Assembly: GCA_947184155.2 (NCBI GenBank)
Contig: CAMXCT020000457.1
Location: 185,186-249,185, forward strand
Direction of reading: 5' to 3'
Length of the DNA stretch: 64,000 bases
DNA from: Cladocopium goreaui
Taxonomy: Eukaryota > Sar > Dinophyceae > Suessiales > Symbiodiniaceae
The translations under genes were made by a program, and so were the position numbers. How positions within the stretch are numbered: position 1 is the stretch's first letter; each line of letters opens with the position of its first letter. Positions 1-64,000 of the stretch are shown here, piece after piece. The notes below the pieces were generated by a model, which was not told where the DNA came from, did no database searches, and worked only from the letters and a program-made list of their open reading frames with translations.

Positions 1-1140
1 CAAGCTCGTTTGTAGCTGCGTTTCTGTACTGCAGTATATTGCTGCTTAAAAGGCTGCTGATTCGGGCCGTGGCCCACTGTTGGCGGTGTTCCACTGTTTT
101 TCGCCCATTGTTGAAAGAATTTTGTCCAATCTGGCGCTCTCGCCATGTCCGTGGCAACATGGCAACCCTCACCCTCATGATCACCGTGTCGTCTGAAAAA
201 GCTGGTGATTGTAGACTGTATGGGTTGACTACAGTTGATGTCCTTCTCGGTGATCATGCCCGGCATTGGGACCGGGTTGCAGATAGCGATAACCAGAATT
301 CCGTAGAGAGATCTCCAAATAAATGGCAGAGACATATGCGAAAACTGGTTGTAAAAACACACAGCAGGACACTGGTACCACACAAGGGATTGCTTTGTCC
401 AGCAGGTGGGTACAGCAGTGTCAGGGTTGTCAGTTTAAGCCCAAATAAAGAAAAATCTGGTCGCTCAAGTGTCAATTGTACCGTGCAGCTGTTGAAATGG
501 GACAGTCAGCTTGGATGCCCAGTCCAATGGCAATATCAGGCCAGGGAAGATCACGGGGGCCCACCCCGGCGTGAAAATTGAACACTCGTCTGGACCAGTT
601 AGCAAAGGCTGGATGTCCAATCCAATGGCAATGTCCGGAAAACCCTAAGTGCGGCCGGGCAATGGCTGCAGTATTCCGCTGTGGTTCCTCACCACTTGAG
701 GCGGGTATCGCACCCGCAAAGGGCTTGTGTGTGTGTGTTTTTTCTCTCCGCTCCTTTTCTGATTAGAATCTGGCGCTCACTTCAGCGATGGTGTATTGAC
801 CATGCTGGTTCTCTCATTGGAGAAACTACAGGCGAGGATCCTTCCGCATCTCAGCTGACTGACATCAGTGGGGAAAAAATGTCAGCCCAGCCAGCTCCAA
901 CGGTGTTGTTCGGTTGGATCAAGTCGGCAGCATAGAGTTCAATCAGCCGCAGTCAGGGCAAGGAAAAATTGTCTGTAGTTTGGTGCAGGTGCACCGAAAA
1001 GGCTAGGCTCAGGATGCAGGCAGCATCGGGCTTGAGGACATATGGTGGCACAGCTACTATTGATGGCATGTGAAACGTATGGGGGCATTATGGATTCGAC
1101 CCCCTTTTTTTTTTCTTCGGAAGCAACAGAATGATGAATG
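1..1140. other. no supported gene; retroelement debris
   Basis: I see no ORF here with recognisable domains. Two diverged ~35-bp segments near 510-545 and 607-640 share the core TCCAATGGCAAT. A run of ten T at 1105-1114 may be the remnant of a poly(A) tail of another minus-strand insertion. The short open frames look like chance frames in moderately GC-rich DNA. Confidence 0.5.
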
Positions 1141-1255
1141 TTTTTTTTTTTTTTGGACATCTTCTCGGGTCCTTCTGACTGGGGGTACACTCCGGGGTAC
1201 GGAGGGCATGAAAAGGGTGACAACGGGGGTCAGGGGCATGGGTGGCACATATGCA
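1141..1255 (-). repeat. retroelement 3' end fragment with poly(A) tail (copy 2)
   Basis: Read on the minus strand, this is a 3'-terminal sequence followed by a 14-nt poly(A), seen as T14 at 1141-1154. It aligns over about 95 bp with the 3' end of the USP retroelement at 1594-1695, including the shared words around GGACATCTTCT and GGGGGTCAGG. A stem-loop CTCCG-loop-CGGAG at 1190-1204 lies 35 nt before the tail. The matching stem in the other copy is CTCTG/CAGAG, a compensating change. This is best read as a 5'-truncated second insertion of the same family. Confidence 0.75.
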
Positions 1256-1336
1256 GTTATGGTCGAAGCCAAGGAACTGAAAAAGAGATCACCAAGCGGA
1301 GTTACATTCAGAAGCGCCGACTAGGCAAGTGTCAGT

Positions 1337-1512
1337 GGCAAAATGCCAGCATGCATCTATCGAATAAGCAAAATGCCTCATGAATTCCAGTGGCCAAAAT
1401 GGCCTGTCGAGTGCGGAGTCCCTCGATTTGAATCGCCGGCTAGGCATAGTGGAGAGGGCAAAATGCCCATGCAATGCCATACACGCAAGTGGATGGCAAT
1501 GGCAAAATGTGT
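1337..1512. repeat. cluster of mini-hairpins around GCAAAATGC
   Basis: Five short perfect or near-perfect inverted repeats share an AAA loop with variable arms: TGGCAAAATGCCA (about 1337), AGCAAAATGCCT (about 1369), GGCCAAAATGGCC (about 1391), GGGCAAAATGCCC (about 1457) and TGGCAAAATGTG (about 1498). In the complete ones the outer arm bases differ between copies, but the two arms change together. Function is unknown; they lie between two retroelement 3' ends. Confidence 0.6.
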
Positions 1513-1593
1513 AATATTTTGGAAGTCTCTGCACTGCAACCTGTTATGAACGACCCTTTGATTGTGAAACGACAGTGAAACGGATCTATTCCG

Positions 1594-1722
1594 TTTTTTT
1601 TTGGACATCTTCTGGGGTCCTTTCCAACAGGGGTACGCTCTGGGCTGCAGAGGGCATGTAAAGGGTCATCCTGACCTGGGGGTCAGGGACATGGGTGCTT
1701 CCGGCAGGAAGCATGGCTTGGT
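1594..1722 (-). other. 3'UTR and poly(A) tail of USP retroelement
   Basis: On the minus strand this ~120-nt segment follows the stop of the USP ORF and ends in nine A (T9 at 1594-1602). A stem-loop lies at 1638-1652 (CTCTG, five-base loop, CAGAG), exactly 35 nt from the tail. The same spacing and a compensated stem occur in the copy at 1141-1255, and a similar stem lies 44 nt from the tail of the large LINE at 9915. A terminal stem-loop of this sort is what many LINE reverse transcriptases recognise in their template, so this is the probable 3' recognition element. Confidence 0.7.
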
Positions 1723-4134
1723 TTAGGTCGGCAAGCTATTGAGCATGGTCAGCATCGCATGGTGGTCGGATGCAATTGTGCCCAGTGTCGCGCCTGTCTC
1801 ATGACTGGTGTCCTCCCGCATGTCGTGTAAGTCCAATGAATCACACTTGCATAACCAGAAACATGTGACGCCGGCAGCAAACTCTGGGGGCAGATACCAG
1901 CATGGTTGTGGTGGCCTGTTGTCATCGCAGTGAAGCCAAAGGGCTGGTTCCTGGTTTGCTCGTGCCTCATGTCTTGTTTTGAGAATGCACTGATAATGGC
2001 CAGCATCAGAAGATCCCAGATGGGCAGTGGCCGCTACAACCTGAAAACCTTCCCAACTGCATTCTGTGCTATCAGGACCATGAGCAAGAACAGGAAAAGG
2101 GATCCCCCAGTGAAATCCAATGGGCGTGGATGATTTGGTCACTTGTCCTGTAGGCAACCTGAGAAAGCGGTCAACATGAATGCAAATGAGGTCAGCAGCG
2201 TCCATGAGGCCTGCACTCATTCCAAGCTCATTGTGCCAGTTCCTGATCAGGTCAACAAGGCGTATGGTGCCATTGTCAGTGAGTTCAGGATCCAATGCGA
2301 TGGTGATGGGCATGAATTGGTCTCCCATGTCATGCACGGCAACTCTTTGTTCCTGAAATACCCTGCGTTCCCAGCGATTGGAGATGCTGGGGGATGCAAC
2401 CCCTTTCAAAAGAATGTTGGAAAACTCGGTGCTGTCTGCTTGGCCATGGCGTTCAGGCCAGGATTCAATGAGATTGTGAAACCATTGAAATTGCTCAAGC
2501 ACAAGTGGTGTATCCTTTGGTTGTGATAGCATTTCTTGAAACAGCTCCGAGAATTCTCCCCAATCTGTCAGTTGGAATGTGGTCCTTGACAGAGTGGCCC
2601 ACAAAAAGGCTAAAACTGCACTATTGGCATAGCACCAATTTCCGCTATTTTCCATGGTGATGTCTCGGATGGCCTGTCGCAAAGCTTGTCGGACAGCTGC
2701 AGGATCTAGTGGTTCTTGTGCTTGCCCTGAGCTTTCCCCTTCCCCTTGCCCTTGGCTTGGTTGGGCTGCTGTTGAAGGCATTGCTGCAAGAGCTGGGCCT
2801 GCTTGCATTGCCCCTGTTGATGTGCCTTCAATGTCAGGCCCAGGAGGCTCCACATCGCCAGCTGTTGGAGTTCGGTCAGGATCAACCAGATCTCGTCCGT
2901 CCGCATGCATATCTGAAGATACCAGGGAATGACCGTAGGCTGAGCCTTCAGTGACTGGAATCGGATCACATGGGTGGAATCCTCCAGCAACTCTTCCATG
3001 TGCTGAAGCTGCTTCAGGAGTCGAGCCATCGGCAGGGGCGGTCTGGCCGCTGGGATCAAACGATGATCTGTGTGACTCCAACGTTGATACGGCCATGACC
3101 CGTCTGGGAGAAGTACTCCTCGTTCTACTGCTTTGTCCCAGAGTTCTGTGCCCTTGCTGCTGGTGCTCATCTGTTGCACTCGGCGGTGGATCTCTTTCGT
3201 CAGAGTCTTCATGAGGTGTGTTCTCAGGGTAGGTACCTTCAGACTGCCGGGGTTCTTCTGGTGCAGGTCTTTCCATTCCACTGCCGCTTGCGTCAGCAGA
3301 GGGACTGCGCCTTGTGGACTGACTTGGGCATAAAAAACGAAGGAGTCCTGTCGGTGGAGCAGTTGTATGCTCCGTTCGTGTTGGAGCAATAGCCTGGCCA
3401 TCACTTTCATCATGCCCATCATGGCTCCCTGTACCTGGGGCTGGACGGCCACTGGTTTGGCTTCCTCTTGGCCCACTTCTTGCTTGGGACGCTTGGAATG
3501 GGGTTCCTCTTCTAGGTCTCTTTGATAGCGGCTGGCCGCTTGCAGAAGGGGCCCCAGCTCTCGGAAGGAGGCCAGAAGCTCCATGTCGTTCTGATCCAGT
3601 TCTGGCATCGTCTCGTCCATCGATTGGAAACAGAAGTTGCGCAGCTTGATGCACAACAGGGCAATTTGAGGCAAAATGAATCTGCAGTGCAATAAATCGT
3701 TCAGGTTGCAATGCATTGGCAGGATCTGTCGGCAAGTTGACAGGTTGACCACAGAAATTGCATGTGGTATCTTGATCTTGCAATCCCAACATGCTGGTAA
3801 CAATCTGGTACTTGATCTGGGCCGCCCACTGACTGTTGTCGCGATGCTGTTGCCAGTGATGGACCACCAGGGCAGCTGGATGATGTTGAAGGCCACATTG
3901 TACGCACCAGGTGCTAAGAAAACCTGACAGGCCCGGTTGCTGCCACAAATCTTCAAATTGTCGGGTGTACAGCGTGTCATGAATCGTCCTGTACATTGGC
4001 AAGTGTTCAATGTTTTGTAGCCACGATGTCAGGTGCCAAGCGACCGGCCGAAGGCAGTGTGTACTGTGCTGGTAGGGGGTGCAAAACGTGTGAACGGGAT
4101 TGGCTATGCCAGGGAAACCCCGAACACCCGGCAC
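1723..4134 (-). CDS. retroelement protein with zinc-finger-like N-terminus and USP (C19) deubiquitinase domain
   Basis: An open frame of 803 codons. The C-terminal 310 residues are a ubiquitin-specific protease domain. The Cys box is near residue 496 (NSGNWCYANSAVLAF, Cys about 501), followed by a QADSTEFSN motif like the USP QDAxEF block, an ICIHVDRF strand, and a His box near residue 711 (DAGHYQCIL) followed by WLHCDDN. The expected catalytic Cys, His and acidic residues are therefore visible. Residues 1-165 contain paired Cys/His motifs (CVQCG...HHWQQH and CNFCGQP) suggesting zinc binding. The middle part in this frame is low-complexity Ser/Pro/Arg and probably not translated; the overlapping frame at 2706-3620 reads as the real protein there. 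The enzyme would remove ubiquitin from host or element proteins. It ends 120 nt before a poly(A) tail. The start is uncertain; the frame opens inside a leader shared with the element at 55 kb. Confidence 0.75.
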   Translation of the reverse strand: MPGVRGFPGIANPVHTFCTPYQHSTHCLRPVAWHLTSWLQNIEHLPMYRTIHDTLYTRQFEDLWQQPGLSGFLSTWCVQCGLQHHPAALVVHHWQQHRDNSQWAAQIKYQIVTSMLGLQDQDTTCNFCGQPVNLPTDPANALQPERFIALQIHFASNCPVVHQAAQLLFPIDGRDDARTGSERHGASGLLPRAGAPSASGQPLSKRPRRGTPFQASQARSGPRGSQTSGRPAPGTGSHDGHDESDGQAIAPTRTEHTTAPPTGLLRFLCPSQSTRRSPSADASGSGMERPAPEEPRQSEGTYPENTPHEDSDERDPPPSATDEHQQQGHRTLGQSSRTRSTSPRRVMAVSTLESHRSSFDPSGQTAPADGSTPEAASAHGRVAGGFHPCDPIPVTEGSAYGHSLVSSDMHADGRDLVDPDRTPTAGDVEPPGPDIEGTSTGAMQAGPALAAMPSTAAQPSQGQGEGESSGQAQEPLDPAAVRQALRQAIRDITMENSGNWCYANSAVLAFLWATLSRTTFQLTDWGEFSELFQEMLSQPKDTPLVLEQFQWFHNLIESWPERHGQADSTEFSNILLKGVASPSISNRWERRVFQEQRVAVHDMGDQFMPITIALDPELTDNGTIRLVDLIRNWHNELGMSAGLMDAADLICIHVDRFLRLPTGQVTKSSTPIGFHWGIPFPVLAHGPDSTECSWEGFQVVAATAHLGSSDAGHYQCILKTRHEARANQEPALWLHCDDNRPPQPCWYLPPEFAAGVTCFWLCKCDSLDLHDMREDTSHETGATLGTIASDHHAMLTMLNSLPT
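2706..3620 (-). CDS. overlapping-frame ORF, helical protein with Lys/Gly-rich tail
   Basis: A 304-codon frame from an ATG at 3620 overlaps the middle of the USP ORF in another frame. It has the composition of a folded protein: acidic start MDETMPELDQ, long amphipathic stretches (MELLASFRELGPLL, LTKEIHRRVQQM), Trp-containing segments and a Gln-rich region. It ends in KGKGKGKAQGKHKNH, typical of a nucleic-acid-binding or nuclear-localising tail. The other frame here is low-complexity. The simplest reading is that the ancestral protein ran zinc-finger region, then this frame, then USP, and that frameshifts now separate them. Overlapping dual coding is the alternative. No family was recognised. 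Confidence 0.6.
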   Translation of the reverse strand: MDETMPELDQNDMELLASFRELGPLLQAASRYQRDLEEEPHSKRPKQEVGQEEAKPVAVQPQVQGAMMGMMKVMARLLLQHERSIQLLHRQDSFVFYAQVSPQGAVPLLTQAAVEWKDLHQKNPGSLKVPTLRTHLMKTLTKEIHRRVQQMSTSSKGTELWDKAVERGVLLPDGSWPYQRWSHTDHRLIPAARPPLPMARLLKQLQHMEELLEDSTHVIRFQSLKAQPTVIPWYLQICMRTDEIWLILTELQQLAMWSLLGLTLKAHQQGQCKQAQLLQQCLQQQPNQAKGKGKGKAQGKHKNH

Positions 4135-4549
4135 CCGGGGTCAGGGTTCCCCTGGCGGGGCCGTGCGTTGGAAATCAAAAGTGGTAAAAAGCAAAACAAT
4201 CAGGATTGGGTTACACCTAGGTGTACAAATTGGTGTCGGATGGCTGACCTAGCGATGGAAACTAGTGGAGCCACAAAAGCTGCAGTGCGAACAGTTGAGC
4301 CTCTGACAGATTATGCAACCCACAATCAGAAAAACAAGTACTTGGTTCACAGGACATGTTGGTTCGACAAATACCTAGAGGACTAACGGTGACAGGACCT
4401 GGGACACTCATCTAACCAAACAGCTTCGCAGACAGATTAAAGCAAGCCCCTCACACAAAACACGAAACCCCGTAAATCCCCTTACTGCAGCTTATGGGGG
4501 TCACCTTGAGCGGGTGTTATCCCGTACGGTAGGTTTGGGGGGTATTAGC
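4022..4549 (-). repeat. leader/5' module shared with plus-strand element at 54.9 kb
   Basis: The minus strand from 4549 down to about 4022 is homologous to the plus strand from 54,903 to about 55,385. Blocks that match include the CCCCCCAAACCT start, TGTCCCAGGTCCTGTCACCGTTAG, a long stretch around CACTGCAGCTTTTGTGGCTCCACTAGTTT, and the hairpin near 4123-4141. It sits between the 593-codon ORF and the USP ORF, and the USP frame begins inside it. It is a candidate promoter or 5'UTR module. Homology stops at CTTGGCACCTGACA in both copies, after which the coding regions differ. Confidence 0.75.
4123..4141. repeat. GGTACC/GGCACC-type covarying hairpin
   Basis: AACACCCGGCACCCGGGGT is a member of a dispersed hairpin family built around GG(T/C)AC(C/T)C with variable complementary arms. 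It is conserved at the matching place in the 55.2-kb leader. Confidence 0.6.
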
Positions 4550-4667
4550 CCGGCACGCGGCTGCTTTTCCTTTGGCGCACTGTGGAGTAGGGCGGCATTA
4601 AATTAAATCATCACTAGTCGAATGGTTCCGGACAGTCAGGAGCATGCAACGCTAGCTGTCTGCCTGG

Positions 4668-6449
4668 TCAATCCATGATTTCCATTTCTATGTCTGCTCT
4701 AGGAGAGGGTTGTAGAGTATCTGATGATCGGTCATCGCTCATTCGTTTAAGGCGCTTTCTGATGCGAGATAGTTGCTCGCGGGCATTGGAAAGCCTTGTT
4801 TCATATGATGCCACTCTTTCACATGCTCTCTTCTCCAGTTTTTGTAGCGTCGAGATGTCAGTATTGGCGAGGTCGTCGTCCTGTCTGGATTCGCTGGCTG
4901 GCTCAGGGCTACTAGCACCCGCAGCGTCTGTTGCCTGAGTCTCTGGCGATTCTTTGGGTGAATTTGCCGGCGACGATTCCTCTGTTGAAGTGTCGTCCTG
5001 GGCAGCTTGTTGTTCCGGAGGTTGTGGTTGCTCATCATCCTTATTGTGAGTTGCGGAGTGAAGGTCAGAGGATAACACGCCGGTACCCGGGGTATCCGTG
5101 TGTGCTTTGCTCGCAGGCGGGGCCGATGGTGGGCCTGGTCTCATGTGAAAAAGCGATTGTGCACTGATTTTATCAGGTGACTTGCTTTGTGGCGGAGTTG
5201 GAGTTTTAAGCACATTGCCTGCAGCTGAATTGGATGACGCAGCGGCTGCCGCGTTGTCTGTGCTTTGTTGACTTGCAGCCAGCAGGTTGGCTGGTTGCTG
5301 GGTTTGTTTGGTCTTTGCTGGCCGGCTGTCTGTCAGCGTTTGCTGGTTTGCCTGATGGATAATAGACTGCAATTCCATATATTGCCGCTCTCGTTCAGCT
5401 ACTTGCTGTGGCGTACTCTGAGTGCCCCTAGGTTCATGTGGAGTATCTGTTTGTACTGTTTCGACATGCTGTTTTGCTGTGGGGCGCTGCGTCCACCTAG
5501 TTGGTAGAGGTGGCGGCGGAGGTTGAGTCCGTTTCGGATGCTGCGAGGACTGAAGTTGGTCAATGCGGGGCTGGAGCTCATCTCGCAGTTCCGGTGGGTA
5601 CGGTTCTCCTGTCTCCGCTAACCACTGTACAGTGTCTGCATGCGTCCATAGGGTGGTTCTCCACAATGGGATGGTCTTATCCTCATTCACCCAGAACAAT
5701 GGCTTAGGCGGCAGCAAATTATGGGCCTCTACGATCAACGGCAACAGGAAGGCTAATCTCTTTTGTTCATGGAAAATCAATGCTCCGTTCGGGTGAACCT
5801 TCAAGTGGGTATGGTTCCACACAAACGGTTGCACGACTCGCATGGTGTGAGCGTCTCGATTGAAGATGGAGAGTCGGAGTTGGACATACGGTGGTGCTAC
5901 CCCGTAGGCCGTGCCATCCCAGGGTGGTTCAAGAAAGCCCCACCGCTCCTTTCGGCCATAATTAACTGTATCCCAAAAGGCAGGGTCAAATTCGGTCTCA
6001 AGGGAATCGGCAAGAGTAGAAAAGAGAATCCACGGCAGCTCGTCAATATGCAAATGGTATTCCACCAATGTGAAATTATATGTTGTATGGCAATCACCTA
6101 CCCATATTGTGCCTCTCACTGCAAGAAAGCGAACGCTGCTGGCTGCGGGCATGTCCCAACTCATTCCAGCCGATATGTCCAGTAGGTGCTGATTGGAAAC
6201 ACTGATTTGGCCAGACGGAAATGGGTTTGACCTCGGCATGCCAGCAACAGGTACCCTGTCGTAGCAGTGGAGAGGCAATTGCACGGCGTGTGGTGAGGCC
6301 TCAGGATCGGAATCACTCGCTATTGCAGGCAGCAGCCAAACAACGAGAACCCCGTGTTGGCTGGTGCGGCCAAACAACGAGAACCCCGTGTCGGCTTGGG
6401 TGTATGAACGGGCGAAGCTAAAAGTTGGGGTCAGTGAGGATCCAGACAA
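4668..6449 (-). CDS. ORF of unknown function with C-terminal coiled coil
   Basis: A 593-codon open frame that starts at a TTG, so the true start or an upstream exon is unknown. Residues ~70-310 look globular, rich in Trp/Phe/His (for example VGDCHTTYNFTLVEYHLHID and VVQPFVWNHTHLKVHPNG). Residues ~320-510 are Pro/Gln/Ser/Thr-rich and disordered. Residues ~530-575 form a heptad-like basic coiled coil (STLQKLEKRACERV through EQLSRIRKRLKRM). This order resembles LINE ORF1 proteins, which trimerise through a coiled coil, but I see no RRM or zinc knuckle to prove it. Two tandem hairpins (6342-6392) lie within the N-terminal codons and a third near 5075. It precedes the leader and USP ORF on the same strand and may belong to the same element. 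Confidence 0.5.
   Translation of the reverse strand: MSGSSLTPTFSFARSYTQADTGFSLFGRTSQHGVLVVWLLPAIASDSDPEASPHAVQLPLHCYDRVPVAGMPRSNPFPSGQISVSNQHLLDISAGMSWDMPAASSVRFLAVRGTIWVGDCHTTYNFTLVEYHLHIDELPWILFSTLADSLETEFDPAFWDTVNYGRKERWGFLEPPWDGTAYGVAPPYVQLRLSIFNRDAHTMRVVQPFVWNHTHLKVHPNGALIFHEQKRLAFLLPLIVEAHNLLPPKPLFWVNEDKTIPLWRTTLWTHADTVQWLAETGEPYPPELRDELQPRIDQLQSSQHPKRTQPPPPPLPTRWTQRPTAKQHVETVQTDTPHEPRGTQSTPQQVAERERQYMELQSIIHQANQQTLTDSRPAKTKQTQQPANLLAASQQSTDNAAAAASSNSAAGNVLKTPTPPQSKSPDKISAQSLFHMRPGPPSAPPASKAHTDTPGTGVLSSDLHSATHNKDDEQPQPPEQQAAQDDTSTEESSPANSPKESPETQATDAAGASSPEPASESRQDDDLANTDISTLQKLEKRACERVASYETRLSNAREQLSRIRKRLKRMSDDRSSDTLQPSPRADIEMEIMD
6342..6392. repeat. two tandem hairpins, AACGAGAACCCCGTGTT type
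   Basis: Two near-identical ~34-bp units (centres about 6350 and 6384) each contain AACGAG-AAC-CCCGTGT, a member of the hairpin family seen elsewhere as ACCACGAGTACCCCGTGTT. They are read through in frame in the 593-codon ORF, giving the repeated FSLFG/VLVVW-type peptides. The tandem pair suggests local duplication of a unit. Confidence 0.6.
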
Positions 6450-6839
6450 CTGGCTTATGCAGGTGCGGTGTCCTCACAGTTCGAGCCAACGGCTGCTGAT
6501 GGAAACAGTGAATCATGTTCAGATCAGGCACAGACAACAAGGTACCAGAGACTGCAGTGGTATAAAATATGCACAACATGTAACCCTTGACCGAATTGGA
6601 TAATGACAGTGTGATGCAGGAATAAACTGGCATGGGGGAGGTGGCAGGGGCAGAGCGAGTGATGGAGCGGCAGCACTGGGCAGAAAGGGAGGCCATCAGT
6701 ATAAGCGAGAAAAGAGAAAACCCTGAGGAGCACTGCTGGTAAGGAGCACAGATCATTGAGGGGGGACAGGGCAGCAGAATTTCGGGAAGAGGATAGCAGT
6801 AATGTGTGAGTAAACCACAGAGCTGACCCCTCCCCATTA

Positions 6840-6856
6840 CCCAAGGTGCCCTTGGG
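6840..6856. repeat. CCCAAGGTGCCCTTGGG hairpin
   Basis: Near-perfect palindrome flanked by ATTA on the left and AACAG on the right, as in the three other copies in this spacer. Confidence 0.7.
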
Positions 6857-8219
6857 AACAGTAAAGGAAATAATGGACACATGTGTCGCGTTTCTACTGA
6901 TGTGAGGGGTACCGCGGGGGGTGGGGAGTAGGGACTACTTAACTAAATGCGCTAGCGCTGGAAGTAGTGGCAGTCAGCAAACTATGAAAAAGTTAGGACT
7001 GGATATGGGAGCATACCCTCAACGTGACAACTCTCGAGTTGAAACAATGGTAGTTACCAGGGAATCCGGAGTGTCGACTGCTTAACTGTTTCTTAACGGT
7101 AAGAGGCACTCTGCATAGTCCACTCAAAAATTTGACCTGTACATCTCTATTCCGCATTTCATCGCAGGAGTACCCGCAGGATGCGTTGCTCTGTCATGAG
7201 CATCGTGCGATCACAGCGGGCAATAAAACTAATGATCTCAAGGTGGGTGGTTCGTAGCACTCCGTTGAGTACCTGTTCATCAAACCCTATGTCGTCTAGG
7301 TCATCCATGGTTTCCTCCAACTGATACTGTAATCTCATGGCTAAGAGTTGAACCCGATGGATAAAGAGGAGCTGCTGGAGTAAAACTCGGACATGGTCAG
7401 CAGTGATGCTACGCGCTGCCCTATGCATGGAAGATCAGAACTGCAATACTTCTCGATCGTGCGGTCTGCCCAAGCAGGGTGGTAGACAGGAAATGCCAAC
7501 TGACAACTTCTAGCCGAAAATTTGCGGACGCAATGACAATGATAAGGATCAGTGTGCACCTATTGCCGATGACAAGGGAAAATCCTCTTTGGGTAGAATT
7601 AGGGATGAGATATGCTCTTAATAGATGGGCATCTTAGCATGACGGATGGTTGTAATTATGAGGACGGTACTACTTAAATACCTTTCTGGTCAGTTGACTG
7701 GACTGGTAAGGGGGATAAGGGTTGACCTAGCACCATAGAAACCAATAAAGGTAATTTTCTGACTGTGAGCACTAACAGAGTTAGTGGTTCTCATGCTCTG
7801 GAATTAAGGACGTGCTGCCTTCCAGGTGTCCCTTCCATGCCCCGTATACTGCTCCCTGGGTCCTTGGGTCTTGGCAGACAACAAATAACAACAAGACCAA
7901 ACAATTCAGTGAAGCTTATGGGCTGTAGCAAGAGAGAGGCAATAATTTAAGACGTTATACAAGATAAATAGCATTTGGTGTAGTGCCATCCCCAGGTATT
8001 TCTTAAGAGCAGCCAATGACTAGAGAACCAAATTGGTGCCGATGACCGTGGGATCATGGTCAGCGGTTGCGCTTCGCGCTGCCCTGTACACGAATCCTAT
8101 CCGAAATGCTGTACATCGCTGAGCGACCTGTCAAAAGTAAAAGAGCTGTACAGTTACATGCCGCCATCTCTGAAGGGCGGCGCCGAAGCTATTTCGGCGC
8201 GACAGGGGGACAGCACCAC

Positions 8220-8400
8220 AGGATAGCCTCAGTTCGGGACAGTGTGCCGTTTTGCAAAGAGGTATTTGGAGACTCGCCATTACCCAAGGTACCCTTGGGA
8301 ACAGCAGCTGTTCACAGGTGCTGGTACTCAAGATTCTGTCAAGTTTTAGTAGCGGGTGTAATGGGCGGCGCGAACCCTATTTAACAATACTTAACGGCAC
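8220..8400. repeat. diverged ~180-bp direct repeat, copy 1
   Basis: Shares with 8690-8870 the ordered words CAGTGTGCC, TTTGCAAAGAGGTA / TTTCAAAAAGGTA, GACTCGCCATTACCCAAGGT, CCCTTGGGAACAGCAG, ATTCT-TCAAG and GGGCGGCG-GAAC. The palindrome at 8283-8299 lies in its centre. Confidence 0.65.
8283..8299. repeat. CCCAAGGTACCCTTGGG hairpin
   Basis: Perfect-arm palindrome inside the 180-bp repeat; matching copy at 8754-8770. Confidence 0.75.
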
Positions 8401-8689
8401 AGGGGCCCTACCAGCTTAACTATCCTGCTCATGCGAAGCCGGTCATCGTGGAGTTTCTCTGTTCTTTAGGGCAATATGTTGCATACACTGCATCACCAGG
8501 TCTGTTGCACACCCTGCCTTGTCATTGTCCACAATTTTTGAAGTCCACAACCCTGATTCTTAGGCCATGGATCTTGGCAGACACAGGCAAGCCTGTTTCG
8601 AGCTATTATTTGGCGCACATGCATGCAAGCTGTCACAATCGAATGCCTGGTGCTCTGGTTATGCCCCGTCCAGGAGACTAGCGCTAAGA

Positions 8690-8870
8690 TTTGCTGACTC
8701 CGGGATGGGGCAGTGTGCCAGTTTTCAAAAAGGTAGGTAGGGACTCGCCATTACCCAAGGTGCCCTTGGGAACAGCAGCCGTCGTAAACTGCTAGTATTC
8801 TAGGCTCTATCAAGCTCTGGGTATGAGGTGCTTTGGGCGGCGAGAACGCTGTCTTTGTTTAATTGGCAAC
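8690..8870. repeat. diverged ~180-bp direct repeat, copy 2
   Basis: Second copy of the segment at 8220-8400; the two are about 470 bp apart and share the central hairpin and flanking words in order. The function is unknown; it may be untranslated retroelement sequence. Confidence 0.65.
8754..8770. repeat. CCCAAGGTGCCCTTGGG hairpin
   Basis: Palindrome with a T/G loop variant of the copy at 8283-8299. Confidence 0.7.
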
Positions 8871-9769
8871 ACGTATTATCCTACCGGTTCTATCGCTGCA
8901 CAGAGGAAGCATTATCGTAGTACTTCTCCATTCTGTGCCGGTGGTGCATGGCTCTGGATCGTCAGCGGCAACAGGAAGTGAGTCTATTGCCAAAAAATTA
9001 AAAAGCATCAAATATGCATTCCGAGCACCTCCTTGGCATGAACAAGCACTCCTTGGTTGACAACTCAAAGGATAGTGCGCCAGTTGGCAGGATGCAATAC
9101 TAATGACAATACTTGACACGTAAGTGCTGCTTGGCCTAGCACGCTGCCAACAAGGCAATAACTATCAGGGACCAGGCATTCTTTGATGTGAGAATCTGGA
9201 CAAGCGACAAGTAATCAACAGCTCTGTCTGGGAGCAAGGTTTATCCATTAGTCCGTTGGCCACCTCTACTCACAAGGTTAGCTACTATGTGGGAGATGAG
9301 GGGTCAAACTCCTGGGTAGTACATTGCGACTAAACCATGCTGATTCAAGCGGAGAAGATATATCTTTTCCTGGAAAATGCGTGGCATCAGTAACTACCCA
9401 GCATTTATTGGATCTGCTCGTGTCCAGGGAAGGGTCATCCGTTCGTTATTATTCCGACGTACGTTGTTTGAATGGGGGATAAAATAGATGGAAGGTATCA
9501 CCTTATCATGAGTATGGCACCCGAGTAGGTAGACCCGAAACTAGCGACTCAAAAAGCCAAAAAAACACCTTAAGACTTCATGTGCCATGGGAACACTGCA
9601 CAAGTGGATAGGAGGATTGAGTAACTGGCATGGCACAGGACTGCTCTATGGACAGACAGAGAGCGGGATTCAAAGACCACTACAAAACTCGACTGCTTGT
9701 AACGTATTACATATCTGTCCATAGGGGCTTAAGCAACTTAAGGCAGGTCACTATTGCGGCTTTCAATTA

Positions 9770-9786
9770 CCCAAGGTACCCTTGGG
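9770..9786. repeat. CCCAAGGTACCCTTGGG hairpin
   Basis: Perfect-arm palindrome with the flank AATTA...AACAG; the nearest hairpin downstream of the LINE poly(A) tail. Confidence 0.7.
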
Positions 9787-9914
9787 AACAGAAAAGGTCG
9801 CACGGCAGGTACATAGCGATGATTTTACTTAGAGTCCATCCTTTCAGGGCAAAAGTAGCGCTCAATGCTTTACGATGCCTATGTTAGCTAAGGAGCTGGA
9901 GTACAGAGAAGATG

Positions 9915-10565
9915 TTTTTTTTTTTTTTTGCCCCTTGCCCCACACCTTTTCCCCAGGGTGGGAGGTTGATCCCCTCTGAACACCCAGAGAGAGGCATACA
10001 CGAGATGAAAACATAGCGGAGCGATACTGCGGGATGGACTGTAGGTCAAAGGCAGGTGGACGAAGCCGCGCTGAAAAGTTATCACAGCCTATTAATCTAT
10101 TAACATTGGCGGAAATGATTGAGCATAGTTGGTTTTCCGCGGGCGGCTGGGCCTGGGCCGTTTTCACAGGATTATAGAGTCCCTTGTAGTGCCATGTTAT
10201 TAAGGGGCCGCAAAAAGTCGTCCTTATGTTAGAGTCCTCCACGTTAAAGCCAGTGCGCTGGTGCTTGTTAGGCTCGCTAGCTAAATGAGAAAGGGGATCT
10301 TGGACTACTCAAGGCGAAGGTTCAGGATTATGATGTCCCCATGGGTCTGGCTAGGGCGGGGAGAGCTACCCAGAGTACCCCTGGGAGCCAACCCTACCGG
10401 GCAAGACCAATGTACATGAGGCATGTGAACTAACTTTGCGGAAGGATGGGTACAAATACGGTAGTGAGCAGATGAGGTCTACTGAGAATAGGAGGTCTCA
10501 ATCAGCAATAACTACATTGCAGCAGCCAAGGCTGCCTGGAGAGTGACCAAGTCTTGGGGTTGGTC
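9915..10565 (-). other. 3'UTR, terminal stem-loop and poly(A) of the large LINE
   Basis: The LINE ORF stops at 10566 and the minus strand then runs about 640 nt to a clean poly(A) of 15 (T15 at 9915-9929). A stem-loop CTCTG-AACACC-CAGAG at 9974-9989 lies 44 nt before the tail, like the stem-loops 35 nt before the tails at 1141 and 1594. A hairpin of the GTACC family (10368-10386) is also in the 3'UTR. The poly(A) end marks the 3' terminus of a minus-strand non-LTR retrotransposon. Confidence 0.75.
10368..10386. repeat. ACCCAGAGTACCCCTGGGA hairpin
   Basis: Member of the GTACC hairpin family in the LINE 3'UTR. An almost identical copy lies in the 5'UTR of the same element at 24,037-24,062, so both ends of the element carry the same hairpin type. 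Confidence 0.65.
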
Positions 10566-13500
10566 TTAATTGTAACCCACTCCCGTCGGGCGCTCGCGTC
10601 GAGCACGCAGTTTGGCAAGGGCTTCCAAGGGCGTGGCGCAGATGTGTGGGGAGCCTTGTGCGCTGCGCTGTTTACGTTTGGAGCTGTGGGGTGCACGACG
10701 GGTAATGGACAGGGCATGGCTGCTGGCGGTATGCTTAAGGGTGTCTACATATGCCTCGCGTGCTGTGCTAAAGGGGGTGACTTTAAACCATGTCTGACCA
10801 AAGTAGAGCTGGTGACTGGACAGAACTTCCTGTTCGATCTGTCGTAACGTTTGCTCAGGAGGCGGGGGGGCAACCAAGAAGCCATCATGCAGCCATACCA
10901 CAGACTGTGTCGGGTGGCAGGCAATGAGTGCACGAATAGTATCCTCAACAATTGTGGCTTCAAAGTGTTCTAGCAAGCGAAAAGCGCTATCATGCTGGTT
11001 GACCAGGAAACCTGGGCGGAACCGCGGCAGTAACTGAGTAGTCAGGGTTGCACTTAAAGACTCGAGCTGGCAGAGGATCGCGCCGACACTAGCACTGGGG
11101 GAGTCGTCAACCAGAGAACTTAGATATCGGTATGTAGCAGCAAGGGAGCTATTGATAATCCGTAACGGGAGTTGCTTGATGGTGCCAGGGCAGGCCGCCT
11201 CAACTTTCTGAATATAGGGGTCTCGGGCTAGCTGCGCGCGGAACTCCTCGATGGCTGGAAGAGGTACCAAATCGGGCGCAAAACGTAATCCCAGGCGCCG
11301 AACAAGTTCATAGAAGGATCCCTTAAGGTCAATTTCGCAGTGATTTTGTCCGAACAGTAACAGCCTGGCAGCTCGTGGTATTCGCTGGCCTCCTATGGTG
11401 CAGCAGTATCTTCGTCCGCAGTTATCCGCAGCTTTGGGGGAATAGTCAATCTCAATACAGCAGTTTTGCGGCAGGCATGGAGAAAGATAGGATTCGATCA
11501 GCTGACGGTGATGGGGGTGGAGGGTTACATGTTTTCGGAGAAGACCGTGATCAACGCGGGGCCTCTCTACCAGGGTAAGAATGGGCTGGCTCCAAGTTTG
11601 ATCAAAACTTTGAATGTGGAAGCCTCCGACCTGAAAGAGACCAGTTGGGAAAGATGGCTTGATGGACACCGGTCCAGCATTCCGATTAAGGGCAGCAGGG
11701 TCGCTCCTGTATTTGGCCAACAGGAACTGAGTGGCTTGTCCAGCCAAATCATCAGCTATGCCGTTGGCCACTCTCGGCAGATATATGAATAGACTATTCG
11801 GGAGATGCAGACTGACGGTGGAGCGAATGCTTTCCAATGGTTGGTGCATATCTATCCTCCGAAGACGGCCTGCAAATTGAAAGTACTTAATCACAGGAAG
11901 AATGTCCCCTTGGATGACTACCTTGGGTGCTAGGCCGCGCTTCGATAAACGTTGCTTCACAACAACAGCAACTTCTTCAACAAGATACAAACAGGCCATG
12001 ATTTCTGCTTCTATATTATCTGAACAATGCGGCAGAGCGACTGACCGACATGCGATAACACGAGATCGACCACCTTCTATTACGTAGATGACATAGCCAG
12101 CTCCTCCTAAGGCATCTTCGTGCAGACAACTTCCATCGAATTGGCCTACAATCTGTATCGAGGGTTCGGATGGTGCATCGTCGGGGGGAATTGCTAAGAT
12201 CAACTCATTGGGACTGATGGACTGCAACGCCGTAACGGTACAGTAGGAATCAGGCGAGTTGGGGCAGGCTGGTACAATCTTAGCATTGGAGCGGAGTCCA
12301 GCGACCCTGGTTCGTGCTGGGGCTAGGCTAAGCCATGGATGTCCAAGGGGAAGGACGGCAATAGGCTGATCCGGGGCAATGGGTGTCGTGGCCGTGCAAA
12401 CTAGATCGGGAAGGGCTGCAGAGTGAAGAGTTACTGCTTCGTTGGCGGCGGTTTGCATATGGCACGGATGATTTTGGTTGTCTGTCGTGGCACCCTGGGG
12501 TCGTACGGCGGAGGCGAGCTCCGGGAGGAAACGAGTTGGGATTGCCTGCAGGGCATTGTCGTGTAAGCGGGTGAGCCATTCAGCGACACTTAAGGGGACT
12601 GAAGATGGCGCGTGTTGCATGCCTCCATGCTCAAGCAAGAGTCGGCGGAACTGGTGCAGGATGTGGCTCGCGGTAACACATCCAGCTGCGTTGACTCGGG
12701 CTAGCTGGTCTAACGACTTCACTGGATCAGGGGAGGGTGACAAGGTGTTGGCAACTAGGACAGGCACTATGCAGAAACGAGCCCAATGTTGAGAGGAATT
12801 GTCTCCATGTCCGCACGCTACGCAGGGGGCGAGATTACGTGCACGGTCACGCCATGAGTCAGGAATATGGAAAGAGCCCCGAGCAGATTCCGCAATAGCA
12901 TGCCAAGGGGATGTGATCGGGATTCCCCATCTCTCACTACTGTACAGAGTGGTGGCATCAATATTGTGGTCGTGGCAGCATTTCTCACATGCTGGGGCAA
13001 AGTTCAACCCTAGTGGGTACAGCCGGGTAGGAATTCCACATAGTTGGCATGGCTGCTCCGCCTGCAGCGAGCCTGCAACTCGAAGTCGCAGGCATTCATC
13101 ATCACCTTCATTGACCGCCCACCGCAAGACAGCAAATCGAGCAACCCCATTAACAGCAATTTTAGGCACTGAGGCTAAGTGGGTCAACCAAGCCCACGAT
13201 ACCCCACCTGGTAGGAGTTGCAGGCTTACTCTAGACTGTAGATACTGTAGTGCATGCACTTGGATGGCTTCGTAAAGTCTAAGTTTCAGTCGGCGGAGGA
13301 ATTGGTGATGCGTTTTCCTGGTGTTGTGTCCTGCAATTATACGCAATAAGTTGCCAATTGTGTCAATTCCAAGCAAGGGAATCCATGTGCGGAAGATGCG
13401 TTGGACAACCGCTCCTTGCCTTGTCCCTACATCCGGGTACCCCGGTGAGAGACAGGCAGTAGAGCCATTTTGCCTAAGCCAATAACCCAAACACGCTGCA

Positions 13501-16500
13501 GTGAGCGTGACTGCTGGATCTAGTGCAGGAGCAATACCTAACCACCGAAATATGTGTGGGAGATATCGTGCAGCCAGCCATGGTCTGCCCAGGATAAGTT
13601 TAGCCGAGCGTTGTTGGTATAAATTGATGTCGTCCGGAGTAAAGCCAAAGTATGTACTTTGGTAAATATTCAGGGACAAAATGAAACAATTGTTGGCTAA
13701 GCTTCTTTGCACTACCGAGTGAGCAGGTGTGGCGAAAAGTGCCAGTCGATGATTAGCTTTTGACATGGCCTTGGGGTTAATGGCTTGTGTTCCAACAAGT
13801 TCCTCTACTGGGGTCCACCCTTGAGGACTACGGGTATATTTACCATATAGCAGCAAACCCAGCGCTGTAGTTTTTCCTTCAATGAGATGGGCTCCCCAGT
13901 CGGAACGTTCTAGCGCATGCAGAGTACTAAGGGAAGCAGGGTGATTAACCAGCACACTGCACTTGTTGGAACAACTACACTGGACTAGGAAAAGTGGGTC
14001 AATCTTAGTAAGATGCCCTCCAACTAATATTAAGTCGACCTCCGCTGGGGTGAGACACACAAACAAGTTTGCTCGGAACACTATGGTGGTGGTGCTATAC
14101 CCTGCTCTGCGGAGCAAGGCCTGCCGCAATGTAGCATGTCCTGGTAACCTTTGTGTCCAGTTTAGTGGAGGGTGTTGGTCGATCTGACCTGAGCTATTTG
14201 CATGCATATTGATTCCGTTGGTTCGCCAACAATGGTGTTCATCTATTTGGATGCCAGCGGATTTCAAGCGGAGGCAGGCTTGCCAGGCATCCGAGAGCCA
14301 TTGCATGCCTGCTGCAGTGTCTCCCACCATCGTGGTGTCATCAACATATCCTTGAACCGTCAGCATGCCGGGGATTCGGTTAAGGTAGGTGAGAACTGGA
14401 TCCATGGCAACGCAAAAGAGCAGGACTGAAAAAGATCGACCCATGTCAACACCTGTGACAATGATTTTGGAAGGTAACAGTTTACCTTGTACCTTGTGCC
14501 TGCATCTTCTAAAGAGGAGGATGTGTCGGGTGTACATGATGATCCACCAGGGGGCTTTACACGCTGATAAAATTTGCAAAATCCAGTGGGGGTTAATTCG
14601 CTCGAATGCTTTAGATAGGTCCAATGACAGGCATGCGCATGGTGCATCTTGATCTAAAACTGCTTGAACTGATTGAACTGCACTTTGCGGCTCGCGGAAG
14701 AGATTTAACACCGTTTGGGAGGGGTGAAGGAGCGGTGCGATGGCTTTGGTCATGACTGCGGCAATGCTGCCATCGATGACTCTCTCAAATGTCGATGGCA
14801 TACCCAATGGGCGGAAATTATCAGCGGTAGGACCCATTTTCGCTTTTGGGATCCATGCTTGGACTGAACACGGGGGAGGGACCGCAGATCTACAGATATC
14901 ATTAAGATGTGTAATCATCGCATCAGATGATACCCCAGGGTGGAGTCGCCATGCTGCATAGGGTATTCCGTCTGGACCTGGGGAAGAATCATTGGTGGTG
15001 AGGACAGTTCTGATGAAGTCTTCCGCGCCGGGGGGGGGAACATGTGGCCAGGGTTGGGCTTGCGATTTATACTGCTCCAGGTAGTCTGTCCACTCAGGAT
15101 CATATGTGACAGGCGGTTGGAACCAGAATTTACGGGTAGCAAGCATGGCTGCAGACAAGTCAAGGTCAGTTTGCCACTGGTTGCCTGCCCCGTCCAAAAT
15201 AGGACCATTATAAAATACCGTTCTTGGGCAGCTAGCTCGCAATCTCTGCCATAAAGGAGCACTAGTTCCGAGGCCACGGCTGCGGGTAGTTTCATCTCTA
15301 TTCCTAGTGATAAGATGTTGTTGTTGTAATTGTAGATCAAGGAGCTCGAAACACTTCCAAAGGAAGGTACGAGGAATCGTAATGACAGTGGATGATTGGC
15401 AATATTCCTCCAGGGCAGGGCGGAAGCCTGGAAGGGCGGCCAGGAGCTCTTGTAGCAGTCGCTTAGAGATGTTAAGAAGTGGTCGGTCAGATTGGAGATG
15501 CTTCCTTAGGGTGTTGAAGTCACGGGGCCGCTTAGGGAGAGACATCCACCATTGCCATAATAATGCTTGGAGAGATTCAAATGTGGGCTGGGAGACTAAG
15601 CAAAGTCGGCGAACCAGCGATTGGAGTGACGGCCAAACTTGCCGGGTGTCATGTCGGTCCTTACCCGGTTGGAAAACACTCGCCGGTATGGTCATATGCA
15701 GAGGTAGGTCTGGGCTACTGGAAACTGGTGGCCTGTGGCGCAATTGGATGGATATGCATGCATGCCCAGCGGACTCGAAAAGACGATCATAGAAAACCTG
15801 ATATTGGATTAATCCCCGATTTATATATTCGGTCGGGAGAATGACCTTGTCGATTGATGACGAGCCATTTGGGCCCCAGAAGGTTGGTTCATCCTTGACA
15901 ATGTCGTCGCCCTGTGCACAACTTAATATTCTGTGCCATGCGCTAAGGGAGAGATGATGACTGTGATTAAAGTCTCCGACGATGAAGAAAGGGTCTGGAA
16001 GGTCTTGATGATCAGATATCCATCTGGCAAGAGTTTCACAATCTTCTTTTGCGCTGCTGGGATGACAATAGGCTGAAATCACCCAAAAGCAGTCGGTTCT
16101 GGTTTGAATTTGTGCAGCAAGGAGTTTACCAGGCATGATGACAATTTCCTGCAAGAGTCTAAAGGAGCATGGAATCAATATAGCTACTCCTCCCGACAGG
16201 CCTCCATTTTCTGTTGCTATAGATGGGGAGTGCGCAATATTAAAACCGGGGTAAGTTTGGAGAAAATTGGTAGCCGTACTTGCCGTCCATCTGGTTTCTT
16301 GGAGGCAGACAATGCCATTCCGAGCTCGGCGGAGAACGGCTTGCGTTTTAGGGTTAGTCCATTGCAACGTTCTCCAACCTGATGCATTCCATGTGGTTAA
16401 ATGTTTAAGGGCAGTACAGCAATCTTGTTTCTTTTCTAGACTGTATTTAAGGACTTCGGCACAAAGGAGGCTAAACTCGGTGGAGTTGGCCAGTGCTTGT

Positions 16501-16769
16501 GCAAGGAGTTGTCTAGAATGGGTAAAAAATTCGCTGCGGATGCCACACTTATTAGCCACTGTTTGAATGTCTAAGATTGGCCACGGTGCAGGGATTTGGA
16601 GTACATGCGGCAAGAAGGAGAGTGACTGCAAGTAGTATAAGCTTTTGGGACATTTGGTCATAAACTGAAGTGAATACAACGCTCGAATTTGTCGGGACCA
16701 CGCGTTGCGAAATTCGAGCAGGAGAGGTTTCGCAACCGTCCCTAGGCGCTGCATGGTTTTAAATGGCAC
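10566..16769 (-). CDS. LINE polyprotein: APE endonuclease, reverse transcriptase, zinc finger, RNase H, palm-like C-terminus
   Basis: A 2067-codon frame (first ATG at 16754; the frame opens at a GTG right after a TGA). Residues ~125-345 are an APE-type endonuclease: TTWNASGW, VCLQETRW, FIVGDFNHS, SSIDKVILP, AGHACISI. Residues ~515-900 are a reverse transcriptase: SPGPDGIPYAAW, FRPLGMPS, CLSLDLSKAF (about 717) and the catalytic GYVDD (about 807). Cys/His pairs at ~1241-1264 and C-x2-C...H...C at ~1316-1333 are zinc-binding, as in other LINEs. Residues ~1540-1690 are RNase H (QFDGS, NIEAEIMA, IQGDILP, NGIADDLAGQ). Residues ~1770-2000 carry GRRY, IPRAAR, CEIDLKGSFYELV and VVWLHDGF, reminiscent of a family-A polymerase palm. 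The protein would nick target DNA and copy element RNA in the nucleus. It shares a frame with the upstream methyltransferase ORF. Confidence 0.9.
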   Translation of the reverse strand: MPFKTMQRLGTVAKPLLLEFRNAWSRQIRALYSLQFMTKCPKSLYYLQSLSFLPHVLQIPAPWPILDIQTVANKCGIRSEFFTHSRQLLAQALANSTEFSLLCAEVLKYSLEKKQDCCTALKHLTTWNASGWRTLQWTNPKTQAVLRRARNGIVCLQETRWTASTATNFLQTYPGFNIAHSPSIATENGGLSGGVAILIPCSFRLLQEIVIMPGKLLAAQIQTRTDCFWVISAYCHPSSAKEDCETLARWISDHQDLPDPFFIVGDFNHSHHLSLSAWHRILSCAQGDDIVKDEPTFWGPNGSSSIDKVILPTEYINRGLIQYQVFYDRLFESAGHACISIQLRHRPPVSSSPDLPLHMTIPASVFQPGKDRHDTRQVWPSLQSLVRRLCLVSQPTFESLQALLWQWWMSLPKRPRDFNTLRKHLQSDRPLLNISKRLLQELLAALPGFRPALEEYCQSSTVITIPRTFLWKCFELLDLQLQQQHLITRNRDETTRSRGLGTSAPLWQRLRASCPRTVFYNGPILDGAGNQWQTDLDLSAAMLATRKFWFQPPVTYDPEWTDYLEQYKSQAQPWPHVPPPGAEDFIRTVLTTNDSSPGPDGIPYAAWRLHPGVSSDAMITHLNDICRSAVPPPCSVQAWIPKAKMGPTADNFRPLGMPSTFERVIDGSIAAVMTKAIAPLLHPSQTVLNLFREPQSAVQSVQAVLDQDAPCACLSLDLSKAFERINPHWILQILSACKAPWWIIMYTRHILLFRRCRHKVQGKLLPSKIIVTGVDMGRSFSVLLFCVAMDPVLTYLNRIPGMLTVQGYVDDTTMVGDTAAGMQWLSDAWQACLRLKSAGIQIDEHHCWRTNGINMHANSSGQIDQHPPLNWTQRLPGHATLRQALLRRAGYSTTTIVFRANLFVCLTPAEVDLILVGGHLTKIDPLFLVQCSCSNKCSVLVNHPASLSTLHALERSDWGAHLIEGKTTALGLLLYGKYTRSPQGWTPVEELVGTQAINPKAMSKANHRLALFATPAHSVVQRSLANNCFILSLNIYQSTYFGFTPDDINLYQQRSAKLILGRPWLAARYLPHIFRWLGIAPALDPAVTLTAACLGYWLRQNGSTACLSPGYPDVGTRQGAVVQRIFRTWIPLLGIDTIGNLLRIIAGHNTRKTHHQFLRRLKLRLYEAIQVHALQYLQSRVSLQLLPGGVSWAWLTHLASVPKIAVNGVARFAVLRWAVNEGDDECLRLRVAGSLQAEQPCQLCGIPTRLYPLGLNFAPACEKCCHDHNIDATTLYSSERWGIPITSPWHAIAESARGSFHIPDSWRDRARNLAPCVACGHGDNSSQHWARFCIVPVLVANTLSPSPDPVKSLDQLARVNAAGCVTASHILHQFRRLLLEHGGMQHAPSSVPLSVAEWLTRLHDNALQAIPTRFLPELASAVRPQGATTDNQNHPCHMQTAANEAVTLHSAALPDLVCTATTPIAPDQPIAVLPLGHPWLSLAPARTRVAGLRSNAKIVPACPNSPDSYCTVTALQSISPNELILAIPPDDAPSEPSIQIVGQFDGSCLHEDALGGAGYVIYVIEGGRSRVIACRSVALPHCSDNIEAEIMACLYLVEEVAVVVKQRLSKRGLAPKVVIQGDILPVIKYFQFAGRLRRIDMHQPLESIRSTVSLHLPNSLFIYLPRVANGIADDLAGQATQFLLAKYRSDPAALNRNAGPVSIKPSFPTGLFQVGGFHIQSFDQTWSQPILTLVERPRVDHGLLRKHVTLHPHHRQLIESYLSPCLPQNCCIEIDYSPKAADNCGRRYCCTIGGQRIPRAARLLLFGQNHCEIDLKGSFYELVRRLGLRFAPDLVPLPAIEEFRAQLARDPYIQKVEAACPGTIKQLPLRIINSSLAATYRYLSSLVDDSPSASVGAILCQLESLSATLTTQLLPRFRPGFLVNQHDSAFRLLEHFEATIVEDTIRALIACHPTQSVVWLHDGFLVAPPPPEQTLRQIEQEVLSSHQLYFGQTWFKVTPFSTAREAYVDTLKHTASSHALSITRRAPHSSKRKQRSAQGSPHICATPLEALAKLRARRERPTGVGYN
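13432..13448. repeat. TCCGGGTACCCCGGTGA hairpin inside the RT ORF
   Basis: A GTACC-type hairpin that is part of the coding sequence; on the minus strand it encodes the peptide LSPGYPDV. It is another example of the hairpin family being tolerated in frame. Confidence 0.55.
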
Positions 16770-17150
16770 TCAAACAAGAGAACAAACAAAAAAGGCAAAA
16801 TCCGGGGGGGCATTGTCCGTGTTCCAGCTGCATGCGAGCTCCTGACTGATCTCTCCAATGGGATTGATATGTGGAAGATTGTCACTATGCTCTGGGTACT
16901 TGAAGACACGGTTGTCAATCGATGCTTTAATAAGGCATGTTTGGTATCCTGCAGTGTCATCAAGCTTCCAGTTATGTGCAGCAGCAACGGCAACATTACC
17001 CTCATTGTTAATGAACATGCAACCGTGTAGTTCAGGATAAGAACAGGCTGTCGTATGTACACTGCACGAGGCTTGTTCAATAAAACGAGACAAGAAACAC
17101 ACAATGCACTGGTCATAGAGGAATGTGCCAATGAATCGATGACAAATTAA
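16770..17150 (-). other. in-frame linker between methyltransferase ORF and RT ORF
   Basis: This 381-bp segment is open in the same frame as both the methyltransferase ORF (upstream) and the endonuclease-RT ORF (downstream). It is bounded only by a TAA at 17151-17153 and a TGA at 16770-16772. The 126 codons contain protein-like sequence (for example HGCMFINNEGNVAVAAAHNW and YQTCLIKASIDN). It is therefore either a stop-separated junction used for reinitiation or readthrough, or a former continuous polyprotein with two nonsense mutations. No domain was recognised. Confidence 0.55.
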
Positions 17151-20100
17151 TTACTGCCCTTTCGGTCCATAGGGAACAGCAAACCAGATGCAGTTGGGGT
17201 TGGTGCAACGGAACGGGATGGGAGCAGCCGTGAACACTGCGGGTTGAGGCAGTTGCTGCCATGGGATGTCAACTCGAGTGTGACAATTCCACGCAGCTGT
17301 GTCAAGGTGAAAGGTACGTGAGCGCGGAAATTGAACACAATAGACCGTCCATTGGGCAGGGGCATCACCGAAGGTGGCAACATGAGCTTGGTCTTCCCAG
17401 TCGGTAATATGAACAAAATGAATAGACATTTGCTCAAGATGTAGTAGGGAGTACAACCAGAGCATAAGCTGCGCCATGTCGGAGGTGCATTGTCCAGCGG
17501 ATTTGAGTTTATGGGAGATCCACTCCTTGGCTTGTGGACAGTGGCGTTCTACTACTGCTTCATAATTATGGCCAAAGAAGAACTGCAGTAGATCTTCTGT
17601 TCTTCCAATTCCTGCTCCGAAAAACCTCATACCTACGAGGATACTTTGCATTTGTTGTTCCTGGAGAAGTTGAATAGCAGTTGGCGAAAGTTGAGAAGGT
17701 GGTCTGTTGTCCATCACGCCTAGGTCGGCAGGGTGAATCTTACGGTTAGCAGGCAGCAGTTGTGTGGGAAGTACAGTTGGCATGACGGGGGTCAAGGGAC
17801 CTTCGAGTGCATGAATTGGAAATTCTGGCATTGGATCGAGACCTACTTGCTTGGAAGAGAAATCACGAATACGCTGTTCCCGTGCCAAGGTTTGTACTTG
17901 TTCACGCAGGGCTTGGTATTGGGCTCGAGCTTGTTTTGGGTGAACGACTCCGGACCATGCATGTTTAGTTGTTGTTTCAGCATGCTCAGTGAGCCAGTCA
18001 CGTAGCCTTTCAGGGTGTCCTACAGCTGCCTGAATGTATTCTGGATGAAAGCTATTGCCGCAATAATTTCTAACTGTGAACTCAGTGAGCAGCGAGCGAT
18101 GAGCCTGCACGCGGTTGAAATGGTTGTGTAATCCTGCTAGTTTTTCGACCTCCTCACAGAGCAATATTCTCATGGGTGCTTTGATGTGGGGATGATGGAA
18201 TATGGGCAGGATAGCACGGACAAGCCGATCTCGATCATGAGTGCTCACATTTTTTTGGCGAAGGGACTGCAGGAATCGATTCCATGCACGCAGATAGTGC
18301 GGCGGCAGAGATTTCGCAAAATCAAGGGAAGGGATGATATCGCTTGAATGCATTTTGGCTTTGAGTTGAAATTGAGCTTTATCTCCCCAGAAAAGGTAGT
18401 CCCAAATAAGAGAGATTGGTTGATATGCTGTCCACGATAGCTGAAAAACATTGTATCCTAGGACTGATCTGACTCGTAGGAGTGGTCCATAAGGAATTGG
18501 ATGACCATTGAAGTCTATTAACGGTCCTTCTCTGTCACTCGGTTCCAAGACAATTGTCTGGGCAACTTGGACGCCATCCTGGTAATTGCGAAAATAAAAT
18601 CTGTTACGTCTTATGCCATGTGTGTTCTTGGGGTCGACACGGAGGCTATCGGGAGTCGAATCAGGGTTCAGTCCAAGAGCACGTAGGATTGCTTTGCGAT
18701 GGATGTCAAGCATTGCACCTGCATTCTCAAGCAGAAAGCGGATGTGCTCCAGAGGATAGTTCATTTGCACAAGCCACAGGATTACGTGTACATAGTAGAA
18801 CAAGGAACTACAATGGCCAGTAAGTCCGAGAAGTCCTTTCAGGGGGCCGGCTGGGGTGAGATCCTGGCAGGGGGAGCCAGCAATTACAAACCAGCGGCAA
18901 TGCGGCCCAGCCAATGCAAATGCTTCCTTAAGGATTCGACATTGGTTGCGAAGTAATCTCCGTACATCGTCAGCATAAAGCGTGTAAGTGTCCTTGCTGG
19001 ATTGAGTCCATTCACCATCAGTGCGAAGGTCAAATTGTTCCCCAACGAGTTGTCTGAGGATGGGGTCACATTCTGCAACAATAATGATGCGCGGGGCACA
19101 TCCAATAGCTTTAGTGATGGCTGGAATAGCTGAGCCTACACCGTCAAATAAGCTAATAATAGCATATGGGTGCACTTTGGAATGCTTAGCCTTTTTGGGA
19201 GGGGATGCATCTTTTTCCCTCACAAAGGAACTATGGGAAGTACCACTTGCACCACTGACTGGAGGGCGAAGACTGCCAGCATAGCTACAGGATGGGTTTC
19301 CATTAGTGTAATTATCATTGGGACATGACCGGACAGTCGCCTCTGGTACATATTCAAGCGTTGGACACTGGACACTAGCGTTAATACGAACGGGTGTCAA
19401 AGCCTCAGGTTCACGAGGATGAGTGACATCAACAAGCTCTTTACTGCAATGGTCTGCATGGGATAGTGGACCGTAATCATTTTGAGGGGTGTTCGTCAGA
19501 CCAACTGTGGGTGCCCCACAGTGGCTTTCTGACGTACAGCCCCCAACGTCGTTGTTCGAATTCGTATGTGGAGTGGATGTGCCCGCGTGAGGAAAAGGTG
19601 GTCCAAGTCCAACCATGGGTACCCCATGGTGGCTATGATGATCATTGCCGGCAGGCTCGTTTTGAACAGGGGGGGACGTGGGTTGGGTTCCAGGTGGGTA
19701 ACCAACCACGAGTACCCCGTGTTGGTCAACCACCTCGCTATGCGCCGGGTGAGTGTGTTTCGGGGTATCAGCCGGATGGGGGCTCTCACTTGGTTGTAGG
19801 GGGTCAACTGGTTTGCTATCCAATGCATCAGGTAACTGATCGGAGGCACTGTTAGTACCAACTTTTTTCTTTGACAGGTTGGGGGTCTGATATCGTTTGG
19901 CAGTAATGCCTAGGATAGTTTTAGGTTTTAACTTTGGTTTTCTGGGACGATGAGACTGTTTGGCACCCTGAAGTGTGGCAGGTGCAATGGCTTTGTACTG
20001 TGGAGGTTGGAAGGAATAGGGCTGATGATCATGTCGACGGAAGACAAAACCCCATACCAAAGAGGTTGCTTTCAGTTGTTCGACCGGGATCCATACATAG

Positions 20101-20720
20101 CCTCGGAGGTTGTCATATACGAGAACCTGTCCTTCGTGCCACCTCTCAATGACAAGAAAATGGTGCGATGACTTTCCTTGAACAACAATGATACCAGTGA
20201 CTACGAAAGATTGACAAACAGGATTGGCACTAAGGGTGGGGATATTGAAAAGCTGTCCGAGGAGGTGTAAAGCCTTGGTGGCAAATGGCAGTTGCTCAAT
20301 GGGGCTTGTGATTTTGAGGGTAAAAATTAAACATCCTTCAATTTCTTCGTTGTTTTGTTGATCCTGATTGTAACAATCACTGGCGTGGGAAAAGCCAACG
20401 TCATCTCTGTCAAGTGCAAGTCGCGGAGTCCGATCTGCAATCATTCGCGAAAGATCAATGGTATCGTTCTCCAGGTTAATGTTTAACATTGTGTCAAAGA
20501 GAGCAGCTGAAACCTTGCCCGATGCGTTACATGAAAGGCAATTCACATGAAATTGCGCAAAGAAGAGTTCGCAATGGTCAGGAAAAAGGTCATCACAGGC
20601 TGCAATGATCGCGGTATCAAGATCAGAAACTTGTCCTGGCGGAATCAAGATCAGAAACTTGTCCTGGCGGAAAGGCTTTAACGTTAAGGTAGCTGGCAAA
20701 GGCAGCGCAGACTTCACCAA
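17151..20720 (-). CDS. DNMT3-like cytosine-C5 methyltransferase within retroelement polyprotein (with C-terminal half of USP-like domain)
   Basis: A 1189-codon frame whose first codon is TTG, so it is a continuation rather than an independent gene. Residues ~30-220 complete the USP-like fold begun in the upstream ORF: a Cys pair (NCLSCNASG) and a His box (KSSHHFLVIERW...LVYDN). Residues ~230-510 are disordered and include three peptides encoded by hairpins (HGVLVVG, HGVPMVG, CGAPTVG). Residues ~515-900 hold the methyltransferase: motif I SLFDGVGSA (~523), II AECDP, IV AGSPCQDLTPAG (catalytic Cys ~616), VI LLENAGAM (~663), VIII GIRRNRFYFRN (~701), X RNYCGNSFHPEYI (~883). The SPCxDL context and following KGLLGLTG are DNMT3-like. 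DNMT-bearing retrotransposons are known from dinoflagellates, and such enzymes methylate CG sites. All key motifs are intact. The remaining ~290 residues are unknown. Confidence 0.9.
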   Translation of the reverse strand: MVKSALPLPATLTLKPFRQDKFLILIPPGQVSDLDTAIIAACDDLFPDHCELFFAQFHVNCLSCNASGKVSAALFDTMLNINLENDTIDLSRMIADRTPRLALDRDDVGFSHASDCYNQDQQNNEEIEGCLIFTLKITSPIEQLPFATKALHLLGQLFNIPTLSANPVCQSFVVTGIIVVQGKSSHHFLVIERWHEGQVLVYDNLRGYVWIPVEQLKATSLVWGFVFRRHDHQPYSFQPPQYKAIAPATLQGAKQSHRPRKPKLKPKTILGITAKRYQTPNLSKKKVGTNSASDQLPDALDSKPVDPLQPSESPHPADTPKHTHPAHSEVVDQHGVLVVGYPPGTQPTSPPVQNEPAGNDHHSHHGVPMVGLGPPFPHAGTSTPHTNSNNDVGGCTSESHCGAPTVGLTNTPQNDYGPLSHADHCSKELVDVTHPREPEALTPVRINASVQCPTLEYVPEATVRSCPNDNYTNGNPSCSYAGSLRPPVSGASGTSHSSFVREKDASPPKKAKHSKVHPYAIISLFDGVGSAIPAITKAIGCAPRIIIVAECDPILRQLVGEQFDLRTDGEWTQSSKDTYTLYADDVRRLLRNQCRILKEAFALAGPHCRWFVIAGSPCQDLTPAGPLKGLLGLTGHCSSLFYYVHVILWLVQMNYPLEHIRFLLENAGAMLDIHRKAILRALGLNPDSTPDSLRVDPKNTHGIRRNRFYFRNYQDGVQVAQTIVLEPSDREGPLIDFNGHPIPYGPLLRVRSVLGYNVFQLSWTAYQPISLIWDYLFWGDKAQFQLKAKMHSSDIIPSLDFAKSLPPHYLRAWNRFLQSLRQKNVSTHDRDRLVRAILPIFHHPHIKAPMRILLCEEVEKLAGLHNHFNRVQAHRSLLTEFTVRNYCGNSFHPEYIQAAVGHPERLRDWLTEHAETTTKHAWSGVVHPKQARAQYQALREQVQTLAREQRIRDFSSKQVGLDPMPEFPIHALEGPLTPVMPTVLPTQLLPANRKIHPADLGVMDNRPPSQLSPTAIQLLQEQQMQSILVGMRFFGAGIGRTEDLLQFFFGHNYEAVVERHCPQAKEWISHKLKSAGQCTSDMAQLMLWLYSLLHLEQMSIHFVHITDWEDQAHVATFGDAPAQWTVYCVQFPRSRTFHLDTAAWNCHTRVDIPWQQLPQPAVFTAAPIPFRCTNPNCIWFAVPYGPKGQ
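19504..19723. repeat. three covarying hairpins inside the DNMT ORF
   Basis: ACTGTGGGTGCCCCACAGT (19504-19522), ACCATGGGTACCCCATGGT (19612-19630) and ACCACGAGTACCCCGTGTT (19705-19723) share a TAC/TGC loop and a CC-rich inner arm. Their outer arm bases differ while staying complementary. All three lie in the disordered part of the protein in the same reading frame. Confidence 0.75.
20616..20671. repeat. 28-bp perfect tandem duplication causing frameshift
   Basis: The 28-bp unit beginning ATCAAGATCAGAAACTTG occurs twice back to back (20616-20643 and 20644-20671). Because 28 is not divisible by three, the duplication shifts the minus-strand frame. The upstream frame (24027 to 20623) and downstream frame (20720 to 17151) differ by exactly this shift, and both encode PPGQVSDLD across the repeat. 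The perfect identity indicates a recent event. Confidence 0.9.
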
Positions 20721-23700
20721 TGCTTACGCGTCTTCCTTGCACCGTAGCAGTCTGGTCAGCCCATGTCCATCCATTGCCGATAGCACATAGGACTAATTCT
20801 CTGATGTGGCCATGAAACATGCTGTCATTCCAAGGTGCATGGGTGAGGACACGAAGTGCAGTAACCGCATAGCACATGTAGCTTGAGAAGTTAATAAGAT
20901 AACACGTTGCAAGCTTGGTGAAATGGTCGCAATCAGCATGGGAAAATGAGCTGGGCCATCCATTGATAATTTCTCTATTGGAAATGAGGAGACTACTGCT
21001 TTGTGCACTGCCACATAGAATGTTGTCGATCGGGCTGTGTGAGGCTTTAACAAAGATTACATCGTCGCCTGGAACATGTGTGTTCGCGTTGTCATTCAGC
21101 GGCTGGTAAGCGGCATTTTGTGCTAAGAAGTCTAAAATAGTTTCAGGTGGCTGATTAGATACGCTCTTGTGTTCATCTTTGCCGCGGTTCGTTTGCTTGC
21201 TGGTTTGGCTAATCTTTTGTGAAGGTATGCCAATTTTTGAGGTGAGATTGTCGGGATGATCTTGCTTGTTAGGCGTTGAGTCATTGGCGGTACCCACAGG
21301 AGAATTGATTGATCCGGTGGCCTGAGGCATCAGGTGGGTATGAGTGGATCTCAGGGTGGCATCTTTATGCTGAGTGGGGCAATCAGATAGTAAGGGTTGT
21401 GCAGTGGTTTTGGAAACAAAATGAGTCTGTGCAGTAGATTCGGAAGTGTCACACAACCGTGAGTGCCCCACGTTGGCGACATCATCCTGATTGGCGGGCG
21501 TATTTGTGTTACGATGCACGTGTGTTTCCTTGGGAGGACCGAGGTTGTTCGTAACGTCATCCTGGGCATGTTGCTCAGGTTCGGGAGGGTGATTCTGATC
21601 GAGGTTGGTCAATGCACTGTTGTTGTTAGAGGCGAGAGGGTTGTGATCATGGAGGGTATTATTCTGTGGTTGCAATTCTTTGTCAGGGCTGTGTGTGTCG
21701 TCGTCAACTGGATCAAGAGCTGTTGCAACGCATTCCATGGGTACATCTTCACAGTGTTCGCCAGTACCTGCTTGAAGGTGCATTCCAGAAGATTCTGGAT
21801 GTTTGTTGTCATTGGTTGGTGCAGGCTGCATTTCGATGTCATCCTCAGGAGGTGCGTTAGGGGGTCCTCTACACTGCCTGGGTTTGTAAGGTGGGCGATA
21901 AGCTGGCCTGTTACCTGTTGTTGTTGGACTCGACTGTTCATGGGAGTTCCCACTCTTAGTACTGTTCATTCCATGGCCGTTTGGAAAATGGGCAGTTGGT
22001 GTGGCATTAATGTACTGCTCCTTCAATCCAGCATGGATAGTGCCAACACCAGGGGTTCTTTGTGACGGTACGCCACAGGCATATGCTTCTCGAAGGTGAC
22101 AACATTGCGTCTTATCGAGAACCTGCGATATCGAAATTCCAGGTGGTAGTGTGATGAAAGTTGAGGAGGGTTCAAAAGTACGTATGATCAATTCATCATA
22201 GTACCGCACCTTCCATTCGTCACGCTCAAAGTGGACGGATTTCAAATGGAAACGCTGTTCTGGGCCAAGTACGATATGATAAAAGAGCCACTTCAGATGG
22301 TCCTTATGTTTGATAAATTCGTGATGAAGTAGATCAATTTTAACAGTGCCAGGGTTCATCACAAAAGATTCCTGGATGAAAGAGTTGTCGCAAAAGTTAA
22401 CTTTTGGTAGGCATTCCATTAAGGGCATATGCAACTCTTTGGGTGAGAAAAACCAGGCCGGCGGTTGGGACGCAATGGCTATAATGTTAGTGAAATCCTG
22501 CATAGAATCAATGACAGTAGTGCGCAGATCATAGTATCTTTTGGCTGACTGTTTCTTATTTGGTTCAAAAGAAAGATGACTGATTCTGCCTTCTTTAGGG
22601 ATCATTTGTTGAGCAATGACTTTATTCCAGTGATCTCGTCTGGTTTCGACTTCAGTGAGGGACACATCAGCACGAAAATCTTCTGCAGAGGGGCACTGGT
22701 GCTGGATGACAACTTGACCAAGGTCACAATTCAGTGAAAGAGGGAGAGAGTCCTCATGTTTAATCTCGATGTCAAAGCAAAGACACTTTTGTTGCGACCT
22801 ATCAACTTGACACCAACGAATGGAGAAGTTAACAGCCCCTACCTTTTGCCTTAGTAGTCGTACAAGAGATGATTGGTCCGATTGATCAAGTTGGTCTTCA
22901 TTACACATTGATGAGGGAATTTCGGCCCATAAAATCTGAGCAGGGGCGTACTGAAAAGAACCAATTTTGCCAAATTTGACTTGAAAATGATTATAATCAT
23001 TGGTGGTCTGTGTGCAATGTGGTTCCGATCGGAGCACGTGGACAGTGAAAGCACCTTGCTTAGGCCCAATTGGCAAATGAATGTCAAAAGGAAGAAGGGC
23101 TAGGTGAAGATTAATGACCAGTGACGGTGGTCCGAAAATGGCAAGTCTTCTGTAATTCATGAAATGGTACCTCACTTTTAGGCTGGCTAGTTGGACAAGG
23201 ATATCATTAAGCACAGTGTTCGGAAACGTCTTCAAATCCAATACTGACATAGTGATTCCATGTGGAAAATGTTTTTGGAATTCAGAGTCATTCCATGGAA
23301 AGAAATGCTTAACCTGACACTCTGCAAGTCCATGCGACCAAGCGGCATCGATAGTTGGTTGAAGGGTCTTCTCAACAAGCTCGATGTCTGCCAGACAATC
23401 ATTGGCAATTTGTACAGTTAGTGAGGTAACGTCAATCTTATCTGATATGCGATGACATCCGTTTGGTCTTCTGAAGTCAATGTAGTTAACTGCAGAAAGG
23501 CTCTGAAGTTCACTGATCGTCTGGTGTCGTTCAACAACAGTTCTGGGAAAGACATACTCCAGTGTTCTGCAAGGTTGAGACCAAGAAACATGGCAGTGTT
23601 CAGCATAGGGTTCAACCTGGCATGCAATGAGATATTTCTCTTGATTATTTGCGGAGCAAAAGGAAACTCCAAGATTTTGCATAAAGCCGACATGCTGAAC

Positions 23701-24027
23701 TTTGTCGTTAAGGAGGTTGTATAACCATGCAGAAGCCTCAAATTCACTGGTACTGCTCGAACAAGTGAATACAAAATGAACAGAGATTTCTTTGTTAAGG
23801 CAAATGTCTATGAATTTCTGAAGGACATAAGCTTTGGGGAGCAATAGACAGAGGCCTACTCCTGTATCACTGTGATCAAAAGCTTCTTCGTAAGTGATCA
23901 CAGTGCCTGAATATCTGTTCGAATCAATGTCACTGGGGCAGTTTGCAACAAAGAGATGTTCTTTCCCAAGACTTGACACCAGCTCAATGGCATGCTGCTC
24001 AATCGTGTCATGAGGGTTACAGTTCAT
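20623..24027 (-). CDS. N-terminal part of the DNMT retroelement polyprotein, ending in USP-like Cys box
   Basis: 1134 codons from an ATG at 24027 (MNCNPHDTIEQHAI). Residues ~1-690 look globular and rich in Cys, His and Phe, but match no family I know. Residues ~690-1010 are low-complexity Pro/Asn/His/Thr with one hairpin-encoded peptide (VANVGHSRL, 21455-21474). Residues ~1050-1120 contain LINFSSYMCYAVTALRVL, which resembles a USP Cys box (N-x4-CYA), followed by a hydrophobic helix. The His box of the same domain is in the downstream ORF. The last six residues (SARTSF) come from the 28-bp duplication that breaks the frame. Without it the protein would run directly into the methyltransferase ORF. 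Four DinoSL relics lie ~440-530 nt upstream, marking the transcript 5' end. Confidence 0.7.
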   Translation of the reverse strand: MNCNPHDTIEQHAIELVSSLGKEHLFVANCPSDIDSNRYSGTVITYEEAFDHSDTGVGLCLLLPKAYVLQKFIDICLNKEISVHFVFTCSSSTSEFEASAWLYNLLNDKVQHVGFMQNLGVSFCSANNQEKYLIACQVEPYAEHCHVSWSQPCRTLEYVFPRTVVERHQTISELQSLSAVNYIDFRRPNGCHRISDKIDVTSLTVQIANDCLADIELVEKTLQPTIDAAWSHGLAECQVKHFFPWNDSEFQKHFPHGITMSVLDLKTFPNTVLNDILVQLASLKVRYHFMNYRRLAIFGPPSLVINLHLALLPFDIHLPIGPKQGAFTVHVLRSEPHCTQTTNDYNHFQVKFGKIGSFQYAPAQILWAEIPSSMCNEDQLDQSDQSSLVRLLRQKVGAVNFSIRWCQVDRSQQKCLCFDIEIKHEDSLPLSLNCDLGQVVIQHQCPSAEDFRADVSLTEVETRRDHWNKVIAQQMIPKEGRISHLSFEPNKKQSAKRYYDLRTTVIDSMQDFTNIIAIASQPPAWFFSPKELHMPLMECLPKVNFCDNSFIQESFVMNPGTVKIDLLHHEFIKHKDHLKWLFYHIVLGPEQRFHLKSVHFERDEWKVRYYDELIIRTFEPSSTFITLPPGISISQVLDKTQCCHLREAYACGVPSQRTPGVGTIHAGLKEQYINATPTAHFPNGHGMNSTKSGNSHEQSSPTTTGNRPAYRPPYKPRQCRGPPNAPPEDDIEMQPAPTNDNKHPESSGMHLQAGTGEHCEDVPMECVATALDPVDDDTHSPDKELQPQNNTLHDHNPLASNNNSALTNLDQNHPPEPEQHAQDDVTNNLGPPKETHVHRNTNTPANQDDVANVGHSRLCDTSESTAQTHFVSKTTAQPLLSDCPTQHKDATLRSTHTHLMPQATGSINSPVGTANDSTPNKQDHPDNLTSKIGIPSQKISQTSKQTNRGKDEHKSVSNQPPETILDFLAQNAAYQPLNDNANTHVPGDDVIFVKASHSPIDNILCGSAQSSSLLISNREIINGWPSSFSHADCDHFTKLATCYLINFSSYMCYAVTALRVLTHAPWNDSMFHGHIRELVLCAIGNGWTWADQTATVQGRRVSIGEVCAAFASYLNVKAFPPGQVSDLDSARTSF
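21455..21474. repeat. AACCGTGAGTGCCCCACGTT hairpin in ORF
   Basis: A member of the GTACC/GTGCC hairpin family within the disordered region of the N-terminal ORF, read through in frame. Confidence 0.65.
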
Positions 24028-24036
24028 CTTGTCAAC

Positions 24037-24220
24037 TATAACCCAGAGTACCCCTGGGTATAGCGACTACGCAGAGGCAGGCAAAGGAGGGGCAACCTGA
24101 GCGAAACAAGGCGATGGCAAGATCTGAAATTAAATAAGAAGACTACACTGAGTACCCCAGTGAGCCTTGTGAATAAAATCGACAAGATGACCAGTAAAAG
24201 AACTACACTGGGTACCCCAG
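24037..24220. repeat. three hairpins in the 5'UTR of the DNMT retroelement
   Basis: TATAACCCAGAGTACCCCTGGGTATA (24037-24062), CACTGAGTACCCCAGTG (24146-24162) and CACTGGGTACCCCAG (24206-24220) form a spaced series just upstream of the ATG at 24027. Arms covary with the family; the loop GTAC is constant. They could form RNA structures in the 5'UTR. Confidence 0.7.
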
Positions 24221-24463
24221 GAGTCCTGAAACAAGTGGGGTTCAAAACAGTGTGTTCAATGGACACAATGGCAGTATGCAAAAAAGAGAAGGTAGATCTT
24301 AAATCAACAAAACTAAGATAAACCCCCCCCTCCCAAATTATCAAAAACAAAACAGGTTGGCGGGCACGTTTGTGCTCTTCCTACGGCAGTACTACCCTAG
24401 CCCCTTTTTTACTGGTGCCCCCAAAATTAACTCACGCAAATCACCCAAGATGGATGTTTGCCC

Positions 24464-24558
24464 CTTGAGTTAAAATTGGGTTACCCAGTACCCACGGGGT
24501 TTGAGCCGATACGGCCTTGAGCCAAAGGGTTACGGACTTGAGACAATCAGTCAGGGGA
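24464..24558 (-). other. tandem relics of the dinoflagellate spliced leader (DinoSL)
   Basis: On the minus strand there are successive degenerate SL copies at 24558-24537 (ending CTCAAG), 24536-24516, 24515-24501 and 24486-24464. The best one, 24536-24516, keeps the CCGTA start, CC and the 11-nt TTTGGCTCAAG end of DinoSL, with one substitution and a small deletion. The next has CCGTA..GGCTCAA, and the last has GTAACCC..ATTTT..CTCAAG. Tandem SL relics are the known mark of trans-spliced mRNAs that were reverse transcribed, reinserted and trans-spliced again. They define the 5' end and direction of the DNMT retroelement. Confidence 0.8.
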
Positions 24559-25079
24559 GAAAACCCTGTCGCACTCCTCCTGCAGTTTCTTTTTGTCGGT
24601 TGCAACAAATTCAATCAATGTTTTGAAGCTTGGTTTACAAATGGGATTGGTTCCGCGTGAAAAGCATGTTGACATGGGAACGACTCTACGAGACAACTCT
24701 TCTTTTCCTCATATTTTTTGTTTTACCGGTAAATTCGCCGTGTGATGGTTCCCGGTGATGCAACCAACCGATCTAGAAGCGTGGAAAGCCTGCCCTCTTC
24801 CCGACTTTGCGTGGCAAATGCCAAAGAACTGCGTTATCTGCACCTGCATTGCCTCCGATTGTGTTGCTCTATAACGGGCTTTGATTATGATGGTGACCCT
24901 TTGATGTTCTCCACCTCTGTTCCTGCCTTTCTACTGCAGACACATTATGTATAAAGATCGTGCAGATTGTGTCATCGCAAATCACAAGCACTATCAGAGG
25001 AAGTTTTTAAATTCAAAAAAGGATCCGTGCTACGATTTTTTCAAAACGTGGAGAAAGCAAGCAGGGATGTGGCAGAGAT

Positions 25080-25192
25080 GTGAAGCGAGGGCGAGGGAGC
25101 GAGAGAGACATACGGAGGGGAGGATGGAGAGAGAGAGAGGGAGAGAGAGAGAGAGAGAAAGATACAAAGATACAGAGATACAGAGATACAGG
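25080..25192 (+). repeat. (GA)n and GATACA simple repeats
   Basis: A run of GAGAGA followed by GATACAAAGATACAGAGATACAG-type repeats of 8-9 bp. Typical microsatellite. Confidence 0.9.
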
Positions 25193-25374
25193 GCAACACA
25201 TGCAAGGAAACACGACAGCCAAAGAGAAGGAGGGCAGCACAGACAAAGCAAGTGAAGAGCAAAGTGCGCTTGACCAAAGTAAGGCAAGAAGCGAACCGAA
25301 GACAGATAGGGAAGAGGGGCGTGCAGCAAAACAAGAAAGAAAGAAACAGCAAAACGAATTGAAGGAGTACGAGT

Positions 25375-25485
25375 GCACCTGTCACGTCTACGGACAGACA
25401 CACAAGTACAGAGAAAACTTAGCCCAAAACATACACTTGGGAGAATGGGGCACCAGTGCACCTGTCACGTCTATGGACAGATACG
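25375..25485 (+). repeat. two-copy tandem segment (~80-bp spacing)
   Basis: GTGCACCTGTCACGTCTA followed by (C/T)GGACAGA occurs at about 25375 and again at about 25455, indicating a short duplication. Confidence 0.65.
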
Positions 25486-25950
25486 CCAGTGGAAATGAAG
25501 ACCCAAGTGAACAAAACAAGTGAGGGACTAACCGGATACGGAGGAGCCAATATTGTCCGACCGGGGCAAAAAGGGCCCCACCCAACCGGCAAGGGGGACC
25601 AAAAGAGAAAACAGCATCAGGCCGGAGAGACGACGAGGTGATGCAAAGGGTGCGACCCAGGAGCAAGTGGAGGAGGGGGAAGAAAGAAAGCTGTGTCTGA
25701 CTCCGTGTAGTGTATTCAAGGTGGTGTTGTTTGTCTGCTCGGAAGTATCATTCCAGCTATTCGCAATGGCAAAGGAGACAGGGTTCTCCGTTTCATTCGT
25801 TGCAGCCAAGCGACGCACTTCGGTTGCAGAATCGTTTCCGGTAGGTAATAAGCTGGTCGTTGGAACAGCACTCTGCTTGCTAACTTAGCGCGGTTGACTT
25901 CCCAGTGAGTGAACATATGTTGATGCTGTACTTGTTGCTTGGGTTGTGCA

Positions 25951-26395
25951 CAGGCAGTCGGTGAGAGGCCCTTCAGGAAGGTACCTTAAGAGGGGAACTT
26001 GAGAAATTGAATTTGAAGGTCCGTTGAGGAAGGCTTCGAAGCCCCCTTAAGGTGCCTTCGAAGCCTTCGAAGCTCCCTTAAGGTACCTTCAAAGGCTTCA
26101 GCCAAGGCTTCAACGCTCGAAGCCACCTTAAGGTACCTTAAGGGAGCTTCGAAGGCTTCGAAGACACCTTAAGGGGGCTTCGAAGAATTCGTCCAAGCCC
26201 GCTTAAGATACCTTCGAAGTCTTCGGCGAAGACCCCTTAAGGTACTTTCGTCGAAGCCCCTTAAGGTACCTTCGAAGGCTTCGAAGCCCCCTTAAGATAC
26301 CTTCGAAGCCTTCGAAGCCCCCTTAAGGTACCTTAAGGGGGCTTCGGTTCCTCGTTCACCCCCCCCCTCCCCCCCGTCCCCCCCTTCGGCAAAGG
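25951..26395. repeat. palindrome-rich block, copy 1 (CTTAAG/GGTACC/TTCGAA)
   Basis: A ~445-bp block starting CAGGCAGTCGGTGAGAGG. It is made of interleaved palindromes CCTTAAGG, AAGGTACCTT and CTTCGAAGGCTTCGAAG, ending in a C-rich tract. It is more than 90% identical by eye to 27845-28290. Nested self-complementarity makes the whole block able to fold or cruciform. Confidence 0.85.
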
Positions 26396-26665
26396 CTCAA
26401 GGTTCCCTTCGTCGAAGCACCCTTAAGGTACCTTCGAAGGCTTCGAAGCCCCCTTAAGATACCTTCGAAGCCTTCGAAGCCCCCCTTAAGGTACCTTAAG
26501 GCCCCCTTAAGGTAGCTTAAGGGCTTCGGTTCCTCGTTCCCCCCGCCCCTCCCCATCCGTCCCCCCTTCGGCAAAGGCTTGAGGTACCTTCGAAGTCTTC
26601 GGCGAAGACCCCTTAAGGTACCTTCGAAGGCTTCGAAGCCGCCTTAAGGTACGTTCGTCGAAGGC
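26395..26665. repeat. palindrome-rich block, partial third copy
   Basis: Repeats the last part of the preceding block (TTCGTCGAAGC, CTTAAGATACCTTCGAAGCC, C-rich tract, TTCGGCAAAGGCTT), so the block has itself been tandemly duplicated next to the satellite. Confidence 0.75.
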
Positions 26666-26682
26666 ATGATCTAAAATCTAAT

Positions 26683-27835
26683 TCGCTTGCCTTCCACAAT
26701 GCCATGATCTAAAATCTAACTCTTTATTTAAACTTCCACCCCCTTCTTGTCTTCCACAGTGCCATGATCTAAATTCTAACTCTTTATTAAAATTCCCCCC
26801 CCTCGCCTTCCACAATGCCATGATCTAAAATCGAACTCTTTATTTAAACTTCTCCCCTTGCCTTCCACAATGCCATGATCTAAATTCCAATTCTTTATTT
26901 ACACTTCCTCCCCTGTCTTCCACAATGCCATGATCCAAAGTCAAACACTTTATTTAAACTTCCCTCCTCTTGCCTTCCACAATGCCATGGTCTAAAATCA
27001 AACTCTTGTTTTTTAAAACTTGAATCTAAAATCTGATTTTTTATGAACTTCCCCCTCCCTTGCCTTCCACAATGCCATGATCTGAAAATCTACTGTTTAT
27101 TTATAGTTCCACTCTTGCCTTCCACAATGGCATGATCTAAAATCGAACTCTTCAAAATTTCCCCCCTGCCTTCCACCATGCCATGGTCTAAAATCTAACT
27201 TAAACTTCCCCCCGCTTGCCTTCCACAATGCCATGATCTAAATTCCAACTCTTTGTTTGAATTTCATCCCCCTGCCTTCCACAATGCCATGATCTAAAAT
27301 CTAACTCTTTATTTAAAGTTCCCTCCTTGCCTTCCACAATGCCATGATCTAAATTCTAACTCTTTATTTCAACTTCCCCCCCTTGCCTTCCACAATGCCA
27401 TGATCTCCCTTGCCTTCCACAATGCCATGATCTAAAATCTAACTCTTTATTTATAGTTCCACTCTTGCCTTCCACAATGGCATGATCTAAAATCGAACTC
27501 TTCAGTTCCCCCCTTGCCTTCCACAATGCCTGATCTAAATTCCAACTCTTTATTTAAATTTCCCCCTTGCCTTCCACCATGCCATGGTCTAAAATCTAAC
27601 TTAAAACTTCCCCCCGCTTGCCTTCCACAATGCCATGATCTAAATTCCAACTTTTTGTTTCAATTTCATCCCCCTGCCTTCCACAATGCCATGATCTAAA
27701 ATCTAACTCTTTATTTAAACTTCCCCCTCCTTGCCTTCGACAGTGCCATGATCTAAATTCTAACTTTTATTTAAACTTCCCCCCTTGCCTTCCACAATAC
27801 CATGATCTGAAATCTAATTCTCTTGCCCTCCACAC
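26683..27835. repeat. satellite array, ~55-bp monomer, about 21 copies
   Basis: Monomer core is GCCTTCCACAATGCCATGAT followed by CTAAAATCTAACTCTTTATTTA and a C-rich spacer. About 21 copies run from 26,690 to 27,800 with point changes and length variation in the C run. A multi-monomer pattern (short monomer ending TCCACTCTTGCC, then AATGGCATG, then ACCATGCCATGG) occurs twice ~350-400 bp apart, showing higher-order repeat structure. It is flanked on both sides by the palindrome-rich block. Confidence 0.9.
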
Positions 27836-27844
27836 GACTGCCCC

Positions 27845-28337
27845 CAGGCAGTCGGTGAGAGGCCCTTCAGGAAGGTACCTTAAGGGGGGAGCTTGAGAAA
27901 TTGAATTTGAAGGTCCGTTGAGGAAGGCTTCGAAGCTCCCTTAAGGTGCCTTCGAAGCCTTCGAAGCTCCCTTAAGGTACCTTCAAAGGCTTCAGCCAAG
28001 GCTTCAACGCTCGAAGCCACCTTAAGGTACCTTGAGGAGGCTTGGAGGCTTTGACGGTCCCTTAAGGGGGCTTCGAAGAATTCGTCCAAGCCCGCTTAAG
28101 ATACCTTCGAATTCTTCGGCGAAGACCCCTTAAGGTACCTTCGTCGAAGCCCCCTTAAGGTACCTTCGAAGGCTTCGAAGCCCCCTTAAGATACCTTCGA
28201 AGCCTTCGAAGCCCCCTTAAGGTACCTTAAGGGGGCTTCGGTTCCTCGTTCACCCCCCCCCTCCCCCCCCGTCCCCCCTTCGGCAAAGGCTTAAGGTACC
28301 TTCGAAGGGGGCTTAAGGTACCTTCGCCGAAGGGTGC
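27845..28337. repeat. palindrome-rich block, copy 2
   Basis: Direct copy of 25951-26395 plus a short extension (CTTAAGGTACCTTCGAAGG). It is flanked by the 12-bp direct repeat CACGACTGCCCC (about 27834 and 28341). At its left edge CGACTGCC-CCCA-GGCAGTCG forms a perfect hairpin. It abuts the truncated helicase-element pseudogene. Confidence 0.8.
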
Positions 28338-28344
28338 TCCACGA

Positions 28345-30566
28345 CTGCCCCGTTGTGCAGCATATTGGTGGAAACTTTTGGGCGTGTGCCACAATCTCAG
28401 AAGGCTATAGTTGGACGGCCACTCAAGCGGGCACAAAGTGGCTGTCTGCTTCCACATTTCAGGCGTAAGTCCTTTGGGGGATGGTACAATTACTTCCAGG
28501 TTGACTCTGGTGGGTCCAGTGGGTTGCAGGCCCATCATTATATAGGGGTCAACTACCCCTTGTGTGATCCTCGGGTGAGTTCTGAAAAGCAGTCAGCTGC
28601 TTGAAATTCCTCATCCAAGGCCAGGCTCAATCCTGGAGCGTTTTTGTCAGCAAATTTAACTGCCTGCAAGACTTGATCAGCCGCTTCTCTCTGCAACCCC
28701 TCAAATACTCGATGGGGACAGGAGAAGGAAACCTCCTGTGGGGCTTGGGTGTTACCGCCAGCTTCCCCTAAGAAACATGGCGCAATCTTGCTGGCCCAGC
28801 TCGCCGGAAACCACGCCAGTAAAGGCCGTAGTACCACTAACCAGGTCGACCCCAGTGTGACGCCGCGAGTGAGGCTGGTTCGTGACGACAACTTTCACAG
28901 GGCCACTGGGGGCACGTTTTCGGTTCACTTCTGCACTCTCTCTGGCTGCCACAATGAGCTCGGAGAGGATTGGACGAAACCAAAAAGTGGCATATAGCAG
29001 GCATTCCGTCTCTGGGGTAGCCAGGGACTCTGCTCGTCGAGTGAGCGAGCAGATGTACTGCGAAAGTGTTTCGGCCAGCCGGAGGGTGAAACTCCGGGCA
29101 GCATGTGCAAAGACCTCCTCAACAGTCTCAATCACACCCCGCAGCCACAGTTCTGACGCAATTGACATGAAAAGGCGGGCAAACTTTTCCTGCATTGAGG
29201 TCAGGGAGATAGTAAGCTTAGCTTGCAGCCACAGTGTGGAAGAGCACCTAGGTTGTCAGGTTGATAGAAAACACTAGCGTGAGGCTGTGAACTGTTCATC
29301 ATAGTGGCCAACTTGTCCGCAGCACCTTTGATTTCCAGTTCCGTAGGGTCATCCACGACCGGTGGGATTGGCGGGCACCATGGTTCCTCTGGAGGTGTAT
29401 CCTCGTCATCGTCTTCACTCTCTGCCTCAGTTTCACTTGCAGTGGTGGCTTGTTCTTCTTCCGACGAGGGATCGTCCACTGCCTCGCCAGCCCCTTCCGG
29501 GCCTACCAGAGGGCTCTCTCTCATATGCACTTGCAGTGCAGGAGCTTGTAATAGCAGTGGTTGCAGTCGGTGCGCGTCAAAATAGTGGATACCTGGGATG
29601 AGTAGTATTCGCCGATCTTTGGTGGCTTGATGAAAATACATCTTGCTTCCTCTGAGCCTGTGTACCAGAACAGGGGAGCCATTGTGGGAAGCACACAACC
29701 CAGTGGAGAACGATATCCATCGCCGGCATAGCCATACAGGTATTCCCTATCTATGGAGCACGGAAAGAAACTGCTCGCCGTGAGGCGGTGGTCACGACTG
29801 TGGGAGGCTAGCGCTGCAATGACTTCCTGCGTGAGCCGCAGCTTTGACTTCTGTGCAATGACCAATCGAAACCTTTTAAGGGATCGCACGCCATTCACGG
29901 TCACTACCATAGCTATGGCAAGAGGCGGTTTGTCTTGGGAATTAAACGGTGTATTTAGTCCCCACTCAAGGACCGCTTCTGCATCCGATGGCACGTGCTT
30001 GGGCTCATGGAACTGGACAGTGCGATCTTTTAGGGTATAATACCCGTAATGATATACCGCAAGCGTCTGCGCCATCCCAATCAGCCCAGCCATATCAATG
30101 GGGGAGACGATGTATGTATGCTGAATGGCTCTAGTGAGCGCGACAGTGGCTCGCCCAAAGCAATCCTCTTTGTCTTCTACCGTTGCCCCTCGACGGCCCC
30201 CACTGAGGAAACCACATCCTGTCTGGACCACAACTGCTATTCGCGCAGTGGCCCCTGCTGCTGACGAGGTTGTGGCAATCCGCAGACCTCCAAACCAAGC
30301 AGCCTGGAAGCCATGCTGCAGAAGTTGTGTGTGTACTGCCGTGCGATTACACATTACCAGGAGCTGCGCCGTCGCTCCTTGATTGAGGTCCCGATAACAC
30401 TTTGAAGATAGTTGAGAAATACTACGATATCCTCAATAGCAGCCAGGAGGTCTCTGGAATCTCCGGGTACTTCCCATAACACAGTACGAAAGCCTCCCTG
30501 CCCAACCGTGTAATCGTGGGGGACAAAATGGCCTATTTGGATGGGATCCTGATCATGTAGCACCAA
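28345..30566 (-). pseudogene. 3' part of helicase-element ORF (SF1 motif VI onward), fragmented
   Basis: Successive open fragments in different frames align with the plus-strand copy at 60.6-62.9 kb. These are 30566-30354 (FVPHDYTV..FRTVLWEV), 30354-29521 (FGRATVALTRA, then SPIDMAGLIGMAQ, matching SPLDMMGLMGMAQ), 29698-29201, 29195-28752 (ATFWFRPILSELIVAARESA) and 28538-28345 (ICPLEWPSN-like region). VALTRA is the motif VI signature of superfamily-1 helicases. At least three frameshifts separate the pieces, so this copy is dead. It ends at the palindrome block, where sequence has probably been lost or displaced. Confidence 0.7.
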
Positions 30567-31477
30567 TTCCGGGTACCTGCGACGATGGCTTTATACGTCA
30601 ACAGGGACACTCTGGAGCTGTTGGGCAGTATGATGCCCCACCTATGCGGACCATCTAGGCCGGCTGCTTCAATCGTAGTTGTACACTCAGGGATGCCAAA
30701 TTCTTCTGGCGCAGTAGCAATAAGCAAAACAGCCAGTATTGCAGAAATCAGGCAACTCTGCACATTCAGGTGGCTGAGCGTTTCCTCACTGAAAAGGCGT
30801 GCCAAGGAAATTGGTAGATGCTGGGCAGTTGTTGCAGTAGCCCAAGTTCCTGTGTGTGGTGCTTGGCCAAGGTTGAGTAGCCGCGCCACTTCAGAGTCGT
30901 TGTCCTGGCTCGCATCCGGCCATAGGAGTGCAATTAACTTGCTGAGCCGGGCAGGGGGCAAATAGTCGCCAGGGCGATTCAAAGCTCGTAGCCCCAAGGG
31001 ACGGTGAAGAAGCTTCTGTCTATTCGCTGCTGCAGCCCTTCCCTTGGAGAGGCCTCCAGGTGTTTGCCTGTGGTCACCGACAAATACAAGCAGTGCTGGT
31101 TGCTGGATTGCAGCAAGAGCGGCAATTTCATGGTAGTTGCCGTACTGTTGACTTTCATCCATAAATGCAAGCCAGACCTTAGAGAGCCAGAGACTAAAAG
31201 ACGAGTATTTCATGGCCATTTCGGCCGTAGCGGAGCCTCCGGTCGCAATCAATATGCGTTTTTCAGCAATAACTCTATTGCGATCACTGCATCGAACATC
31301 AATTTTGGTTGCATACGCTTCGCCTTTGCCTTCCTCGATGCGACCCAGTAACCGTCCAAAGGCAGTTCGTGTTGGTGGAGCTAGGTCACTGATTTGATCC
31401 GCCAAGGCTTTTGCAGCAACGTTTTCTTTGGTGTACACGATCGCATAGAAATCACTTAGCTCGCAGCTGAGGGCAAT
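30533..31477 (-). pseudogene. middle of helicase-element ORF (SF1 motifs II-III)
   Basis: It continues in the same frame as the large ORF upstream after a single TGA (31478-31480). It carries the Walker B/motif II LAFMDESQQYG and motif III VFVGDHRQTPGG. These align with LVIDEGQQYG and WTGDSEQTPGG in the plus-strand copy. The frame is lost near 30,560. This part would supply the ATPase core of the helicase. Confidence 0.75.
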
Positions 31478-34400
31478 TCACAACACCGCCAAGGAAAGCG
31501 TCTTTCCGGCACCAAAAACGCCTGCGATGCAAAGGTCAGAACGGCCAGTGAGGATCGCCAGGAGCAATGCTACTGCCACAGTAAGGACATGCCCATCACC
31601 ATGCGCTGCCAAAGGGAGTAGGCTGTCGCGCATATATTCATCATGCGGGCCTGGGAGAGCAACTCCAATGGGTGTAAGTAGGCGACAGAGCACTTGGACC
31701 AATGCGTCCGTCAGCTTCGTCCGGCGTTCACTCATCATTCGTCGCACTGGGATATTGGGCTGAAGAATACCCATCGTCAGTGGGAGTCGTGCCGGGTTAG
31801 CCTGTGCAAAAACCAGCAATTCACATCTGCTTCGTGTGTCACCAAGGAATGCCATTTCTTCCATCAACACACAGAAGCTTGCGTGGAAGACAATAGGTTT
31901 CGGCCAGTCTCGCATTGGGTCAAAGTATTCCACTTCCGCTGGCTGTTGCACTAGGAGGCGGCCACAAAATGCAAACGCGACAGGCCTGGAGACCAGGACT
32001 AGCTCAAGGGATTTTGGAGCGATTCGACGGTATGCACGGGAATCCGCGGAACGACTAGTACCTTGCATTACTTTTTCTTGGACCAGGAAAATGGCGCAGC
32101 GACGTGGGCCCTCGGGGAGCTGGAACCGCCCAAACAGGGCCCTCCCTGCCATCACATTGGCTTCCATGCTTCCTAAGTTGCCATTTTCACACAGACTCCA
32201 TGGTGACGCGGAAGGAACCGCCTTTGGGTCGCTGAAGAGCAAGAGAGGAATGCACTCAGTGATCAGCTGCATAACATGAAATCCCGCAAAGGCCTCATAG
32301 CCATATCGGACTACCAGCTCAATTCCCGGTTGACCTCGCTCTTGTCGTTGCGCCAACACAACACTGGTCCAAGGGTGCAAGTGTTGTAGCTGACGACCTG
32401 CATGGTAAGCATCCAATTGAGGCAACACCATATCTAGCAGGAAGATCAATATGCGCAGGGGGAAACCACGGAGGAATTCAGTTAGCAGGCTTCTCATGAG
32501 TTCTCCTCCTTCTGCGTTCGCCTGCCCAGGAATTGGGATCATGTCGATCAGGACCTGTCGCAGATCCTGCTCTGTAGCAATGGGGTCATCTCTGACATCC
32601 CTGCCATCCCATGGCACCATATGTAGATCAGAACATCCCTTGCCAGCAGCCTGAAGAAGTGAACTGAGGGTCCGTTTGCAATGGTCAGGGAGATCAAAGC
32701 TAACCCATGAGAGCACCCGTAGGAGCCCCTCACACCGTATCCCATGTGGTATGACCTCAGGGGTCGTAATCTGGAGATAATCAATATGATGGGTACCTTC
32801 CTCAATTGATGTGAACAATAGATGTCCATACGCATGTCGTGCTCGGCCACTCCAGGAAGGCTGCCCATCGATGAGGACGACATTATAGCTAAGGTCTGTG
32901 AGGGTGTCAGGGTGCCACACGCAGAGTCGGTCTTCAAGGCAATGTAGAAGCACCACTCTTCGTTCCCCAGTTGTCAGCCTCAGCATTTCTGGCGGAGTGG
33001 CAATTGCAGCTACCTTTGTGGTACCTGGGAAGCAATCGAACTCATTGAGCACTTTGTGGATTGCCAGTCCAGTGTACGATCCCGCCGAGAAGCCAAGAAC
33101 ATCGATGTCTCTTATACCGTCTGGGATGGATGCTGTCACAAGATGAGGAAAACAGGCTCGCACCAACAGCAATTTGCCCTGTGGATGATAGCACCTGAAG
33201 ATTTGTCGAACTGCCGTGACCCATGTGGGATGGGGAGGCCTCGCATGTGCTGGCCGGATGGTTGCAGCAGTCAGTAGCCGTATAGCACGGGTGATCAAGA
33301 GCTTGAGGTTGGCAAATCTATCCGGCAAAAATTCCTTCCATGCACTCCATCCCACGGCAGTGGAGAAAAGCTGGTAGATTGCATACTCATGCGTTGTCTT
33401 GGTCAACCCGAGTTGGGTGATGCGCTGCTCCCAATCATCTGTCATTGCCAGCGAGGGGCCATACACTTTCATTTGCGCATGGTTCTGGAAGAAAAGGTCG
33501 TAATCATGATCAGGGCTTAGCAGTCCGCCTCCTAGTCCACTGCAGTGCACTGTGAGGGGTCGATCTGGCATGGGAGAGTCCTCTTGCCACAGACTATTCA
33601 TCGAAAAAACCCACTGAGCCCATTTCTTCGGTCGGTCAACCAGAGAATGCGGAGCTTGCGACGTGTTGGCTGCCTCACCCGTATAGATCCGCTGGGAACA
33701 CTGCACGAGATCGAAGACTTCTCCTTTCACTGATGCTGTCCACTCCTCTGGTGCGCGAAGAGCTGTTGGGAGGCCAAATGTGAGTACAGCAGCTTGGGCA
33801 AGGGCCCGGCACGGAGTTCCAATGGCAGGTCTTCGTTCCCACAACCCTAGTAACGCCACATGCTGCTGATACGACAGCGGAGACGGGGGGATCTTTGCAT
33901 GGACACGCAGGCCTATGACCGGAAGAAAGTTGTGGTGGAGCCACTGTGGCTGCCACTCTGCTGTCCCAAACAGGGCTGCTGCTAATGGTAACCAGCCAAA
34001 CTGCGCCAATTCCTCAAGTCGCGATGGTAGCCGTTGCTTGGCCCTTGTTCCAAAGCCATGCAATATGGCAGGCCTCATGAAACCCGGTTCAATCTCCATA
34101 GCCTGGTAGATCTTGTCTCCTGGTAGCAGCAGCACTTTAATCGCAACCTCGCCTGGGAGGAGACTGAGTGTTGGCAGGGCTCCTTGCTCATAGGCGGGCC
34201 GGGCCCACTTATGAAAATTGGGTTGTCTGCCTTGGAAGCCATCAAGGATTCCTCGCAAATGCCCATGCCGAGGCCACTGCCCCGTTGCAGGCACTGGAAA
34301 AGTGACCAAGCCTGACCATTGTCCCAATATGCTCCAAGCATGACACCAATCAGCCGCACATCGAGTGGCGGTGCCTAGAAGCGGCGATCCTAGCAATCCA

Positions 34401-35705
34401 CTGGAAACAGCAGTTTCAGTATCACAAGGCGGTTGGGTGGTCGATAGGTAGCTTTCAACATGGCCACGGTAGGCCGTGCTGGCAATAGCGGCAAGCTCGT
34501 CAGGGTCACGATCAGGGTCTACCAGGTCAGACTCTGGAATTGGGCTGCGATGTCGAGATGCCAACACAATGACCAGTCCAGCATTGATTTCCGTGAAGGC
34601 TTCACTAACCAGGATGACACCTTTGTTGGCCACAGGTTTTGGTATTTCAGCGGTAGCTCGCTTATCAGTCGATCCCTGGCACGACTGGGCCGTTGGCGTG
34701 GAGTTTCGGCTCTTTTCCTCTTCACACTCAGTTGGGTGTGGGCTCGATGGTTCAGACCCACCAAAGTCAACCTCATCCTCGAAATTTCCTGTCTGGGCAG
34801 GAGGTGGCGACCTTACAGCACTGGCCACAAGGTTCTCTACGCTTCGTGACTTAGGCAGCTTGATAGGGGGGCCCGGTTGCTGTTGCGTGGCTTGTCCCGT
34901 GTCAACTGATCTTGCTCTCTTCTGTGCAGGAGCAATCGGACTGCTCGGGATTGCTGCCGGCTGTCGGCCTTCATCTTTTGAGGAGTCAGGCTCAGCACAT
35001 GACAGCCACAGCTCTTGAATTTCGAATAGTGTGACAGGCACACAGTCACTATCGATGAGAGCAAAGTTGATGTCTGGGAAAAGAAAAACACACGCATCCA
35101 AAATATAGGTGCCCGCCCACGTTGGGTGCACCTTGTCCAGACCAGTGTCTGCCGATATAGGCACAAATACAACTGTGGTACGTTCACCATACGGGCCCAC
35201 ATATCGTATTCGCTCCTTCCACCACGCAGCGACCATAGGCCAGTGACTTAGCCCTGCGGTGCTGGACACAGTCGCTGCCAAAAGATCTCGATTGTCAGTG
35301 ATGAGGTAGACTGTCTGGAAGGCTAGAAAGTCAGCAGCTTGGCTGATAATCCATCGATACAGGCTGTGCCACACTGGTCCTGGAGTTACCTCCACGCCAT
35401 CCACAACCTTTATCTCATAGTCGTGCCGATCAGGGTCACCGGACTTCTTGTGGGGGTCTCCAAACCGCCACTGATGATGCACCGACTGATTCAGGCCGTA
35501 CTCCGTCGAAATGTCTTTGTAAAGGCCTAAGGCTTCCAACAGGTCATCAAATTTCGCTCGGGGGTCAGCTTCAAACCAGTGGTGTTGCGCTTGCTGCCTA
35601 GTAAGGAGGTCCATAATAGAAGTTGGGAGGCAAAGCCCCTGGACCAGTCTACGGCCAGAGACAGTGCTGAAATGATATTGATTGGGGGGTCCAGTGAGGT
35701 GATAC
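31478..35705 (-). pseudogene. GT-A-like / alpha-beta hydrolase / helicase Walker A protein, 5'-truncated by copia LTR
   Basis: The frame is open from inside the copia LTR (35905), but only sequence below 35706 belongs here; an internal ATG is at 35614. Near residue ~110-200 of this part, ADTGLDKVHPTWAG and NFALIDSDCVPVTLFEIQEL recall the DxD region of GT-A glycosyltransferases (tentative). About 33.1 kb encodes GFSAGSYTG (GxSxG nucleophile elbow), then LLHCLEDRLCVW and ARHAYGHL, giving a plausible Ser-Asp-His triad. The end has IAGVFGAGKT, a helicase Walker A. A TGA stops the frame just after it. The plus-strand copy at 55.8-59.5 kb has the same order, so the fused architecture is real and not a chance join. 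The function is unknown. Confidence 0.7.
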
Positions 35706-36250
35706 CGTAAAACTTTGACACAAAAAGTTAGATCGCGAAAGCCGCTTTCAAACCTCTCGTGCACAAAGTAAACCCAAACCAAAACACAAACAAACGGTGG
35801 TCGTTTCGCGTTTCTGTCTGTGTCAGCTTTCCCAGGCCGTCTCACGGCGACACACTCACCCTTTTCGAACTCGCAGGTCTTGAGCCAACGTTTACGTTGG
35901 GTCATAGCAGTTCCAGAAACGATTCTACAAATCTAGACACGTGCAAAAATCAAACTTCTACGTGGCAAAAACCTAAGATTGGTTTTGTGCAGTTTGGTTC
36001 TCGTGTGGAATAACCTACAACGTGCAGAAAACCTAAAAACGGCTAACTACAAACGAAAAATGGCAACTCCGTCACAACTCTTTGTGACGGAATGAGATGA
36101 GATCGATTAACTACATCACAATCACCTGCTAACTACAAAACAAAGTCCAAACTACGAAAGTCCACAAACTACAACTACAAAGCAACTAACAACTACCTAA
36201 GTACAAGCACAAGATCGCTACGCTAGCTATACATAGGATGATTTTTCACA
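35706..36250 (-). mobile_element. 3' LTR of Ty1/copia element
   Basis: 545 bp, matching 52875-53419 with roughly nine differences. On the minus strand it begins TGTGAAAAATCATCC and ends GTTTTACG. It contains the palindrome-like TTGTGACGGAGTTGCC region and a short ORF MTQRKRWLKT. The outer flank (GATAC) does not match the flank of the other LTR (AGTTT). Confidence 0.9.
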
Positions 36251-36259
36251 CCCCCTTTC
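36251..36259 (-). other. polypurine tract
   Basis: GAAAGGGGG on the minus strand lies immediately before the TGTG start of the 3' LTR, the expected plus-strand priming site. Confidence 0.75.
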
Positions 36260-36295
36260 GAACTTGTGCGACTCAAGTCCAAAAAACGAGTTCAG

Positions 36296-36757
36296 TCACT
36301 CGGCCTTGACATTTCCCATGCCATAGCAGATAGGGCATGCTAACAGCGTCATCTGCTTTGACTTCTCCGTTGTACGGCAACCTGAACAGTGATACTTCGA
36401 TCCTGTTGAAGTCACAACCAACAAGGGTCCAGTCTCCGGTTGGCAAACCTGGCAATTGTCTCGGCATCGAATATGTCCATTTGGACCAGCGGCGGCAATC
36501 AAAACCTTGCATTTCTCATTGCAGTGATACATCTCTCGGCAAAAACTCCAATAGATACGAGTACCTGGGCCTTCACCGTCAGAATCACGAGACAAAGCTG
36601 TAGAACTCTTCATAGCTGTACCTGAATTTCTTGCAGTTGTATTGCGGCTTTTGCAACATCTCGTAATGCAGCAAGCTGAAAGAATACCGGATAGAAAACC
36701 CAGTGTATATACAAAGAATAAGAGCCAGTAGAGCTCTTCCATCTCTCCAGTGGCCAT
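36296..36757 (-). CDS. small membrane/Cys-rich protein of the copia element
   Basis: 153 codons from an ATG at 36757. Residues ~9-31 form one hydrophobic helix (LYWLLFFVYTLGFLSGIL) followed by CC pairs. Residues ~75-145 hold Cys/His pairs (FCREMYHCNEKC, HIRCRDNCQVC, YHCSGC, CPICYG) consistent with zinc binding. It lies between the long 3' ORF and the polypurine tract, where an envelope-like or accessory gene would sit. No family was recognised. Confidence 0.5.
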   Translation of the reverse strand: MATGEMEELYWLLFFVYTLGFLSGILSACCITRCCKSRNTTARNSGTAMKSSTALSRDSDGEGPGTRIYWSFCREMYHCNEKCKVLIAAAGPNGHIRCRDNCQVCQPETGPLLVVTSTGSKYHCSGCRTTEKSKQMTLLACPICYGMGNVKAE

Positions 36758-36888
36758 GGCTTGCGCGACCTGCCCACACACACACAAATGGCTGCGGAAA
36801 TCCAATCAAGCTTATGCTGAAATCCATTCCAAGCAGTCCACAAACATTCCAAAGACAGTCCATCAAGGAAAGTCCAAAAACGATCCCA

Positions 36889-37043
36889 GAAAGTCCACAA
36901 GATCATCCTCTAGATGCCTTCTAAAGACTTCTGTATCTCCGAAAGTCCAAAGATCATCCTCTCGATGTCTTCTAAAGACTTCTGCGACCAAGAAAGTCCA
37001 AAGATCATCCTCTCGATGTCTTCTAAAGACTTCTGCACTTCTG
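36889..37043. repeat. 51-bp tandem repeat, three copies
   Basis: The unit GAAAGTCCAAAGATCATCCT...TCTTCTAAAGACTTCTG occurs three times (36889, 36941, 36992), the last two nearly identical. Confidence 0.85.
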
Positions 37044-37328
37044 CAACTTCTTGCAATTCAAATTGGATTCAGAACTATACCATGCAATCGTCAGACCTCA
37101 AAGTCTCGATAATTAGATCCGACTACCCAAGCAACGCACAGGGCAACGATCAAAGAGAGTTTTCAGCCTCATGTCTTAGACATTTAAAGACCTTTCTCTA
37201 TCCAGATGACTTCACAAGTCGTTCAAGCTATCCAAAAAGAATCTCACAAGTTCACTCATGCAGCAGACTCTTCCTTTTTCCTCAGGGAAGATCAGGCGAT
37301 AAAATCAGCGTAGCTTCGACGCCATCGA

Positions 37329-40300
37329 TCACCTGAGGGCAAGTAATGCGAGCATTCGCACAAAGAATCTGGCAAATTTCCTGGAGTATTTCTCTGACAA
37401 CTGAAAGTCAGAAAAATTGAATGATGCGTGGAAATCACAAGCACAATGAAAACGCTTCTCAAGACGTTGACTAAGCTCCTCAGAACTTGACATGATCCTG
37501 AACGCTTTCTTGATGGGTAATCCTGGCAGTCCTTCAATTCCCATTGCACAAGCATGGACAACAGACCTGAATGGAATTCTGGCCTGAACAAAGGCTTGCA
37601 GCTTCGGATGAGTCCAATACCTGTTGGAATTTGGCAATTCAAAAGACATAGACAACTCGGGATGTCTTTCTACTAACCGATCCAACAACTTTTCACAAGC
37701 GGCTAGAAGTTCGAAAAACTTTCGCTCATGCTCTGGGACTCTTTTCCCACCCGAAAAATTCTGCAATGGAGATCCACCTGTGCACGGCAATGACATGTGA
37801 ACGTGACAGAACAAATGCACCTCTCCCAGCTCTCGATCAGAGGCTGATCTGGTCATCTTCAACTCCTCCATCACCTGGTTCACAAGATCTGCAACATGAT
37901 TCTGTGTAGCTATCTTCTCAAGATTTCCATGAACTCCAACATAACAAGCACGGCTCTCAGCGCATGCAGCTGACAAGACACTGGCTTTGCTGCAGGCTAG
38001 CTCAACAAAAAGACCTACCCCCCTTTCACTCTTGAAATGGGTCACATCAGCTTCTGAAGAACTTGAACCTGAAATTGCAGACAAAACACTGGCCGTTGCT
38101 CCACCTCGAGCAGCTGCATTTGCAGTTGCTGCTGACGCTGTTGACGATGTCAACAACCTGAACAACCTCCGATTCGCTCGCATCGGAAGCTCTCCACTGC
38201 CATGACATGCTATGCAGGCTTCCATACGGCGCTGGGGCGGTCTCCCTGATGTCTCAGAAGGCTCTGGCGGGGCCTCACTGGCCGGTGCCTTTGCAACTGG
38301 GGTTCTTGAAATCATAGACATACTGTACCCCGATGAAGGGGCAATTGTCTCAGCTTCCAGTGCTCCTCCTGGGCCAACTCTGAATGGCCTATTGGGCGGC
38401 TCGCCCACAAGCGACGCTGCTTTCGCTTCAGGGCTCTTTGGAGTAACCAAATCCACAGTTGGTGCTGCCTTTGCACCTGGACTCGCCTTAGGCGATGTAG
38501 GCTCTCCAGATTTCGCCTTTGGAGGCGTCTTGGGTGGCGTCTTTGGCGCACTTGAAACTCTTCTTGGAGCTGGCGGCGGTGGTGGTACCTGAGGTGGCGC
38601 CGGGGGCGCTGGCGGTGGTGGTAGAGGGCCCTGGGCTGGAGAAGGCATTGCTGGAGGGGCCTTCCCAGAGATGGGTGGTGCCAGTGGTGGCTGTGGCCCT
38701 TGCGGAACCCACCCCTTCGGCGGGTGTGGAGGCGGCTTTGGACCCATCGCCACTGCCGCATTGCTGCTGGCCGGAAACTGGCCGCTCCTCTTCGGTGGCG
38801 TCTGAGGGGGACCCATCCCAGTCCTCTGACGAGCTCTTGGAGGGCTACCTGCGGCTGCTGGGGCCTCCTCGGACCAACCGTGGCCTCTCAGCCTCTTGTT
38901 GTGGATACGTAGTGACTCCTGGGTCAATCCAACCTGTGAAATTGAATCACCCGGGGCAACCTCATCGCCCACAGTGGAGTCTGGCTGGTGCTGTCCTCTT
39001 GGCGTCAAAGTCACACGCCCATGAGTAAGGCTCACCCTTCGCTCCATCTCAGGACACTGAGAGATGATATGGCCTTTCTCTCCACAATGACCGCATTTCA
39101 GACCCTTCGGATTCTTCCAGCTGAATCCACTGAAAGACCTCACAAAGGCGGGTCCTTTTTCCTCCTCAGCTTTCGGGTTGATCTCCAACTCCTCTCTCTT
39201 GTTTAACTGAGGGTTGTACATCCTTCGCATGACCCTTCTCTGACCTGGCAGTCTCGACCCTCTCACAACCTCATATGTAGGCGTTGGCCGGGACTCCTCT
39301 TCTCTCCTCTGAGCAGCGACCTTACGACGACCAGCCTCGCGTCGTCTCTTCAGCAGACCAGTGGCCTCCCAGGCCTCTTTCTTCACCTGAATCACAAAGC
39401 GACCAAGCTTCCTGGGCATTTTCTTCACAGCAGGTTCACGTCCAGGAGCTTGAGACCTTCCTGACGGCCTTGCTTTCGCTTCAGGTCTGCCTCGAGTAGT
39501 AGGCATGGCTTTCTCCTTGGGCCTCGGCGGCTGAGCTTTCTTTGGAGTGACCTCCACAACATCTTCAGTCTTGGCAGCTGCAGTCTCTGATGCAACTGGT
39601 GCACCTGGTGCCGCTTCAGTGGCGGCAGGGGGAGCTGCAGCCTCTGCTGCCTTCGGCACTGCCTCAGCAGCTGGCACCACTGCCTCTGCAGATGTCACCG
39701 CAACAGTCGCAGTATTGGCTTCACCACCTATGATGGTAACAGTATCATCAGATTCAGGTGCCGCACCGACACCTTCAGCTGTTGGATGCCCAAGGAGCGC
39801 ATGGCTGTCCGGCGCTCTGGGCTCTTCTCGTTCTGCAGGGATACGTCCAGCCATAGCGGAACCGATTCCCTCGCCTTGAAACCTTTCGCAAACAGCTACA
39901 AGTGCATTGATCATCTGAGTGCATGAACGTGGAAATGGCGACAATTCACAAGTTGTTGAATTTGCAGGTTCTTCACAAATCAACTCTCCACAAAACATGC
40001 AGTTTCTGGTTGAAAACGCACACAAAAGACCTGAAAAACTGTTGTCGCGGATTTCAAAATCAAGCAAACAGTCCAAAAGAATACCTTCAAACGACGAAAA
40101 ACCAAGTATTTCCATGTACTGCAACGCTTTGATCGTCGGCAAACATTTGGTAAAATGGTCAGCGACGTTTCCAGTTCCTCTGACATGTCCAATTTGCAGG
40201 ATTTCTTTTCCCAAAAGTTCTCTCAACCAGTTCACTTTGATGTCGATATGTCTTGACCTACGCTGGAGGTCGGAACCTTCCAAAAGCATCTTCCCACTCA

Positions 40301-40631
40301 GGGAGTCAGTCCACAAGAGGATCGGACAGACAAAATCCAAGCTGTCGTCCTCTGACAAAGACGGTGGATATACCTGAATGCGACGCAGGACAAAACTCAA
40401 ACTTCTCAGCAAACCAATGGCTTCTTGGACAGCTGCCTGAACGGCAACGAGCTCTGCCTCGCATGAACTCAACGTCACAGATGCCTGATGTCGAGAGAAA
40501 CACTTCAAAACAACACATCGGAAAACAATAACGCACCCAGTGATGCTTCTCCTCTGAGTAGCTTGCATAGGGGCAAATCCAGCATCACTATAAACTTCCA
40601 GACCGATGTCCTTTCTCAGAAAGGTCCTCAA
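37329..40631 (-). CDS. copia RNase H domain plus long 3' extension with extra zinc knuckle
   Basis: 1100 codons. The first ~185 residues are a Ty1/copia RNase H: VYSDAGFA, RRSITGCVI, SLSSCEAELVAVQ-like TLSSCEAELVA, ILLWTDSLSG, RSRHIDIKVNWL, NVADHFTKCLP. It is separated from the RT frame by a one-base shift. Unusually, the frame continues for ~900 residues: an Ala/Pro/Glu-rich basic segment, a CCHC knuckle CGHCGEKGHIISQC (about 39,054-39,094), a long Pro-rich region, then a C-terminal globular part (residues ~850-1100) with CHVHMSLPC. This second nucleic-acid-binding module downstream of RNase H is not part of standard copia elements. Confidence 0.8.
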   Translation of the reverse strand: MRTFLRKDIGLEVYSDAGFAPMQATQRRSITGCVIVFRCVVLKCFSRHQASVTLSSCEAELVAVQAAVQEAIGLLRSLSFVLRRIQVYPPSLSEDDSLDFVCPILLWTDSLSGKMLLEGSDLQRRSRHIDIKVNWLRELLGKEILQIGHVRGTGNVADHFTKCLPTIKALQYMEILGFSSFEGILLDCLLDFEIRDNSFSGLLCAFSTRNCMFCGELICEEPANSTTCELSPFPRSCTQMINALVAVCERFQGEGIGSAMAGRIPAEREEPRAPDSHALLGHPTAEGVGAAPESDDTVTIIGGEANTATVAVTSAEAVVPAAEAVPKAAEAAAPPAATEAAPGAPVASETAAAKTEDVVEVTPKKAQPPRPKEKAMPTTRGRPEAKARPSGRSQAPGREPAVKKMPRKLGRFVIQVKKEAWEATGLLKRRREAGRRKVAAQRREEESRPTPTYEVVRGSRLPGQRRVMRRMYNPQLNKREELEINPKAEEEKGPAFVRSFSGFSWKNPKGLKCGHCGEKGHIISQCPEMERRVSLTHGRVTLTPRGQHQPDSTVGDEVAPGDSISQVGLTQESLRIHNKRLRGHGWSEEAPAAAGSPPRARQRTGMGPPQTPPKRSGQFPASSNAAVAMGPKPPPHPPKGWVPQGPQPPLAPPISGKAPPAMPSPAQGPLPPPPAPPAPPQVPPPPPAPRRVSSAPKTPPKTPPKAKSGEPTSPKASPGAKAAPTVDLVTPKSPEAKAASLVGEPPNRPFRVGPGGALEAETIAPSSGYSMSMISRTPVAKAPASEAPPEPSETSGRPPQRRMEACIACHGSGELPMRANRRLFRLLTSSTASAATANAAARGGATASVLSAISGSSSSEADVTHFKSERGVGLFVELACSKASVLSAACAESRACYVGVHGNLEKIATQNHVADLVNQVMEELKMTRSASDRELGEVHLFCHVHMSLPCTGGSPLQNFSGGKRVPEHERKFFELLAACEKLLDRLVERHPELSMSFELPNSNRYWTHPKLQAFVQARIPFRSVVHACAMGIEGLPGLPIKKAFRIMSSSEELSQRLEKRFHCACDFHASFNFSDFQLSEKYSRKFARFFVRMLALLALR

Positions 40632-43600
40632 GTCCAGGTGAGGGAAATTTCTGGGACATCTTCATGTGCAACAACATAAATCGAAGCACGGCTCGCAGAG
40701 CTTTCTCATGGCCTGGCTTTGGACAGGATTGTCCAGTTGACAGCATTGCAATCAGGATCAAGATATCCTGTCGGGTCTGTGCCAGCCATGACAGACGTCC
40801 AAGAACTCTCCTGAACTTGGAGTGCGCCTCAGCGCTGATAGGCTCTTCTTGCAGTGTCTGCTCCAAAAATGGACGAAGATCAGGAAATGCAGTGGAACCT
40901 TTGGAGATTCCATACTCCTCGAACGCACTGTTCAGGTAATCCTGGTCAACAAACAACTGCAAACCTGAGCTTCCCTTCTCTCGGAGGATGGTGCGGCCTA
41001 GAAACTTCAATGAACCACCAGACATGGTCACTCGGCCAGTCTCTCGGATCTTGACCTGCTTCTCAAGAGCTTCAAACAGAACACGATACGCAGCCTCGCT
41101 GGGCGTGGCAACCAACAGGTCATCAACATAACAGATGACAAGGATGGGGGCACCCCGTACCATCCCACCGTACAAGCATGGCTCCACAAGTCCAGATCGG
41201 ATGCCAACGCTTTTGACAATCCCATCAAAGAACAGAACCCAAGTCAAACTTGCGATACGAAGTCCATTCAAACCCTTGTAAGCCTCAAGGAAAACCGGTT
41301 CATTGTCAAGTGTGCTGATTGATGATGGAAGCCGGACACAAACCTTCACAGTGAGCGGTGAATTCATGAACGCCTGACTGACGTCAATCGCATAAAGGTT
41401 GAAACCTTTTCCACCAGTCCACATACCCGTTGCCGCTCCCAACAGAAGTCGTAGCGACTCAATCGAGGGTGTGGGGGAAGAAATACCTTCCTGCCTGGCG
41501 GTCTTCTGACCTTTAGCGAAATCTTTCACGACTATCCGAGCACGAACTCCTTCGTCGGCTTCAGGCTTACTGTTCGTAACCCACCTGCAGGAGATAACTT
41601 TGATGTTGTGCTTCTTGCAGAACTGCAAGGCTTCCTTCTCCTTCATGATACGACCTGCCTTCACATGAGTCAATCCCTTGAGCTCTTTGACCATCGCAAG
41701 GAAAGTTCCTTGGGGGTCCAGTTCTTCAAGAGTGGTATCCGAAACAGCTCCTGTTGGCTTCCACAATCGAACCTTGGATCCACATAGCTCAACAACTTCA
41801 GAGTCATGAGCTCCACCTGAAAAACTGATAGACTCAACAGAGAACCGCTCCTCGGAGAGCAGATCGGGAGAAGTCAAACATCCAATCCTGACTCTCTCAG
41901 AGCAAAGACACACATCGATCATCGGGATCGTCTGTGGCTGTTCAACTTCCATCTCAACATCTTCGGATTGAAATTCTGGAGCGTCTCGCTCCGAAAAGGA
42001 TGCAGCCTCAGCTGGTGCAGAACTCGCCTCAAGTGGTAAGTCCATGTCCACATCGGCAAGATCAGCATGTTCGGGACCCAGAGATGGTGAGTAGGGGACG
42101 TCTCCACCTTCACCTGCTTGCTCCAAAGCTTGCTCCACATCCTCAAGCGACGGCTTGATAGGAGTAGACAAGAACTCACCTTGCCTCTTGCGGCACTCAG
42201 CCGAATGGCGGGTGCCAGGAGCATTCATACCTGATTCACAACTCGGACAGTGCCTTGTAGGCAACATTCCAGATGGCAAACCTGGAATCTTTGGTAGTGG
42301 CTGTGATGGTACTGGTACCGCCACTTCTTGGTCATTGGGCTCGGCAAGTGGGAGTTGTTTCTCAGGCACAACGGCTTCTTTGGATCTCTGGTTCCGAAGC
42401 CATGTCCAATAGCGCTCACAGCACTTCTTGGAGTGTCGACCTTGACGAGTAGCACAAGAACTACAACCTTCGGTCCGTCCATGGGCATCAATCCAATGCC
42501 GTGGAGGTTGCACCTTGTCGGGCAGACGTGCAAAGTCCTCTGGAACGATCTCAATCGGTTCCTGGTCCAAGATGGCGGGTGCAGGTCCAGCAGAGTCCAC
42601 TGCACGCAAGAACCTCCCAACCAATTCCAGAGGATACACAATTGGAAAAACGAGCTTCAGGCTCTTCGCTTGGAAAAATTTCAGTTCACCTTCAATCAAC
42701 GCAACTACAAAGTGTGCAAACGAGTTCCTCACAGGATACAGGTATCCAGCAGTCACAAACCTCCCGATGCTGTTCACACTGTCAGGTGTCTCCGCAAGAA
42801 CCCTAGAACAGAACATCGCTGTGACAGCATTCTTCTGATCAACCTGGTTTCTCAGGACCTCTCGTCCACTCAATCCTGTGCCATCCAACTTCGAATGCAA
42901 GTTGTGCATCGCAATCACATACCTTGAACTGGCTTCCCAGCCAACCAAACTGTTGACCACGTCAACACCTGCTTTCCCCAATTCGAGTCTCAGTACCGCA
43001 AGACCTTCTTTCAGCTCACGGACTCCACGCTCCACTGAACCAACAGTATCATGGTTCTGGGGACCTGCTTTGCTGACGGTAAATTCTCTTGGAATACCAG
43101 CTCTTCTCAACGTCGTCCCAAGTTCATCGGACGCATCTGACCTGAAGTCAATCGGCTTTGGATCTCCAGACAACAGTCCAAACTCTGCCAAGATCTGGCG
43201 GACATGTTGGCCGGTGGTGTCAAGACTCTCGCTCACAGCGCAGACACCCAACAAACCACTGAAACAGTGACGAAACAACAAGAACTTGTACTGCGATCCA
43301 ACTGTTCCCAAGAACATGAAGTCAACCTGTACCTCAAGCAAGCGCTCTTTCAAATCTCGCCTGGGTGCTCTGGAAACACCACGGCCCTGTTGACATTCCA
43401 AACAATGAGGGTCATACGGATAATGGCCTCTCAAGATGTGTTGACGCAGTCTCTCCTGGGTTGACAACTCAACCGCACCTACCATACCAACAGTCAAGCC
43501 TTGCCCGGTCCTCACTGACTCCATTGGCACATCAACTTCCATCGGCATGTAGGTATCCTTCAAAGCAGGAACCTGAGATGTTGTCTTCTTGGCTCTCAGC

Positions 43601-44713
43601 CAGGGACATCCTCCCCACAACACCACATCAGTAATCACGGTATTCGACTCTTCATGCCAAAGATAGGTTTCACCTGGCGACTGAACAACTGTCCATCCAC
43701 GCTTCACAAGCTGGGTTGTGCTCACAATGTTGTGGCTGGTGGAGCCTACGCAGCACTTCAAACGAAAGTTCTGAGACTTCTTGGAACCTGATCCCGTCTC
43801 AAACACAACTGTCACCTGAACTTCACCTCTCATGGTGACTGCAGACCCATTGGCTGCATAGTAGGTGTCCATCACCTGCTCTTCTGCGCTGCACTTGTAG
43901 TAGGCCTTGAACTGCTCAGACAACACTGAGACAGCTGCTCCACTGTCAATCAACCACCATCGCCACTCATCACCCGAATGTTCAACTGAAGAAATCAATG
44001 GCATCAGCACCTCACCTTGTGCTGGAGCAGCTTCCTGCCCATTCTCCTCTGCCAACTCGTGCATCTTTCCCTTACCTTTGCTCTTTCCAGCTTTCGGCTG
44101 GGGCTTCTTTTGCTGCTTTCCCTTGTCACCTTTGGGCTTGTCAGGGCATTGTGCCCCAATGTGACCAAACTTCGAGCAATGAAAACACTTCACCTTGCTC
44201 AGATCGGCCTTGCATTGCTTGGCCATGTGGCCTCGCCTCCCACACAGATGACACTTCATCGTGCTCTTGGGACTTCCCTTTCCTTTGGCAACAGTAGCAC
44301 TGATCCAAACCTGTGCATCTTCGTCCCATTCCCATTGATCATCAGGATCTTCTTCCTGGGCATACTCAGAGTTGTCATAACCTTCCTGATCGTATCCCCA
44401 CCACTCTTCAGCGGTCTCGGCACTTTCAAGTGCATGCACACCTCGTGCACCTGATGAAGATGGGCCACTCAACTCAGCAAACATGCGTTGCTGCGTCTCA
44501 AAACGCAACGCAGCAGTGCGAAGGTCGGTGTATGCATCACCTGCTGCATGTAACGTGGTGTACGAACGAACATCATGTGGCAGCGAACGTAAAAGCATGA
44601 TGGTCAGATCACTTGTTTGCACCTCAAGTCCAACTCTGGACACAGTTGCAGGTAGAGTTTCAATCATCTTGCGAAACCTTGACAGTCCGACGTCAATCTG
44701 GCGAATGATGTCA
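40588..44713 (-). CDS. copia gag C-terminus and pol (protease, integrase, reverse transcriptase)
   Basis: This is the C-terminal gag and pol portion of a split gag-pol. The open frame starts further up inside the YR element repeat, but those ~72 residues are foreign. It contains two CCHC knuckles (CHLCGRRGHMAKQC about 44,213-44,254 and CFHCSKFGHIGAQC about 44,149-44,190) and an aspartic protease (WWLIDSGAAVSVLS). An integrase follows, with a zinc part (HILRGHYPYDPHCLEC) and catalytic acidic residues (VDFMFLG, SDASDELG, GSVERGVRELKE). The copia-type RT has CRWVTNSK, LYAIDVSQAF and ICYVDDLLVA (about 41,114-41,134). All domains appear in the copia order PR-IN-RT. The frame ends by a one-base shift before RNase H. 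Confidence 0.9.
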
Positions 44714-44938
44714 GGGACTTCTACTCTAGTTAGAACTACCGCCCAGCCAACCCTAGCCTTAGATGACACGCACAATGACTCGCCCTTCTTTTTTCTAGCG
44801 GTGTGGGAATTAATATACCATAAGACATACCATATGTCATATAGCCAAGACATGGCCAGAGGCAAAATAGACCATGTAGGACAAAACACATGTCCTACAG
44901 ATGTGCAAAGCAACCCAGCATGGGCGCTCACCTAACTC
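44714..44938 (-). repeat. YR element split direct repeat B2 (225 bp)
   Basis: Nearly identical over exactly 225 bp to 45167-45391. On the element's sense strand it is the outermost 3' repeat and ends at the copia junction. Confidence 0.9.
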
Positions 44939-44965
44939 ACGCGCCGTAGGGTGGCAGAGGGCGGG

Positions 44966-45059
44966 GCGCGAAAAACACAAGGTTGCAGCTAAATAGACGC
45001 GGTGCACACTTGCAACCGGTCAACCATGCACTTCATGTGCAACACCTAGCTGTCACCTG
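44966..45059 (-). repeat. YR element split direct repeat A2 (94 bp)
   Basis: Identical by eye to 51636-51729 (begins GCGCGAAAAACACAAGG, ends AGCTGTCACCTG on the plus strand). Separated from B2 by 27 bp and from B1 by 107 bp. Confidence 0.9.
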
Positions 45060-45166
45060 GAGCAATGTAGAACCAATCAACTTAAAACCAGGACAGACAA
45101 ACAAACAAGAAGAAAAGTTTCAACTATCGCGCCAGTCCCCTTTCGATGCATCTTGGTGCACTACAC

Positions 45167-45391
45167 GGGACTTCTACTCTAGTTAGAACTACCGCCCAGC
45201 CAACCCTAGCCTTAGATGACACGCACAATGACTCGCCCTTCTTTTTTCTAGCGGTGTGGGAATTAATATACCATAAGACATACCATATGTCATATAGCCA
45301 AGACATGGCCAGAGGCAAAATAGACCATGTAGGACAAAACACATGTCCTACAGATGTGCAAAGCAACCCAGCATGGGCGCTCACCTAACTC
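45167..45391 (-). repeat. YR element split direct repeat B1 (225 bp)
   Basis: Same length and near-identical sequence to 44714-44938; begins GGGACTTCTACTC and ends CTCACCTAACTC on the plus strand. Confidence 0.9.
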
Positions 45392-45479
45392 CCAACCGCA
45401 GGCGACCCATGCCTCAAACAATATATTATGGTACGGTTGAATCGCTTGACTCGGCAAGCAGGTTTCTACCTATCAACTC

Positions 45480-47750
45480 TCAGCCCCAAGGGTCTCTCAC
45501 ACGCAGAGGCTCGCCAGTCTTCACCCGCTTGGTCTGGCTCACCTTGCGGTCACGTGCTTTCCGCACGTCCTCGTACAATTCCATGCCCAAATTCAACATT
45601 GCCTGTAAGACTAAACCTTCATACTCCTCCATACGAAATCGCAGCCTGCGATCCTCACTGAAACCGTGAAAAATCTCATTTGTGAGATTGTCTGCCTCCT
45701 GGTTTTGGAGACGAGGAAGCCATTCCAACTGCAGATCATGATTGCCGTCCATGAGAACTGCCGCCACTTCCATCAAAATAGCGCACCATGGGAATTTGGT
45801 GCTCATCAACCGAGCGATGAGATGTGTATTTCCCAAGTTATCAGTTCCAGCTGAAATTTTCATTGAACCTTTGTAGCACGCAGGCTTGAAGAGGACCAGG
45901 CTCACTAAGGTGGCAAACAATTCCAGTGATGCAATGGCTCGGAAAGATTCCCCAGCCAAGAAAGCCCAAGGTGCATTTGACCGCGTCAACCTTTCACTGA
46001 ACCATCTACATGATTTTGTATCCGGACCGTCCTCAACTGCCCAGCCACCGATGCAAATCACTTCACCTTCGGCTTTTGCATCTGCCCTGAATAATTCCCT
46101 ACGAGCTTCTTGCAGAGGTCCCACTGGGCGAGTACGCCATCCATGTTTCAGCATATGTTCAATGAAACGCAAGATGTAGATAACAGCTTTAGGCAAGCGA
46201 GCATGAACCACGTTTTCCAGGGCTGCAGACCATGCGTACAGTGGCCCCAGAAAAGGCCTGAGGTGCTCAATTGCCGCCATTGCAAAAGAAAGCCGACCTA
46301 GCACTGCAGAAAAGTCATGCAATTTCACCACGCCTGCTGCCACAGTTGTCTCAACCCAGTTGCAAATCCAATCTGCACGTTTTTCACTAATACCAACAGA
46401 CTTCTGTTCCAGATCCACGTAGTAGCCTACCCATTCGACCTGTGTGCCCCCCTTGCACTTATGCCAGCTGAAGGGAACGCCCAAGACTACCATAAACAGA
46501 AGAGCAACTACAATTGCATCCGTTGCAGCTTTCCCTTGTGTAATGAACAGCAAATCATCAACATAGGTGAGGAGAAACAGCTTCAAAGTACCAGTTAAAT
46601 AGTACACCGCCCGCTGTATTCCACTGAAAAGATGCGACCAATGTACTGCAGCTGACGCAACGCCAAAAGTGCCTACAGTATTCAGCCAGACAAATGAAGA
46701 AGATTCGTCTGTCCTACATGCTTGCAGCCCCCAGTCTTCTGGCTTGATCTTCACAAGCCTGTGCGCGCGCTTGATGTCTGCTGTCAAAACAAAAGTCGGC
46801 TTCTCCAGCACCTGTAGCACCTGCCGCAAATCACCTGCACTTGGGCATGCAATCTGGTCACGCACCTTGATATTACCATTGACCCCTATGCCGTGTGTTC
46901 CATCATGGACTACACGGAAGCTGTCATCAGCTTTCCGGATTGCACCAAGCGAAGCTACCCTCAAATTTTCACCATAGATCCTTGACGCCTCCTCAACTTC
47001 CATCTTCACCATCGCACCTAACTTGGCTTCTTCTACGAATTGTGCTTCAATCGCCTTTGCATTTTCTGCCGCGCCAGGATAGTTGTTCCGGAAAACATCC
47101 GCTGCTGTAGTTTCCCCGTCATAGGCACACCATTTGCATTTTTTCTCGAAAACAGCTGGAGTTCGCGGCATCTTCTGATTCACACCTAAAGACACGCCCG
47201 CAGCAAATGAATCCTTGCCTGAAAAATACGCTGAAGCATCAGGATCGTTGCAGAGACGCAGAAACTCTTCAAGCAAAGCAAGATGGAAAGGCTGTCGTTC
47301 TGGAATTGCATCTAAATCAAGCTGCGCACCATGTTTTCTCAGAATGCCTTTGACAGCCTCCCTAGCTTCTTTCACCAGTGCTGCAGGGAAAGGCTGGTCC
47401 ACATGTTTTTTGCAAGCCAACTCAAAAAGAAGTCTACGCCCGTCCGTGTGCTTGTCCAACACTGTCTGCAGACCTGCAAAGCATTGCGCACCTATCGGCT
47501 TCACATGACGAGCGCATGGGCTCCACCGTCCGGGCGAGCACAAACCACTACCGTCAACAAATGGTTTGCTTTTACCCATCATGTGTGACTTCAAAGGAGG
47601 TCCGCAGCCACCGACTGCTTGATGAAACCATGCTGACTCTTCTTCACCATCAAGCAAATCTGTATCAACACTAGAGCTGACGCGCTGTCCCGAACATGAA
47701 TGCCCCACCGCAGGCGAGGGAAGCGCGGCACTGACTTTTTCGGCTGACAA
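45480..47750 (-). CDS. YR element reverse transcriptase-RNase H
   Basis: 756 codons opening at TTG, in the same frame as the gag ORF above and separated from it by one TGA at 47799-47801. Residues ~270-480 hold an RT: FVLTADIKRAHRLVKI, SFVWLNTVGTFGVASA, LLTYVDDLLFI and FSWHKCKGGTQVEWVGY. The RNase H-like region follows (FRADAKAEGEVICIGGWA, SLELFATLVSL, GTDNLGNTHLI, LQNQEADNLTNE). The GYY/LG and WVG patterns are DIRS/YR-like rather than copia-like. It copies element RNA into DNA, and the recombinase then integrates the product. Confidence 0.88.
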   Translation of the reverse strand: MSAEKVSAALPSPAVGHSCSGQRVSSSVDTDLLDGEEESAWFHQAVGGCGPPLKSHMMGKSKPFVDGSGLCSPGRWSPCARHVKPIGAQCFAGLQTVLDKHTDGRRLLFELACKKHVDQPFPAALVKEAREAVKGILRKHGAQLDLDAIPERQPFHLALLEEFLRLCNDPDASAYFSGKDSFAAGVSLGVNQKMPRTPAVFEKKCKWCAYDGETTAADVFRNNYPGAAENAKAIEAQFVEEAKLGAMVKMEVEEASRIYGENLRVASLGAIRKADDSFRVVHDGTHGIGVNGNIKVRDQIACPSAGDLRQVLQVLEKPTFVLTADIKRAHRLVKIKPEDWGLQACRTDESSSFVWLNTVGTFGVASAAVHWSHLFSGIQRAVYYLTGTLKLFLLTYVDDLLFITQGKAATDAIVVALLFMVVLGVPFSWHKCKGGTQVEWVGYYVDLEQKSVGISEKRADWICNWVETTVAAGVVKLHDFSAVLGRLSFAMAAIEHLRPFLGPLYAWSAALENVVHARLPKAVIYILRFIEHMLKHGWRTRPVGPLQEARRELFRADAKAEGEVICIGGWAVEDGPDTKSCRWFSERLTRSNAPWAFLAGESFRAIASLELFATLVSLVLFKPACYKGSMKISAGTDNLGNTHLIARLMSTKFPWCAILMEVAAVLMDGNHDLQLEWLPRLQNQEADNLTNEIFHGFSEDRRLRFRMEEYEGLVLQAMLNLGMELYEDVRKARDRKVSQTKRVKTGEPLRVRDPWG

Positions 47751-47798
47751 AATTGATTCCTGGCGGGGCCCATCAGCCGGTTGGGCCCCTGCAGCCGT

Positions 47799-49037
47799 TC
47801 AAGCTGGTGACTGCAACATGCTCTTTGGATGACTCGGGCAATCTTTCTTCCCATGGCCTTCTCCAAGGCAGATTTGGCAAGCATGGTGAAAAGAGCAATG
47901 TTTTTCCTTGCATGTGCCATTGTTGAATCTGAAGCAAAGCCTTTTACCCTCTTCCGATCTAGATTTGAGGAACTGCTTGGAGACCAAACGCCTGTCTTTG
48001 CCCTTGCCTTTACCTTTCCCATGCTTGCCACTACCTTTGCCATGGGCAGTAAACACCTCACCGTGACTGGCCGTGCTGAAGAAGTCAGCAGATGCAGTCA
48101 GAGGAACCAAAAAATGCTTGTTGATCAGCTCAGCAGAATTCCACGCATCTTCCAAAGCTTCTTGCAAAGATGAATGCTTGCCATCGCGCAGCTGCTTGTA
48201 AGCCCTTTTGCGTACTTCTAGCTCATAAGATAACACCAAATTCCAAGCTGGGTGCCTTGTCACTCCCTGGGCCATGATCGGAAAACCTGCAATGTGCCTG
48301 CCCACAATATGGTCAGAAAAACGGCGAAACGCTTCCAACAAGGCAGGCGTGATCCAGGATTGGTTCTTGTGCTTGGACCCCACCATCAGCCATGCAATGC
48401 CAATGCGGCGATGTCGTAGCCTCAACTCTTCTGGAGTTGATGGCATAGCAATGCTCGCCTTCCCCGGCTTGATCTTGAGATTGCCGGTGCCATGCTCAAT
48501 GATGCCACTAAAGAGATCAACATCTGTGTCTTCCACGCAAAGGACCTCACGTAAGTCTTCGGCACGTAGGTCGCCAGATTCAATCTGTTCCAACTTGGTG
48601 GCAATCAGAGACTTGGCAGGGACCTCATCGTCCTGTAACTTGCCAAGATCAGCCTCCACCGCTTTGCGCAAAGCTGCCATCTCGGAGCACTGCACAATCC
48701 GAGGCGTTTGGCCGAGCTTGCTTTCAGCCTTCATCTTGTCCTCAGCCACCAGCTGCGCACGAGAAGATTCCCATGCAGATAATAGCCGGGCAACATTTTG
48801 GCGGGCATCGGTGCACTCGTCGTGCTTTAAGCCAATTTCAACAGCAAGAGCATTGCGCACTTCCAAGCGGGATTCATCCAGCCCGGCAAAAAGCTGCAAA
48901 TCCACAAAGCCTTTGTGGAACAAAGCGGCTTGCACCTCCACAGGGACTTTCACCTCAGACAAGTGGTACTTCAAGTCAGGTGATGCAGCCTTCAACGCTG
49001 CTGAGCGCTCTTCATCAGATAAAGAAATCAAAGGCAT
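47799..49037 (-). CDS. YR element Gag-like protein with CCCH and CCHC zinc fingers
   Basis: From the ATG at 49037 (MPLISLSDEERSA) about 412 codons. The N-terminal two thirds are helical. A Gly/Lys-rich stretch (GKGSGKHGKGKGKGK) precedes CFRFNNGTCKEKHCSFHH, a C-x7-C-x4-C-x3-H finger. It is followed by CQICLGEGHGKKDC, a Gag-type CCHC knuckle. The stop is TGA, and the RT frame continues in phase after it, suggesting gag-pol expression by readthrough. It would package element RNA. Confidence 0.8.
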   Translation of the reverse strand: MPLISLSDEERSAALKAASPDLKYHLSEVKVPVEVQAALFHKGFVDLQLFAGLDESRLEVRNALAVEIGLKHDECTDARQNVARLLSAWESSRAQLVAEDKMKAESKLGQTPRIVQCSEMAALRKAVEADLGKLQDDEVPAKSLIATKLEQIESGDLRAEDLREVLCVEDTDVDLFSGIIEHGTGNLKIKPGKASIAMPSTPEELRLRHRRIGIAWLMVGSKHKNQSWITPALLEAFRRFSDHIVGRHIAGFPIMAQGVTRHPAWNLVLSYELEVRKRAYKQLRDGKHSSLQEALEDAWNSAELINKHFLVPLTASADFFSTASHGEVFTAHGKGSGKHGKGKGKGKDRRLVSKQFLKSRSEEGKRLCFRFNNGTCKEKHCSFHHACQICLGEGHGKKDCPSHPKSMLQSPA

Positions 49038-49468
49038 GATGTCAACAGTTGACAAGCTCAATTGACGTAATTGAAGAACATACACAATGATCACAAGCTG
49101 GCCAAGCAAACATAGCGCATGCAGCATGCCGCGCTAAAGAACGTGCCCCGGCCGGAACAAACACATGCGATCAAGTGTAGAAATCAAAGTTGGCGGATGA
49201 ACATATCCCAACTCAACATGAAAGGAATCTCTAGCATGAGATGAAGCCATAACACAACCACCATTGTGTTAGCAACCAGAATTAGAAAGCAGCTCTGGCC
49301 AACTTCAGAGAAATCTCAAGCATGAGATGAAAACCATTGCCAATCTAGCTCAAAGTCCTAACACAATCCACTTTGCATTAGCTACGAGCAATGGCAAAGG
49401 GCCAAACATTGGTCCCCTTTCAGCAAGCACGTGTGTACACCTAGCGGACTTGGCCACTAAAACACATA

Positions 49469-51601
49469 TTAATCACCAGATGCTAGGCTGCCATCTGTGC
49501 TGTCTGACGAAGAGCCTGAGTCATCCTCGTCTGACTCAACACCTGGCTTCTGTCCACGGGGCCAGCAATGTTTGCAAGCTGCATCATACTGGACGCCGTC
49601 AAGACAATCAATACCTTCAACCTGTACTGAACATGACGCTGGCTTGGTGCCACAGCCATCCCAACGATGAAGCCTACGCAAGCGCCGGTTTTTTGTGATA
49701 CAAATAAAGTACCGGAAGGTTTCTTGGTTGGGGCCCTCAGCAGCTACGACCCCTCGAGGCAAAACTGGTTCGGCGGGTGAAATATCTTCAGTGCTACCTA
49801 CTGCTACTGCGGATACTTCAGCTACATTGCACGCATTCTCCATAGGCTTTGGCGAATCGGGCGCAGCATGCGCGGCAATGGGTCGAACAGGGCAACACCA
49901 ACCCGCTAAGCTCAAGTCGAATGCACAAAGTTGATTGTAAATCAATGAATCAGACTCACCTGCCTGTCTCAAATGTATCTCCAAATCTTTAATGCCAATT
50001 TCTTGCAGCTGCCATTCCGTGTCATTGAGGACCCCCCCAACTATTGCACGCTGAACTTGGCTGACCACACGTTGCGCAGTCCGGATGTATTCATCAGAAC
50101 AGGAGGCTACACGCCAGCGGCCCAGAACTTCACGCCGCTCGCGCCCTATGTCTAATACAGCAGCCACGCTGGCTAACCAGCAACGCTCGCTATGTTCTGT
50201 CCATGCCCGACAAGCAGATGGGGCGATCAAAAGAGGCTCATCTGTCAAGCTCCACTGCTGCCACTGAAAAACGGGACGGCGCAGTAAGCAATAGAGTTCT
50301 TTGGACAAAGCACACATTGCCGTATAGTCAGCCATAAATTGGACACAGGATTCGCGATTTTTGGTCGGCAAAGGCACCAAATAGTCTCGTTCGAAGCACA
50401 TGCCTTCCTCCTGCCAAAGAGCAAAGCCAGTTTCCAACCAAGGAACACCTGCAAAAGAAGCATCGCGATCAACAAAAATCGGAAGCCACTTTACCTTTTT
50501 TCCAGGCCCGCTTGTTTTTGTACGCTGTAGTAAGCCACACAACCCCCGGCCGCTAAAGTGAAGGCACTGCGGGACCAGACCCAACAAATCGTCGCTGCGA
50601 GAAGAAGACCAAAATTTAACAAGCTTTGCCCATGCAAAAGCACGTGTGTAGCGAGCAGCGCTGATGTTCATAACCCAGAGTTCCAAAGCCAGGATTAGAA
50701 TCAAAGGTTGTGGTCTGGCCTTCCTAGATGGGGGCGCACCGGTTTCCAACTGCGCGGACAATTGCTCAACTGTACGCAGGACTGCCGTTTGCTTCCCTAA
50801 ACGAAATTCCAAGGCGATACCAGCCACTCTTTCCATGAATTGCAGCGTGGCGCAAAATGCTTCCGGAACAGTTTTGCCACACGGCTGAGCAGCAAGTTCC
50901 TCAAGAAAGTCAAGTACCATGTCACAAGTGGTCGGCCACTGCAGCTGGTAGGCTGCATGCAGCCACTTGCTATATCGGTGCCACATCTGGATATGCTTCT
51001 TTAAGGTGCTGCTGCGGGTGTTGCCAGCCAAACGCAAAGCTCGCAGCTCACCAGTCTGCCCAGTCGCTCCGGATAAAGCAGGCGCGCAAGAATCTATCAA
51101 AATAGTAGCCAACTTGCGCTGCCAACGCAGCTGAGAAGACAACTCAGCATCTGCTCGGCTGTTAGGGCAATTTTTGGGCACACGAATCCGAGCACGCTTG
51201 TGAGCACCAGAATGATGACAAAGCCACTCCAAGGAATCTACTGGCGGCACGACAGTCTCGACCATGCGCGGCTGTTTACAAACAGCAAGCCATTGCAAAG
51301 AAGGGTGCACTGCAGCACGCCGCTTTCGACACAAGCTAGCAGCAGCAGAAGACTGAACCTGCAAAGTCTTCAAGGTTGATGTGAAAAATTCAAGTTCGGC
51401 AGCATCCGATGCATAGTGGGACACGAGGGAATGTCGGTCCAAGTCATCCAGGCAAACATTGTACAGGAACTCAGGGTCAGGCAGGCAAAATTCGCTACCC
51501 AGATCGCGCCGTAAGGCTGATGGCAACTGCATCCACTGCTCTTTGGCGGTGGTACCAATATGACCACATGATTGCTCAAAGGATGCATCCGTGACAGACA
51601 T
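49469..51601 (-). CDS. tyrosine recombinase of the YR retroelement
   Basis: From the ATG at 51601 (MSVTDASFEQ), about 710 codons. A SAM-like core-binding region is near residues 200-290 (TLKKHIQMWHRYSKWLHA). The catalytic region shows Arg in FWSSSRSDDLLGL (~340), HxxR in WTEHSERCW (~475), GRW, then Tyr in SDEYIRT (~510). This R...HxxR...Y set is the tyrosine recombinase signature. The C-terminus has a Cys/His motif (RWDGCG...YDAACKHCW) and an acidic Ser/Asp tail. It would integrate circular element DNA. It is placed upstream of gag, unlike canonical DIRS/Ngaro, where it is last. Confidence 0.85.
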   Translation of the reverse strand: MSVTDASFEQSCGHIGTTAKEQWMQLPSALRRDLGSEFCLPDPEFLYNVCLDDLDRHSLVSHYASDAAELEFFTSTLKTLQVQSSAAASLCRKRRAAVHPSLQWLAVCKQPRMVETVVPPVDSLEWLCHHSGAHKRARIRVPKNCPNSRADAELSSQLRWQRKLATILIDSCAPALSGATGQTGELRALRLAGNTRSSTLKKHIQMWHRYSKWLHAAYQLQWPTTCDMVLDFLEELAAQPCGKTVPEAFCATLQFMERVAGIALEFRLGKQTAVLRTVEQLSAQLETGAPPSRKARPQPLILILALELWVMNISAARYTRAFAWAKLVKFWSSSRSDDLLGLVPQCLHFSGRGLCGLLQRTKTSGPGKKVKWLPIFVDRDASFAGVPWLETGFALWQEEGMCFERDYLVPLPTKNRESCVQFMADYTAMCALSKELYCLLRRPVFQWQQWSLTDEPLLIAPSACRAWTEHSERCWLASVAAVLDIGRERREVLGRWRVASCSDEYIRTAQRVVSQVQRAIVGGVLNDTEWQLQEIGIKDLEIHLRQAGESDSLIYNQLCAFDLSLAGWCCPVRPIAAHAAPDSPKPMENACNVAEVSAVAVGSTEDISPAEPVLPRGVVAAEGPNQETFRYFICITKNRRLRRLHRWDGCGTKPASCSVQVEGIDCLDGVQYDAACKHCWPRGQKPGVESDEDDSGSSSDSTDGSLASGD

Positions 51602-51635
51602 CCTGCCACACAGCAAAAAGAAAATAGAATAGAAC

Positions 51636-51729
51636 GCGCGAAAAACACAAGGTTGCAGCTAAATAGACGCGGTGCACACTTGCAACCGGTCAACCATGCA
51701 CTTCATGTGCAACACCTAGCTGTCACCTG
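51636..51729 (-). repeat. YR element split direct repeat A1 (94 bp)
   Basis: Matches 44966-45059 over exactly 94 bp. It forms the 5' end of the YR element and abuts copia gag. Confidence 0.9.
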
Positions 51730-52731
51730 AGTAACACCAGCAGACGCTTCGAACGTCTTTGCCAAAAACTCAGTGCGAAAGAAAGACGCTTCTGCCCTTG
51801 AACGCAAAGAAAACTCTCTTGCCAACAAACGCAAACCTTCAAAACCACTCGTACCTCTAGTTGCCAAGAACGCTCCATCAACACCAACTCCTTCAACATA
51901 AGCTTGCAGCATGGTGTTCCCCCTTGGGAAATCCTTAAACGTCTGGATGAGGATTGCAAGAAGACGCGCGCTGCGGGTCTGTTGAGCGGGCTTCAGCACA
52001 GACATATGGATCTCTTGTTCCCAACCAATGCACTGGGCAATCTCCCAGGCAAAGATGTCACTTCCTAAGGAAACCCAAGCACGTAGCGCCTGAACCCAGT
52101 CCGAAAATCCAAGGACTTCATCTGCACGGGTTTTCCAATTCCTGAAATCCACAGTGGGCATAGGAGGTAACCATTTCTCAGATTTACTAAAGATGTCACG
52201 ACCATCTCTGTCGTCATCTTGATTCGGATTTCTCTCCCCCCTCTGGGGTGTCACTTGTGCTATACCTGGCGGCGACCCCACAGGTCGGAACGCAGGTCCT
52301 GGACTCGTGGGTGGCTGTTCACCAAACCGTGAAGGTCCACTGCTTAAACCTGAAGACAAGGATGCATCAGCCGGTCTCGCACCGTGCAAGGCTGCAGTTC
52401 CCTCTGGAACGCGAGTCACCTGAGCTTGCAAACTGTCAAGTCTCGTACTCATCTCCCTTACGACAGGCTCAATTCCCATGCGGAAGATCTGTGCGATCTG
52501 GGTCAACTGATCTGGCGTGAACAAAGGACCTTGCGGACCTGGACTTCCTGGCATACTAGGCTGCTCTTGGTGCGTCGGTGACGCAGGTTGCGGACTCCCC
52601 GGTCCAACTTCTCCAACAGGGTACGGTCCAGTCGGTCCACCTGCCTGAAAACCCTTACCATATCCTTTCTCTCCGCTCTGGGTACCTTGGCCGTCCATTC
52701 GAAAATGCTGTGGTTGTCCTGATTGAGACAT
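51730..52731 (-). CDS. copia Gag N-terminal part, interrupted by the YR element
   Basis: From the ATG at 52731 (MSQSGQPQHF) the frame runs ~334 codons to the YR junction; the last few codons of the open frame are YR sequence. The N-terminus is Gly/Pro/Gln/Ser-rich, followed by a structured part (VDFRNWKTRADEVLGFSDW, WEIAQCIGWEQEI, RLLAILIQTFKDFPRGN) typical of copia Gag. The matching C-terminal Gag with zinc knuckles resumes at 44713. It would form the capsid. Confidence 0.8.
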
Positions 52732-52862
52732 TTCTGACACCTCGAAGTCAAACACACGACAGTCAAACGCAACTCACACCAACTTCCCTGGAACCAGGCA
52801 CACACAAGACGCACACAGGCGTGCCAGATCCTCACAGGATCTCTTGTGGAGGGAGCACACAA

Positions 52863-52874
52863 GCTCCGCTACCA
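52863..52874 (-). other. primer-binding site resembling initiator-Met tRNA
   Basis: TGGTAGCGGAGC on the minus strand follows directly after the 5' LTR. It resembles the tRNA-iMet complementary site used by most copia elements (TGGTA-CAGAGC type). Confidence 0.75.
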
Positions 52875-53419
52875 CGTAAAACTTTGACACACAAAGTTAG
52901 ATCGCGAAAACCGCTTTCAAACCTCTCGTGCACAAAGTAAACCCAAACCAAAACACAAACAAACGGTGGTCGTTTCGCGTTTCTGTCTGTGTCAACTTTC
53001 CCAGGCCGTCTCACGGCGACACACTCACCCTTTTCGAACTCGCGGGTCTTGAGCCAACGTTTACGTTGGGTCATAGCAGTTCCAGAAACGATTCTACAAA
53101 TCTAGACACGTGCAAAAAACAAACTTCTACGTGGCAAAAACCTAAGATTGGTTTCGTGCAGTTTGGTTCTCGTGTGGAATAACCTACAACGTGCAAAAAA
53201 CCTAAAAACGGCTAACTACAAACGAAAAATGGCAACTCCGTCACAACTCTTTGTGACGGAATGAGATGAGATCGATTAACTACATCACAATCACCTGCTA
53301 ACTACAAAACAGAGTCCAAACTACGCAAGTCCACAAACTACAACTACAAAGCAACTAACAACTACCTAAGTACAAGCACAAGATCGCTACGCTAGCTATA
53401 CATAGGATGATTTTTCACA
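52875..53419 (-). mobile_element. 5' LTR of Ty1/copia element
   Basis: 545 bp, about 98% identical to 35706-36250. It carries the copia promoter and R-U5 in minus orientation. It contains a stretch ending TTGGCTCAAG that resembles the last ten bases of DinoSL. Element span is 35,706-53,419, of which about 7.0 kb is the nested YR element. Confidence 0.92.
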
Positions 53420-54902
53420 AGTTTAGTGGCATCATCGACTTCACTGGTAGTGATCTAGGTCAGTTGGGTAATGGACTTCGATGAACGGCGGCATCTTTGA
53501 AAGGAGTCGGTCGTTCCATGCCAAAGGCGAAGCTGTTTACAGGTTTTGGGTGACGTCAAGCCTCGGTTAACACTCACCGTGTTGCAACCTTGGTCAAGGA
53601 AAGGCATGGAGAGGTGTGGTGAAAGTCATTGGCCGGTCGAAAATTGGTTGAACGAAGGTCAAACGGCGACGGGCACCATAGCTAGATGTACTTTGACATC
53701 GCACTACACTACCATACAACAATTAAGGAAAAACAACACGAACAAAACACACCTTGAAAAAGGTTATCATAACCGTCCCACCGCCTCCCGTCCCCTACTG
53801 TCTCCGGCATGCTTAGAGTCACAGGCTAAATGCATGTATGGGAAACTTAGGTACCCTACGTTATCTCGAGTAGCTTACTGGAACTGCACGTGTGAGGTGG
53901 TGCGAGGTTCTTCACTGCTACCAGCGCTACTGGCTGCGGTATTGGCGGGGGGTGGATCACCACTCTCTGCTGGTTTCATCATTTGGACGATGGGTGGTTT
54001 TGTTTTTCACGCAGAACCCGCGTCATTTCGCGAGCAAATGCTGCAAGGTCATCAACTAGTGCTTTCGCTTCCGCTAGTGGTCTGTCAAGGACAATGGCAA
54101 TGAGCATTTCGCCACCATCTTTATGGATTATGGTTGGTCGGCCGGCTTGCACCTCTGCGAGGATTGCCACTGCCTTGTTTTCACACAAAGTGCGTTCCCA
54201 TTCCTCCAGGACTCTTTGCGCTAGGGTGTCAGTTTGTGGTGGGGCCTTGAGAGCAGCTGTTGCTCAAAAAGAACAGTCCCAGCCACTGCACGGGCTAAAG
54301 TTAGTTATCAAAGAAGAGGTGCTGCCGACGAATGACCAACTAGAATTCCCATCGCTCGAACTGTTTGGCTGCCAGAGACCTTTTGGTATCTGACACGTGG
54401 AAGTGCAAACGGGCACAGGTTAGCCTCAAAGCAAACCATTGATGTCCCTATGCTGGGCACAATCATAGAGCAAAATGGTGATGGACTCCTTGAAGACTCC
54501 CACATGCCCGTGGGATGGCTGTGCACATTGATGGTGCAGTCAGACAATGTTGTATTCATCGAGCCGCTGGCCTGTAAGAATTAGACGACATGCTCAAAGA
54601 ATATGACATGAAAAGAGATTCAGTTGAAATCAACCATGACGCACCTCAATAGTCCCACCATGCAGTATGGAATCGACGGTACATGGAGTCGAAACCAGGA
54701 TACACACTGGAACAACTATGGGCTGATTCCGAGCCTGCCATGAGCAAGAAAACGTCCACGTCATATGAAATCAAAAAAATGACGTCTTGCGTGCAGTAGC
54801 GGCCATTCAGCAGCTCCCATCCCCCACACCACCCGATAGCCCCTTCCTAAGAGCGTTAGGGAGGTCTTGATTTGGTTGGGATGCGGTGTCCTTGGGTGTT
54901 GT
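53420..54902. repeat. inverted copy of the helicase-element 3' module, with internal inversion
   Basis: 53420-54255 is the reverse complement of about 63165-64000 (homology continues to the window edge). 54255-54861 matches about 62555-63165 in direct orientation. 54862-54902 is again the reverse complement of about 62512-62553. Compared with the right-hand module, the left copy is inverted as a whole and its ~610-bp middle part has flipped. The coding frames it shares (54188-53979 minus, like the 63-kb small ORF) are broken. Two short insertion/deletion differences between the copies each hold a hairpin-like sequence. Confidence 0.8.
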
Positions 54903-55385
54903 ATAATTCCCCCCAAACCTACTGTAAGGGAGAGTACCCACTCAAGTATGACCCCCATAAATTGGAGTAAGAGGATTCAAGGGGATTTTTGTATGCTCAG
55001 CCATCTTGGTTAGGCGTATGTCCCAGGTCCTGTCACCGTTAGTCATCTCAACTTCTGTCGAACTAACATTTACTTTGAGCAAAGAAGGTTGCATCAACTG
55101 TCAGTGGCTCAATTGTTCGCACTGCAGCTTTTGTGGCTCCACTAGTTTTCATAGCTAGGTCAGCCATCCGACATCAATTCGCATACCAAGGTGTAAGACA
55201 AACCCTGATTGTTTTGTTTCCTACCTGTTTCACTTCCAACGAATTGGCCCCGCAGCGGGAAACCTTGACCCCGGGTGCCGAGTGTTCGGGGTTTCCCTAG
55301 CCCAGCCAATCCTGTTGACACATTTTGCACTCACTGCTCATATAGCATTCACTATTTTCGCGTGGTCACTTGGCACCTGACACCC
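54903..55385 (+). repeat. leader/5' module shared with 4022-4549
   Basis: Homologous to the minus strand at 4549-4022. It starts at ATTCCCCCCAAACCT right where the inverted 3' module ends, and runs to CTTGGCACCTGACA just before the first ATG of this element. The same module precedes two different proteins, USP at 4 kb and helicase fusion here, so it behaves as an exchangeable promoter/5'UTR cassette. Confidence 0.75.
55268..55286. repeat. ACCCCGGGTGCCGAGTGTT hairpin
   Basis: Counterpart of the hairpin at 4123-4141 in the homologous leader; family core GGTGCC with paired C/G arms. Confidence 0.6.
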
Positions 55386-55810
55386 GGGTACCGGCTGTTC
55401 AGAGTCAAGCCGGCGTCAACATGCTGCAACAGCTTATGACACTAAACAGGTTCATTGCATTGACGTCGCCTGACCCTAATGACTCAGATACAGACATCGA
55501 ACCAGCAGAACCAACCGCCCCAGATAACACAGTCGAGGATGTGTCAATGGACAGTGATACAGAATACTTTGACGCCCTCGAAGCAGAAGATGACGCTCCG
55601 TATTTCCAACAAGGGGCCGAGCCTTTTTTAAGGGAACGGTGGGAAATTGCCGCACCTATAGATTTCCTCATGTCCAGGAGGTCACTCAATTAAGCCACCA
55701 GCTTGGTGAACTTTTCCTCTCGCAAAAAGAGATTGAGACCCCGCTCGGCATGGACGATATCAAACAGAGGACGATGTTGGCTCTTGTCGAATGCCCCGGT
55801 CACCCCTGAC
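55370..55810 (+). pseudogene. N-terminal fragment of helicase-element protein (frameshifted)
   Basis: 107 codons (MAPDTRVPAVQS...) with an acidic middle (SDTDIEPAE, DSDTEYFDALEAEDD) end at a stop at 55,691. The adjacent frame then continues (TQLSHQLGELFLSQKE...) to a TGA at 55,807. The junction WEIAAPIDFLMSRR aligns with LPTSIMDLLTRQQ in the minus copy, so this is the true N-terminal region, broken by one frameshift and one stop. Confidence 0.6.
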
Positions 55811-55815
55811 ATACC

Positions 55816-58800
55816 ATGGCTGACATACCCGCACTCATGGTGGACGAAGGGAACGGCGTCCAACGCCCCGCAGCCAGCCAGGTCCATCATAAAACGCTCT
55901 TTCAGTGGATCATAGATAATCTCTCATGGTTACCACAGTATGCCACTGTTTACGTTTGTGTGGACAACCGCAAACTGTCAGGCACTGATCCTCCAGCCTA
56001 CTGGCCGCAATTTGCACCCTGGATCAAGGGCCGATGTACAGTAACTGGCCCTTACCGGGAGAAAACGACTGCCATTTATTTCCCCATTCATGCTGACACA
56101 GGTTTGCATCAGGTCCATTATACCTGGGCTGGTGCTGCAGCTCTGGAGGCACTGTGCTTAATGTTCCCCATGGTAAATTTTGCACTAATCGACTCTGACT
56201 GTGTGCCTACCTCATTGTTTGAGATAGCCGAACTAATCAATCTTATGACGGATAAGGCAAGCAGAGCCGAAGCAATGCAACACAACACAATGGCCAGCTC
56301 TAGCCAGTGCCCTCCGGCAGTACTCCTCGCCACAGAAGCCAAAGCTGAACTCAATGCCGGCTTAATCATTGTGACAGGGCATATCCCGACCAATGCAGAT
56401 GATGTTGAAATGGACCAAGAACCCCCGGATGCATTCATGCCCCTGGCTACTGCCCAAAGCTCCTGTCCGAGTGATGCACCCGCCCCAAAGGCAAGACGAA
56501 TAGCTCACCCTGCCAACCGCCGATCAGCAGATGACTGGGTCACCGCACTTAAAGATAGCCGAGCCAGTTTCCTTGCTACAACCGCTGTGCCAGAAGACCC
56601 TGCTGAAGCAATGAGGGGCGGGCTGCTTCTCACCCCCCTACTAGGATGTAAGGCTAGAACCCCGCTTGACTGGACACATGCATGGGCGATGTTGGGCGAA
56701 TGGGCGGGAGCCATTGCATTCCCCATCCCGGAGCAAGGAGAATGGCCACGTCATGGGGATGGCCGATACCTTAGACCGGACTTTGTCGAGCGGACCCCGC
56801 CATTCCTTACCTGGGCGCGCCCCATTTTCGAGCAAGGTGCACTCTCCCCTATGTCAGTTTTCCCGGCCGACTTCCCCATACTCTGTCTTCCAGGAGACAA
56901 GTTGTTCCAAAGCAAGGAGTTAGCCATAGGGTATAGCCTGCCGCCAATAGTGCACGCCTTCCATGGGAGTAAAGTAGGCCTAGGACACCAACTCAAACAG
57001 TGGCTAAGCAAAGGGCTGCAACCGCTTGCTGTGTCGCTCATAGGAGTCGACGAGGCACCACCGTTATGGACACACCCCACAGGCTGCGATTTTGTTCGAG
57101 GGAGTAAAATAGTCGCCAAGCCGCATGTCCCGCAAAACAGAAGCCTTACTAAGACGCAGGTGTTGCTTCTCCAGAGCCTTTGGACACCAGTGGACGCCCC
57201 CAACAGCAGCAATAACCATACACCTTGGCCCAAGGCTTGCGAGCCTGCCATCGTCTTCTGCGGTCAGCATGCGAGCCTCCAGCTTCCCACTGCCCCAATC
57301 CTCCCTCTGCTGGAAGCGCTGCAACGACGACTGGAAATTGACCCTAGCAACGCAGAGCTAGCCATCAATGAGGTTCTTGCTAGCCATACAGACCCCAAAT
57401 ACACTGATTGGAAAATCACTGTCATGGACAACACCTCCTGGCAACTCAATGACGCTGACCCAGGGTCCCTGGAAGTTCAGTGCACTGGGTTGGGTGGAGG
57501 TGAACTTGATGAAGATTGGGACGTACTGCTAGCTTGCAAAAAGGAAGCGCATGTGTATGGGCCATCCCTTAGCAAACAGGACGATTGGAATGCAAGAGCT
57601 GGCACAGTAGCAGGCACTGCCCACACACAAGAATACCTGCTACTGCACATTGCCATGTTTCCCATAGGTGCACACTTCTGGTGCCGCGTCTTAGGAATGC
57701 CCAGTGCGAACCAATTGCAGGCGCAAATCATCAGTCGGGCCATGAAACTGTTGCGCTTCTGCCCTATCATCCCGGCACACAGGAAACCGCCGTGGCCCGG
57801 GTACATACATGGCCTGCGGCTTTTCACTAAGTTACTAGTTGCACACCCGCTAGTTGGAGTATGTCTGCCCCCTGAAATCCGCCCAGTAGACCTTCTGAGA
57901 TTAACAGGATACATGGTAGGCTCTATCTACATCCGAGGGCACAGCGCTGGCTCGTATGCAGGAATGGTATGGGAGACTATCCTCTCGGAATTCCCAGACA
58001 TTGAAGGCAAAACCGTGCTAGCAGCCATTGCCCTGCCACCATCGCTGCTGACGACATACAACTTATCTCAGATGAGAGAGGTCCACCTCATTCACCATGC
58101 AGATGACAGACTTTGCGTATGGAACCCGTCGAACCATGACATTAAATTGCTTAGGCAACGGGGATTTGCAATTACGCATATCACAGGATGGAGAGCGTAC
58201 CTTGGCACTGCACAACACAATTACTCGCATTGGACACGAGTCGCCCTCCCTGAAGGACGACCAGATATGGAGCAGTTGGAAGGTACCCCTGGAGTGCTCC
58301 CCTTCGAAGTGTACTCACAGGCTCCCCTCCGTCTCATCTCATGGTGCAGTTTTGAACTCCCAAGAACAGCCAGAAAACTCCTGCGCGAATTAGCTGAGAT
58401 GTGCGAGCTACCTGAAACCACGACACAGGCACTTGTCACCCACATTGCTGCCCATAATTCGGAGGTCAAAACTGAGCAAGAGGCAACCCAATACTTAGCC
58501 ACGTTGGCAACAGTCACCATCTCCTCAAGGACCAAGTTGCTCAACTATACCACCATGGTACAACATTTCCTTGGCACCTTGCAATTGCCCATGGCTGTCT
58601 ACATGTTAGATTACTACTTGCCCATGCTCAGCCCCAATGAAGGCTATAATGAAACAGGGTTAACAATGCAAAGTGCAGGACCTGTCCGGCAACCATCGCA
58701 ACCCATCGCCCTCGAATTCCTCTTCAAAGGCAGCGAGTTTGGACACTGGAAAGTCAAAGGCGGACAAGATGCATTCGCGTTCCGACATCCAAGCCTGGGT

Positions 58801-59007
58801 AAAATTGAAGTGTTCAGCCTACTAGCCAGCGATGCGCACCATCACAAAGTCAGCCCCATTGGCACGGGTAGACTTATTGCCATGGTAGGTACAGCAGAAG
58901 CACCAGCTGATGACGGAGATGACCTTCAAATCCTGTTTGGCTTGGTCCTAGCCATCACGCCGCGCGCATCCCAAAAAAAGGATGAGCTTGCTGCCTCACG
59001 CATATAG
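55816..59007 (+). CDS. GT-A-like region and alpha/beta-hydrolase part of helicase-element protein
   Basis: 1063 codons from ATG 55816. Residues ~30-145 contain VYVCVDNRK, ADTGLHQVHYTWAGAAALEAL and NFALIDSDCVPTSLFEIAEL, conserved with the minus copy at about 50%. The DSDC block resembles GT-A nucleotide-sugar binding but is unproven. Residues ~700-830 carry IRGHSAGSYAG (GxSxG; nucleophile Ser), LIHHADDRLCVW (Asp) and AQHNYSHW (His), a complete hydrolase triad also kept in the other copy. The frame ends (ASQKKDELAASRI) just after a run of seven A at about 58,972-58,978, where the helicase frame takes over. A one-base insertion in this run would explain the break. Substrate unknown. Confidence 0.7.
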   Translation: MADIPALMVDEGNGVQRPAASQVHHKTLFQWIIDNLSWLPQYATVYVCVDNRKLSGTDPPAYWPQFAPWIKGRCTVTGPYREKTTAIYFPIHADTGLHQVHYTWAGAAALEALCLMFPMVNFALIDSDCVPTSLFEIAELINLMTDKASRAEAMQHNTMASSSQCPPAVLLATEAKAELNAGLIIVTGHIPTNADDVEMDQEPPDAFMPLATAQSSCPSDAPAPKARRIAHPANRRSADDWVTALKDSRASFLATTAVPEDPAEAMRGGLLLTPLLGCKARTPLDWTHAWAMLGEWAGAIAFPIPEQGEWPRHGDGRYLRPDFVERTPPFLTWARPIFEQGALSPMSVFPADFPILCLPGDKLFQSKELAIGYSLPPIVHAFHGSKVGLGHQLKQWLSKGLQPLAVSLIGVDEAPPLWTHPTGCDFVRGSKIVAKPHVPQNRSLTKTQVLLLQSLWTPVDAPNSSNNHTPWPKACEPAIVFCGQHASLQLPTAPILPLLEALQRRLEIDPSNAELAINEVLASHTDPKYTDWKITVMDNTSWQLNDADPGSLEVQCTGLGGGELDEDWDVLLACKKEAHVYGPSLSKQDDWNARAGTVAGTAHTQEYLLLHIAMFPIGAHFWCRVLGMPSANQLQAQIISRAMKLLRFCPIIPAHRKPPWPGYIHGLRLFTKLLVAHPLVGVCLPPEIRPVDLLRLTGYMVGSIYIRGHSAGSYAGMVWETILSEFPDIEGKTVLAAIALPPSLLTTYNLSQMREVHLIHHADDRLCVWNPSNHDIKLLRQRGFAITHITGWRAYLGTAQHNYSHWTRVALPEGRPDMEQLEGTPGVLPFEVYSQAPLRLISWCSFELPRTARKLLRELAEMCELPETTTQALVTHIAAHNSEVKTEQEATQYLATLATVTISSRTKLLNYTTMVQHFLGTLQLPMAVYMLDYYLPMLSPNEGYNETGLTMQSAGPVRQPSQPIALEFLFKGSEFGHWKVKGGQDAFAFRHPSLGKIEVFSLLASDAHHHKVSPIGTGRLIAMVGTAEAPADDGDDLQILFGLVLAITPRASQKKDELAASRI

Positions 59008-60928
59008 ACAGTGCAACCCCAAATTCATCGAAGTTGCTTTCCTTTCAGGACCAGCCATTGAATTTTTTGCAAAGGAACAACTCGAAGCCCTCCAAGACTG
59101 GTATAGTGCCTCCGGCCAGCACCTGGACCCCATTGATGCGACCGTCCAGGGACAGAAAAGCCCGATCCCAAAGACCTTCTTCCTACATACAATGTGGATG
59201 TTCGGATGTACTAAGCCTACCCGAGAGCTTACCGCTGTCGCGCAAACCTCCCCGTGCAGATACCACCTGGGATTAGGTATCTATAATGTACAAACGGCAG
59301 TGGAAGGAATGGAGGGCAACAAAAGATCACATTTCTTGCATTTGTGCGGCCAGTTGCTACGTCTAGTGCTAATTCCATGTCACGTAGAGGGCGAGCGTCA
59401 CCCCTGGACCCGCTCCACGGCACTATCCTTTGCCGCTGAGATTGACGGACATGTTTTAGGCACACTCTGCGCAGTGACAATGGCGTTGCTCACCAATCGG
59501 CTAGATCTGTGTATCCAAGGGCTTTTCGGAGCAGGCAAGTCGAAATCGATGGCAATCCTCATCCTGGCCTTGATTGAAATCGACAATACCGACAGCCTCA
59601 AAATACTGTTCATTTGTAAAGAGAACTCCGGCACTAGATCCTTTGCTGATCTCCTCCTATGGCTCGACCCCCCGTCGGGGGTGTTTGGGCGCATAGGTAG
59701 GCTGGTGGGAGACCAAGAGCGCAACAAAAGCAGTTACTCCCACACGAAATTCGATATCCACCCGAGAGAAAGAAGGCAAATGCTGAACAAGTGTCAGTTA
59801 ATTTTAGCCACCGGGGGAACGGTAGCCCAGGATCTTACCATGCAATGGTCCACAATGGGTAGTTTTATGCAAGAGCTCTCCCTCCTGGTCATTGATGAAG
59901 GCCAGCAGTATGGTACTGACCGCGAGATTGCAGTTATCAGCCTGCTGAAACAGCAACCCCTGGTCTTGTGGACAGGAGACTCTGAGCAGACACCTGGCGG
60001 CATCGATCGGGCAGCTCGCAACGCAAAAAGGTCACGACAACTACTGCTAGCCAAAAAGCATGGACTGCGAAGCGACCGCAATTATTACATGCCAGCCAAC
60101 CTTGCCGATGCAATGATCCGACTGCTGGACGGTTCGGCAAATGAAGGTTTAGCGGCTCTTAGTCAAATCCTCAAACGAGGACAGTCCACGTTAGGTCAGC
60201 TATGGACAAGTCACCTCTCGCCGCAGGATGAGGAAGACCTCAGAGCAGCCAGCACTGTGCTTCCAGGCCTCAAAGCCCAATTTGAAGCCGCCCAGCCCAA
60301 TATGCAACGACACTCCCGATTTGTGGACTCAGAACTGCTGGAGGGTACCGCTCTAAATTTTCCACGGTCTCTCGTGCGCCTTGCCTGGATTTTGCAACAT
60401 GCCGCTACCCTCCTACCCATGGCTGGTGACATACAAGCAGTCTTAAATTCCCAAACCGCCGGAGTGAGTGACATCCATGCTTGGGGGTTAATGCTTCCCT
60501 CCAGCTCCAGAGTTAGTCCTGTGACATACCATGCAGTGGTTGCAGTTAGATATCCCGATCTTTGCAGGCAGATCAATGGCCTATGGGAACTGGGAAGCTT
60601 TGCCTCGGGAGGACTTCCCGACAAGCCACCAGGGTTCCAATTAGTGCTTTGGGATACGAATGCTAGGATTAACGGGTTGGTAGCGACAGATTTAGAGACT
60701 CTTGTGTCAGAGGTGCTCACCCCCTTCCCTCACAATGCTGGATTTGCAGACGGGCTTTTTACTATGACCACCGCAACTGATCACAAGAACAACTTGAATC
60801 GCTCCGTGCTCAAAAGGGATTATGTTCGCACCCTGCGTGTCGAAACAATAGCCAATTCAGCAGGAGGAACAGCACAGGTATCAATCGTAGCTCAGCCCAG
60901 TATTGGATTTCTCAACACTAAATACTAG
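58982..60928 (+). CDS. superfamily-1 helicase, N-terminal ATPase part
   Basis: 648 codons. Walker A is IQGLFGAGKSKSM (about 59,514), the motif Ia-like strand ILFICKENSG, motif II LLVIDEGQQYG (about 59,886), motif III LVLWTGDSEQTPGG, and a domain-2 part including SSSRVSPVTYHAVVA. The motif set is that of Upf1-like SF1 helicases. The frame is +1 relative to the preceding ORF and ends at TAG (60926-60928). The same frame then continues into motif VI, so the stop truncates the helicase core. ATP-dependent unwinding of nucleic acid is the expected activity of the intact protein. Confidence 0.75.
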   Translation: MSLLPHAYRQCNPKFIEVAFLSGPAIEFFAKEQLEALQDWYSASGQHLDPIDATVQGQKSPIPKTFFLHTMWMFGCTKPTRELTAVAQTSPCRYHLGLGIYNVQTAVEGMEGNKRSHFLHLCGQLLRLVLIPCHVEGERHPWTRSTALSFAAEIDGHVLGTLCAVTMALLTNRLDLCIQGLFGAGKSKSMAILILALIEIDNTDSLKILFICKENSGTRSFADLLLWLDPPSGVFGRIGRLVGDQERNKSSYSHTKFDIHPRERRQMLNKCQLILATGGTVAQDLTMQWSTMGSFMQELSLLVIDEGQQYGTDREIAVISLLKQQPLVLWTGDSEQTPGGIDRAARNAKRSRQLLLAKKHGLRSDRNYYMPANLADAMIRLLDGSANEGLAALSQILKRGQSTLGQLWTSHLSPQDEEDLRAASTVLPGLKAQFEAAQPNMQRHSRFVDSELLEGTALNFPRSLVRLAWILQHAATLLPMAGDIQAVLNSQTAGVSDIHAWGLMLPSSSRVSPVTYHAVVAVRYPDLCRQINGLWELGSFASGGLPDKPPGFQLVLWDTNARINGLVATDLETLVSEVLTPFPHNAGFADGLFTMTTATDHKNNLNRSVLKRDYVRTLRVETIANSAGGTAQVSIVAQPSIGFLNTKY

Positions 60929-63037
60929 TCCAATGGCTCTCCTACAGAAGATACTGAAGACTGCCTTGGCAGAATCACTGTGGGGCTCGCCCGGTCCAAA
61001 TCCTTAACAGTGCTAGTCTCTCCGCTGGACATGATGGGGCTCATGGGCATGGCGCAGGTGGTTGCCACAATTGCATACGGCATCCGGGGCCTCCGGAGAG
61101 GAGTAACGACGTGGAGGTGGCCAGACTTTGACCCTGACCCGGTTCAAGAGAATCTCGCACAGTTAAGCCGATGGTCGCTGAATTCGGCACCAACCTGGGA
61201 GTTCCCTCCCCTTGCAATCGCCAATCAATACTACGACCAGCAAGCTGAAGAGCGAGCGAGATACTGTCTGATATTGGTGCGAGGGTCAGACCTACGATGG
61301 CTAAACAGAGAGCGCCTCCAAGAAGTTGAAGCAGGTTTACGAACTCAACACAAGTGGCTCCCCGAGCAAGATCTCCCTTTCTCTGAAGTTGTCCTATATG
61401 CCTACGCTGCTGATCGCACACCCTCTCCCACCTACGTGTGCCTACCCTCAGGACTGTACAAAGCACGCACCGGGCACATAGTAGCACAGTCGGGCCCAGA
61501 ACAGGAGATCCAGTCCTTGCCTGGTATATACTTCTTTGATGGATGGCGATTACACCCGAAGTTACCAATCCCAGACCACTTGCCGCGCGCAAAAGAAGCG
61601 CCAGTCCAAGGTACCGCTCTCAATGCACCTGCACCTGACACGGAACCCAAACGGTCGCCAGAGGAAGAGGCGAGAGACATCCTTGCAGTAGCTGCCAAGA
61701 ACCAGCCCGAAGACGGGCCAAACACAAGAAGAGCAGCTGTCCGCGCATGCAAGTACTTAAGAGCCATGGTCAGTCAATATGAGACCACCATCCAAGCAGT
61801 GCATAGTGCCACCCGCACCCACACGCAAAAAAGCAAAGGCACGGTAGGCCCTGCAGTTGACTATCGCCCGCAAGGAGAAGCTCTCCCAGTCATCTCAGCA
61901 GACCTAACCTCCGAATTATTGCACTGTTTATCCACGCTCCCAGACCCATGGCCCCTGGCTAAGATCACCATAGACATGGAGAAACCGAGCCAGTGGGTCT
62001 CAAAGTTGTGCAGACTTTACTTTGCTGACGAGTATGCCAAGCGAACAGTTGGATTGCCCTCACGTAGGCATGTCCCGGACATCGTGGGTGCACTACGAGC
62101 AGTTCAAGCCATCCTCCCCAAACTCGAAGCCAAAATGATTGAATTCTTAGCTGAATGGATAGTCACTCTTCTAATGCCAGCCTCGCACGTATTGGAAGTG
62201 AGGGCACCTCACCTTTCCTTTATGATGCTCAAGGAATACTGGTTTAGGGAACTGTACCTAGGCCTGAAAGTCACAGCATCCTTCGACCGCGCTGAATCAT
62301 ACACCAGAGTGATCGATGGTCAGGTAAGATGTATCACGCCTGAAGTCAAGCCGCAAAATTTGCAGGTCATTTGGAACGTGCAGTTTATCACAGTCTTTGT
62401 GCCGGCATGGATGATCCCGCCCGTCCACCATAGCCTGCGCAGAGAAAGCATTAAAACCGCTAGTTCTGCAAGTCCCATAGGAGTCCAGTCAGTCCGTCCC
62501 ACCTGGTTTGAAGACACAACACCCAAGGACACCACATCTCAATCACCTCAAGACCCTCAAAAGGAGCAACCCCAGCCTCTACATGGGCCGAAGTTAGTCA
62601 TGAGAGAAGAGGTGTTACCAGCGAATGACCAACCCCAGTTCTCGTCGCTTGAGCTTTTGGCTGGCAGAGGCCTATTGGCACCTGACACATGGAAGTGCAA
62701 ACGTGCTCAAGTCAGCCTCAAGGCAACTATTGATGTCCCCATGTTGGGTACAATCATAGAGCAAAATGGTGACGGACTCCTGGAGGACTCTCACATGCCT
62801 GTGGGATGGCCACTCCACATCGATGGCGCTGTCAGACAATGTTGTATTCACAGAGCTGCCAGCTTGCAAGAATTAGATGATATGCTCAAAGAATATGACA
62901 AGAAAAGGGATTCAGTGAAAATCAACTATGACGCGCCTCAATGGTCCCATCATGCAGTGTTGGGAACCGAAAGTATATGGAACCGAAACCAAGATATACA
63001 ATGGAGCAACTATGGGCTGACTCCGAGCCTGCCATAA
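60929..63037 (+). CDS. helicase motif VI and C-terminal region
   Basis: Open in the same frame as the preceding helicase ORF after a single TAG; the first codon usable is a GTG at 60980. It starts with GRITVGLARSK, equivalent to GRATVALTRA (motif VI) of the minus copy, then SPLDMMGLMGMAQ. The remaining ~600 residues include a charged helical segment and a C-terminal module (LHGPKLVMREEVLP...IDVPMLGTIIEQNGDG...MPVGWPLHIDG) that is duplicated, broken, at 54.3-54.7 kb. No known fold was recognised for the C-terminal module. Confidence 0.65.
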   Translation, partial: SNGSPTEDTEDCLGRITVGLARSKSLTVLVSPLDMMGLMGMAQVVATIAYGIRGLRRGVTTWRWPDFDPDPVQENLAQLSRWSLNSAPTWEFPPLAIANQYYDQQAEERARYCLILVRGSDLRWLNRERLQEVEAGLRTQHKWLPEQDLPFSEVVLYAYAADRTPSPTYVCLPSGLYKARTGHIVAQSGPEQEIQSLPGIYFFDGWRLHPKLPIPDHLPRAKEAPVQGTALNAPAPDTEPKRSPEEEARDILAVAAKNQPEDGPNTRRAAVRACKYLRAMVSQYETTIQAVHSATRTHTQKSKGTVGPAVDYRPQGEALPVISADLTSELLHCLSTLPDPWPLAKITIDMEKPSQWVSKLCRLYFADEYAKRTVGLPSRRHVPDIVGALRAVQAILPKLEAKMIEFLAEWIVTLLMPASHVLEVRAPHLSFMMLKEYWFRELYLGLKVTASFDRAESYTRVIDGQVRCITPEVKPQNLQVIWNVQFITVFVPAWMIPPVHHSLRRESIKTASSASPIGVQSVRPTWFEDTTPKDTTSQSPQDPQKEQPQPLHGPKLVMREEVLPANDQPQFSSLELLAGRGLLAPDTWKCKRAQVSLKATIDVPMLGTIIEQNGDGLLEDSHMPVGWPLHIDGAVRQCCIHRAASLQELDDMLKEYDKKRDSVKINYDAPQWSHHAVLGTESIWNRNQDIQWSNYGLTPSLP

Positions 63038-63058
63038 GCAAGAAAACGACCACGTCAT

Positions 63059-63559
63059 ATGATGTGCAAGCAAAGACGTCCAACGTGCCGTAGCGGCCAT
63101 TCAGCGCTTCCCATCCCCCATTCCTCCGACAGGCCCTTCCTACGAGCGTTAGGGACACCAGCTGCCCTGAAAGCCCCACCGCAGACTGACACCCTATCGC
63201 AAAGAGCTCTGGAGGAATGGGAACGCACTTTGTGTGAAAACAAGGCGGTGGCAATCCTCGCCGAGATACAAGCCGGCCAACCAACCATAATCCACAAAGA
63301 TGGTGGCGAAATGCTCATTGCCATTGTCCTTGAGAGGCCACTGGCGGAAGCGAAGGAGCTGGTTGATGACCCTGCGGCATTCACTCGCGAAATGACGCGG
63401 ATCCTGAGTGACAAGCGAACCCACCCGCTCATCGCCCAAATGATGAAACCAGCGGAGAGCAGTGATCCGCCCCCCGCCACTGCTGCCGCCAGTGGTGCTA
63501 GTAGCAGTGGCGACCCTCGACCACCTCACACGAGCAGTTCCAGTAAGCCACATGGGTAA
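63059..63559 (+). CDS. small conserved ORF of the helicase element
   Basis: 166 codons from an ATG pair at 63059. The core (LCENKAVAILAEIQAGQPTI, GGEMLIAIVLERPLAEAKEL, FTREMTRILSDK) is conserved, mostly with conservative changes, in the inverted copy at 54188-53979. This favours real coding over chance. The protein is alpha-helical with a Ser/Pro-rich tail. No family was recognised. It follows the helicase ORF on the same strand. Confidence 0.55.
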   Translation: MMCKQRRPTCRSGHSALPIPHSSDRPFLRALGTPAALKAPPQTDTLSQRALEEWERTLCENKAVAILAEIQAGQPTIIHKDGGEMLIAIVLERPLAEAKELVDDPAAFTREMTRILSDKRTHPLIAQMMKPAESSDPPPATAAASGASSSGDPRPPHTSSSSKPHG

Positions 63560-64000
63560 CGCAGAATACTCCAGTGTCCCATCCATGCATTCAGCCTGTA
63601 AGTTGACCTAGGTTGCGCGGCGTTGTCACCATGGGGTACTCATGGTTGATTACTGCCCGCTGCGACTACCTTTGCCGTTAGCATGCCGATGCCAGTTTGG
63701 GACGGGAGGCGGTGGGGGGCGGTTATAATAATCCTCTTCTGGGTTTCTTCAGGTGTTTTTTGTGTTCGGGTTGATCTACCTTAAGTACATCTAGCCATGG
63801 TGCCCGTCGCCGTTTGACCTTCGATCAACCAATCTTTCGACCGGCCAATGATTTAGTCCACCTACAAACCTGTAGACATTGTCCGTTGGAATGGAGCGAC
63901 CGACTCCCATCAAAGACGCCGCTGTCCATCGTCTTGCACAGTCCATCACTCAAATGACCCTCTGCCAGGTCACTACCAGTCGATGATGCCACCAAACTTC
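63560..64000. other. non-coding 3' region of helicase element
   Basis: No coding frame. It is homologous, inverted, to 53420-53890 apart from two segments present in only one copy. It holds the hairpin at 63628-63647. Confidence 0.6.
63628..63647. repeat. ACCATGGGGTACTCATGGTT hairpin
   Basis: GTACC-family hairpin, reverse complement type. It lies in a segment of roughly 80 bp that is missing from the homologous site in the inverted copy near 53,830. Confidence 0.65.

Follow-up and report, generated by a model that had tools for sequence, protein, structure and literature searches.

A dinoflagellate SymbioLINE-Dnmt-type LINE with a USP-like peptidase fused to a cytosine methyltransferase and a candidate second polymerase domain

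What does a retroelement gain from encoding a peptidase and a DNA methyltransferase ahead of its own replication enzymes? A locus in the dinoflagellate Cladocopium goreaui raises this question. The stretch of DNA analyzed here (the window, 64,000 nucleotides; assembly GCA_947184155.2, contig CAMXCT020000457.1, positions 185,186 to 249,185 of the forward strand) contains an element first annotated at 9,915-24,558, and the element and all of its features described below lie on the minus strand. Judged by its sequence, the element is a damaged copy of a two-ORF dinoflagellate LINE of the published SymbioLINE-Dnmt type. Like SymbioLINE-Dnmt, it is a multicopy dinoflagellate LINE in which a DNMT under purifying selection is encoded upstream of an RT ORF (PMC5890265); a figure legend in that paper lists Exo_endo_phos, RVT_1, and RNase H among the ORF domains (de Mendoza et al. 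2018, PMC5890265). Here, too, the ORF that contains the DNMT is intronless and precedes the one for endonuclease and RT.

We used the 10 copies with the longest frames among 39 scored matches, drawn from 1,031 first-look candidates in the same genome. ORF1 is about 2,425 codons long in all 10 and encodes an N-terminal region, a papain-like cysteine peptidase, a cytosine methyltransferase, and a C-terminal region, with one open frame covering both the USP-like and DNMT domains in every copy. An ORF of at least 600 codons bearing YVDD lies downstream in 9 of the 10, and an LHDGF-bearing ORF lies downstream in 8, in 7 of which the two motifs share one ORF. In the window, ORF1 is broken. Its first part (20,626-24,027, ATG at 24,027) encodes the N-terminal region, to which Pfam, NCBIfam, PHROGs, and PDB sequence searches gave no family name, and the Cys box of the peptidase. 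Its second part (17,151-20,723, an open frame of 1,190 amino acids) encodes the remainder of the peptidase, a linker, the methyltransferase, and the C-terminal region. The first-pass annotation had mentioned a 28-bp duplication, and the copies bear it out: two tandem units lie at 20,611-20,672, shifting the frame within the peptidase domain, and at most one (allowing up to 4 mismatches) was found at each of 17 other loci, which represent 16 different copies because L057 and L064 are the same copy. The unit was undetected at 11 of the 17 loci, which are more diverged in this part.

Every domain is under purifying selection, with dN/dS values of 0.12 for the USP-like domain, 0.075 for the DNMT, 0.044 for the RT, 0.073 for RNase H, and 0.11 for the TV-Pol-like domain described below, constraint that may be overstated because the copies were selected for intact frames. 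The regions flanking the USP-like domain gave 0.36 and 0.40. ORF1 values came from 11 copies (51 to 52 of 55 pairs kept; for the N-terminal part, 33 pairs covering residues 563-1018 only), and for ORF2, 9 copies, each represented by its longest RT- or HDG-bearing frame, were compared together with the window (20 to 42 of 45 pairs); pairs with dS of 0.02 or less were excluded. Diverged relatives also share the pairing of peptidase and methyltransferase. The proposal that a USP-type Cys-His-Asp peptidase and a cytosine methyltransferase occupy one protein thus holds for the single frame of all 10 longest-frame copies as well as for diverged relatives. The first-pass annotation had named absence of the USP-like region from other copies as grounds for refutation; none of these 10 lacks it.

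The ends of the element were examined by homology among copies. Spliced-leader (SL) relics had been proposed at the 5′ end (24,500-24,545), and the copies agree with this placement: homology of all 10 starts at window positions 24,547-24,516 (with a further L064 match that begins at 24,559), and SL strings are clearer at the 5′ ends of the 4 copies inspected there. Exact TTGGCTCAAG matches occur three times in the window (0.17 expected), once at the 5′ end of the element; the full-length SL had no match in the window when up to 3 mismatches were allowed. A poly(A) 3′ end had been read from the A-run at 9,915-9,929. We rejected this reading because 8 of 10 downstream stretches are homologous past the A-run, reaching 9,060-9,071 in four copies and the query end at 9,001 in the closest one; with a second query, homology of several copies ran on to about 8.5-8.8 kb. 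The exact 3′ end and target-site duplications were not found; the SymbioLINE-Dnmt criteria include target-site duplications and the absence of a poly(A) tail. The element has two ORFs: at their junction, the first Met codon in the ORF2 frame after the ORF1 stop lies 8 to 18 nt from the first base of that stop in all 4 copies with both landmarks. The window copy is about 380 bp longer at this junction.

ORF2 (10,566-16,754 from its first ATG) encodes an APE-type endonuclease at 15,825-16,400 (Exo_endo_phos, residues 143-310, E 3.5e-10; range extended to an LTTWN string and an Exo_endo_phos_2 match), a reverse transcriptase at 14,244-14,852 (RVT_1, E 8e-15; YVDD at 14,337-14,348), zinc-finger-like CxxC motifs, an RNase H at 11,739-12,140 (RVT_3, E 0.003, 17.9 bits, under the cut-off of 21.6), and a C-terminal polymerase-like domain. 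The domain order read from the window alone, from the N-terminus through the Cys/His pair (to which an Asp can be added), C5 methyltransferase, endonuclease, RT, CxxC motifs, and RNase H to a further conserved region, stands, apart from the A-run as its end and the DNMT3-like label.

That label had been attached to the C5 cytosine methyltransferase at 18,048-19,154. All of the motifs claimed for it, namely I, II, IV, VI, VIII (VIII-like), and X, could be located: I at 19,140-19,154, II at 19,065-19,079, PCQ at 18,861-18,878, ENAG at 18,717-18,731, the VIII-like motif at 18,597-18,614, and GNSF at 18,048-18,062. Motifs I, IV, VI, and X mark it as a C5 cytosine methyltransferase; of the aligned rows that reach the respective motif, all 45 have the PC of motif IV, and at least 42 out of 43 have the EN of motif VI. 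The window ORF had no Pfam DNA_methylase match at E ≤ 1, and 7 of 9 relatives matched weakly (best 16.7 bits versus a gathering score of 22). PDB matches were weak (E of 0.05 or higher), and 29 of 35 were methyltransferases (23 DNMT3, 4 DRM2, and 2 named only DNA methyltransferase). These weak matches leave the DNMT3-like label unsupported, and we set it aside. The DNMTs that Symbiodinium LINEs carry have been placed in a lineage of their own, described as orphan (PMC5890265).

The peptidase domain (20,028-20,961) was assigned on the order and spacing of its motifs. Its predicted catalytic Cys (20,872-20,874), His (20,160-20,162), and Asp (20,112-20,114) are divided between two frames in the window and are kept in relatives (Cys in 29 of 31, His in 37 of 40, Asp in 43 of 45). 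Three relatives have lost catalytic residues (Cys in P0047 and P0063, His in P0058 and P0063), and the peptidase is thus dispensable in them. About 228 residues separate Cys from His, and between them lie a CxxC (20,529-20,543) and an H-x3-C (20,373-20,390), candidate zinc fingers in which C143 and C146 are invariant and H194 and C198 nearly so (13 of 14 cut segments aligned). As in USPs (C19), a Cys box with C[YF] ahead of a hydrophobic stretch is followed by a CxxC finger, a second zinc pair, a hydrophobic strand, and a His box, with roughly USP-like spacing of the triad. The Asp lies 16 residues past the His, and in the viral USPs of L030 and L034 an N-D doublet follows the His at 15 to 17 residues; PDB pieces of USP8, 15, and 21 show the same motif alignment with the element peptidase. 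The domain differs from USPs in having H-x3-C as its second zinc pair, and its stretch from Cys box to fingers did not align with theirs. Pfam UCH and UCH_1 matched neither the 3 window ORFs (E ≤ 1) nor any of the 13 domain members (E ≤ 10). Three motif scans for comparison USPs yielded 2, 17, and 9 stretches, with USPs encoded in L030, L031, and L034 and a partial one in L036 that was left out of the profiles. A whole-domain profile scored no higher than shuffles against three viral USPs. The finger-to-end part compared with six USPs gave a local score of 23.3, beaten by 1 of 200 shuffles, and a global score of 8.9, beaten by 7 of 200. The Cys/His pair called USP-like by the first-pass annotation is thus upheld by triad and motif order and not by the Pfam search, and we assign the domain to the USPs with moderate confidence.

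The C-terminal region of ORF2 had been noted as conserved and taken no further; its dN/dS is 0.11. By its motifs and a profile match, it appears to be a polymerase domain of the TV-Pol (family-A-like) type (10,704-11,657). It has a conserved Arg, presumed to be the hairpin Arg (region 11,355-11,387), a first-Asp motif (11,328-11,330), a Lys with an N/YG-like motif (K..N region, 11,163-11,183), and HDG with the second Asp (10,884-10,886), in the same order and with similar spacing as in the six TV-Pols that we collected. Letter patterns were applied to 103 proteins; among those in which a pattern located its motif, the first Asp was present in 66 of 66, HD in 57 of 63, and Arg in 46 of 47. The RxxxK of the TV-Pol fingers is absent, with the Lys alone conserved, and fusion to the LINE ORF2 of a eukaryotic retroelement sets the domain apart from known TV-Pols, which are free-standing or fused with a helicase of the D5-like kind (Iyer et al. 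2008, PMC2579912).

The TV-Pol comparison set was assembled by pattern. Its seed was a phage gene (L001:22,749-24,266) picked by an R...D...HD pattern that matched 2 of 58 frames; the other frame, of 3,565 residues, was set aside. The phage is named in PMC2579912, whose main text did not yield the gene number. Two MAG sequences were picked by QHDG. An early genome scan with poor patterns found no TV-Pols, and a later one gave seven matches, of which L023 and L027 alone provided TV-Pols; the L024 match sat in an unrelated frame, and four others had no open frame of more than 150 residues with QHDG. The resulting profile gave a global score of 28.4, reached by 0 of 200 shuffles (best 15.6; mean 3.8, sd 2.3). 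A trusted local part of 92 columns aligned GRxY, Q, R, the first Asp, and K..N. Thinner profiles matched weakly (E 0.094 and 0.24), the local score was beaten by 1 of 100 in the first shuffle run, and hhalign probabilities were modest (12.8% local, 50.8% global).

Both assignments have rivals. The peptidase might be a processing protease instead of a deubiquitinase, cutting the roughly 2,425-residue ORF1 product so as to free the methyltransferase from an N-terminal particle protein. Such a role would suit a very long ORF1 with a fast linker (dN/dS 0.40) between peptidase and methyltransferase that carries three HG/CG[VA]xxVG repeats. In addition, Pfam Peptidase_C39 matches 7 of the 13 domain members, with a best E of 0.00026; on the listed member, the match falls on the His box. 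This partial C39 match is the one name that Pfam, NCBIfam, PHROGs, or PDB sequence searches gave the domain. However, C39 matches of known extent span only about 40 to 50 residues, and that of the listed member covers 42 (positions 78-119 of 133; 15.4 bits versus 22). The long Cys-His gap with its CxxC and HxxxC pair suits USP fingers but not the C39 model, which has 133 positions, and the finger-to-His region aligns with USPs in order. We regard a processing protease as unlikely, though a serious contender. For ORF2, the C-terminal domain could be no polymerase but a domain specific to the element, with a structural or nucleic-acid-binding role and a chance resemblance to TV-Pols in its motifs. 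Pfam, NCBIfam, PHROG, and PDB searches matched it to no polymerase, the viral contigs and phages searched held no relative, and six plasmid matches (E of 1 or weaker) were taken as chance. A protein search scoring 8,000 candidates gave 95 matches, and neither their source names nor their Pfam domains pointed beyond the element. The missing RxxxK favors this reading as well, and agreement at HDG stems in part from selection, since the TV-Pol set was partly picked by HD/HDG patterns. Against chance stand the global score, compared with 2.6 to 5.0 for seven other natural alignments, the near-invariance of the first Asp and HDG where found, and the alignment of GRxY, Q, and K..N, which lie outside the picking patterns. 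Coincidental sharing of motifs thus seems improbable to us.

A further alternative concerns what the ORF1 domains are for. The first-pass annotation suggested, purely by inference, that the element edits two layers of host silencing, DNA methylation and ubiquitin signalling. On this reading, the methyltransferase would rewrite DNA methylation and the deubiquitinase would strip ubiquitin from histones or silencing factors. Both domains are conserved and selected, and related DNMTs from SymbioDIRS-type retrotransposons methylate CG de novo in yeast (PMC5890265). For the LINE-type DNMT, no activity was observed, a result its authors called inconclusive (PMC5890265). However, methylation usually silences an element and does not free one, and we consider counter-silencing quite improbable.

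We favor instead a SymbioLINE-Dnmt-type LINE in which USP-like protection, methyltransferase marking, and TV-Pol-like second-strand copying work together, a mechanism to which, as a whole, we give a probability of roughly 50%. The element mRNA would be trans-spliced, which could account for the SL relics at the 5′ end, and would yield both proteins, ORF2 being translated by reinitiation right after the ORF1 stop. The ORF1 protein, we assume, binds the RNA. The USP-like domain would most likely strip ubiquitin from the element's own protein complex, shielding the long ORF1 protein and its methyltransferase from degradation, by analogy with the protection of DNMT1 by USP7 but within one chain; that protection is recounted in PMC5828336, the title of which argues for independent functions. 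The methyltransferase may mark the new copy or neighboring host DNA. ORF2 would nick the target and reverse-transcribe, RNase H would clear the RNA, and the TV-Pol-like domain, if active a candidate second-strand polymerase, would then synthesize the second strand. More tentatively, we propose a LINE with two polymerases in one protein (an RT and a TV-Pol/family-A-like enzyme) and an ORF1 with a deubiquitinase fused to a DNA methyltransferase. If so, the element would supply its own second-strand synthesis, protein protection, and new-copy marking.

The USP-like domain in ORF1, the TV-Pol-like domain in ORF2, and the SL relics at the 5′ end go beyond SymbioLINE-Dnmt as published. The main text of PMC5890265 contains neither "ubiquitin" nor "peptidase," and the available portion of that paper names no further ORF2 domain; the literature searched held no work joining a USP-like peptidase or a TV-Pol-like polymerase to a LINE. 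Helentrons offer a precedent for a deubiquitinase-type cysteine protease encoded by a transposable element, but they are rolling-circle DNA elements with the protease in a separate ORF, and that protease is an OTU and not USP-like (PMC4067079). Second-strand synthesis belongs to the second half of LINE integration, which "remains very poorly understood" (PMC6895275). If the assignment is true, a LINE that encodes a DNA-dependent polymerase domain of its own would make the second-strand question testable, and a selfish element that fuses a USP-like domain to a methyltransferase would offer a protein for testing whether ubiquitin protection and DNA methylation are linked.

An open-frame scan of the window found three long open frames on the minus strand, at 24,066-20,623, 20,723-17,151 and 16,769-10,566. 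The first two frames are a single gene, broken where a 28-bp unit is tandemly duplicated (20,611-20,672). Of 7,999 candidates scored in a protein search with frame 2, 64 proved related, the top match being 88% identical over 98% of the frame, and 16 aligned relatives crossed the breakpoint of the window copy without interruption. Pfam matched the endonuclease (E 3.5e-10) and RT (E 8e-15) and, weakly, the RNase H (E 0.003) in the window frames; it gave no secure name to anything in frames 1 and 2.

The 1.17-Gb assembly was searched with frame 2, giving 39 scored places, the window's own included, from 1,031 first-look candidates; 37 had no internal stop. Ten copies were fetched, chosen for an open frame of at least 2,422 codons. 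All 10 carried the Cys box, His box and methyltransferase PC motif in one frame, confirming the earlier claim that the Cys/His domain and the methyltransferase share a protein; a check for copies lacking the peptidase region found it in all 10. Downstream, an ORF of at least 600 codons bearing YVDD was found in 9 of the 10 stretches and an LHDGF-bearing ORF in 8. Both motifs lay in the same ORF in seven stretches and in two separate frames in L079, while L075 lacked LHDGF and L082 lacked both. Judged from these frames, the element is a two-ORF LINE, a layout like that outlined for SymbioLINE-Dnmt in PMC5890265. In the four copies with both landmarks in one stretch, 8 to 18 nt separated the ORF1 stop from the next Met codon in the ORF2 frame; the window copy has ~380 bp extra. 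This insert (17150-16770) is bounded by in-frame stops and absent from the closest copy, L074. In another stretch, L064, the contig C1986 copy has a second version of the element's 5′ part (2007-3229, 96.7% similar) upstream of it.

Homology began at window positions 24,547-24,516 in 10 of 10 copies, the same place as the spliced leader (SL) relics, and SL strings were clearer than the window's in the four copies whose 5′ ends were inspected, with a tandem pair in one. The relics fit retroposition of a trans-spliced mRNA, described as a dinoflagellate trait in PMC6050394. The first-pass annotation had taken a poly(A) tail as the element's other end; the A-run at 9,915-9,929 is instead internal, as similarity continues past it in 8 of 10 downstream stretches. 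Comparison of these 10 stretches did not locate the true 3′ end. Elsewhere on the minus strand, two more exact TTGGCTCAAG strings (35879-35888 and 53048-53057) could be SL relics of other retroposed genes. Just outside the element, 26029-28228 holds dense tandem arrays of 31-bp and 55-bp units rich in CCTTAAGG, and GC skew in this adjoining region is -0.37 at 26-28 kb.

Selection was measured as mean dN over mean dS (NG86) among copies selected for intact frames. Within ORF1, dN/dS was 0.36 for part of the N-terminal region, 0.12 for the USP-like domain, 0.40 for the linker, 0.075 for the DNMT and 0.078 for the region after it. Values for ORF2 were 0.057 (endonuclease), 0.098 (endonuclease-RT stretch), 0.044 (RT), 0.144 (middle), 0.073 (RNase H), 0.11 (TV-Pol-like domain) and 0.23 (tail). 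The USP-like and TV-Pol-like domains are thus under enzyme-like constraint in copies prechosen for intact frames.

Across 13 diverse segments of the peptidase domain, CxxC and His were invariant and Cys, Asp and H-x3-C nearly so. Among 50 aligned proteins, the triad was kept by 29 of 31 rows reaching the Cys column, 37 of 40 for His and 43 of 45 for Asp; the row of one relative, P0044, starts partway through the domain and is misaligned at the Cys and His columns. The catalytic Cys is lost in P0047 and P0063, and Gln replaces His in P0058 and P0063. P0047 and P0063 form a diverged lineage that keeps the domain with Ala for the catalytic Cys, in which the fold may have outlived catalysis. The Pfam UCH family, proposed earlier as a check, did not match the domain; Peptidase C39 matched 7 of 13 members (best E 2.6e-4). 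Three USPs from viral contigs served for comparison, the two scanned matching UCH at 3.5e-28 and 7.2e-36. Against these three, the whole domain scored 15.1 locally, not above 200 shuffles (mean 13.5, maximum 23.3). Against six USPs (the viral three plus pieces of USP8, 15 and 21), the finger-to-end part reached 23.3 in local mode (null mean 12.6, sd 2.6; exceeded by 1 of 200 shuffles) and 8.9 in global mode (exceeded by 7 of 200); viral against PDB USPs, the positive control, scored 117. Within the local alignment, the trusted part spans 68 columns that surround the two zinc pairs. When every column is displayed, the pre-His-box strand, the His and the Asp (opposite the USPs' N/D-D doublet) aligned in order with USPs. 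We grade the domain USP-like, not USP.

In the methyltransferase, the PC motif was present in 45 of 45 rows of the alignment of relatives and ENAG nearly always. Pfam DNA_methylase matched seven of nine relatives, all under its cut-off, and 29 of 35 PDB profile matches, none stronger than E 0.05, were methyltransferases, 27 of these being DNMT3 or DRM2 by name. The motifs and weak matches uphold the C5 methyltransferase part of the earlier "DNMT3-like" label; they do not single out a subfamily, and DNMT3 is unsupported. SymbioLINE DNMTs are placed among orphans in PMC12344493.

After the RNase H, a domain of ~300 residues recurred in 8 long and 95 shorter proteins (8,000 candidates scored per search), none with a name or domain pointing outside the element. 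Its conserved motifs (GRxYC, QRxPxxxRLLLFG, EIDLxG, K-x-LPL-xxx-NS and HDG) resemble TV-Pol family features given in PMC2579912. TV-Pol candidates came from Microcystis phage LMM01 (by motif pattern), one Calothrix and two Polaromonas plasmids (by similarity) and two bacterial MAGs (by the pattern QHDGFTAT). Matches between the initial, thinner profiles reached E 0.094 and 0.24. Once enlarged to 31 element and 6 TV-Pol sequences, the profiles scored 29.8 locally (E 0.0022, probability 12.8%), a value beaten by 1 of 100 shuffles in one run and by none of 200 in the next, and 28.4 globally (E 2.3e-5, probability 50.8%; null maximum 15.6 in 200 shuffles). Controls, namely the peptidase alignment and six other ORF2 slices including RT, gave global scores of 2.6-5.0 and local scores of 13.8-20.9. 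The local alignment can be trusted over 92 columns, which run from GRxY to K..N. HDGF motifs coincide globally and when low-confidence columns are displayed; this overlap counts for less than the other evidence because some TV-Pols were chosen by HDG.

Other readings of both ORFs were weighed. The full RxxxK, a TV-Pol signature feature, is absent from the ORF2 C-terminal domain. A non-polymerase domain there is unlikely. Three HG/CG[VA]xxVG repeats (19724-19500), which might be cleavage or binding sites, lie in the rapidly evolving linker that joins the peptidase to the methyltransferase. Self-processing of ORF1 by its peptidase domain is possible, if doubtful, and an attack on host silencing by the ORF1 domains, proposed in the first-pass annotation, seems improbable.

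DNMT capture by a LINE was already known. Titles and abstract openings of the open-access PMC matches listed contained no USP-like or TV-Pol-like domain joined to a LINE. Helentrons offer a precedent for an element-borne protease in the account of PMC4067079, theirs being of the OTU type whereas the one here is USP-like. The anatomy, conservation and constraint of the element are the established part of this work. On the mechanism that we propose, the USP-like domain would take ubiquitin off in cis, the DNMT would methylate the new element copy, and the polymerase-like C-terminal domain of ORF2 would make the second strand.
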